DNA of 35,483 bases from IMG/VR virus record IMGVR_UViG_3300008116_000132, positions 1-35,483 of that record. One strand, given 5' to 3'. The notes below the pieces were generated by a model. That model was not told the origin of the DNA. It saw only the letters and a program-made list of their open reading frames with translations, and made no database searches. This stretch comes from a virus. Both the position numbers and the translations under genes were made by a program. This document shows positions 1 to 35,483 of this stretch, in pieces. How positions within the stretch are numbered: the stretch's first letter is position 1; every line of letters begins with the position of its first letter.

Positions 1-1403
1 AGTGATGAGTAGTCAAACTTAACAATGTTCTTTGAGAAACCGACATTTAATAAACGAGATAATCCTCCCGTAATTGCACGTTTTTCATCTTTTTCAGGAA
101 CCGCCAATTTGTTCTCATATGACCAAGCTAACATTATTATTTTCCATAATGTTGCTGTTCCCATTGTTGCAATTCTCTCATATGTTGTTGGGACCAGTTT
201 GGATAGTAAGAATGTCGACTGAGAGAATGAATCATCTACAACCATAGTCTCATACAAGTCATCGTCAAGATATTGTTCAACAATTTTACGACCTGGCCAT
301 ATCTCAAACTTACCGGGATACTTTTCTAATAGACCTTCAGTACCCGCGTCACCAATTTTTTTGTAGTTACCTGTTTTTGGATTCACATAGTAACTTTCAT
401 TATCTAAGTAAATCTTTGAAATCCATGCACCATCAACATATACTCGATTAGGTTTCTCTTTTTCAAGATATTGGGTGATATATTTCAATCCCCATGATTT
501 AATTTCACTATTAATTGCTTGTGCCCTTCGAACCGCGTGTGCAATATCAACAATGTTGAACCCCCATATCACGTGTTGAGTGTACGGTTCAATTTCGTTT
601 GCCAATTTTAACATACCTTCCTTTTCTGTTATTCCCTTTGGGGTATAAATTCCCGTAAGTTCAGGAAGGTCAATATCAAGTATTCTTGCCCTTTTTAAAA
701 TAAATGGCCAATCAAAAAATGCGGAGTTATAACCACCAATAATTGTTGGTTTAATTTCTCGTATAATTTTAAAAAATTCTTCTATACATTTCTTTTCACC
801 ATCTTCACCGAAAGCTGGTATTGTTTTTTGTAAACCACGATTATCTTTAACTCCAATTAGGATTATATTATCCTTTTCAGCTTCAAGACCCGTAGTTTCA
901 ATATCAAATACAAATCTATGAACACCATCATAATCGTCAATACCCTTGAATAATCTCTTTTTCTTATCAATTAGAAATTGTTCTACTGGTGATAAGATTT
1001 GAAAAAATTGTCTAAACTTTTCATTCCAAGGGTCAATACCACCCTCTCTAAAAAAACCTGTTAGGTTCGTGTAACCTTTAATACTTTTTACTAAGTATTT
1101 TAAACCATTTTCGAGTCTCTCATTACCATAGGTTTCTAATTTGTCAATGACAATCCCATGTTTAGACATTGCGGCCTTTTGTTGGGATTTTGAATTACCA
1201 TAAAAATTTAAACCCGATAAGTCTCCCACCCATAGAAATGGAGTGAAACTGTCTTTCTTGATGATTTTTCCCTCTTTGGGGTCTTGAATTATTTTGTAAA
1301 TTGAGTTTGTTGGGTAGTCGTATTCAACACCAACGATGTACTTTTCATCGTCCCAACCATTAAGGAAATTTTCGATAATTTCCTGAGAAATAACTTCTTT
1401 CAT
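1..1403 (-). CDS. 43: DNA polymerase, family B (T4 gp43-like), 3' end cut by window
   Basis: Replicative family B DNA polymerase with 3'-5' proofreading. The frame starts at ATG 1403 and stays open to base 1, giving about 467 N-terminal residues. I translated it by hand. Exo I is DIET at residues 167-170 (metal ligands D167 and E169). Exo II is GGYNSAFFD at 223-231. An Exo III-like stretch with Y and several D follows near residues 375-395. The window ends inside polymerase motif A (FDYSS, the start of DYSSLYPS), so fingers, motifs B and C and thumb lie outside. T4 gp43 has its exonuclease Asp/Glu pair near residue 112, so the N-terminal domain here is somewhat longer. The leader is A-rich without Shine-Dalgarno and holds a small hairpin. 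No TATTTATA element precedes it, which fits early/middle expression. It lies downstream of the tail-fibre genes on the same strand, with no clear terminator between. Confidence 0.95.
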   Translation of the reverse strand, partial: MKEVISQEIIENFLNGWDDEKYIVGVEYDYPTNSIYKIIQDPKEGKIIKKDSFTPFLWVGDLSGLNFYGNSKSQQKAAMSKHGIVIDKLETYGNERLENGLKYLVKSIKGYTNLTGFFREGGIDPWNEKFRQFFQILSPVEQFLIDKKKRLFKGIDDYDGVHRFVFDIETTGLEAEKDNIILIGVKDNRGLQKTIPAFGEDGEKKCIEEFFKIIREIKPTIIGGYNSAFFDWPFILKRARILDIDLPELTGIYTPKGITEKEGMLKLANEIEPYTQHVIWGFNIVDIAHAVRRAQAINSEIKSWGLKYITQYLEKEKPNRVYVDGAWISKIYLDNESYYVNPKTGNYKKIGDAGTEGLLEKYPGKFEIWPGRKIVEQYLDDDLYETMVVDDSFSQSTFLLSKLVPTTYERIATMGTATLWKIIMLAWSYENKLAVPEKDEKRAITGGLSRLLNVGFSKNIVKFDYSS

Positions 1404-1431
1404 CTTTGTTTTTTTTAAATGACACATTTGC

Positions 1432-1450
1432 TTACGACTTAGAATCGTAA
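1432..1450 (-). promoter_or_regulatory. Small hairpin in the DNA polymerase leader
   Basis: Six-base inverted repeat TTACGA/TCGTAA around a 7-base loop, ending about 29 bases before the polymerase ATG. T4 gp43 is known to repress its own translation by binding a leader hairpin. Here the hairpin is weaker and farther from the start, so a similar role is only a guess. Confidence 0.25.
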
Positions 1451-1496
1451 TTTGTCTTACTATACAAAAATAAAAAAAAATAATGAGTTTAAAAAA

Positions 1497-1865
1497 TTAA
1501 ATTACATTAATAAAAAGTTTTTCCTTGATTGGCACAATCAATTTGTTTGTTGGATTTGAGTTGGTATCTAAGAATTGAATATTAATCATACCCTCAAACC
1601 TACCCTTTTGTGAAGTGTTCAATTCGGTGAATCTGTATGTAATATAATATTCGTCAGTAGTTTGGTCATATTTTTTTGTTCTTGTGGTTAAAAAACATTC
1701 ACCATTAAGGACTTGATATTGTTCTGTCCCAACATCAAACATTTCAAAAGTTATATCAGAATTCTCTAATAAGTCGTTAAATGATGATTTGTCATTCTTT
1801 CCATCATCAATTAATTTAAGTTTTAAAATTGGGTCTGATGCCCCTTGTCTAATAAAGAATTCCAT
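1497..1865 (-). CDS. BppU-like beta-rich baseplate/tail-fibre-associated protein
   Basis: 122 residues, predicted largely beta. The opening pattern (FIRQGASDPILKLKLIDDG, then an ITFEMFDVG strand) and the closing strand with Tyr/Phe and a polar end resemble the N-terminal immunoglobulin-like domain of BppU/upper-baseplate proteins of other phages, which often sit at a fibre attachment point. This match is from memory of the pattern, not from a search. It is the last gene of the fibre cluster (4550-5995, 2536-4536, 1881-2534, this one). A TATTTATA element ends 4 bases before its ATG, so it may have its own late promoter. A small baseplate or fibre-accessory role is likely; a chaperone is less likely. 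Confidence 0.5.
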   Translation of the reverse strand: MEFFIRQGASDPILKLKLIDDGKNDKSSFNDLLENSDITFEMFDVGTEQYQVLNGECFLTTRTKKYDQTTDEYYITYRFTELNTSQKGRFEGMINIQFLDTNSNPTNKLIVPIKEKLFINVI

Positions 1866-1869
1866 ATTT

Positions 1870-1877
1870 TATAAATA
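1870..1877 (-). promoter_or_regulatory. TATTTATA element (putative late promoter), 4 bases before ATG 1865
   Basis: Sense strand reads TATTTATA followed by AAAT and ATG. It is a member of the recurring set described in the findings. Confidence 0.5.
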
Positions 1878-1880
1878 TAA

Positions 1881-2534
1881 CTAACTAACATTTAATGTAA
1901 CATAATCAACCCACGGTCCGTGATTACCATTCCAAAATCCCGCGTCAATACCGGTAATTTGAACATCAACAGAAGTTATGGTATCAAATGTTGACGGGAT
2001 TTCACTTCTATTTAAGGTTAATGTTATATCTGTGTAATTTAGAGGAGCAATATTTGACCCTGTTGTTTTTGTGGTAACTGTTCCACCACTTGAGTTTTTA
2101 AATAATAACACAAAAGTATACGTGTCATTATTGTTAGGTCCATTTTCCTCACGTTTAATATTAAGAATACCCGTAAAAGTATTGGATGTAGAAATATAAC
2201 TACTAACGTTAACAGATTGACTAACAGTTCGACTTACATATGTAAAATATAAGACACCGTTTAAAACTGCAGCTTGATTTGATGAAGTAAAGGACCATGT
2301 CCCAAACCCACCAGTTGCGGACCATCCCGTTGTTCCTGAATTAAAATCGGGGTTTATTAACAATTGTGTTGGTGTAATTGTAGGTGTTGGGGTTATAGTA
2401 ATTGTGGGTGTTGGTGTAATTGTAGGTGTTGGGGTAGGTTCAACTAAACTCCACACCTCATCACCATTTAAAAAGGCTTTACTCGCACTATTACCATTAA
2501 GAATTATATCATCGATATTTTCAAATAAACCCAT
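1881..2534 (-). CDS. Tail fibre/adhesin with Pro-Thr linker and jelly-roll-like C-terminal domain
   Basis: About 217 residues from ATG 2534, which follows the stop of the large fibre gene by one base; an upstream TTG in frame is a less likely start. Residues 1-30 (GLFENIDDIILNG...NGDEVWSL) form a small head. About 30 residues of Pro-Thr-Ile-Thr repeats then act as an extended linker. The rest (starting LLINPDFNSGTTGWSATGG) has the look of a carbohydrate-binding jelly roll of the CBM4/9 kind: an N-terminal 'NPDFxSGTTGW' strand, alternating hydrophobic strands and no cysteines. Such modules bind surface polysaccharide. Tight coupling to the upstream fibre gene suggests a fibre tip or a secondary receptor-binding protein. 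The linker is low-complexity at the DNA level and prone to length change. Confidence 0.6.
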   Translation of the reverse strand: MGLFENIDDIILNGNSASKAFLNGDEVWSLVEPTPTPTITPTPTITITPTPTITPTQLLINPDFNSGTTGWSATGGFGTWSFTSSNQAAVLNGVLYFTYVSRTVSQSVNVSSYISTSNTFTGILNIKREENGPNNNDTYTFVLLFKNSSGGTVTTKTTGSNIAPLNYTDITLTLNRSEIPSTFDTITSVDVQITGIDAGFWNGNHGPWVDYVTLNVS

Positions 2535-2535
2535 A

Positions 2536-4536
2536 TTAATCAATTATAATGTAAAGTGTTCCACTTATTGGTGTTATCGATGCGTAAGATGCGGATGATA
2601 TGGTTTCAATTTTTTGTATAGTATTTGAAGATACAATAGTATTACCATTCAAACTACCACTACCACTTATTATCAACGAACCACTTACCGATAATGAACC
2701 TGTTATCTGCACTTCATTTCCGGCGGCGTGTATAAGATTACTTCTATTTTCAGAGTCAGTTCCATTACCTACAATAAAAGCAGCAGGTACGGATGATACA
2801 GCGTTATATTGTCCCTGTACGTGTTGATGGTCGGCTAATGCTATTGTTTCCTTACCCTCCGTGTGTGAGTGTGAACCTGATGCTATTGTATCTTGACCTT
2901 CAGAGTGTGAGTAGTTTCCGTATGCTATTGTTCCTAATCCTTCTGCGTGAGAAAAATTTCCTATTGCCTGCGTACCCTCTCCTTCGGCATGTGATTCTTC
3001 TCCCGTTGCTATATTCCCCGGATTTCCGTGAACAAGAGAACCTGTTATAGTTTGATTGCCATTGAATCTATTTGAACCGGTTGTTGCCAAATTTTGTGCT
3101 CCAATAACATTACCTCCGCTTGGGACAATTAAATTACTTCCACTCTCGAACACCCAATTTTTTGTGATTGTACCCGAAGTATCAGGTTCGGTAAATGTAT
3201 ATGTTTGACTTGTTTGAAACAATCCATATCCCGAATTTAACGTAATTTGATAAACACTTTGACCTGGTGAGAATACAAGAGTATTTACCGATGCAACTGT
3301 TGCACCAACCGAAAGTCCCGGCCCACTTGCTTTCCAATTTGGTTGTACATTAACAATAGTTGGATAATCAGTACCACCACTACCTTCAATCCATGCTGCA
3401 AATGTGATTGTATCCTGACCACCTTGACTATCGGTTGCAGTTTCTGTTGCCGTACCAATAACTGTTCCTGAATATGAAGTTTGAAAAATCATATTCTCAC
3501 CTGTTACCATAGACATCGTGTTTTCGTTAAACGTGAAATATGATGATGTAACCGATTCTAAACTATCAAGTCTACCATCAACACTTTGTGTGAATGAATT
3601 AAAAGTACTTGATGATAAAAACATTGAAACGTCTGTCGTTTGAATAGGTAAATTAGTCAATTGACTACCATCACCAACAAAATATGATGATGTAACCGAA
3701 CCATCGACTTTTAATTCATCTTGCAATTTTACACTACCACTAAACTCATATAAAAACCCATCAGTATACCCACTGGTATTAAATGTTACTTGACTACCTG
3801 TATGAATAGTGATTTGAGGATTTTCCCAATTATTCTCAGCGAAAAGATATAATTTTGCGGGGTGATTTGTACCACCAACTGTACCGATATATAAATCTTT
3901 TCCAACATTTAAAAGATACGCATCGTTTTCCCTACCAACTAATCCACCTGTATATGTTGATGAATTTATACCTAAATCAACAAAATGAACGGTTTCATTA
4001 CCATTATCGGCAGTTAAAACTAAATCTGAACTTGCGTTATTACCTGAATTCGTGTTAGTAATATTAACTTGTGAGTAATATGGGTCGTTCCCTTCAAAAT
4101 GTACAATATTGATACTATTGGATGTTGCAATATGTGCTGCAGTATATTGTGAACCACTAAGAATTTCACTAATTGGGCCGACAATTATGTTGTTTGATGT
4201 TAGTGACCCCGTAATATTAACACTACCAGTAAATGTATGCTTATCATCACTACTATTACCAAAATTAGACGATCCACTTATAGTTTCTGTAGTAATATTA
4301 GTTATTGAAGAACTTAAAATATATTGTTGTGCCGTAATAGACCCACTAACAGTCAAATTACCATTTATAACTTGACTACCAGTAAAAACGTGTGAACCAC
4401 TATCTACTAATTTTAATCTTAAATCACTTAACGTGTGTTGAAGTGTTAATCCGGAGTAAACGACTGCCGTTACTCCACTTAATGGTAAATTAGATAATGA
4501 ACCACTATTTAATTCCGTTATTTTTTTCCCTGCCAT
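2536..4536 (-). CDS. Large tail fibre with YadA/Hep_Hag-type trimeric head repeats
   Basis: 666 residues, rich in Ser, Gly, Thr and Asn, with no cysteine pattern. The N-terminal MAGKKITELNSGSLSNLPLSG is typical of phage fibre ends that dock on the baseplate. Repeated units such as FTGSVNITGSL, NGNLTVSGSI and SGSLSVSGSL indicate a trimeric beta shaft. Around residues 505-575 there are four or five copies of SHAEGxxTxAxGxx, the left-handed parallel beta-roll repeat of trimeric autotransporter adhesins (YadA head), as seen in fibres of several T4-like phages. The product is almost surely a homotrimeric receptor-binding fibre. It is followed after one base by the Pro-Thr-linker adhesin. A degenerate element (TATTTATC) ends 3 bases before ATG. 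Confidence 0.8.
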   Translation of the reverse strand: MAGKKITELNSGSLSNLPLSGVTAVVYSGLTLQHTLSDLRLKLVDSGSHVFTGSQVINGNLTVSGSITAQQYILSSSITNITTETISGSSNFGNSSDDKHTFTGSVNITGSLTSNNIIVGPISEILSGSQYTAAHIATSNSINIVHFEGNDPYYSQVNITNTNSGNNASSDLVLTADNGNETVHFVDLGINSSTYTGGLVGRENDAYLLNVGKDLYIGTVGGTNHPAKLYLFAENNWENPQITIHTGSQVTFNTSGYTDGFLYEFSGSVKLQDELKVDGSVTSSYFVGDGSQLTNLPIQTTDVSMFLSSSTFNSFTQSVDGRLDSLESVTSSYFTFNENTMSMVTGENMIFQTSYSGTVIGTATETATDSQGGQDTITFAAWIEGSGGTDYPTIVNVQPNWKASGPGLSVGATVASVNTLVFSPGQSVYQITLNSGYGLFQTSQTYTFTEPDTSGTITKNWVFESGSNLIVPSGGNVIGAQNLATTGSNRFNGNQTITGSLVHGNPGNIATGEESHAEGEGTQAIGNFSHAEGLGTIAYGNYSHSEGQDTIASGSHSHTEGKETIALADHQHVQGQYNAVSSVPAAFIVGNGTDSENRSNLIHAAGNEVQITGSLSVSGSLIISGSGSLNGNTIVSSNTIQKIETISSASYASITPISGTLYIIID

Positions 4537-4539
4537 TTA

Positions 4540-4547
4540 GATAAATA
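4540..4547 (-). promoter_or_regulatory. TATTTATC element, 3 bases before fibre ATG 4536
   Basis: Sense strand TATTTATC-TAA-ATG; one mismatch to TATTTATA. It overlaps the stop region of the upstream gene. Confidence 0.35.
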
Positions 4548-4549
4548 TT

Positions 4550-5995
4550 TTAATAAATAATAACATTATTGTCTTCTGTTAACATTAAATCACCTCCTTC
4601 AGATAATATACCGGTTTCAAAAAATCCTATAGGTTCATCAACACAATTTTCACCACAAATGAAAAAATCATAAGCATTAATTCTTGTTAGAAAATTATGT
4701 CTTACTCTAACATAATTTAATGGTTCTTCATAATATCTTACTGACTTAATATTAAAACAGGAAACACCACTATGAATACCACTCATTAAACCAGTTCCAC
4801 CACCCCAAGATTGTATAAACGGTTGAGTTCCTCTATTCGATGGAACAACCTCTTCCCAATTCTCCAATTTATATATTGGTCTTCCGTTCAAATAAATTTT
4901 AAGAGTACCAAGTCTCCGTTGCCTCTCATCTGCCCATTTTTTGTTTAGGAATTCTGCAGTAGTAACATATGTTGATAATTGTGTTGATGTAACCGCACTA
5001 ATCTCAGTATCGGTATATGCATCTACTCTCCAACCCAATAAGTCATTCCACCCTCCATTATTTTCTAAATCACAATCTGTATATCTTTTGTATCGGTCAA
5101 ACACGATTGTGATATTAAAATCTTTGGTGTCATCAGTTGTACACAATTGTGGAGTTTGTCCCGAACTAATGTAATAACTTTCAGTATAGTCACCTTGGTT
5201 ATCACAATAACCCGAATAACGATGTGAAACCCATTTAATCCTCCTATCTGATGTGAATTGGAATGATAAGTTATTATCTGAATATTCTGATTGAGTATTT
5301 GTTCCTCGAACACCGAAATAATAAAATACACTTCCTTGTGACCACGGTAATTCTTCTCTATTGAAAATAAAATCTAATGTCCAACCCTTCTCAACACGTC
5401 TTTCGATGTGATTTGTACATCCTGTTACGATTGGGTCAATAAATTGATATGCCCATGGTTTATTTGATAATTTATTTGTTATTGGGCAACAATCACTTTC
5501 AGATTCTAATCTTTCAACACATTTTAAAACACTTGTTGTAAATCCACTTATTAATTCAGATTCACTATCAACATTGAATTCAGAATCATAATCTAAAGAG
5601 TTATTATAACCTTGAATTGAAAAGTAGTGTGTTTCACCCGTTAAACCCGTGTATGAAAAAATATTACTATTTAAAATGGTATTTGTGAAACCTGTTGAAA
5701 TTCTGTTTACATAATCATCGTAATCAACTGTTGCGGTTAAACCTGAATATATATATTCGGGGTCATTATCGGTATTATCAACCTCAACAAGAGTTATTGT
5801 ATTTCTTGTGCAAGTGTAATCTTCTAGTGTTGTGTTGATTTTGAGAGTTGTATAAGTTATGGGAGTTGACAAATCCAAAACATCAACGTCATAATCCAAC
5901 TCGGTTTTAGATATTTGATAATCATAAAACTCTGAATGGTCTAACTTAACATCTAGTTTTGATCCGTAATATTTTAAAATATTTTGAGTATTCAT
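4550..5995 (-). CDS. Tail/baseplate-periphery protein with lectin-like C-terminal half
   Basis: 481 residues of unrecognised family. Residues 1-150 are beta-rich with TYTTLKINTTLEDYTCTRNTITL-type strands. About residues 195-430 look like a concanavalin A/LamG-type beta sandwich: paired strands, LKIYLNGRPIYKLENWEE (the 'ydnG' edge strand typical of LamG), aromatic residues and scattered Cys. The C-terminal end has CGENC and a beta tail. Position at the head of the fibre operon, directly before the large fibre gene, argues for a virion protein at the baseplate edge or the proximal fibre. The leader is shared with the divergent gene at 6049. A TATTTATA element ends 5 bases before ATG. The product is unknown in detail; the structural role is inferred from context. 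Confidence 0.55.
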   Translation of the reverse strand: MNTQNILKYYGSKLDVKLDHSEFYDYQISKTELDYDVDVLDLSTPITYTTLKINTTLEDYTCTRNTITLVEVDNTDNDPEYIYSGLTATVDYDDYVNRISTGFTNTILNSNIFSYTGLTGETHYFSIQGYNNSLDYDSEFNVDSESELISGFTTSVLKCVERLESESDCCPITNKLSNKPWAYQFIDPIVTGCTNHIERRVEKGWTLDFIFNREELPWSQGSVFYYFGVRGTNTQSEYSDNNLSFQFTSDRRIKWVSHRYSGYCDNQGDYTESYYISSGQTPQLCTTDDTKDFNITIVFDRYKRYTDCDLENNGGWNDLLGWRVDAYTDTEISAVTSTQLSTYVTTAEFLNKKWADERQRRLGTLKIYLNGRPIYKLENWEEVVPSNRGTQPFIQSWGGGTGLMSGIHSGVSCFNIKSVRYYEEPLNYVRVRHNFLTRINAYDFFICGENCVDEPIGFFETGILSEGGDLMLTEDNNVIIY

Positions 5996-6000
5996 ATTTC

Positions 6001-6008
6001 TATAAATA
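6001..6008 (-). promoter_or_regulatory. TATTTATA element, 5 bases before ATG 5995
   Basis: Lies in the 53-base divergent intergenic region, back to back with the element of the + gene at 6026-6033. Two divergent elements in so short a region are hard to explain other than as initiation signals. Confidence 0.55.
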
Positions 6009-6025
6009 TCTTTCCCTCTGTTTGA

Positions 6026-6033
6026 TATTTATA
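6026..6033 (+). promoter_or_regulatory. TATTTATA element, 15 bases before ATG 6049
   Basis: Sense-strand TATTTATA with 15 bases to the start codon; a member of the longer-leader group. It would drive 6049-9351 rightward. Confidence 0.5.
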
Positions 6034-6048
6034 TAAAAAACTGTTTAT

Positions 6049-6792
6049 ATGAATAATTTTATCAAACAAGTAATAGAAGAGAAATTCGCGTCTAAAGCAC
6101 AACAAGGATTTTTTTATGCACAAGCAGGAAAAGGTGGGAAAAAGGGTAAGAAGTGGAAAGAAATGGCTAAAGAGTTTTCTAAAAAAACTGATTTTGATAA
6201 ACTTCCTGATAAAGTAGAAACTGAGGTTGATGAAATTGTGGATGATAAAGGAAATATAAATAGAAGTAAAAAACCGAGTAATTTAAATACAAAAGGAGTT
6301 ACAGCAAGAAAGACCACTGATGATGTGGTTAAAACCGGCGCGGGTAGTATGGGTATTCATGGTGTTCACGGTACTCATACATCACTAAGATATTGGGCGG
6401 AGGCTGACTTAACAAAAGTTTTAGGTGCGGGAAAAACTGTCCTTAGAAAACCAGAACCTCTTGATTACGATGATGCTGAAAGACATTTTGAAAAAGAATT
6501 AGGTCTTTCTGATGATGAAACTGAAGACAGATTGGCTCAAATCGGTTATGATGAAAACCTACCTGATGATAAAATTCGTTTAGTTGAAAACCCTAAAAAG
6601 TTTATGGAAGAATACATTGAAAGTATTCTAACAAAAAAGAATATGAACAATGATATTGTTTCAAAAGAAACAACTGAAGAAAAAGATATAAACCCTATTG
6701 TTTTAAAACAATTGAATTCACTAAAAAACACATTAAAAAAGAACAACTTAGATATTAATGATGTTCTAAAACATTTAAAAAACGATGAATAA
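6049..6792 (+). CDS. Uncharacterised phage protein, first gene of a rightward structural cluster
   Basis: 247 residues, unrecognised. The N-terminus (MNNFIKQVIEEKF) is a short amphipathic helix of the type seen at the start of many proteins in this window. A basic, Gly/Lys-rich stretch follows (residues 23-45), then a middle segment with GIHGVHGTHTSLRYWAE near residue 102. The acidic C-terminal half ends in a predicted helical Lys/Leu/Asn region. It overlaps the next gene by 8 bases, so the two are translationally coupled. The putative late element upstream and neighbours of structural type suggest a virion or assembly protein, but no function can be given. Confidence 0.6.
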   Translation: MNNFIKQVIEEKFASKAQQGFFYAQAGKGGKKGKKWKEMAKEFSKKTDFDKLPDKVETEVDEIVDDKGNINRSKKPSNLNTKGVTARKTTDDVVKTGAGSMGIHGVHGTHTSLRYWAEADLTKVLGAGKTVLRKPEPLDYDDAERHFEKELGLSDDETEDRLAQIGYDENLPDDKIRLVENPKKFMEEYIESILTKKNMNNDIVSKETTEEKDINPIVLKQLNSLKNTLKKNNLDINDVLKHLKNDE

Positions 6793-7279
6793 AGATTTAA
6801 AAAATAGAATCTTCGATATTCCACAAGATGTTTTAGACCAAATAAATTCATCACTACAAAATTTAAATGGTCAACATGTTGATGGGGTTCATCGTGCCAA
6901 AAAACTTTTATTGGATAAAAAGGTAAAATACGGACAGTTAAAAAGAATTATCCATGACATAAACAGTATGGATAAAAAGAATGAATTAGTAAAATATAAT
7001 TTATGTGGTGGGGAGAGAATGGAGAATTGGTCAAAACAATTTTTACAAGGAGAACGAGATTTAATTAGTAATAACAAAGATTCAAGAAAACGAGCAGATG
7101 ATATTGGTGGTTTAACCGGTGACCGAAAAAATTCACACCTTAAAAAACATACAAAAAATTTCGGTTTTAAAATACCACTAAACATGATGAAAAGTAATTC
7201 ACATAAAACATCAATCTCACCATTAACCTCTCTAAAGTTATTTGAAGAGGTAGAAAAAATAAAAAAATTAATGTTATAA
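6785..7279 (+). CDS. Uncharacterised helical protein ending in the KIKKLML motif
   Basis: 164 residues, basic, predicted helical. ATG 6785 overlaps the previous stop by 8 bases. A central Cys-Gly-Gly-Glu segment (LCGGERMENW near residue 75) is followed by a polar linker. The last residues EEVEKIKKLML match a C-terminal motif shared with the scaffold, the protease and the gene at 7916. That motif suggests membership of the prohead or another common assembly complex. No family was recognised. Confidence 0.6.
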   Translation: MNKDLKNRIFDIPQDVLDQINSSLQNLNGQHVDGVHRAKKLLLDKKVKYGQLKRIIHDINSMDKKNELVKYNLCGGERMENWSKQFLQGERDLISNNKDSRKRADDIGGLTGDRKNSHLKKHTKNFGFKIPLNMMKSNSHKTSISPLTSLKLFEEVEKIKKLML

Positions 7280-7280
7280 T

Positions 7281-7916
7281 ATGGCAACCCAATTAGAAAT
7301 ATTAGCAGAACAATATCGAAAAGAACAAATTTCGAGAAACACTTATGACACTAGTGGTCAGTATAATTCAAACCATCCTAATGCAAATTCAGATGGTGAT
7401 GATAAGGGTAAAAACGAAATTGGTAGTTCTGTAGACATACAAAATAGAATTTCCAACTTAACCAGAAACACATATACCGATAAAAATGGGTATGGTTCTA
7501 ATCACCCTAATGCAATTTCAGATGGGGATGATAAGGGTAAAAACGAAATTGGTAGTTCTGTTGACATTGCGACACGAAATGAAATATTAAGTAAAAATAA
7601 CTACAACCAACGAAATGGTTATGGTATAAATCATCCTAATGCTATTTCTAATGGTGATGAACCTGGTAAAGGGGAAAATGACGGTAATATCGGTAGTTTA
7701 AGTGATATTAATAACAGATTAGACAATTTAGGTAGAAATATCTATAATAAAACTAATGAGTATAGTTTAAATCACCCAAATGCATTATCAGATGGTGACG
7801 AAAAAGGTAAGGGTGAATTGAGTAAAAACATTGGTTCTAAAATTGATATTAACACCAGAATCGAAACCGTAGGAAGAAATAGATATGGTTCGTCAAAAGT
7901 ATATCCCGATTTTTAA
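7281..7916 (+). CDS. Tandem-repeat protein (four NHPNA..DGD..GK units)
   Basis: 211 residues, built almost entirely of four imperfect repeats with NHPN at residues 31, 74, 117 and 164, so the period is 43, 43 and 47 residues. Consensus of a unit: RN-x-Y, 5-7 variable, Y-x-x-NHPNA-x-SDGD-x-KGK-x-E, IGS-x-x-DI-x-x-R. Conserved Asn, Asp and Gly in SDGD-x-KGK resemble a metal- or turn-forming loop, but no catalytic signature is visible. Units 1 and 2 are nearly identical in DNA (bases near 7392 and 7521, period 129), so amplification is fairly recent. It lies between coupled structural genes, 1 base from the previous stop and sharing one base with the next start. A repetitive virion component is the best guess. 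Confidence 0.65.
   Translation: MATQLEILAEQYRKEQISRNTYDTSGQYNSNHPNANSDGDDKGKNEIGSSVDIQNRISNLTRNTYTDKNGYGSNHPNAISDGDDKGKNEIGSSVDIATRNEILSKNNYNQRNGYGINHPNAISNGDEPGKGENDGNIGSLSDINNRLDNLGRNIYNKTNEYSLNHPNALSDGDEKGKGELSKNIGSKIDINTRIETVGRNRYGSSKVYPDF
7391..7812 (+). repeat. Direct repeats, about 129-bp period, inside the repeat protein gene
   Basis: Bases around 7392-7438 recur at 7521-7567 with only a couple of differences; diverged copies follow near 7650 and 7790. The third-to-fourth spacing is 12 bases longer because of a small in-frame insertion. Confidence 0.8.
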
Positions 7917-8767
7917 TGTCATTAATAATTAAGAAAATATTGTTCGAACAATCGTTGTCTGGTAGAAAAACCAAACCTCTCGTTGATGCGATTAAAAATC
8001 GTAATCCTGTTACTTTTTACTATTCAGGTCCAACTAAACCTGAAAAAGATAGTGTAAAAAGGGGAGTTAGGATTAGAGCTGAAGTCGTTGCGATGGGTTT
8101 AAGTAAAGGAGGTAATGTAATTGTTAGAGCATATGTACAACCACCTTCTGTTTCTAAAAAAGGATATAGTGAAACGAATTGGAGAACCTTTAGAATTGAT
8201 AGAATGAGTAATATCAGTGTATTAACTGATGAAACATTTGATAACAAAAGACCGGGTTATAAAGAAGGTTCGGAATCAAGTAGAGGACCAATGGTTACAA
8301 CTTATGTTACATCTGATTGGACTAAAACACCTGAAGTAAAACAAAAAGAAACCCCCCCTTCTCCAAAACCAGTTGAAAAACCAACTCAAGAACCATTACC
8401 TCAACCTAAGGTAGATGATAAACCATCACCATTACCTCAACCTAAAATAGATAACGTGGGTGATGTGTTTAAAACCATATCTCCTAAGGAAACTGATGGA
8501 GAAAAATTTATCACCACACAAGAATACCAAACTGCGGTGGATGATTTATATAAGAGAAAAGAAAAAGAATGGAAAGACATTCAAAAAGAAATGGGTAAGA
8601 ACATTTTACCGGGAGAGGGTACTAGAAAAAGATTTGAGTTGGATTCTAATAAAGAATTATCTAATATATTAAAAAATAATAATATTAACATTAAAGATGA
8701 GGTTCCATCACAACCTCTTCAAGAAAAACTATCAAGAATTAAAACTTTAATGTTGTTGATAAATTAA
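7916..8767 (+). CDS. WYL-like domain protein with proline-rich linker
   Basis: 283 residues. Residues 1-14 (MSLIIKKILFEQ) are a short helix of the kind that opens many proteins here. Residues about 20-105 read like a WYL/SH3-type beta domain: LVDAIKNRNPVTFYYSG, a strand with RIRAEVVAMG, then VIVRAYVQPP and WRTFRIDRMSNISVLTD. These match the usual order of 'lxxAixxrxxvxixY', 'R.v.P', 'vRa' and 'fridRi..i'. A 40-residue Pro/Lys linker and a helical C-terminal part ending in SRIKTLMLLIN follow. WYL domains usually sense ligands or nucleic acid in bacterial regulators. Here there is no HTH and the gene sits in a structural operon, so a structural reuse of the fold is likely. The assignment is by pattern only. 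Confidence 0.55.
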   Translation: MSLIIKKILFEQSLSGRKTKPLVDAIKNRNPVTFYYSGPTKPEKDSVKRGVRIRAEVVAMGLSKGGNVIVRAYVQPPSVSKKGYSETNWRTFRIDRMSNISVLTDETFDNKRPGYKEGSESSRGPMVTTYVTSDWTKTPEVKQKETPPSPKPVEKPTQEPLPQPKVDDKPSPLPQPKIDNVGDVFKTISPKETDGEKFITTQEYQTAVDDLYKRKEKEWKDIQKEMGKNILPGEGTRKRFELDSNKELSNILKNNNINIKDEVPSQPLQEKLSRIKTLMLLIN

Positions 8768-8790
8768 TTATAATATAAAAAAATATAGAA

Positions 8791-9351
8791 ATGTCACACG
8801 GAGCAATATCGGAAAATGATTTAATGATGAAATTGGTGAATGCCAAAAAAGTAATGAATAAGGTTGATAATGGAAACTATCAAACCGGAAACATCAATGA
8901 ATCAATGTTATTTAGTGACCCCGAAGAACTTGTTAATTCACAAACAATTCAACCACAAGCAACTAGACCTAAGGGAGTTCCAACCGTTCAAAAAATACAA
9001 GATTCCAAATTACCTGACGCAATCAAACAGGCAATGATAGAGAACCCAATACCTCAAATATCGTTAAATGAATCATTAGATATGGATTTTATTAAAGGTG
9101 CTAAAAGGTTAATGGAACAAGAAGGTTTAACCAAAAAACCCACACCCCAAACAAAATCAGCACCAGTTCAAAATATTGACATGAATGCAATTGCGGTTTT
9201 AATTGAAAATACCGTTAGAAAAGTTATGGATGAAAAATTAAATCAAATTCTAACAGCACAACAAACTTCATCGATAAATGAAAATTTGGTTCTAAAAGTG
9301 GGTGATTCGATTTTTAAAGGGAAAATTACCGGTGTAAATAAAGCCAAGTAA
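8791..9351 (+). CDS. Conserved phage protein of unknown function (LPDAIKQAMIENPIPQ type)
   Basis: 186 residues. The central LPDAIKQAMIENPIPQ (around residues 75-90) is a stretch I associate with conserved uncharacterised proteins of T4-like aquatic phages. It is followed by DFIKGAKRLMEQEG, a Gln/Pro/Thr linker, a helix (residues 132-155, VLIENTVRKVMDEKLNQIL) and a C-terminal beta hairpin VLKVGDSIFKGKITGVN. The KRLMEQE segment resembles the motif that ends other proteins in this cluster. It is the last gene of the first rightward cluster. Function unknown; a virion or assembly role is inferred from the neighbours. Confidence 0.6.
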   Translation: MSHGAISENDLMMKLVNAKKVMNKVDNGNYQTGNINESMLFSDPEELVNSQTIQPQATRPKGVPTVQKIQDSKLPDAIKQAMIENPIPQISLNESLDMDFIKGAKRLMEQEGLTKKPTPQTKSAPVQNIDMNAIAVLIENTVRKVMDEKLNQILTAQQTSSINENLVLKVGDSIFKGKITGVNKAK

Positions 9352-9404
9352 CATTTTGTTTTTTCAATTTTTTTACATATTATTTTAGATATAATAATAT
9401 AATA

Positions 9405-10631
9405 ATGTCTAAAATAAAAATATTGGCAATACCCTCTGATAATCACGGAGTAGGTAAATACAGAATATTAGACCCATACAAATATATCGGTGAAAATCAC
9501 GGAGACGAATTTCATGTAGATATTTCATTTGATGTTCCTAATGATGATAAATTTTTTGAAGATTATGATGTTGTAGTATTTCATAGTTTTATCCATAAGA
9601 CAAGTCACGAAGATAATGTAAAAAGGATTGAGTGGTTGAAGTCTAAAGGTATTAAAACTGTTGTCGATATCGATGATTTATGGAGTGTTGACCCTAAGCA
9701 CCCCATGTATCAACAAATAAAACAAAACAATGTTCCACAGAAAAAGGTGGAGTTCTTGAGACTTTCGGACTATATCTCAACCACAACACCAATCTTCGCT
9801 GATACAATAAAACAAAGATTAAATTTAAGAAACACATTTGTGTTTCCTAATGCGGTTGATGAAAATGAACCACAATTTCAATCAAAGGTTGAAAAATCTG
9901 AAAAGGTTAGATTTGGTTGGTTAGGCGGTTCTTCTCACTTATATGACTTACAAATAATTGGGTCAGGAATTTCAGGTACATATTCAACATTTAAAGACAA
10001 GGTACAATTTGTACTATGTGGTTTTGATACTCGAGGTAATGTTACTGAATTCGACAAAACAACCGGACAACAAAGACGAAGACCAATATTACCACATGAA
10101 ACCGTATGGTTTCAATATGAAAATATTTTTACTGACAAATATCGTGTCATCGATGAAGATTATAAAAAATATCTTTTAACTTTCTCGGAGACAGAATATA
10201 ATGATCTTGATAAACCATATCGTAGACGATGGACAAGAGACATCACAAAATACGCTCAAAACTACAATATGTTTGACATTTCATTAGCACCACTTATTGA
10301 AAGTGAGTTCAACATGAATAAGTCACAATTAAAAATAATTGAGTCAGGATTCCATAAGAAAGCAGTGATTGCCAGTGGTGTTAAACCGTATACAATGGAT
10401 TTGGTTTCCTCATTAGACCAAGGAGTTTTCAATGATAAAGGTAACTCATTAATTGTTCCACCATCGAAAAATCATAAAGAGTGGGGTAAACATATGAAAC
10501 GTTTAATCGAAAATCCTAATATGATAGAGGATTTGGGTAATAGATTATATGAAACTGTTAAAGACAGGTACTCACTTAAAAATGTAACAAAAGATAGAAT
10601 TCAGTTCTTTAAATCAATAATAAACAAATAA
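9405..10631 (+). CDS. GT-B fold glycosyltransferase (GT4-like)
   Basis: 408 residues in two Rossmann-like halves. The N-terminal half has KILAIPSDNHGVGKYRILDP, DVVVFHSF and TVVDIDDLW. The C-terminal half begins near residue 168 (VRFGWLGGSSHLYDL) and carries the donor-site region PLIESEFNMNKSQLKIIESGFHKKAVIAS, in which E/K/S residues match the usual E-x7-E and 'K..Ea.a.G.PVI.s' pattern of GT4 enzymes. It transfers a sugar from an activated donor; the acceptor is unknown (phage DNA base, virion protein or host surface). It starts a block without TATTTATA elements after a 53-base AT-only gap, so it is presumably expressed early or middle. Two further glycosyltransferases lie at 13124 and 14188. 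Confidence 0.8.
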   Translation: MSKIKILAIPSDNHGVGKYRILDPYKYIGENHGDEFHVDISFDVPNDDKFFEDYDVVVFHSFIHKTSHEDNVKRIEWLKSKGIKTVVDIDDLWSVDPKHPMYQQIKQNNVPQKKVEFLRLSDYISTTTPIFADTIKQRLNLRNTFVFPNAVDENEPQFQSKVEKSEKVRFGWLGGSSHLYDLQIIGSGISGTYSTFKDKVQFVLCGFDTRGNVTEFDKTTGQQRRRPILPHETVWFQYENIFTDKYRVIDEDYKKYLLTFSETEYNDLDKPYRRRWTRDITKYAQNYNMFDISLAPLIESEFNMNKSQLKIIESGFHKKAVIASGVKPYTMDLVSSLDQGVFNDKGNSLIVPPSKNHKEWGKHMKRLIENPNMIEDLGNRLYETVKDRYSLKNVTKDRIQFFKSIINK

Positions 10632-10644
10632 AAAAAAGAAAATT

Positions 10645-10875
10645 ATGCATTATTTAGTAACAATCGGTTATGAAACCGAACAAACAGACAGAAACGGTAA
10701 TCCAAGATTACAGAAAGTTAAATATATTTTAGAAGCAGATACTGTCGAAGAAGCAACTATCGTGGCGTCAAAATATAGATCAGGAGATGTACGTTCAAGT
10801 GAAAGTATTTCAATTGTTAAAATGCCAATCGAATGTATCATCGATAGAAAAAATACTCCTGAGTATTATAAATAA
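10645..10875 (+). CDS. Small DUF4494-like protein
   Basis: 76 residues. The pattern MHYLVTIGYETEQTDRNG, then VKYILEADTVEEATIVASKY and a strand ISIVKMPIECIID, follows the alpha-beta plan of DUF4494, a small family known mainly from Bacteroidota and their phages. Function is unknown. A purine-only leader AAAAAAAGAAAATT precedes ATG, typical of Bacteroidota-like starts. It lies between a glycosyltransferase and dUTPase. Confidence 0.5.
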   Translation: MHYLVTIGYETEQTDRNGNPRLQKVKYILEADTVEEATIVASKYRSGDVRSSESISIVKMPIECIIDRKNTPEYYK

Positions 10876-10897
10876 TTTACAATGAAAAACAATTCGT

Positions 10898-11479
10898 ATG
10901 AACAACGATGATTTAAAAAAATATATTGAGGATTTAAAAAAGTTAGAAAAAAATATCTTAAGTGAGGATACCGACCTAAATTTTATGGGTGAGTTAAATT
11001 CTCTTTTGGGTAAATTAGACGATGATATTAAAACTGATTTCTTTACTCCAAAAGGAATGGTAGTCAATTTTAAAAAACTCCATCCAAATGCAGTCACACC
11101 AAAATATTCAAAACAAGGTGATGCAGGAATGGATTTGACTATTACATCGATATTTTCGGAAACTGAAAAAGACATCACCTATGGTTTTGGTATTGCAATG
11201 AGTATACCAACCGGTTTTGTAGGGTTGGTATTTCCAAGGTCATCAGTTAGAAATTATGATTTGAGTTTAACAAACTGTGTAGGTGTAATTGATAGTGGTT
11301 ATAGAGGTGAAATACAGGCTACATTTAAGAAAATGCATGGTAGACAACAAATGTATAAAATTGGTGACCGAGCAGCTCAAATTATGATTATTGCATATCC
11401 GAATATAGACTTTGTTGAAACTAATAATTTACCTGATACTGAAAGAGGTTCCGGCGGATTTGGTTCTACCGGTAAATAA
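10898..11479 (+). CDS. dut: dUTP diphosphatase (trimeric dUTPase) with N-terminal extension
   Basis: Hydrolyses dUTP to dUMP and diphosphate, keeping uracil out of DNA and feeding dTMP synthesis. All five motifs are present: AGMDL (76-80), PRSS (113-116), GVIDSGYRGEI (129-139, catalytic Asp and the uracil-pocket Tyr), GDRAAQIMI (156-164) and the P-loop-like RGSGGFGSTGK (183-193). The core is the usual length; about 53 extra residues at the N-terminus are charged and helical (LKKYIEDLKKLEKNIL), of unknown role. It works with the dCMP deaminase at 22779-23228. Confidence 0.95.
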   Translation: MNNDDLKKYIEDLKKLEKNILSEDTDLNFMGELNSLLGKLDDDIKTDFFTPKGMVVNFKKLHPNAVTPKYSKQGDAGMDLTITSIFSETEKDITYGFGIAMSIPTGFVGLVFPRSSVRNYDLSLTNCVGVIDSGYRGEIQATFKKMHGRQQMYKIGDRAAQIMIIAYPNIDFVETNNLPDTERGSGGFGSTGK

Positions 11480-11502
11480 AAATACAATTAAATTAATTTG
11501 AA

Positions 11503-12240
11503 TTGAGAGGGAAATTATCTAAAAATACCAAATTGGTAAGTAATGAATTTACCACGGTTACTGAAGGGTCTACACCAAATAAAAAAAGGATTAAAGAAAT
11601 TATTAAAAAACCAAAAGAAAAATTTCTAACAAAATCACAAGAAGAATACTGGAAAATTTTAGGTGATAATGAAATTACACTTTGTTTTGGGCCAGCCGGA
11701 GTTGGTAAGTCATATATTGCAATGAAAAGAGCGGTTGACTTACTTTGGGATGACACAAATAAGTATGATAAAATTATCATTGTTAGACCAGCGGTTGAAG
11801 CGGAGGAAAAACTAGGTTCTTTACCCGGTGGGTTAGAAGAAAAATTGGACCCGTACATTTACCCATCGTATTATCTTTTAAATAAAATAATCGGTAAGGA
11901 TGCCAGAGAAAGGTTAAAGGATGAAGGTTTCATTGAAATTGCGGCTTTGGCATACATGAGAGGATGGAATGTTGACAATACGATTCTTGTTTTTGAGGAG
12001 GCACAAAACGCCACACCTGCACAAATAAAGTTACTATTGACTCGTATTGGGTTTAATTCAAAATTCTTTTTGTCAGGTGATTTGGAACAGTCGGATAAAT
12101 TTAAAGACAAAACTAAATCGGGTCTATACGATGCGAAACAAAAGTTATCAGACGTAAAAGGTATTGGTATTTTTGAATTTGGTAATGAGGATATTGTTAG
12201 AAATCCGATTATTGGTAAAATATTGGAAAGATACGATTAA
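11503..12240 (+). CDS. phoH: PhoH-like P-loop ATPase, TTG start
   Basis: 245 residues. Walker A is GPAGVGKS (63-70), Walker B ILVFEEAQN (161-169, usually D-E-A-Q-N, here E-E). Between them lie the PhoH family hallmarks VRPAVEAEEKLGSLPGG and LDPYIYPSYYLL, and after Walker B comes LSGDLEQ. PhoH proteins are RNA/DNA-binding ATPases related to the helicase core and are very common in marine and freshwater phages; their phage role is not settled. The frame has a stop at 11494 and no ATG before residue 74, which is past Walker A, so translation must begin at a non-ATG codon; TTG 11503 is the best candidate. Confidence 0.9.
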   Translation: MRGKLSKNTKLVSNEFTTVTEGSTPNKKRIKEIIKKPKEKFLTKSQEEYWKILGDNEITLCFGPAGVGKSYIAMKRAVDLLWDDTNKYDKIIIVRPAVEAEEKLGSLPGGLEEKLDPYIYPSYYLLNKIIGKDARERLKDEGFIEIAALAYMRGWNVDNTILVFEEAQNATPAQIKLLLTRIGFNSKFFLSGDLEQSDKFKDKTKSGLYDAKQKLSDVKGIGIFEFGNEDIVRNPIIGKILERYD

Positions 12241-12277
12241 ACTTTACTTGTAAGAGTTTTCATATTATACTTTAAAC

Positions 12278-12928
12278 ATGGAAATATACCTTAGTATAGA
12301 TGGTGTTATACGAAACATCATACAAAAATTTGATTATCACTATAAAGATGCGTTTTTAAGTTCGGAATTTGAGTCTGAAAACGATTTTGAATATGACATC
12401 ATCGAACCTATTAGGAATGATGATGTCATATCTTCATATAAATTTCAATCTGTTGATGAATTTGAATACTTCTTATATGTTGAATACCCAATTGAAATTT
12501 TCGGACATGCAGGAATAAGTTATCAAACTACCTTCACCGATTTAAATAAAATGATTTATGATAATCCCGAACATAATTTTACACTTGTTGGGGTTAATGA
12601 ATTGGGTAAATCTAAACCTGCAACACTATTTTTCTTGTCAAAAAATGGGTTTTTAGGTAACAATATAAAATTTATTAAGTCAAAAGATTTAAAAGATGTG
12701 TGGGATAAATGTGATGTTTGGATAACTGATTCAAAAGAGATTATTGATTCTTGCCCACAAGGTAAAGAAACTATTAAGTTTAACACATCTTATAATCGAC
12801 ATTTCACACACACAAAAGAAATAAATAAATTAACAGAAATAAATGAACCATGGTTGAACTATTTGGAAAATTTTACTACATCGACATCGAAGCAGTTACC
12901 GCAAGATGTAGAACAGGAAACACAATAA
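12278..12928 (+). CDS. Degenerate HAD/5'-nucleotidase-like protein
   Basis: 216 residues. The N-terminus IYLSIDGVIRN aligns with HAD motif I (D-x-D-G-V). Residue 6, which would be the nucleophilic Asp, is Ser, while D8 remains. SKPATLFFLSKNG (about 108-120) resembles a motif II/III region, and DVWITDSKEIID then GKETIKFNTSYN resembles motif IV of deoxyribonucleotidases. I read it as a HAD-fold protein that has probably lost phosphatase chemistry. It could bind a nucleotide or act as a structural partner. Its last 79 bases overlap the next gene in another frame. The leader is short and AT-rich, without a TATTTATA element. Confidence 0.55.
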   Translation: MEIYLSIDGVIRNIIQKFDYHYKDAFLSSEFESENDFEYDIIEPIRNDDVISSYKFQSVDEFEYFLYVEYPIEIFGHAGISYQTTFTDLNKMIYDNPEHNFTLVGVNELGKSKPATLFFLSKNGFLGNNIKFIKSKDLKDVWDKCDVWITDSKEIIDSCPQGKETIKFNTSYNRHFTHTKEINKLTEINEPWLNYLENFTTSTSKQLPQDVEQETQ

Positions 12929-13131
12929 AAGACGAAGATGGAACCGAATCAAATGAGATTAACATTTTTATGTATGAAATTTTAAAAATGTGTATCGATA
13001 GAGTTTTAAACGAATTTGATGAGGGTGATGAAAATATGGGACTTTTTGGACAAAGAGAAACCACAGTGTCATTTAAATTGGCATTTAATACCTTAATAAA
13101 AAACAACATTTTAATTGAAGATGATGAGTAA
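12850..13131 (+). CDS. Small conserved phage protein of unknown function
   Basis: 93 residues. The pattern VELFGKFYYIDIEAV, then EINIFMYEILKMCIDRVLNEFDE and VSFKLAFNTLIKNNILIED, resembles a small conserved protein I have seen in T4-like aquatic phages, with no known role. ATG 12850 lies inside the preceding HAD-like gene, an overlap of 79 bases; a later start would cut the conserved first strand. Its stop overlaps the start of the next glycosyltransferase gene. It is predicted helical in the middle and acidic at the end. Confidence 0.6.
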   Translation: MVELFGKFYYIDIEAVTARCRTGNTIKDEDGTESNEINIFMYEILKMCIDRVLNEFDEGDENMGLFGQRETTVSFKLAFNTLIKNNILIEDDE

Positions 13132-14191
13132 AAATAATGAAAATATTGAAAAATTACAGGACGCGTTAGGTAGATTAGAAAATAATCAACACACCGTCTA
13201 TTTTTTAACATATGACACAAAAAATAATCCGAGAGCATCGGTTAAATACATTTATGATTTGGCCCTAACACTAAAAGAAAATGGTACAAATTCCAAAATC
13301 TTGGTTGAAGATTCAACATATGGAGGAGTTACTCATTGGTTGGGAGACAAGTATGATGATATTGAAGTAGTTTCAATAAAAGAAGATAAAATCGAATTGA
13401 AGATTGATGATGTTCTTGTTGTTCCTGAATACTATTCAAATGTACTACAACAAGTTTCTAATGTTAAGTGTACTAAAGTAATGTTAGTACAACAAAAAGA
13501 TTATATTTTCGAGACATTACCTGTTGGTAGCCGATGGAGAGATTATGGTTTCGATAGAGTAATCACAACAACTGAAGCATCTAAAAAATATATAACTGAA
13601 GTTTTTCCTGAATCGTTAGTTTATATTATCCCACCAATTATTGATGATAACTTTTCACCATCTGAAAAAGTACAAAAACCATTTATTTCAATCAGTTGTA
13701 GAGACCGAGTAGTTCATAGAAGAATCATTTCTGAATTCTATTTGAAATACCCACAATTACGTTGGGTTACATTTAGAGACATGGTTCAAATGAGTTATGA
13801 AGAATTTTCATCGGCATTAAAAGAATGTTTTGTTTCTGTTTGGGTGGACGATGAATCCACGTTTGGAACATTTCCATTAGAATCAATGAAGTGTGGTGTT
13901 CCTGTTATTGGTAAAATCCCAAATACTGAACCGGATTGGTTATCTGAAAATGGTATGTGGACCTATGACACTAATAAAGTTGTAGAATTTCTTGGAACAT
14001 TTACATTGGCATGGTTAGAAGGTGTGGATATTAATGAGGATGTAAAACAAAAAATGACCGACACATTACTACCATATTCTAAAACATTAACCGAAAATAA
14101 CATACTATCAATCTTTGGTTCATTTAGAAACAAGAGAATTGAAACAATTAATAATGTATTAGAAAAATTAAAATCAGAAGAAGTATCATGA
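13124..14191 (+). CDS. GT-B fold glycosyltransferase (second)
   Basis: About 356 residues from ATG 13124 (ATG 13121 is equally possible); both overlap the previous stop. Features are HTVYFLTYDTKNNPRASVKYIYDLALTL near the N-terminus, VLVVPEYYSNVL, and VIPP-like VYIIPPIIDDNFSP at the domain junction. The C-terminal donor half has VSVWVDDESTFGTFPLESMKCGVPVIG, the usual 'E.fG...lEam.cG.PVI' signature of GT4-like enzymes. The acceptor is unknown. It shares the ATGA overlap with the GT-A gene at 14188, so the two are made together. Confidence 0.8.
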   Translation: MSKNNENIEKLQDALGRLENNQHTVYFLTYDTKNNPRASVKYIYDLALTLKENGTNSKILVEDSTYGGVTHWLGDKYDDIEVVSIKEDKIELKIDDVLVVPEYYSNVLQQVSNVKCTKVMLVQQKDYIFETLPVGSRWRDYGFDRVITTTEASKKYITEVFPESLVYIIPPIIDDNFSPSEKVQKPFISISCRDRVVHRRIISEFYLKYPQLRWVTFRDMVQMSYEEFSSALKECFVSVWVDDESTFGTFPLESMKCGVPVIGKIPNTEPDWLSENGMWTYDTNKVVEFLGTFTLAWLEGVDINEDVKQKMTDTLLPYSKTLTENNILSIFGSFRNKRIETINNVLEKLKSEEVS

Positions 14192-14967
14192 AAAAAATAT
14201 CAATAATCTTACCACTACACATTATTAACGAAGATTACTCCGTAATGTTAAAAAATGCAATTTCCTCTATTGAGGATTTTCATGAGGATGTAAAGTTATT
14301 AATTGTATGTCCTAAAACACTAAAAAAAGAATTACAAAATCTATCCCAAAAACTTGAAATTGAAATTGTTGAGAATAGTGGGGAAACAGATTTTTGTTCT
14401 CAAATAAATTTGGGTATTAAAAATTGTAATACTGAATGGTTTTCGATTTTTGAAGTTGACGATGAGTATAAAAAAACATGGTTAAAGTCAATGAATTCCT
14501 ACATCAATGAAAATCCTGATGTTGATGTATTCCTACCGGTAGTTAAAGATGTTAATGTGGAAGGTACTTTTATTAGTTTCACTAACGAATCTGCGTGGGC
14601 ATATGGTTTCACCGAAAAACAAGGATTCATTGACAATGAAGTATTATTGGACTTCCAAAATTATCAAACAAGTGGAGGTTTATTTAAAACTAATGTAATT
14701 ATTGAAAATGGAATGTTTAAAGAAAACATTAAACTTACATTTAGTTATGAATTATTATTAAGACTAACCCATAACGGGACTAAGATAATGACAGTCCCTA
14801 AAATTGGATATCAACACGTTAATTTTAGAGAAGAATCGTTATTTTGGGGATATAAGAATAATGAGGAGACTAAACTATCTGAAGACGAAGTTAAGTTTTG
14901 GTTAGATTCGGCTAAAAAAGAATTTTTCTTTAAAAATAAACGAGATATCAAATATGTCGAGTCATAA
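14188..14967 (+). CDS. GT-A fold glycosyltransferase (GT2-like)
   Basis: 259 residues, starting at the ATGA overlap with the previous gene. KISIILPLHIINEDYSVMLKNAISSI is the first strand and helix of GT2 enzymes. INLGIKNCNTEWFSIFEVDDEY (around 78-97) carries the DxD-like metal site (V-D-D). Later come SGGLFKTNVI and HxxFRxxS-like HVNFREES at about 209-216. It transfers a sugar from a nucleotide-sugar donor; the acceptor is unknown. It precedes the late sigma gene with no gap (TAA then ATG). Confidence 0.8.
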   Translation: MKKISIILPLHIINEDYSVMLKNAISSIEDFHEDVKLLIVCPKTLKKELQNLSQKLEIEIVENSGETDFCSQINLGIKNCNTEWFSIFEVDDEYKKTWLKSMNSYINENPDVDVFLPVVKDVNVEGTFISFTNESAWAYGFTEKQGFIDNEVLLDFQNYQTSGGLFKTNVIIENGMFKENIKLTFSYELLLRLTHNGTKIMTVPKIGYQHVNFREESLFWGYKNNEETKLSEDEVKFWLDSAKKEFFFKNKRDIKYVES

Positions 14968-15666
14968 ATGCCGAGAAAAAGAACCCAAAAAATTTATTTT
15001 GGGGAGGAGCAAGAACAAGCGGTAGTAAGATACTTAGAATCTGAAAACGAAAATGAAAAGAATAAGATATTCAATGAATATTTAAGAGAACCTCTCATAA
15101 TAATGGTCGAATCGATTATTCGACGATATAAGTTATATAGAAAAGATTTAGAGTTTCAAGAAATACATGACGATACCATGTCATTTCTTTTAACTAAAAT
15201 CAACAAATTTGACCATACTAAAAACCACAAAGCGTATTCCTATTTTGGAACCATCTGTAAAAATTATTTGATGGGAGCAATCCAAAAAGACACAAAGGAA
15301 CAAAATAGGCAAATTTCGTATGACGACATTTCATCTTCAATAGAAGATAGTTATGAGTTATCATACACTATCGATGAGTATGTTTTAGATTATAGGGATG
15401 TTATCAATAAACTAATAACGGATTTGGAGGATTTCATTGAAAAGGAGGACCTCACAGAAAACGAACAAAAATTAGGATACGCACTTTTAGAAATTTTTGG
15501 AAACTTTGATAGGATTTTTCAAGTCGGGGATGGTAATAAATTTAATAAGAACCTGATATTACTATCATTAAGAGAAATGACCTCCTTAAACACTAAGGAA
15601 ATCAGAATGTCAATCAAAAGGTATAAAAAACTTTATGATGGTATTGTTGGTGGGTTTTTAGATTAA
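14968..15666 (+). CDS. 55: Late-transcription sigma factor, T4 gp55-like
   Basis: 232 residues (T4 gp55 is 185). MPRKRTQKIYFGEEQEQAVVRYL opens it. Residues about 57-112 match a sigma-70 region 2: DLEFQEIHDDTMSFLLTKINKFDHTKNHKAYSYFGTICKNYLMGAIQ, the helix that binds core polymerase and the -10 element. Regions 3 and 4 are absent, as in gp55. The C-terminus ends hydrophobic (YDGIVGGFLD), possibly a sliding-clamp contact as in T4; this is inference. In T4, gp55 with gp33 and the gp45 clamp directs host RNA polymerase to 8-base late promoters. Directly after this gene the first TATTTATT element of the tail block appears, so early-to-late switching may hinge here. Confidence 0.8.
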   Translation: MPRKRTQKIYFGEEQEQAVVRYLESENENEKNKIFNEYLREPLIIMVESIIRRYKLYRKDLEFQEIHDDTMSFLLTKINKFDHTKNHKAYSYFGTICKNYLMGAIQKDTKEQNRQISYDDISSSIEDSYELSYTIDEYVLDYRDVINKLITDLEDFIEKEDLTENEQKLGYALLEIFGNFDRIFQVGDGNKFNKNLILLSLREMTSLNTKEIRMSIKRYKKLYDGIVGGFLD

Positions 15667-15669
15667 ATC

Positions 15670-15677
15670 TATTTATT
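15670..15677 (+). promoter_or_regulatory. TATTTATT element, 3 bases before ATG 15681
   Basis: Sense strand TATTTATT-GTT-ATG directly after the sigma gene; one mismatch to TATTTATA. Confidence 0.45.
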
Positions 15678-15680
15678 GTT

Positions 15681-16058
15681 ATGGGAAGAGATAGGAAAAA
15701 TATCATTTCATTAGATGTCGATTCTGCGTTAGCATTAATGCAAGAAATCTATAATGATGTAGTTGAAAATAAAAACATTGCTTCACAAATCATGAGAAAA
15801 ATGATGTCATTCATGAAAGATGCTGAAGATATGAGTGTTATTGGTCCTGTTATTAAAGAACAACAAAAAATATTAAATGATTGTACTGAGAAAAAAATCT
15901 CATTAGTAAAATTACAAAGTGTTCTTTTAAAACAAACTGCCGGTTCAGGTGGAAAAATGCCGATTGGTAAACTTGATTTAACTGATGAAGATCGTTTACT
16001 TTTAGATAAAATGTTAAATGACGATTCAGCAGAATCCGAACAAAAATATAAGTTGTAA
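15681..16058 (+). CDS. Small helical protein, first gene of the tail block
   Basis: 125 residues, almost all helical (DVDSALALMQEIYNDVVENKNIASQIMRKMM and a second long helix to residue 90), with a Gly-rich turn and an acidic end. It could be a tail-assembly factor, a small terminase subunit (these are also short helical proteins) or a gp33-like late co-activator given its place next to gp55; nothing in the sequence decides. Its stop shares one base with the next start. Confidence 0.55.
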   Translation: MGRDRKNIISLDVDSALALMQEIYNDVVENKNIASQIMRKMMSFMKDAEDMSVIGPVIKEQQKILNDCTEKKISLVKLQSVLLKQTAGSGGKMPIGKLDLTDEDRLLLDKMLNDDSAESEQKYKL

Positions 16059-17986
16059 TGAGTAAGGTAAAAGATACAAAAAACAAACTTAAAGCCAAAA
16101 TTGAGGCCATCAAGAAAATAAATGATGATCCTCAAGGTGCGGTTGATAGTCTATATGACAAATATTTTAGTAATGTACCAACATCCCAAGAATTATTTGG
16201 CAATAAAGTAGACGATTTTTTAGAAAAAAGGAGAACTAAAATAGACAATAAGACTAATATCTTTGAAGATATTATGGATATTGCTGATACTATTTTGAGC
16301 TCAAATTCAAAAAGAAATAAAAATAAATTAGAGGGCGAGAGTGAGGTCCCAAGTGAACCTACTAAGTCAAAACCTAAAAAAAGATTAAGACTTCACGCTG
16401 AAACTGCTGCAGAAATCACGTTAGAAAATTCTATAGGAATTATATTAGACAACGTGAAAAAACATTTTTTTGCATCAGATGGGATTTGTGGTACCGATCA
16501 AACAATAACAACTGATTCATTAAATTTAAAACCACTAGAATTTGATTTTTTGAATGTTTTAACTGTAGATCCCAGTTCCGCAACAGGTAGAATTGTATAC
16601 GAACCAACGGCATCTGCGTTAGGTATTAAGGTAAATACTGAATTGTTTTCATCTTTTGGTGGTACCATTTTTGATATGAGAAACACTGCTGGTGATTCAT
16701 TATTTGAAATGACATGGGATGTACCTAATCAAGAATGGAATTTAGCAGGTTTGACAACTAATGTTGTGGACCTTAAAGTTGAAGAATTTCTCAATGACTA
16801 TTATTCATCAATCGAATTACCAGATATACAACATATCATTAAAACCTCAATGTTAATGACAATTCAAAGTGGGGAATCTAACCCATTATTTGATAAAGGT
16901 TTAAACAATGTAAATCGACTTTTGAAAAAATTAATGTCAGTATGTGGTAGTTCAACAAATAGAAATAATTTATCAAATCAAACGGCAGTAGACCTAGTTG
17001 ATGAAAATGATCAGGATCTTGAGTTATATTTTAATTTTGATGATGTTGAAGGTATTGACTTAGATGATGAAGACAACAGATATAGAAAAGTATTAAAATT
17101 TACTGATTGTAATAATTTCGAATCACCAGTAAACACAACTATGTTGGAAGATTTTGTTTATTTGGGTTATAGAAAAACTACAGATGACTTGGTCGATTCT
17201 ACAATAAATAGGGCTGCTGGTGATGCATATTCAAAATCTGACGGAAATATACCACAGGAACAATTTAATCTTAATTTACTTAATTTATACATTCTTAATA
17301 TACCCAAGGCATTACTTATGTCTGCTTTCAGTCCTAAGATATTCTTACCAATTATATTAATGTACAAAATATTGAAGTCGGGGGCAAATCAAACTGTTGA
17401 TGTTCTAACTTCGATGAAGAACTTAAGTAAGTTATTTGTGGCAATCGTAAAAGATTTATTTTGGTTTTTCCTTAGAGAGTTTTGGAAACTAATTAAGGTA
17501 GACTTATTGGCATTTGTAATGTTAATTGTAACCAAAATATTAAAAAATAAATACAAAAGATATATTGTTATTATAACAGCATTAATTGCAATTTTAACTC
17601 AAATAGTTGAAGAAGGAATTGATAATTGTTTTGCAATTTTCACCACAATTCTTTCGGCTATACAAAATTCATTGTCATCAAACCCACCATTTAGTATACC
17701 TGCAATTTTACTTGGTTTGTCAGATAAATTGCCGGGATATAGTCAAGATAGGGCATATTTGAATATTGTAGAAAGAATGGAAAGTGCAGGTATATCTATG
17801 GGCCCAATATTTGGTGAAGAGAATAACTTACCAAAAATCATAAAAGCTATCATCGATGGTAATTCTGAAGAAATGGATATGAATTCATTTTTAAAGGTTA
17901 CAAATAAGGAAATGATTATACCTTCCCCTGCAGGACCAATAATAATTCCACCTGGACTTTTAACTAGTGTCGGTAAACTAATATAA
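16058..17986 (+). CDS. Putative tail/baseplate protein with hydrophobic C-terminal segments
   Basis: 642 residues, unrecognised family. The N-terminus is charged and helical to about residue 110. A middle domain follows, with acidic stretches around residues 315-345. Between about 405 and 520 there are several hydrophobic helices, including LLAFVMLIVTKIL and YIVIITALIAILTQIV, either membrane-spanning or tape-measure-like. The end, IIPSPAGPIIIPPGLLTS, is apolar and may be a membrane- or channel-interacting tip. Hydrophobic helices of this kind occur in tail-tube tape measures (T4 gp29, 590 residues) and in hub proteins. Neighbouring the OB-fold hub gene at 18191 supports a tail-tip role. A true membrane protein is the alternative. 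Confidence 0.5.
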   Translation: MSKVKDTKNKLKAKIEAIKKINDDPQGAVDSLYDKYFSNVPTSQELFGNKVDDFLEKRRTKIDNKTNIFEDIMDIADTILSSNSKRNKNKLEGESEVPSEPTKSKPKKRLRLHAETAAEITLENSIGIILDNVKKHFFASDGICGTDQTITTDSLNLKPLEFDFLNVLTVDPSSATGRIVYEPTASALGIKVNTELFSSFGGTIFDMRNTAGDSLFEMTWDVPNQEWNLAGLTTNVVDLKVEEFLNDYYSSIELPDIQHIIKTSMLMTIQSGESNPLFDKGLNNVNRLLKKLMSVCGSSTNRNNLSNQTAVDLVDENDQDLELYFNFDDVEGIDLDDEDNRYRKVLKFTDCNNFESPVNTTMLEDFVYLGYRKTTDDLVDSTINRAAGDAYSKSDGNIPQEQFNLNLLNLYILNIPKALLMSAFSPKIFLPIILMYKILKSGANQTVDVLTSMKNLSKLFVAIVKDLFWFFLREFWKLIKVDLLAFVMLIVTKILKNKYKRYIVIITALIAILTQIVEEGIDNCFAIFTTILSAIQNSLSSNPPFSIPAILLGLSDKLPGYSQDRAYLNIVERMESAGISMGPIFGEENNLPKIIKAIIDGNSEEMDMNSFLKVTNKEMIIPSPAGPIIIPPGLLTSVGKLI

Positions 17987-17987
17987 A

Positions 17988-18194
17988 ATGTTTGATTTAG
18001 ATAAAATATTAGAAATAACAAACGATGTTCAGAATAAATCCAACAAAGACCTATTGTTGGCAATCGAAACACTTTCAACTGAATTCGAAAAAACTAAAGA
18101 GTTGATTATTGACCTAACTAGACATCTTGATTTAGTTGAAGAAATGTATAATACGGTTAATAATGAAATGGGAAAAAGAATTAGAAAGCAATGA
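17988..18194 (+). CDS. Small coiled-coil protein between two tail genes
   Basis: 68 residues: MFDLDKILEITNDVQNKSN, then a heptad-like helix through residue 60, with a basic end (KRIRKQ). ATG follows the previous stop by one base; the stop overlaps the next ATG (ATGA). The tight packing supports a real gene. It may be a tail-assembly chaperone or a trimerising helix; unknown. Confidence 0.6.
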   Translation: MFDLDKILEITNDVQNKSNKDLLLAIETLSTEFEKTKELIIDLTRHLDLVEEMYNTVNNEMGKRIRKQ

Positions 18195-19711
18195 AAATAA
18201 TTGACATTGGTATTTGTATTGATAATAGAGACCCAAGAGGTTTAGGTAGAATTAGGACCGTTAGATTCTCCGATTATGTATCTGAAAAGGAAAAGGCCGA
18301 CACATATGAACCATTTTCCGATAAGGATATTTTTGTTGCTATACCATTTTTACCAACAAATATAAATTTTATTCCTGAAATAGACCAGGCGGTAAAAATC
18401 ATAAACTATAACACGGAAAAAGAAAATGTTAACGTAGAGTATATTGCGGGTCCATTTACCACTACACATAATTTCAATGATCAAAGTTTCTCCCCACAAA
18501 CAAGTGAAACAACTTATGGTAATAGTTTTAAAAATAAACCAGACATTTTCAATTCAAAAGAAGATTTTAGAAAAAAGAAAAGTATTGGTTCACTAGCCAA
18601 AAAAACAGATTATGGAATTTATGGAAAATATGGTTCTGACATTATTTTTACTGAAAATGGATTGCAATTAAGGGGAGGTAAACTTCTTTCAAAAGAAAAG
18701 GCAAATGCAAAAGATAGAGATGATATCTATGTATACCCTTTAATGACTGAAAAGAGTTCGGTCTTGAATTTAAAAAAGTTTCCACATAAATTAGAATATA
18801 TAGATGAGGAAACCATTATAAACACAACTGAAATAAAAGATATTAATCACATCATTGAATATAATTTAGTTGATGATAGTGGAAATACAACTATTTCAAA
18901 TCCGTATGCTGTTAGATTCTACGTTTATAAAGTCCTTAGGGCATATGGTGACATTTCTAAAACAAATAATTTTAATGAAAATAGTCAAATACCATCTTCA
19001 TTATTACAGTTAATAAATCTTGAAGGAGATAGTTCGTCTCCAACACATGAAATCATATTAAACACCACTGGGTTTACTGATATTGCGTGTGAAATTAGAG
19101 ACTTTTTATTAACCATACATGAAGATGATTTAAAAAAAATCAATTCACTATACCCAAAAACAGGGTTACATCCATTCTTTTTTAGACCAAAAGAATCACT
19201 TGTAACTATGACCGGTAATACCACCAGTATTACATACAAAAAGAATATATTATCAGCAATTGAATTATATAAAGTTGGACCTGGTAGCGGTCTTTCATTT
19301 TCATCCGCTAATATAAAACCAATAGTAACACCGAATCCAGTAACAAGAAAAGTAATTCGAGTCGTACCAAAATCAAATGAACAATCATTTTCTTCATTAA
19401 GGTCAGATAAAATATATCTTCTATCAACGGACACTAATAATACTGAAAAAATTATCCCATTTGAAAAATTGGATAAATATGAATTAACACAAACCGATTA
19501 TGTTGAACAAATTGACCCTAATACATATGCGTTGGTTAGAGGTGAGAACTTGATTCGACTTTTGACATCATTTATTCAAGTATTTAAAACCCATCAACAC
19601 AATGTAGTAGATACATATGTAACTACCGGAAACTCACTTTCTGACGAATTTGAAAAATTAGTTAGTACAATGAAAAATGATTTGTTAAATGGGTCTATTC
19701 GAATCAATTAA
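18191..19711 (+). CDS. Baseplate hub protein with gp5/VgrG-type OB-fold N-terminus
   Basis: 506 residues. Residues 1-100 read as the OB fold that caps the tail tube in T4 gp5 and VgrG proteins: IDIGICIDNRDPRGLGRIRTVRF (the 'V.dn.DP..lGRvrV' strand pair), DIFVAIPFLP, then IPEIDQAVKIINYN and EYIAGPF. The middle holds a basic linker and a LYPKTGLHPFFFRP segment. The C-terminal part (430-506) is beta/helical and ends LTSFIQVFKTHQHNVVDTYVTTG, the 'His-x-His' style end seen in hub proteins. There is no lysozyme domain such as T4 gp5 has and no obvious spike triple helix. It probably forms the hub below the tube. It is coupled to the previous gene by ATGA. Confidence 0.65.
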   Translation: MKIIDIGICIDNRDPRGLGRIRTVRFSDYVSEKEKADTYEPFSDKDIFVAIPFLPTNINFIPEIDQAVKIINYNTEKENVNVEYIAGPFTTTHNFNDQSFSPQTSETTYGNSFKNKPDIFNSKEDFRKKKSIGSLAKKTDYGIYGKYGSDIIFTENGLQLRGGKLLSKEKANAKDRDDIYVYPLMTEKSSVLNLKKFPHKLEYIDEETIINTTEIKDINHIIEYNLVDDSGNTTISNPYAVRFYVYKVLRAYGDISKTNNFNENSQIPSSLLQLINLEGDSSSPTHEIILNTTGFTDIACEIRDFLLTIHEDDLKKINSLYPKTGLHPFFFRPKESLVTMTGNTTSITYKKNILSAIELYKVGPGSGLSFSSANIKPIVTPNPVTRKVIRVVPKSNEQSFSSLRSDKIYLLSTDTNNTEKIIPFEKLDKYELTQTDYVEQIDPNTYALVRGENLIRLLTSFIQVFKTHQHNVVDTYVTTGNSLSDEFEKLVSTMKNDLLNGSIRIN

Positions 19712-19716
19712 TTTGA

Positions 19717-19724
19717 TATTTATT
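19717..19724 (+). promoter_or_regulatory. TATTTATT element, 10 bases before ATG 19735
   Basis: Sense strand GATATTTATTAATAAAAAAG before ATG; one mismatch to TATTTATA. Confidence 0.4.
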
Positions 19725-19734
19725 AATAAAAAAG

Positions 19735-21105
19735 ATGTCATATTTTCGTTCATATTTTGAGAAAAATAACACAATTATCAAAACTTCTCAGGTTAATACC
19801 GCTAAAAACCCAACAACTGAGATTTTCTATGGTAGTGGTTTTTCTAAATTCTTGTTTAAAGTTGACTTTAGCGATTTAGAAACTAAAATTGAAAATGGGG
19901 ATTTTGTAATTACAACAGGAACAACCCATACACTTCATTTAACAAATACAATTTTTGGTGACGAAACCTTTTTAGGTGCCAAAAGAGGTAATGCAAGACA
20001 ACGAACTAATTCCTTTGATTTAATATTGTTTAGTATTCCCGAATTTTGGGACGAGGGTCTTGGTTTCGATTATGAAGATGGCGGTTATGACTTCACAACC
20101 GGTAACATAACTTTCGATGAAAGACCATCAAACTGGTTTAATAGAACAACAATTAATGAATGGACTGTAGAAGGGGTTTATTCAGACTCACCAACAATAT
20201 TACAGACCATACATTTCGATAATGGTAATGAAGATATCAATGTTGACATAACCAGTTATGTGAATGGTGTATTGACGGGGGCCACTAATCATGGTTTAGG
20301 TCTCGCATTTGCCCTTTTATATCAAGATTTAGATGCCGAAATTGACCAATCAGTCGCATTTTTTACAAAATATACACAAACCTTTTTTGAACCATATGTT
20401 GAATCGTTTTTTGATGACAGAATACATGACGATAGAAACAATTTCATAGAAAAGGTAAATCAGAATCTTTATTTATACATTACTAAGGGAACTAACTTCT
20501 ACGATTTAGATGAAAACCCTACGGTAGATATTTTAGATAGCACTAACACCGAAATCGTGGGTTTAACGGGGTTAACTACCACCAAGGTAAGAAAGGGTGT
20601 CTATAAAGTTATATTCGGTCTGGATGGGGTTATTTGTGACGGTAAACGATTCTATTTTGATAAGTGGAGAAACTTGAACATCGATGGTGTTTCATTATCA
20701 GATGTAACACAAAGATTTGTACCAAAACCATATACTTCTCTTTATTCTATTGGTGAAAATCCCAAAGAGTTAGAAAGATATGTAATACAATTTTTTGGAA
20801 TCAAACAAAATGAAAAAATCATAAGAGGTGAGAATAGAAAAGTTGTAATTACGTTTAAATCTATTAATATATCAAAACCAGTTCTTTTTGATGAGGTGTA
20901 CTACAGAATGTACATAAAAGAAGGTAGAACAAATGTAATCGTTCATGATTGGACTCAAATAGACACCACAAATGAAAATTCTTTTACATTAGACACATCA
21001 ATTTATATTCCTAGAGAATATTTTATTGAGATAAAAGGTAAGACACATTCAGAAGAGATATTCTACGAAAATGAAATAAAGTTTGAAATTGTATCCGAGA
21101 AGTAA
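19735..21105 (+). CDS. Beta-rich tail/baseplate protein
   Basis: 456 residues, no Cys cluster apart from a single CDGKR. Residues 30-190 resemble a DNRLRE/jelly-roll-like sandwich: LHLTNTIFGDETFLGAKRGNARQRTNSFDLILFSIPE, then DINVDITSYVNGVLTG, a 'v.DVT..v..wl.g' style strand found in CBM-like domains. The second half has two or three immunoglobulin-like repeats (VDILDSTNTEIVGLTG, VRKGVYKVIFGL, FEIVSEK at the end). It is likely a structural protein of baseplate or fibre anchor. No enzyme motif is visible. A TATTTATT element precedes it. Confidence 0.55.
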   Translation: MSYFRSYFEKNNTIIKTSQVNTAKNPTTEIFYGSGFSKFLFKVDFSDLETKIENGDFVITTGTTHTLHLTNTIFGDETFLGAKRGNARQRTNSFDLILFSIPEFWDEGLGFDYEDGGYDFTTGNITFDERPSNWFNRTTINEWTVEGVYSDSPTILQTIHFDNGNEDINVDITSYVNGVLTGATNHGLGLAFALLYQDLDAEIDQSVAFFTKYTQTFFEPYVESFFDDRIHDDRNNFIEKVNQNLYLYITKGTNFYDLDENPTVDILDSTNTEIVGLTGLTTTKVRKGVYKVIFGLDGVICDGKRFYFDKWRNLNIDGVSLSDVTQRFVPKPYTSLYSIGENPKELERYVIQFFGIKQNEKIIRGENRKVVITFKSINISKPVLFDEVYYRMYIKEGRTNVIVHDWTQIDTTNENSFTLDTSIYIPREYFIEIKGKTHSEEIFYENEIKFEIVSEK

Positions 21106-21107
21106 AC

Positions 21108-21115
21108 TATTTATA
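21108..21115 (+). promoter_or_regulatory. TATTTATA element, 4 bases before ATG 21120
   Basis: Sense strand AAACTATTTATATATTATG; it shares the longer core AAACTATTTATATA with the portal-gene element at 31830-31837. Confidence 0.55.
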
Positions 21116-21119
21116 TATT

Positions 21120-21569
21120 ATGAAACAATTAGAAGAAGTTATAAAGAAACATTTGAAGTCCATATCTGAAGGTGAGGATATGAAGCATGAAAACTACATG
21201 TTCTTTGGTAATATTGAACAAATGAAAAGACAATGTGAATTGTTAATGAAAGAAAATCACGATGAAATAGATAGTATCTTAAAAGAACATGATTGGGCAC
21301 AAGACCATATATCTGAAGCAAAAAGTTTGTTGGACCAAGTTTTCGATTTTTTAATGAACAAAACTCAAGGACAATATGATGATACGTTTTTGAATGAAGA
21401 GTATCAGATAGATGAAAGTAAAAATTGTCCAACAGACCCTGCAAAATGGGCAGCATCAAAGGCAAAAGCTAAAGGTAAATTTAAGGTCTACCCCTCAGCA
21501 TATGCAAATGGGTTTGCTGCAAAAGATTATAAATCAAAGGGTGGTCGTTGGAAAAAGTGTAAAAAATAA
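21120..21569 (+). CDS. Conserved phage protein with YPSAYANG motif
   Basis: 149 residues. The N-terminal half (to residue 85) is helical, opening MKQLEEVIKKHLKSIS, then HENYMFFGNIEQMKRQCELL and DWAQDHISEAKSLLDQVFDFLMNK. The C-terminal part, CPTDPAKWAASKAKAK then FKVYPSAYANGFAAKDYKSKGGRWK, is a highly conserved module in uncharacterised proteins of aquatic phages. The basic Trp/Tyr-rich end may bind nucleic acid or another virion protein. The gene is followed directly by another protein of the same class (21574). Biochemical role unknown. Confidence 0.65.
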   Translation: MKQLEEVIKKHLKSISEGEDMKHENYMFFGNIEQMKRQCELLMKENHDEIDSILKEHDWAQDHISEAKSLLDQVFDFLMNKTQGQYDDTFLNEEYQIDESKNCPTDPAKWAASKAKAKGKFKVYPSAYANGFAAKDYKSKGGRWKKCKK

Positions 21570-21573
21570 AGTA

Positions 21574-22539
21574 ATGAAAGTACTTGTAAACGAAGAAGAT
21601 TTAAGATACATAGAGGAAACCATCATTAATGGAGAAGTCCTTAAAGAGGACCTTAGAAGATGGTTTAAAGAAAAATGGGTAGATGTGTCCAAAAAAGTAG
21701 ATGGTAAACATCCTCCTTGCGGTAGAAAAGATGCCGATGGTAAGTCATATCCAAAATGTAGACCCTCTAAGAAAGTATCAAAAGAAACACCCAAAACAGC
21801 TTCGTCTTATAGTAAAACAGAAAAAAAATCAATGACAGCACAAAAAAGACGTGCTGAAAAAAAGGAACCAAAATTGGGAAAGGGAAATAAACCAACCTTT
21901 ACAAGATTTGATGAAAATCAAATAATCAGTGTCGTAATTGAAAACATTAAAAAAGTTCAAAACGGACCAAGATTAACAACATTATCAGAAAATAAAGTTA
22001 ATCTAAGTGAAGGTTTATCTTACCATATTAAGAACAATAAACCACTATCCGAAAACATTTATCGAGTATATTCTGAAAATTTCTTTAACCTTTTTAATGA
22101 AGCAAGACATAACATGTCATTAGGTTTCATTGAGTTTGATGAGGAAGATAGAGAAATGTTGGAAACAAACATCGGTGAAACAGGAATATATGAGGGTGAA
22201 GAGGTTTATTTGGATGTCCCTTTTATTGAGGGTGAGGAGGAATATTTAGTTGAAGCAAAACATAGAGGACGTAATGTTAAATTAAATAAACCGTTTAGAA
22301 CACCTGGTGGTCCAAAGAAATTTGCTGTTTATGTTAAAACAACAGGAGGTAATATTAAAAAAGTTACTTTTGGAGACCCAAATCTTAGAGTTAGGAATAA
22401 TAACAAAAAGGCCGCTAAGTCATTTAGAGCCCGTCACAGATGTGACCAGAAAAAAGATAGAACAACTGCAGGATACTGGTCTTGTAATATATCCAGATAT
22501 CGTAAGGCATTAGGAATTAAATCATCTAATCCGTGGTAA
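21574..22539 (+). CDS. Conserved phage protein with DUF5872-like and ARH-C-YWSC modules
   Basis: 321 residues from ATG 21574; the longer open frame to 21412 overlaps the previous gene and reads as poor protein. Module 1 (residues 29-70) has RWFKEKWVDVSKKVDG, HPPCGRKDADGKSYPKC and RPSKKVSKETPKTA, a Cys/Trp pattern I associate with DUF5872. Residues 70-230 are basic, then acidic and beta-like. Module 2 (about 260-321) has FAVYVKTTGGNIKKVTFGDPN, then KSFRARHRCDQKKD and GYWSC, a His-Cys-Cys arrangement that could bind a metal. Both modules recur in phage structural and prohead-associated proteins. It overlaps the start of the cupin gene. Confidence 0.65.
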   Translation: MKVLVNEEDLRYIEETIINGEVLKEDLRRWFKEKWVDVSKKVDGKHPPCGRKDADGKSYPKCRPSKKVSKETPKTASSYSKTEKKSMTAQKRRAEKKEPKLGKGNKPTFTRFDENQIISVVIENIKKVQNGPRLTTLSENKVNLSEGLSYHIKNNKPLSENIYRVYSENFFNLFNEARHNMSLGFIEFDEEDREMLETNIGETGIYEGEEVYLDVPFIEGEEEYLVEAKHRGRNVKLNKPFRTPGGPKKFAVYVKTTGGNIKKVTFGDPNLRVRNNNKKAAKSFRARHRCDQKKDRTTAGYWSCNISRYRKALGIKSSNPW

Positions 22540-22823
22540 AAGAATTTCCGTTTAAAGAACAATTAATCGAGGGATATCATATTAGAACATTTTCATCAGA
22601 ATTAACTGAGATGGAATTAAAATGGCATTTCGATGAACAAGACAGAACTGTCATTTGTGAATATGAAACAGATTGGATGTTTCAAATGGACAATGAATTA
22701 CCTATTAAAATAAAAAAAAATACCCCCATTTTTATTCCTGAGGGTACTTATCATCGTATTATAAAAGGAACAGGAGACTTAATCGTCAAGGTAAAAAAAC
22801 ACTTGAACTCCACATTCATTTAA
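22533..22823 (+). CDS. Small cupin-fold protein, GTG start
   Basis: 96 residues. ELKWHFDEQDRTVICE, DWMFQMDNELPIKI, then IFIPEGTYHRIIKGTGDLIVKV is a single-domain cupin barrel. It has the His/Glu/Asp-like positions (H, E/D, D) and the distal YHRI histidine. In T4-like phages such cupins are small and uncharacterised. An in-frame TAA at 22527 forces the start to GTG 22533, because the next ATG (22614) would delete the first strand. It overlaps the previous gene by 7 bases and, tail to tail, the dCMP deaminase by 45 bases. Confidence 0.6.
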   Translation: MVKEFPFKEQLIEGYHIRTFSSELTEMELKWHFDEQDRTVICEYETDWMFQMDNELPIKIKKNTPIFIPEGTYHRIIKGTGDLIVKVKKHLNSTFI

Positions 22824-23228
22824 TAATTGCATACTTTTTATTTGGGATTCTTCCCATTTTTCTTTGTTTTTAGTTGTACAGACTTTTTTACACCATATGG
22901 TTTTAATTCCACTATTTACTATACCTCTTGCACAATCCATACAAGGTAAACCCGAAGTTAGATAAATTGTTGAATCCTTCAATGCGGTCCCTACACGAGC
23001 AGCATTAAAAATTGCGTTTCTTTCCGCGTGCTCAAACCAAAAATACTTTTCAGGTCTTTCTTGACGTTCTTTTTTTGAATCGTCCATACCTCTCGGAAAT
23101 GAATTATATCCTGTTGAAAGTACCTCGTTATCACACCCAACGATGACAGCACCTATTTGTGTAGATTCATCTTTAGATTTTAATTTAACCTGTTCAGCAA
23201 TTCCTAAAAAATATTCAGTCCAATTCAT
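22779..23228 (-). CDS. cd: dCMP deaminase
   Basis: 149 residues; converts dCMP to dUMP, feeding thymidylate synthesis. Zinc site HAE at H67 and E69 (EHAERNAIFNAARVG), then PCxxC at C96 and C99 (GLPCMDCARGI). N-terminal TQIGAVIVGCDNEVLSTGYN and PRGMDD are the usual substrate loop. The start is ATG 23228, in an ATGA overlap with the upstream SAP-like gene, not the longer frame. Its 3' end overlaps the convergent cupin gene. Confidence 0.95.
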   Translation of the reverse strand: MNWTEYFLGIAEQVKLKSKDESTQIGAVIVGCDNEVLSTGYNSFPRGMDDSKKERQERPEKYFWFEHAERNAIFNAARVGTALKDSTIYLTSGLPCMDCARGIVNSGIKTIWCKKVCTTKNKEKWEESQIKSMQLLNECGVQVFFYLDD

Positions 23229-23539
23229 AATAATTTTTGTGGTGTCCAATACCAAACCCTTTCATCTGAATAACGATTTAGATTCTTACCTTCTTTTTTT
23301 TCTACTAATTTACTTATTTGTGTCATATGTTCTCGATTTTTAATATCGATACCAACATAAAACCCATTCCCTTCTTTGATGTATGTTGTCTCTTTCATAG
23401 GTTCGACATATTTTCCTTCGTCATACAATTTTAAAAATTTAATCATCTCATCCCTCTTCATTCTACATTCAATACCTCTTGAATAAATTAATTTTTCAAG
23501 GACATCAACTCTTAGTTTGGAATAATCAGTTTGGGACAT
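23225..23539 (-). CDS. Small SAP-like helical protein
   Basis: 104 residues from ATG 23539. Residues 9-37 (KLRVDVLEKLIYSRGIECRMKRDEMIKFLKL) fit the SAP helix-turn-helix: 'l.v..Lk..l...g....gkkdeLi..L'. SAP motifs often bind DNA. The rest, GFYVGIDIKNREHMTQISKLVEKK then YSDERVWYWTPQKLL, is unrecognised. It is coupled to dCMP deaminase. It may be a small nucleic-acid-binding accessory. A terminator at 23578-23607 separates it from the capsid gene; on this strand it lies beyond the capsid's terminator, so it needs its own promoter in the short AT-rich leader or readthrough. Confidence 0.55.
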   Translation of the reverse strand: MSQTDYSKLRVDVLEKLIYSRGIECRMKRDEMIKFLKLYDEGKYVEPMKETTYIKEGNGFYVGIDIKNREHMTQISKLVEKKEGKNLNRYSDERVWYWTPQKLL

Positions 23540-23577
23540 TTGAAACAAATATATTCAAAAAATGTTACATTTAAAAT

Positions 23578-23607
23578 AAAAAACCCCCGATTTCTCGGGG
23601 GTTTTTA
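23578..23607 (-). terminator. Strong intrinsic terminator after the capsid gene
   Basis: CCCCCGA/TCGGGGG stem of 7 bp with a 4-base loop, flanked by A and T runs so that it can work in both directions. The stem extends by A-T pairs. It ends the head operon 20 bases past the capsid stop. The most GC-rich structure in the window. Confidence 0.9.
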
Positions 23608-23626
23608 TATACTAAGACAATTAATA

Positions 23627-25354
23627 TTATCTCAAGGTATCCAAGCTGAATGTAGCCAAACCTTTTACATCGATTATACCAAAGTAACGGTTGTTAACCA
23701 TTTTCTTAGCGTAACGTGTCATGATACCTTTGATAGGAGTCATGTTAAATGGATTGTACATAGTTGGAGTCAACTGTAGAGGTACGTATGGTGCGTAGAT
23801 GTAACCAGCGTCCAATAGAGACTTACCTTTGTGACCAATCAATACTTTACCAGCTGGGAAGTAAGGATCACGGAACACTTGGTAACGACCAGCTAGTGTA
23901 CCGATTTTCTCAATACCCATGTTGTATTGATCCTGCTCAGGTCCTGCGTTTGATACGTGGAAGTATTCCAAATCATCGAATACTGCAGAAACTTCAGAAG
24001 AAACTACAATCCAGTTAGCTCCACCTCTCAAAGTGGTTTTGTGGATTTGTGCAGAAACTTGGTTAATTTTGGTGATTAGAGTTTGATTCCAATCTTTTTG
24101 AGTGTATCCTACTAAAGTAGCACCAGAGGTTCCACCATATTTCCACTCGTTGTAATCCCACTTAGCTTTCCAAGCAGCACCCTTACGTAGGTCACGTAAA
24201 ATTTCACGGTCAACCTCAGCAGCGATTTGCTCAGATAACAATGCAGTTAACTCAGCCTCAGCGTCGATGTTGTGGAATGCACTTACGTCTTGTGCCAATT
24301 CAGGAGACCAGCTAGCTCTTAACTTTCTTTCAGTAACTGAAACAGTTACAGAAGACAAGTCGAAAGATACTTCACCGATTTCTTCTTCGAATTCAAGAGT
24401 TGCATACTGACGATAAGTAAGTACGAAATCAGTTCCAATCAAAGTAGAACCCGCAACAGTGTGGTTAGAGAAACCAGAAGTTGATGAGTAAGTCTGAAGG
24501 TCTACGTTCAAGTAGATAGCTCCTTCTTCGTCGCAGATATCGTTGTATTTGCTAAGACCAGAACCACTTTTTTGACCATACTCAACAATACCTTTACCGT
24601 ATTTCTGAGTTACGATGTTGAATGGTAAAGATGCACCAGACTGAACTTGTGCAGAAGCAACTTGCAATGAAGCCAAGAACTCTTCGGTATCCATTTCGTT
24701 ACCATTTGCTCCAACAATTTTACCTTGTCCTGCTTTAGTGAAACCAGTTACTTTCAAGATTACACTTGAAAGAGTGTCACCAGTTGCATACACTACAGCA
24801 CTACCTTCAGCTCCTGCAGAGAAAGAGTGAAGAGAAGTACCTGTTAAAGATGCGGTAGTAAATGCACCTTTAGAATAATCGAAAAGACCTTCAGATGCGT
24901 CATCACCTTCTTCGTAGAAACGATCATAAAGGTTTCTTGCGTCTGCACCATAACCAGCGGTTACAGAGTCAGTAGTGTTAGGATATCCGAATGGTGCGTA
25001 GTGTGCTCCAGAGTTTCTATCCTGAATTTTAGGTACGAAGTAGAACAATTTACCGATAGGTAAGTTCATTGCTTGTACTGATACGATGTCGTTTGCTAAC
25101 AACTTAGAGAATACACGACGGATAATTGGGAATACCACGGTCTCGAAAGAACCAGAAGCATCAGATACTGCTGCTTCGTTGATTAAATAAGACGCTTGGT
25201 TTTCATACAATTGCGCGATGTTATCTTTTTGATGGCCGTCAAGACCTTCTAGGAAACCTAAGTTATCCCATTTTTTGATGGTATCTTCTTTGATAACACG
25301 TAGGTGCTTAAGACCGATGTTACCAACCATACCTGATTCTAATAATGCTCCCAT
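23627..25354 (-). CDS. 23: Major capsid protein, T4 gp23-like
   Basis: 575 residues; the HK97-fold hexamer subunit of the head. Typical features are the N-terminal delta peptide, then SYLINEAAVSDASGSFETVVFPIIRRVFSKLLANDIVSVQAMN and PIGKLFYFVPKI. Downstream are LRASWSPELAQDVSAFHNIDAEAELTALLSEQIAAEVDREILRDL and later NWIVVSSEVSAVF, all characteristic of gp23. Residues 58-60 (INE) before A61 match the (L/I)-x-E cut site of gp21-type proteases, so the mature protein likely starts at A61. No TATTTATA element precedes it; it should be read from the scaffold promoter, 41 bases after the scaffold stop. Base use is visibly less AT-biased than in neighbours, as expected for very high expression. Confidence 0.97.
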   Translation of the reverse strand: MGALLESGMVGNIGLKHLRVIKEDTIKKWDNLGFLEGLDGHQKDNIAQLYENQASYLINEAAVSDASGSFETVVFPIIRRVFSKLLANDIVSVQAMNLPIGKLFYFVPKIQDRNSGAHYAPFGYPNTTDSVTAGYGADARNLYDRFYEEGDDASEGLFDYSKGAFTTASLTGTSLHSFSAGAEGSAVVYATGDTLSSVILKVTGFTKAGQGKIVGANGNEMDTEEFLASLQVASAQVQSGASLPFNIVTQKYGKGIVEYGQKSGSGLSKYNDICDEEGAIYLNVDLQTYSSTSGFSNHTVAGSTLIGTDFVLTYRQYATLEFEEEIGEVSFDLSSVTVSVTERKLRASWSPELAQDVSAFHNIDAEAELTALLSEQIAAEVDREILRDLRKGAAWKAKWDYNEWKYGGTSGATLVGYTQKDWNQTLITKINQVSAQIHKTTLRGGANWIVVSSEVSAVFDDLEYFHVSNAGPEQDQYNMGIEKIGTLAGRYQVFRDPYFPAGKVLIGHKGKSLLDAGYIYAPYVPLQLTPTMYNPFNMTPIKGIMTRYAKKMVNNRYFGIIDVKGLATFSLDTLR

Positions 25355-25394
25355 TTCTATTTTGGTTTTTTTGGTTTTTTTATTTTATTATTAT

Positions 25395-26573
25395 TTATTT
25401 TATTTTACCCATCAAGTCTTTCATTCTCTTGAATTGTGGGTTTTCATATGCTTTTGATTCAGACAACACTTGTTGTGAACTTGAGCTCTGAGGGGTTGAT
25501 GAAAGTCTATCAACCACACTTTCTGTAACTGGTTTTTTAACTCCCAATTCAGACTTTATTGAGTTGAATAGGTTTTTGGATTCGTTCATTGTTGAAACAG
25601 AATCGAATCTTTTCAAAATATTCAATTTTTCTTGTTTTGTTGTTGAATGTTCGGTGAACAAACGAGTAGCGTACGCTAAATTTGCGTTGAAAACTGCAAC
25701 TTCATTAAGTTTCTCTTTGAACAACACTAACGCCTTTTTGTATTCTGAGTTTTGTTTCTTTAGTTTCTCAACTTCCTCATTTACCATTTCGTGACGTCCA
25801 GCCTTTGCAAAAAACTTGTCTGCAGGACCTCTAACGCCAGCCGCGTAAGTTCTTGATGCTTCAGTGGCTTCAATTTCTTTTTCATCACCTTCATCTTCCA
25901 ACTCGATTTCGTACATTGTTTCTTCCATTTCTGGGTCCACATCTCCTTCGTTAAATTCGTCTTCTTCTAATTCGATTTCGTACATGGTTTCTTCCATTTC
26001 TGGATCCACATCTCCTTCGTTAAATTCAAACTCTTCCTCTTCATCGAGTTTAATGATGTACTCATCACCGTCCATTTCTAATTCGATATCAGCACCGTCT
26101 TTTTTAACAACGATACCATCTTCAGGTTTCATTGCTTTAAAAACTTTAAGGACTTCATCGTCGGATGCTCCTGTCATGTCCATAACATCTTCATCAGAAG
26201 ACATGTCATCGTCCATTCCCATTTCGTCATCCATCCCCATTTCATCATCCATTCCCATATCATCTTCAGACTCATCATCTTCAGAATCCATAGAATCGAT
26301 ACCTTTCATTGGTTCTTCATTATCGAGGTCGTCCATATTTTCTTCGTCACCTTCGTCTTCAGACTCTTCATCGTCTTCGTCCTCTGGTTGCTCTGACATA
26401 TCTTTTTCCTCTTCTTCAGGAAGATCATCTTCCTCTTTTTCTGACTCTTTCAGCAATTCATTAAGTTCTTCCTTCATTGTAGAAGCAAGTATACCTTTTG
26501 CATTTTGCTTAACTGCCTCCTCAAGTGTTTGCACTTGAAGTAACGCTTGTTCTAAAATTGATTTTTCAGTCAT
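25395..26573 (-). CDS. 22: Prohead core/scaffold protein, gp22-like
   Basis: 392 residues, extremely acidic. Residues about 45-245 are Asp/Glu tracts, including three MGMDDE units and two copies of EFNEGDVDPEMEETMYEIEL. A helical coiled region follows (about 265-355, VEKLKKQNSEYKKALVLFKEKLNEV). The C-terminus ends QFKRMKDLMGKIK. It lies just upstream of the capsid gene, where gp22 is in T4. Acidic, repeat-rich scaffolds that fill the prohead and are then cut by gp21 are the norm. The acidic part may also play the role of gp67/68. Its element at 26593-26600 would also serve the capsid gene. Confidence 0.85.
   Translation of the reverse strand: MTEKSILEQALLQVQTLEEAVKQNAKGILASTMKEELNELLKESEKEEDDLPEEEEKDMSEQPEDEDDEESEDEGDEENMDDLDNEEPMKGIDSMDSEDDESEDDMGMDDEMGMDDEMGMDDDMSSDEDVMDMTGASDDEVLKVFKAMKPEDGIVVKKDGADIELEMDGDEYIIKLDEEEEFEFNEGDVDPEMEETMYEIELEEDEFNEGDVDPEMEETMYEIELEDEGDEKEIEATEASRTYAAGVRGPADKFFAKAGRHEMVNEEVEKLKKQNSEYKKALVLFKEKLNEVAVFNANLAYATRLFTEHSTTKQEKLNILKRFDSVSTMNESKNLFNSIKSELGVKKPVTESVVDRLSSTPQSSSSQQVLSESKAYENPQFKRMKDLMGKIK
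25904..26030 (-). repeat. Two direct repeats (69-bp period) in the scaffold gene
   Basis: Near-identical copies start at about 25904 and 25973 and encode the NEGDVDPEMEETMYEIELE unit twice. The spacing is a multiple of 3, so a 23-residue unit was duplicated in frame. Confidence 0.85.
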
Positions 26574-26592
26574 TTGATTTGTTTTATTATCC

Positions 26593-26600
26593 TATAAATA
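26593..26600 (-). promoter_or_regulatory. TATTTATA element, 19 bases before ATG 26573
   Basis: Sense strand CACAATATTTATAGGATAA; a member of the longer-leader group. It lies downstream of the terminator at 26678-26704, so a start here would drive scaffold and capsid as a separate, strongly expressed unit. Confidence 0.55.
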
Positions 26601-26677
26601 TTGTGATTTTATAAAAAAATCGTTCTAACATCATTTATATCTAAATAAATGTTAAGATTTATTATTTTAAACAAAAT

Positions 26678-26704
26678 AAAAAACCCTCGTGTGAGGGTTT
26701 TTTT
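26678..26704 (-). terminator. Intrinsic terminator after the 169-aa protein gene
   Basis: CCCTC/GAGGG stem with GTGT loop, A run before and T run after on both strands. It lies 16 bases past the stop at 26720 and isolates the scaffold-capsid unit. Confidence 0.85.
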
Positions 26705-26719
26705 AAAATTAAAATTAAA

Positions 26720-27229
26720 TTATTTTAAAGTTTCCTGACCTAAATCTTGAGTTGTCACATTTTGTGCCGGTGCGCAATTAAGTTCTTGAACAAGAATACC
26801 CTGTAATAATTTTGAATACATCAATGCACGATCATTCTCTGATCCTGCTACTGGTCCCTGTACACTTATTCTAACAGTGGAACCACTTAATGCCGTAGGG
26901 TTATTACAAAAAAACCTTAAATTTTTAATTTCTTGTCCAATTGTATCAGACCCCTTACGGTTATTATACGCGTCGAAAAATTTTAAATCTCTAACACCGA
27001 TTACTACTCCTCCCTTAGGATTCGATTCAATACTTTCAATTCTTACTAAAGTCCCACGGCCGTTAGGTTCTGCAACATCGGTAAATAATAAAACATTTTT
27101 ACCAATAATTCTATTTTTTAATTTTGTTAAGTCAACCGCTTGGGGTGCGGGTGCAGTCTGCTCACTAACTACCTTTCTGATATAATTTTTTAATTCAGAT
27201 TCGGTTAGTCTTATAATATTTTTTTTCAT
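26720..27229 (-). CDS. LTESEL-type protein A (putative prohead internal protein)
   Basis: 169 residues. Residues 1-22 (MKKNIIRLTESELKNYIR...) are almost identical, in DNA too, to the N-terminus of the next gene; the rest differs. The remainder is beta-rich: LKNRIIGKNVLLFTDVAEPNGRGTLVRIES, GVVIGVRDLKFFDAY, TVRISVQGPV. The residue order (two strands, then a DLKFFDAY/DLSTIDAR-like helix start) still suggests shared ancestry with protein B. L-T-E in the N-terminus fits a gp21-type cut site, and the place between protease and scaffold is where T4 carries core proteins. It is probably an internal head protein; unknown. Confidence 0.6.
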   Translation of the reverse strand: MKKNIIRLTESELKNYIRKVVSEQTAPAPQAVDLTKLKNRIIGKNVLLFTDVAEPNGRGTLVRIESIESNPKGGVVIGVRDLKFFDAYNNRKGSDTIGQEIKNLRFFCNNPTALSGSTVRISVQGPVAGSENDRALMYSKLLQGILVQELNCAPAQNVTTQDLGQETLK

Positions 27230-27235
27230 TTTGTT
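27171..27235 (-). repeat. 65-bp 5' cassette, copy A
   Basis: Matches 27735-27799 at 64 of 65 bases: 6 bases of leader, ATG and about 18 further codons. Confidence 0.9.
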
Positions 27236-27253
27236 TATAGTTATTTTTTTTTA

Positions 27254-27793
27254 TTAAGGTGTAAAATCTTTTTCATCATCTATATCGGGAGCACAACTAC
27301 TAGCATTGAATAAAATATCTGTAAGTGTCTTATTAGTTACATCAATCATTGACGGGAATGCTTTAGCTTCCTTCGCCTGTCCATTCATGTAGTTCCCTTG
27401 TACTCCTCGAGCAACTAGGTAATATGGGTCTTGACATCCTTTCCATGTTAGGGTTTGCACTTTGAATTGTGACACATCTCCCCATGCTGTTTGATTATTT
27501 CCTCTAGCATCTATGGTTGACAAATCTCTACCAGTTAACACTACTTGAGTTCCCGATACTGTAACACTATCAACTAAAAACGTAGTTAAAACTTCTCCAG
27601 ATTTCTTCGTAAAATAATTACTATATGCACTACCCTGTAACTTACCGTCAACGGTCAATTGAATCTTCTTACCAACAACTTGAGATTTTATTGATTCTAA
27701 ATCAGGAGTTTTCGCTTGAGCTTGTTCTTTTATAACCTTTCTGATATAATTTTTTAATTCAGATTCGGTTAGTCTTATAACATTTTTTTTCAT
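27254..27793 (-). CDS. LTESEL-type protein B (putative prohead internal protein)
   Basis: 179 residues. It has the same N-terminal 22 residues as protein A except N-V for N-I and K-E for S-E. It is then beta-rich: IQLTVDGKLQGSAYSNYFTKKSGEVLTTFLVDSV, VVLTGRDLSTIDARGN, KVQTLTWKGC, and ends SSCAPDIDDEKDFTP. Two Cys near the end could form a bridge. It is co-transcribed with protein A (24-base gap). The putative late element lies 17 bases before ATG. Function unknown; a head-core or minor capsid role is inferred from position. Confidence 0.6.
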   Translation of the reverse strand: MKKNVIRLTESELKNYIRKVIKEQAQAKTPDLESIKSQVVGKKIQLTVDGKLQGSAYSNYFTKKSGEVLTTFLVDSVTVSGTQVVLTGRDLSTIDARGNNQTAWGDVSQFKVQTLTWKGCQDPYYLVARGVQGNYMNGQAKEAKAFPSMIDVTNKTLTDILFNASSCAPDIDDEKDFTP

Positions 27794-27799
27794 TTTGTT
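27735..27799 (-). repeat. 65-bp 5' cassette, copy B
   Basis: Copy of 27171-27235, differing at one base (I to V codon). Identity stops abruptly outside the cassette. Confidence 0.9.
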
Positions 27800-27810
27800 A
27801 ATTGTTTTAA

Positions 27811-27818
27811 TATAAATA
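27811..27818 (-). promoter_or_regulatory. TATTTATA element, 17 bases before ATG 27793
   Basis: Sense strand AAGTATTTATATTAAAACA; longer-leader group. Confidence 0.5.
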
Positions 27819-27838
27819 CTTATTGGTTTATAAAAATT

Positions 27839-28522
27839 TTATTTGGATAAAAATTTATCAATGTTCCCCATTAATTTTTTCATTCTATCATCCACAATTG
27901 GTTTTTCTTCAACACCCTCTTGATATTGGTCTCTTTCTGATGGGTCAGAAAAAATGTATGCCCCTGGTGTTGATGGTGATGAAACCAAATCAAAACATAC
28001 CAGTTCAAAATCTTCTTGAACAATGTTTTGACCTTTTATGTTTTTAAGTGAACCCACACCTCTTGAGGAAATCCCTAATGTTGCCCCATTCATTATTAAC
28101 ATTGCAGCTTGGTCTCCTTTGGTTGATACAATCCCCATTTTTTTCCATCCGGGTGATGTGAATAATTTTATCTTCCCCATTAATATTTTACCATCCCACC
28201 ATGTTTCCATAATAGAGTGAGAAACTCTATCCAAATCAATAAGTGATGATGAGGGGTGATTCAATTCATTTAACGCTCCTCCCTTTTTTATTAAATTTTG
28301 ATATTTTTCGTTTTCTCTCTTTAATAAATTTTCAGGATAAATTCGACCATTTTTATTTGGTGTATCGAATTTTTGCAAAACAGCATAAAGAATGAGGTCT
28401 TCAGAAAAGTCCACATTCTTCATTTCAGAAATTATTTTTTTATTGTCTTCGGGAGATACGTGACCGGCATCGTATTCGATTAAAATTCCTTTGCCAGTTT
28501 CATTTGGTCCTAATATCTTCAT
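27839..28522 (-). CDS. 21: Prohead maturation protease, T4 gp21-like
   Basis: 227 residues; serine protease that cuts scaffold and capsid precursors during head maturation. NGRIYPENLL (58-67) is the usual first signature of the family. H89 in ALNELNHPSSSLIDLDRVSHSI and S152/S153 in TLGISSRGVGSL are the catalytic His and Ser region; an Asp/Glu lies after, in DFELVCFDLVSSPSTPGAYI. The C-terminus DDRMKKLMGNIDKFL carries the motif shared with the scaffold, perhaps for co-packaging into the core. Family preference is (L/I)-x-E. The gene order protease, scaffold, capsid is T4-like, with two extra genes inserted. Confidence 0.92.
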   Translation of the reverse strand: MKILGPNETGKGILIEYDAGHVSPEDNKKIISEMKNVDFSEDLILYAVLQKFDTPNKNGRIYPENLLKRENEKYQNLIKKGGALNELNHPSSSLIDLDRVSHSIMETWWDGKILMGKIKLFTSPGWKKMGIVSTKGDQAAMLIMNGATLGISSRGVGSLKNIKGQNIVQEDFELVCFDLVSSPSTPGAYIFSDPSERDQYQEGVEEKPIVDDRMKKLMGNIDKFLSK

Positions 28523-28541
28523 CTATTTAGTAATTATACTA

Positions 28542-28549
28542 TATAAATA
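28542..28549 (-). promoter_or_regulatory. TATTTATA element, 19 bases before ATG 28522
   Basis: Sense strand GATGTATTTATATAGTATAA; longer-leader group. Confidence 0.5.
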
Positions 28550-28563
28550 CATCGATATATAAG

Positions 28564-28989
28564 TTATTTTTTGTTTTTATTAAAGTTAAAAAGGTTTTTA
28601 TTGGATAGACCATTTTCAATTATGGTTTCAATAATACTTTTTACCATTATTTTTGAAGACTTTGATTTAACATCAAAAAAACTATCAACATATAATGTTA
28701 TTTCTAAATTCATAAAAGACCTTTTTTCAATCTTTATTCCTTTAGTTTTAACATCCAAATCCACAATACATTGCGGTTTAAAATTTTCATTATTCAAATT
28801 ATAGACGATTTCTTTAATTAGTCTTCTTGTTCTACTAATCAAAAAATCAAAATCATCTTCATCATTTTTTGGTTGTACCCACGAATTAAGTTTTAAATAA
28901 ATTGTTTTTAAATTTTTAAAATCTACTGTTCCGTATCCTATTTTTACATCTTTACATTCACCTAAAGGAATATATTTTCCTGTTTTCAT
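28564..28989 (-). CDS. Uncharacterised small protein in the head module
   Basis: 141 residues, mixed alpha/beta and basic. GYGTVDFKNLKTIYLKLNSWVQP forms a strand pair, DFLISRTRRLIKEIVYNL a helix, QCIVDLDVKTKGIKIEKRSFMNLEITLYVD strands, and an Asn/Lys-rich tail follows. It lies between the portal-side genes and the protease; upstream is the bS21 intergenic region. I do not recognise a family. It could be a head-core or neck component. No sure promoter motif; an element-like TATTTATT occurs about 45 bases before ATG. Confidence 0.5.
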   Translation of the reverse strand: MKTGKYIPLGECKDVKIGYGTVDFKNLKTIYLKLNSWVQPKNDEDDFDFLISRTRRLIKEIVYNLNNENFKPQCIVDLDVKTKGIKIEKRSFMNLEITLYVDSFFDVKSKSSKIMVKSIIETIIENGLSNKNLFNFNKNKK

Positions 28990-29066
28990 TATTTATTTCA
29001 TATTCTACTATTATTTTTATGGTGTAAATAAAAAATAAATAAAAAATTTTGAAATAAAAAACATAT

Positions 29067-29089
29067 TAAGTATTATTCTGAAATACTTA
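29067..29089 (+). promoter_or_regulatory. Hairpin in the bS21 leader
   Basis: AAGTATT/AATACTT plus one flanking T-A pair gives 8 bp around a 7-base loop, ending 6 bases before ATG 29096. It would cover the ribosome landing region, a plausible place for translational control; ribosomal protein genes are often self-regulated. Weak (A-T rich) but well positioned. Confidence 0.4.
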
Positions 29090-29095
29090 TATGTT

Positions 29096-29281
29096 ATGAT
29101 CATAATTAAAATCGAAAAAAACATTGAATTTGCACTTAAACTTTATAAGAATAAAGTTAATAAGACAAAACAAATTCAGAAACTAAGAGAGAGACAAGAA
29201 TTTGTTAAACCATCTGTTAAAAGACGTGACCAAATCTTGAAGGCGACTTACATACAAAAAATAAAAAATGGTCTTGATTAA
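29096..29281 (+). CDS. rpsU: Ribosomal protein bS21 homologue
   Basis: 61 residues, basic. MIIIKIEKNIEFALKLYKNKVNKTKQIQKLRERQEFVKPSVKRRDQILKA contains the hallmarks of bS21: a short first strand 'i.v....ie.Al...k.k', then a central 'LR.R..f.KPS.kRR' and a basic helix. Length is as usual (55-75). bS21 sits on the 30S platform near the 3' end of 16S rRNA. Phage-encoded bS21 is known in several aquatic phages. It is the only + strand gene in the head module, between the 245-aa gene (convergent) and the 141-aa gene (divergent), with its own leader. Its last residues lie inside the terminator palindrome. No Shine-Dalgarno sequence precedes it. Confidence 0.85.
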   Translation: MIIIKIEKNIEFALKLYKNKVNKTKQIQKLRERQEFVKPSVKRRDQILKATYIQKIKNGLD

Positions 29282-29297
29282 TCAAGACCATTTTTTA
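29262..29297. terminator. Perfect 36-bp palindrome, bidirectional terminator and shared gene end
   Basis: Exact inverted repeat centred between 29279 and 29280: A/T runs outside, TGGTCTTGAT/ATCAAGACCA inside. The stop codons of bS21 (+) and the 245-aa gene (-) overlap by TTAA at its centre. Each gene's last five codons encode KNGLD because the coding ends are mirror images. Confidence 0.92.
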
Positions 29298-30015
29298 ATT
29301 CTACCAAACTGTGGTAATTAATTCTCGAGGGTTTTTTACTGTTAACCTCTTGTTTAACTTTACTCAATTTGTCTTTTATATCTGAGTCACTTGATTCTGA
29401 AATCAAAGTGTCAATTTTTTCATTTAAACTTTCCTTCAATTCCAATGTTTTCTTTTCAATCACATCACCTGGCATGGACAGAATATCCTTCAATGTTTGT
29501 TTTTGTTCTTCTGTCAAATTGTTATTGTAAAGTACATTGAAATTATTTACCAACACTGCCTGTAAAAGATTTTCGTTGTTTGTATGTAATGTCTTCTCCA
29601 ATACAACCGTTTCCTTTTTTGTGGTTAAATGTTCAAACAATTTTTTCTTAGAAATCACTTTCTTGTCAATATTGTTCAATGTATCTTCTTCAGAAAGTTG
29701 GTCTAGTATCGAATAGATTTCGTTTTCTTCAACATCCACATTTTTTAATGATTCATTTAAAGTTTTTGAAAACTCTTTTACTTTCTTAGATTTTGTTTTT
29801 AGAACTGAAGACAACTCTTCAACAAATAATCTTGCAACTTCCTTATCTTCAAAATATTTGTTTTCTATTTGTTCATAGAACAAGTACATTTCTCTAAAGT
29901 CATTATTTCCCTTTATTGCCTTTAAAATGTTCTTCATCTCCTTTTTATTGTTAGATGAATAAGATTCGGTAAGTTTCCCTAATATTTTTGTTTTTAATTT
30001 TCCAAAAGTGTTCAT
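29278..30015 (-). CDS. Helical protein after the portal (possible prohead core component)
   Basis: 245 residues, nearly all helical and Lys/Glu-rich, with no Cys and no enzyme motif. The N-terminus GKLKTKILGKLTESYSSN contains L-T-E, a possible gp21-type cut site, and resembles other N-termini in this window. Internal repeats of a 'LxESLxxK' kind suggest coiled coils. It lies 2 bases after the portal stop, where T4 carries core genes 67 and 68, so a prohead core role is the best guess by position only. It ends inside the palindromic terminator with KNGLD. Confidence 0.55.
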   Translation of the reverse strand: MNTFGKLKTKILGKLTESYSSNNKKEMKNILKAIKGNNDFREMYLFYEQIENKYFEDKEVARLFVEELSSVLKTKSKKVKEFSKTLNESLKNVDVEENEIYSILDQLSEEDTLNNIDKKVISKKKLFEHLTTKKETVVLEKTLHTNNENLLQAVLVNNFNVLYNNNLTEEQKQTLKDILSMPGDVIEKKTLELKESLNEKIDTLISESSDSDIKDKLSKVKQEVNSKKPSRINYHSLVELKNGLD

Positions 30016-30017
30016 TT

Positions 30018-31826
30018 CTAATCGTTTAATATATCTTTTATTTTATTTTCTATTTCATAAATATTCTGTTGTGCCCTATCCATATCAAATAAATCGGTAA
30101 ACTCCATTTTTTCTTCACCTAACATTCCAAGAATTTTCGATTTCCTTGATTCACTTAATGGTTCTGCTCCACCGCCGGCTGGAGGAGGGGGTGGTGGTGC
30201 ACCACCCATATCTCCACCTGGTGCTGCACCGGCTTGTCCAGAATCCATTGCTTCCCTTTCTTCTTCAGGAATACCATATTTTGCATCTACTTCATCAAAT
30301 ACACCCGAACGTTTAATTACATTTTGTGTATTCTGTAATTCAAATCCCATTGCTCTTTCAATACGTTGTTGTTGCAAATCAAGAATTACTTCACTATCAC
30401 TCATACCAAGAATGTTTTTCTTCGCCCATGTGTGTGAAACAGGAAGGATACCAACTTGAGATTGGTCGGATGTTGCATCTTTATAAAGTGTAACCTTCTC
30501 CTTCCATTGTTCGATTTTTAATAAATCAGATTGTGCGGATGGGTTTGTTAATGATAATGAGAAATTACCTAACTCATCTTCTAAACCTAAAAGATAAAGA
30601 TGTATTAGTGCAATTTTATTTAATTCCTGTATTAATGATTTTTGTATTCTATTAATGGTTCTTGCAAATCTAATATCCATTAACGCCAATGTTTTACCTT
30701 CAGCAACCACATCTTCAAAACCTAAAAACGCCTTAGGGATACGTAATGCCGCCAACATTTTCTTTTGGATATATTCGATATCCGCAATTTCACCTAAGTT
30801 TTGTGCACCAGGTAAAGTTTCAATTGGATTGGATTGTGCTGGGTCACGAACAGGTATGAAATAATCTTGGTCAACCGCCATCTGATTGTATCTCATATCA
30901 ACCTGACCATTTCTTGGGTCGGCAATTTGGTCTCTTTTAAATTTATTGGCAACACGTTGAACATATGATTCAATATCTTTGTCATCCATATTCCCCACAA
31001 ACACTTTGAATACACGTCTTTCAGGTGCTCTCGATGTTCTATAGATTAACATCGCATCTTCTGACAACAATAATTGTTTCCATATTCTTCTAATTTTTTC
31101 TAACATAGAAGTACCATATGGAAGTTTTCTATCATCGCCAAGTAATCTGAAATGGGCAATTTCCCAAGACTGAAATTCCATTTCTTTATTTTTCCATTGG
31201 AATCTTAATTCTTTTGTTGGGATTTTTATATCTCTATCATTACCCGGTGTTTTTGATGCCGCACCTTCAATTCTTTCAATTTCTATATTTGGTAGTTGTT
31301 GACATCCAATTATACCCTTTTCAGGGTCAACTTTAAGATAGACGAAATCATCACCATACTTACATAGACCTCTAGCCCACATTTGTAAGTTTGTGTTGAT
31401 ATCCAATTTTTCTTTAAACAAGTCCTCCAATATTGTTTTAACCCTATCTGATTCTGAGTATATGGTTAAAATCTCCCCCTTTTCGGAAAGAGTTGTAGAT
31501 TCTTCTGCGTATATATCTAATGCCGCAGATACCTCAGGAGTAAACTCCATTGATTCATAATCATAATATGCTGCCAATCTGTTTGGTTCATAATAAACGG
31601 ATTGATTATATAGAGATTGGTCTAATTTAGTCCACTTATCTGCAATATATTGTGATTGTTGTGCCAGTAATAGAGCCTTTTCATACTCCTCTCTACTATC
31701 TGTTTTTAATAATTCGTCTTTCGAAAAATTAAACGACGGGGTGTTATTCTCAGGTTTTGTTTTATTACCCGGAAAACCAAAAACTCTTGTTAATTTTTGA
31801 AAAACTGTAAGATTATTCTCTGCCAT
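30018..31826 (-). CDS. 20: Portal protein, T4 gp20-like
   Basis: 602 residues (T4 gp20 is 524). Family hallmarks in order: LYNQSVYYEPNRLAAYYDYESMEFTPEVSAALDIYAEEST near the N-terminus; LDINTNLQMWARGLCKYGDDFVYLKVD; EIERIEG; then EIAHFRLLGDDRKLPYGTSMLEKIRRIWKQL, the well-known gp20 core used in phage surveys; RTSRAPERRVFKV; and RIPKAFLGFEDVVAEGK. Forms the dodecameric DNA entry ring. The C-terminal extension holds Ala/Gly/Pro tracts (a run of six prolines) and helices, absent in T4. The late element with core AAACTATTTATATA ends 3 bases before ATG. Confidence 0.95.
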   Translation of the reverse strand: MAENNLTVFQKLTRVFGFPGNKTKPENNTPSFNFSKDELLKTDSREEYEKALLLAQQSQYIADKWTKLDQSLYNQSVYYEPNRLAAYYDYESMEFTPEVSAALDIYAEESTTLSEKGEILTIYSESDRVKTILEDLFKEKLDINTNLQMWARGLCKYGDDFVYLKVDPEKGIIGCQQLPNIEIERIEGAASKTPGNDRDIKIPTKELRFQWKNKEMEFQSWEIAHFRLLGDDRKLPYGTSMLEKIRRIWKQLLLSEDAMLIYRTSRAPERRVFKVFVGNMDDKDIESYVQRVANKFKRDQIADPRNGQVDMRYNQMAVDQDYFIPVRDPAQSNPIETLPGAQNLGEIADIEYIQKKMLAALRIPKAFLGFEDVVAEGKTLALMDIRFARTINRIQKSLIQELNKIALIHLYLLGLEDELGNFSLSLTNPSAQSDLLKIEQWKEKVTLYKDATSDQSQVGILPVSHTWAKKNILGMSDSEVILDLQQQRIERAMGFELQNTQNVIKRSGVFDEVDAKYGIPEEEREAMDSGQAGAAPGGDMGGAPPPPPPAGGGAEPLSESRKSKILGMLGEEKMEFTDLFDMDRAQQNIYEIENKIKDILND

Positions 31827-31829
31827 GTA

Positions 31830-31837
31830 TATAAATA
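31830..31837 (-). promoter_or_regulatory. TATTTATA element, 3 bases before portal ATG 31826
   Basis: Sense strand AAAACTATTTATATACATG; the same extended core as at 21108-21115. Confidence 0.55.
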
Positions 31838-31869
31838 GTTTTGATTATAATATAAACTTTAATTCCCAA

Positions 31870-33651
31870 TTAGGAAATGTTTTTCTTTTTACCGAACAAC
31901 CACGAATATTCTTGATATGATGATTTTGGATTGTTCATTGGGTTATCCTGATGATAAAAAGACGGGTCGGTTTGTATGGAACCGATAGGGTCTAATGATG
32001 TACCATAAGAATAAAATGTTTTGTTTGGTTCATATGTTCTCTCAGACATCACCCAAGACTCCAACATTGCCTTATTTTTTGATTCGTTTCTTTGTAATTG
32101 ATTGAAACAAATATCTCCAGCATATAATGCCATCGATAAACTCATAATGGCGTCATCATGTGCACCCTTCATATGGTCAGGTCTACCATTAATATAAACA
32201 AATGTGTTTAGTTCGTTAAGTAATCTACTGGATCTTACTTGAAACCCCTTTCTTAGTTGTTCTTCAAATGCAGCAACAATCTGAGTTCGTTTGTTGTTAA
32301 AATTTAAACCGGGGATTTTGTCCATTACCTTCTTATTGAACTCCCATATATTTTGTGTATTGATACCATCTATATATAGGTGTTTATAATTCATTTCTTG
32401 TAGTTTTCTTGATGTCGCAACACCCATTCCTCCAGTAATATCAATTACAATAAATGCGTCATACAATACACCCCATTTATATGCAATTGATGCCAAATCG
32501 TCCGGTGGAATTTTACCAACGTATTCTGCGACCTGTTCTCTATCATCGAAATCAATTAAACTGATGGATGAAAAATCCTCACTATCCCCTCTACTAACAT
32601 CTACACCCATTATATAACGATGACCCTGTATTGGTTCTTTCCATTGCCAAAAAGTTCCCTGCATGTATTTTTCGATGGGAACTCTAATCATGTTTTTGGC
32701 AATGTTTTCTTGAACATCATTTGGAATTACACCATCACCTGAACCCAAGAAGTCACATTCCAATTCTTGAGCAATTTTCCTTCTATCATATTTGAACTTT
32801 TTTGACATGGATTCAAACCAAGAAGAAAATGGTTTGTAACCCATTTCTTCATATTCTTGGTATTTGGTTATGTCAAAATCATACATAACGACTTCTTCAT
32901 CATTATATTGTTCTCTATTCAACATATAATGAGTAATGTCACTACATTTAACCCATCTTAAATCCTTCGTGTATCTTGGGTCTTTAAACCATCTTAAATC
33001 CGTAATATGGAAATCGTTCATTTTACGAATTGCTTGGTCATATACACCATAATAAATTGGATCGTATCCATTTGGTGTAGAGATTAATATAATCTTACCA
33101 CCTGTTGATAATGACGCCATAGATGCAGCCCAAAAATCGTCACCTGCTTCAATATATGCAGCTTCGTCAAACACCAAAATTGTTGGGGTATATCCTCGAA
33201 GTGCATCCGCGGATGTTGCAACCGCCTTTACCTCACAACCATTATTTAATCTAAATCTACTTTCTGAGTTCTTGTCAGGTGAAAACCCCACGTTTATCCA
33301 TTCAGGCCATTGGTCTAAAAAGTTTCGTATTTTATTAGCCATTTCAATTGCGGTGTCTCTCTTGTTCGCAATCACCAAAACTCTCTCAGGATTTTCGGGT
33401 TTAGCCAATTGTAATCTTCTTGAAATCCATGCAGAGGTTACCGTGGAAACACCCGCTTGTCTATATTTTCTTGTTATGTTTTCATTGTAGTTTTCATAAT
33501 CCTGAATCAATTGAACTTGGTCAGGGAAAAGTTCCAATGGTACATATTTCTTTTGTGTGTTATCGTATGTTTGTAAGTATGTTCTTAACGCATATGGCGC
33601 GTCTTTCATTATTTTTGCATATTCTGCTAATTGTTCTATTCTCGAATTCAT
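31870..33651 (-). CDS. 17: Terminase large subunit, T4 gp17-like
   Basis: 593 residues from ATG 33651; the frame opens 11 codons earlier, but the extra residues overlap the terminator hairpin and are unlikely. ATPase half: adenine/Walker A variant RKYRQAGVST (61-70) and Walker B LVFDEA (159-164), followed by the coupling motif ILISTPNG (188-195). RNase H-like nuclease half: GVDVSRGDSEDFSS with D351, IVIDITGG with D404 and HDDAIMSL with D499/D500. It packages DNA at the portal. In T4, tail sheath and tube genes (18, 19) follow gene 17; here portal follows directly. Confidence 0.96.
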   Translation of the reverse strand: MNSRIEQLAEYAKIMKDAPYALRTYLQTYDNTQKKYVPLELFPDQVQLIQDYENYNENITRKYRQAGVSTVTSAWISRRLQLAKPENPERVLVIANKRDTAIEMANKIRNFLDQWPEWINVGFSPDKNSESRFRLNNGCEVKAVATSADALRGYTPTILVFDEAAYIEAGDDFWAASMASLSTGGKIILISTPNGYDPIYYGVYDQAIRKMNDFHITDLRWFKDPRYTKDLRWVKCSDITHYMLNREQYNDEEVVMYDFDITKYQEYEEMGYKPFSSWFESMSKKFKYDRRKIAQELECDFLGSGDGVIPNDVQENIAKNMIRVPIEKYMQGTFWQWKEPIQGHRYIMGVDVSRGDSEDFSSISLIDFDDREQVAEYVGKIPPDDLASIAYKWGVLYDAFIVIDITGGMGVATSRKLQEMNYKHLYIDGINTQNIWEFNKKVMDKIPGLNFNNKRTQIVAAFEEQLRKGFQVRSSRLLNELNTFVYINGRPDHMKGAHDDAIMSLSMALYAGDICFNQLQRNESKNKAMLESWVMSERTYEPNKTFYSYGTSLDPIGSIQTDPSFYHQDNPMNNPKSSYQEYSWLFGKKKNIS

Positions 33652-33654
33652 ACT

Positions 33655-33662
33655 TATAAATA
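33655..33662 (-). promoter_or_regulatory. TATTTATA element, 3 bases before terminase ATG 33651
   Basis: Lies immediately after the T run of the terminator. A transcript for terminase that begins after the terminator would have to be leaderless or nearly so. Confidence 0.6.
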
Positions 33663-33663
33663 T

Positions 33664-33689
33664 AAAAAAAGGTGGATTAACCACCTTTT
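33664..33689 (-). terminator. Intrinsic terminator between the 450-aa gene and terminase
   Basis: AAAAGGTGG/CCACCTTTT stem around a 5-base loop with a T-rich tail in minus sense, starting 3 bases past the stop at 33693. Confidence 0.85.
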
Positions 33690-33692
33690 AAA

Positions 33693-35045
33693 TTATCTTC
33701 TGACTGGTACGTCCCCGTCATCTTCGTCTTCATCATCACCAAAATCAATTGTTCCACTAATACCAATTGATTTTAAATAACTGTCGATGTCACTATCTTC
33801 TGTTTCTTCAGTTGCGTCATCTAAATCATCTCTAAACATCGCTAATGAATCCTCATATTCTTGGTCGTTAAACATTTTATTGATCCCGTCCATTAATTCA
33901 TTCATCATTCTTTTTCCACTATTTGAACCGGATAACACCTCTTTCATAAAGACCAAGAATTTTTTTGCTGGTAATTTAAAAATCTCAAGTAGTAAGTAAC
34001 TTTGTAATTCTCGTTTGTTTTCATCTGTAAGAATATCTTCAGGAAACTGGTTTCTAATTCTATCCCAAATAGCTGGACCCAATCTTAAATCCCACATTTC
34101 TTTTTCCAAAGTGTCTTCTGTACTCTCAATATCTGTAAAGTCACCTTCGGGTTTACCCTGTAATGCAATTAATTCTATTGTTCCTTTGATTAATTCATGT
34201 ACTAAAACTGGAAAATTAATACCTCTTGCAGTAACTTTTCCTGATCCACCTTCTTCCTCGGGACCTTCAGCACTTTCTTTACCTGCGGCAGAACCACCCA
34301 TGTTTTTAATCATTTGATCACTAATCTGCCAATATGTTATATCATTTATTGACATTAAAGTACCATATAAATTTAAGATATTTGGATTGCCAGTAATTTG
34401 TTCCAATCTTTCAGGTACCATATGAAACATATAATGACCCTTTTTCGAGGCACCCTGAATGATTGCATTTATCATTCTTCTTTTTGCTCTTTCTAAATCT
34501 AAATTTTGTAGTTCATTGAAAATTTCAATCTCATTTTCAATTTCAACTTGTTCAGGATTTTCTTCATCCTCATTGTCATGTTCGAAATCACTCATATCAA
34601 TTTCATCCATCCCAACTATTTTTGCGTCAAATTCAACTGCTCCTTCGGGAATACCCATTTCTTTCATTACAAGTTCAATTGCCAACTGTTCTAATTCTTG
34701 TCTATGGTTTCTTTCAATTTGAACAACGGTATTATGAGCATTCATCAATGTCATTTGTAATTGCATCACACCCTCCATTCCTCTTTGTATGGGGGTCCTG
34801 TCACCAAGATATCTTCTTAAATTCGATACAACTTGTCTATATCTTTCTGATGCTAAAACTTCTTGGAAATTCTGATTTGGTTCTTGACCTGTAGTTGGAA
34901 ATGGAACTTTTTTTAACGGAGTTTCACCTTGAGATAATTTATCCTGTAGACCTTGGTCGGGTCTATCAGGTGAGTCAAAATCCATTGCCATTTCTTTAAT
35001 GTTATTTTCAATTAAAGATAACAAATTCTTTTTACTTATTCGCAT
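33693..35045 (-). CDS. Uncharacterised 450-aa head-module protein
   Basis: 450 residues. The N-terminus MRISKKNLLSLIENNIKEMAMDF is an amphipathic helix of the 'RI.K..L..LI...I.EM' kind common at the start of phage structural proteins of aquatic T4-like groups. Then come a Pro/Gln linker, helices (YRQVVSNLRRYLGDRTPIQRGMEGVMQLQMTLM), an acidic stretch (DFEHDNEDEENPEQVEIENEIEIF), NAIIQGASKKGHYMFHMVPERL, a Gly/Glu-rich loop and an acidic C-terminal tail ending PVRR. No enzyme motif. It lies upstream of terminase, with a terminator between, and overlaps the gene at the right edge by 14 bases. Possibly a minor head or vertex protein; unknown. Confidence 0.6.
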   Translation of the reverse strand: MRISKKNLLSLIENNIKEMAMDFDSPDRPDQGLQDKLSQGETPLKKVPFPTTGQEPNQNFQEVLASERYRQVVSNLRRYLGDRTPIQRGMEGVMQLQMTLMNAHNTVVQIERNHRQELEQLAIELVMKEMGIPEGAVEFDAKIVGMDEIDMSDFEHDNEDEENPEQVEIENEIEIFNELQNLDLERAKRRMINAIIQGASKKGHYMFHMVPERLEQITGNPNILNLYGTLMSINDITYWQISDQMIKNMGGSAAGKESAEGPEEEGGSGKVTARGINFPVLVHELIKGTIELIALQGKPEGDFTDIESTEDTLEKEMWDLRLGPAIWDRIRNQFPEDILTDENKRELQSYLLLEIFKLPAKKFLVFMKEVLSGSNSGKRMMNELMDGINKMFNDQEYEDSLAMFRDDLDDATEETEDSDIDSYLKSIGISGTIDFGDDEDEDDGDVPVRR

Positions 35046-35483
35046 TCTTCTTTTCTTTTAACGCTTTTGGTTTAGATCTTTCACCTGGTTTCGGAGACCA
35101 AGGAGTTGCTGGTTTAGTACCAGGGTCTACTTTTGGTTTTGTTGGAGCTGGTTTAGTTATGGTACTAGAATCTTGAACATCTAAAATTGCTTCGTAACTC
35201 ATAAATTCAGGAATACCATTATGTCCCTTTTTAACATTTGGACCAACTTCGACCTCGTTAAGTTTAGTTTTAATCAATTCCATAATTTCATTTTTTGATG
35301 TAAAACTATGAAAATTTTCGTTAGCTAGATTTTCAACCCATTCTTTTACATCTTTTTTCTTTCTTAAAAGTTTGAAATCTTCAGGGTCAATCTTACCATT
35401 CTTGTTTTTATCTATCTTTTTTTGGTTACCTTTTAATTCTTCCTTAACCTCTTTCTTCTTTCTTAAAAGTTTGAAGTCTTCGG
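35032..35483 (-). CDS. EF-hand-like repeat protein, 5' end outside the window
   Basis: Open from the right edge to a stop at 35032, at least 150 residues. The frame runs through ATG 35283, which is internal and not the true start. At the visible N-terminus, DKNKNGKIDPEDFKLLRKKK is an EF-hand-like loop (D-x-N-x-N-G-x-I-D-x-x-D), and EDFKLLRKKK at the very edge is the end of a previous copy, so at least two tandem units exist. The middle has MELIKTKLNEVEVGP. The C-terminal half is a Pro/Thr/Lys linker ending in KEKKNANK. Such repeats bind calcium in many extracellular proteins and are frequent in aquatic phage virion proteins. It overlaps the 450-aa gene. Confidence 0.6.
   Translation of the reverse strand, partial: EDFKLLRKKKEVKEELKGNQKKIDKNKNGKIDPEDFKLLRKKKDVKEWVENLANENFHSFTSKNEIMELIKTKLNEVEVGPNVKKGHNGIPEFMSYEAILDVQDSSTITKPAPTKPKVDPGTKPATPWSPKPGERSKPKALKEKKNANK
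35360..35483 (-). repeat. Direct repeat of about 25 bp encoding DFKLLRKKK
   Basis: Bases near 35360-35385 and 35459-35483 match closely and encode the end of two EF-hand-like units about 33 residues apart. Confidence 0.75.

Follow-up and report, generated by a model that had tools for sequence, protein, structure and literature searches.

Introduction

Among the systems described so far, the closest to the locus analyzed here are the Bacteroidetes phages reported by Chen et al. 2022 (PMC9723584), which are assigned to clades a-e, have predicted Bacteroidetes hosts and carry a reverse-strand bS21 gene within the region encoding TerL, portal, protease and MCP. In these phages, bS21 keeps an aromatic residue at position 54 and is expressed with the late (structural) genes, its opposite-strand neighbour was named bS21_CN (fam498), and the bS21 region is not transcribed as a single operon. 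The same authors hypothesized that the phage protein replaces host bS21 and confers a preference for phage messages, read the conserved phage C-terminus as important for substitution in ribosomes, and also raised the packaging of bS21 in the virion (PMC9723584). The bS21 of pelagiphage HTVC008M is known to enter E. coli 70S ribosomes, whose activity falls to ~5% (Mizuno et al. 2019, PMC6375957). In F. johnsoniae, bS21 is essential and required for initiation on most mRNAs (PMC9976891), and rpsU, which has an extended Shine-Dalgarno (SD) sequence, is autoregulated by bS21-free ribosomes; McNutt et al. 2023 (PMC9976891) speculated that this autoregulatory loop could counter a phage takeover.

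The window, that is, the whole stretch of 35,483 nucleotides analyzed in this work, is a further contig of this already described bS21-phage kind. It shares with the phages of Chen et al. the location of bS21 on the strand opposite to TerL, portal, protease and MCP, a convergent neighbour and the aromatic residue at position 54 (F. johnsoniae numbering). Already published are this arrangement of genes in phages of Bacteroidetes, the hypothesis that the host copy is replaced and the conservation of the tyrosine stacking on the anti-Shine-Dalgarno (ASD). The text of Chen et al. (PMC9723584) mentions neither the SD-less leader nor the overlap of bS21 with its neighbour, and neither the promoter-like motif nor the coding hairpin common to both genes; the SD-less leader set against the host feedback, this hairpin and the motif are what goes beyond the literature examined. 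With the Flavobacteriales rpsU/bS21 (PMC9976891) the phage gene has in common the protein family and the ASD-stacking tyrosine but, unlike them, it has no extended SD in any leader examined and belongs to a separate clade. With pelagiphage HTVC008M (PMC6375957) it has in common the condition of an aquatic myovirus carrying bS21, entry into 70S ribosomes being shown for HTVC008M only; the HTVC008M bS21 is of a different lineage, acquired from an alphaproteobacterial host.

Results and Discussion

Genome setting

The window belongs to a large, T4-like phage that most likely infects Bacteroidota; as regards named phages related by DNA, a short portal match to cyanophages was found and nothing else. 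The features relevant to this work are the following.

23627..25354, minus strand: major capsid protein, context (PHROG 138, E 5.5e-66)
27839..28522, minus strand: prohead protease, context (PF03420, E 6.8e-23)
28564..28989, minus strand: hypothetical gene adjoining bS21, divergent (no family above cut-off)
29060..29095, plus strand: leader without an SD, a local inverted repeat lying immediately upstream of the ATG (z -2.75; repeat not conserved in other clades)
29085..29091, plus strand: promoter-like ACTTATA, differing from the phage motif TATTTATA by one base (motif TACTTATA begins 12 nt before the ATG)
29096..29281, plus strand: phage bS21 gene, 61 aa, ASD-stacking aromatic residue Tyr52 (PF01165, 7jil match, two-helix model)
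29259..29300, no strand assigned: palindromic, terminator-like hairpin encoding the ends of both convergent genes, both KNGLD (palindrome, folding, covariation)
29278..30015, minus strand: 245-aa convergent gene, product all-helical and of no known family (4-base overlap with bS21)
30018..31826, minus strand: portal protein, gp20 type, context (PF07230, E 3.5e-76)
31870..33684, minus strand: terminase large subunit TerL, context (PHROG 2, E 2.5e-38)

The bS21 gene lies on the plus strand, embedded in leftward genes spanning 23627 to 35283 (MCP, protease, portal and TerL among them). A reading of the window made earlier from its sequence only (hereafter, the sequence-only reading) had described it as the sole plus-strand gene in about 12 kb of head genes; indeed, between 23627 and 35283 no second supported plus-strand gene was found.

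Identity, conservation and origin of the phage bS21

It is as good as certain, judging from its sequence, that the 61-residue product is bS21, as the sequence-only reading had proposed. The HMM search that had been indicated as a check gave a match of the ORF at 29096-29281 to Pfam PF01165 (Ribosomal_S21) with 41.2 bits, above the cut-off of 27 (E 1.4e-10, profile search), and the closest solved relative is chain z of 7jil (E 4.8e-13), a structure that Chen et al. 2022 (PMC9723584) identify as the F. johnsoniae ribosome. The AlphaFold model comprises two helices (10-35 and 39-57; mean pLDDT 89), and Foldseek returned seven matches for it, weak (E above 3) and all to ribosome or 30S entries. 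Relatives are encoded on 128 IMG/VR stretches, the identical protein occurring on at least four of them among the matches listed, and dN/dS between relatives is ~0.10-0.12, which shows that the gene is under purifying selection. Family, conservation, selection and position all mark it as a working phage gene. A chance ORF is ruled out by the family match, the 128 relatives and the dN/dS of ~0.1.

The ASD-stacking residue is Tyr52, corresponding to Tyr54 of F. johnsoniae; at the equivalent position, 38 out of 40 distinct phage proteins have Y and the other two F. The constant differences between phage and host proteins include two in the N-terminal helix, with V in place of F at residue 21 of the window protein and K in place of G at residue 25, in agreement with Chen et al. 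2022 (PMC9723584).

In the phylogenetic tree constructed with 40 distinct phage and 59 Bacteroidia proteins, a single branch (SH-aLRT 100) separated all the phage copies from the host ones, and their stem was long (1.23 changes per column). The phage clade is placed within Bacteroidia bS21 in this tree, which, with 64 columns and Bacteroidia sequences only as hosts, points to no particular donor. A recent transfer from a sampled host was considered and found no support, the genome scan, which detects close relatives only, having returned one Bacteroidales MAG at 61%.

The leaders of phage bS21 and host rpsU genes

The SD strength of each leader was scored as the most favourable pairing (in kcal/mol) that its last 22 bases can form with CACCUCCUUUCU, values below -13 kcal/mol being taken as an extended SD. 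The window bS21 leader scores -1.6 kcal/mol, i.e., it has no strong SD, and the best predicted ASD pairing over the 39 gene starts of the window is only -5.7 kcal/mol, so that the phage is SD-less throughout, which bears out the earlier statement that its genes use leaders devoid of an SD. The same picture holds for the 44 distinct phage bS21 leaders, a few of which rest on a probably misassigned start codon: their median is near zero and their minimum -5.3 kcal/mol, so that none of them has the extended SD of the autoregulated Flavobacteriales rpsU. Inspection by eye of 35 phage bS21 leaders with corrected starts revealed no SD.

As regards the host rpsU genes encoding a bS21 with 70% or higher identity to that of F. 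johnsoniae, 11/14 score from -17.5 to -19.6 kcal/mol and 3/14 near -2.5. In a broader Bacteroidia sample, 8/31 rpsU leaders are below -13 kcal/mol, which implies that the loop is absent from some hosts and that the argument based on feedback may not apply to the true host of this phage.

The inverted repeat preceding the ATG (29060-29095) was also considered as a conserved regulatory RNA and rejected, since it is not conserved in other clades and hence at most clade-specific.

A promoter-like motif at a fixed distance from the start codon

The most enriched 7-mer upstream of the window genes is TATTTAT (12/39 genes, versus 0.58 expected). In the relatives, TATTTATA lies upstream of 107 of 360 gene starts and its reverse complement upstream of 3, the distance to the ATG being mostly 11-13 or 22-34 bases, with the reservation that these genes are not independent; in four further large contigs, examined outside their head genes, the distances were similar and the numbers small. 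Out of 35 distinct bS21 leaders, 34 contain the motif or a variant of it, beginning in nearly all cases 11-13 bases before the ATG; a match anywhere in the leader is found in 36% of shuffled leaders.

We hypothesize that the motif is a -10 element, even though a translation signal kept at a fixed distance could look alike. If it is a -10 element, its location at 11-13 nt would imply leaderless or nearly leaderless messages, that of bS21 included. The T4-type late promoter TATAAATA was considered and discarded, since the gene starts are marked by TATTTATA, the opposite orientation. Within the window, TATTTATA is also found 11-13 or 23-28 nt before the starts of the genes at 1497-1865 (-), 4550-5995 (-), 6049-6792 (+), 21120-21569 (+), 25395-26573 (-), 27254-27793 (-), 27839-28522 (-) and 30018-31826 (-).

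A hairpin shared by the ends of two convergent genes

The bS21 gene and the convergent 245-aa gene overlap at their stop codons by four bases (TTAA), and the 42 bases from 29259 to 29300, 95% palindromic, span both gene ends. They fold with -19.2 and -20.5 kcal/mol on the two strands, have an A-stem-T build and are listed by the terminator scan on the minus strand. The palindrome is in phase with both reading frames, and for this reason two unrelated proteins end in KNGLD. Both the convergent overlap (4 or 8 bases) and the hairpin common to the two genes were found in 80/80 viral bS21 loci.

The hairpin is conserved at synonymous sites and exhibits compensatory changes. Over 20 distinct sequences, 95% of the pair cells are standard and 4 of the 12 pairs are changed on both sides; none of 500 shuffles reached the observed covariation, the numbers being modest and the sequences related. 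Out of 48 distinct bS21 genes, 47 use GGT for the glycine of the C-terminal KNGL, whose leucine is always encoded by CTN, the other leucines being mostly encoded by TTA or TTG. Phage bS21 proteins usually end in KNGL plus one or two residues, and the exceptions (e.g., KDGPRN) largely keep the pairing. Since the hairpin encodes the C-terminus, the conservation of the phage C-terminus is, at least in part, a nucleic-acid constraint; this represents a warning that, contrary to the 2022 reading, it does not purely reflect protein function. The bS21 of close hosts ends in KDSLES or similar, so that the protein background may have favoured an end encoded by the hairpin.

The form of the hairpin suggests a probable terminator, acting on both strands where two convergent late units meet, a role which fits the finding that the region is not one operon (Chen et al., PMC9723584).

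The convergent gene (29278-30015, minus strand) is probably the bS21_CN of Chen et al., with which it agrees in position and strand. It is strictly paired with phage bS21: in a survey that started from the neighbour, a strict motif found bS21 in 51/80 loci, the others having a diverged bS21 or a contig that ends at, or within 90 bases of, the stop of the neighbour, and no case of a neighbour without bS21 was observed among the loci whose contig continues far enough. The search for a function of the convergent protein gave no convincing family, fold or PDB match.

Possible role of the phage bS21

The reading we lean towards, on the basis of the comparisons reported above, is that the phage protein would replace host bS21, keep the ASD hidden and bypass the host feedback. 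The replacement of the host copy is plausible because the pelagiphage bS21 enters E. coli 70S ribosomes (PMC6375957); against it, that protein left the E. coli ribosomes nearly inactive (PMC6375957). According to the preferred reading, phage bS21 would probably be made late, with the head genes and from the phage promoter-like element, and would fill vacant or exchanging bS21 sites of the host 30S subunits. Since the aromatic ASD-stacking residue is kept, the ASD should stay hidden and the ribosomes should stay tuned to SD-less messages, a condition that would suit a phage whose own messages are SD-less. The phage leader lacks the extended SD, and thus the synthesis of the protein should not depend on bS21-free ribosomes and would escape the feedback: it might be carried out by ordinary, bS21-replete ribosomes, and would not be throttled when ribosomes are full. 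By refilling bS21-free ribosomes, the phage protein should in turn repress host rpsU and lower the synthesis of host bS21, if autoregulation works as in F. johnsoniae, and the net effect would be that the ribosome pool is moved from host to phage bS21 without feedback. At the 3' end of the gene, the hairpin would probably terminate both convergent late units, and its sequence fixes the last residues of both proteins.

The signal missing from the phage gene is the one by which many hosts sense bS21-free ribosomes, and its absence would give a concrete, testable reason for a phage to carry bS21; no paper making this point was found in the literature covered, which was mostly open-access, with few subscription papers or preprints. 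Against an escape from feedback, the loss of the SD may simply reflect the SD-less state of all the phage genes. A more extended version, in which a feedback-blind bS21 shuts down host bS21 synthesis, is translated from a (nearly) leaderless late message and ends in a shared coding terminator dictating both C-termini, appears to us possible but rather doubtful as a whole. A feedback-blind bS21 would be predicted to affect one host gene, rpsU.

A different possibility is that ribosomes carrying phage bS21 are specialised, the protein altering mRNA choice toward phage messages and its phage-specific N-terminal helix contacting phage mRNA. The constant differences in helix 1 (those at residues 21 and 25; see also Chen et al.) speak for it, and late messages might have an unusual 5' end in common, the late genes sharing the promoter-like motif close to the ATG and at a constant spacing. 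However, an SD is lacking in host messages as well as in those of the phage and the phage protein retains the residue that hides the ASD; hence, there is no evident difference to read and no obvious preference through the SD; host rpsU is the one message clearly differing. The bias of ribosomes to phage messages put forward in the sequence-only reading finds no sequence support for the same reason, and we regard such a specialisation as unlikely.

The simplest alternative is one of plain supply, according to which the phage copy would keep ribosomes complete while host bS21 is lost or the expression of host genes is shut off, leaving their specificity and regulation unchanged. That F. johnsoniae cannot do without bS21, which initiation on most of its mRNAs requires (PMC9976891), as well as the strong conservation of the phage protein, would fit it; the phage-specific residues of helix 1 and the long stem of the phage clade would be left without explanation, and we consider it decidedly improbable. 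We give very little credit to the idea that phage bS21 poisons host ribosomes, or, carried by the virion, acts as soon as infection starts, in spite of the drop of E. coli ribosome activity to ~5% caused by the pelagiphage protein (PMC6375957) and of the packaging raised by Chen et al. 2022 (PMC9723584). Indeed, late phage protein synthesis needs active ribosomes and it is in that phase that relatives express bS21; moreover, the phage protein retains the residues of known importance for ASD binding.

Other observations on the window

The A-stem-T build (A-run, G+C stem, T-run) recurs on the minus strand at 23579-23606, after the MCP gene, and at 26678-26703, between the genes at 25395-26573 and 26720-27229; the A-stem-T build is also seen at 33667-33689. 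The last of these terminator-like hairpins includes the GTG (33684) given as the start codon of the TerL ORF, and the real TerL start is probably further downstream than this GTG. The rightward gene block contains a glycosyltransferase gene at 9405-10631 (+), matching PHROG 7162 (E 6.1e-43).
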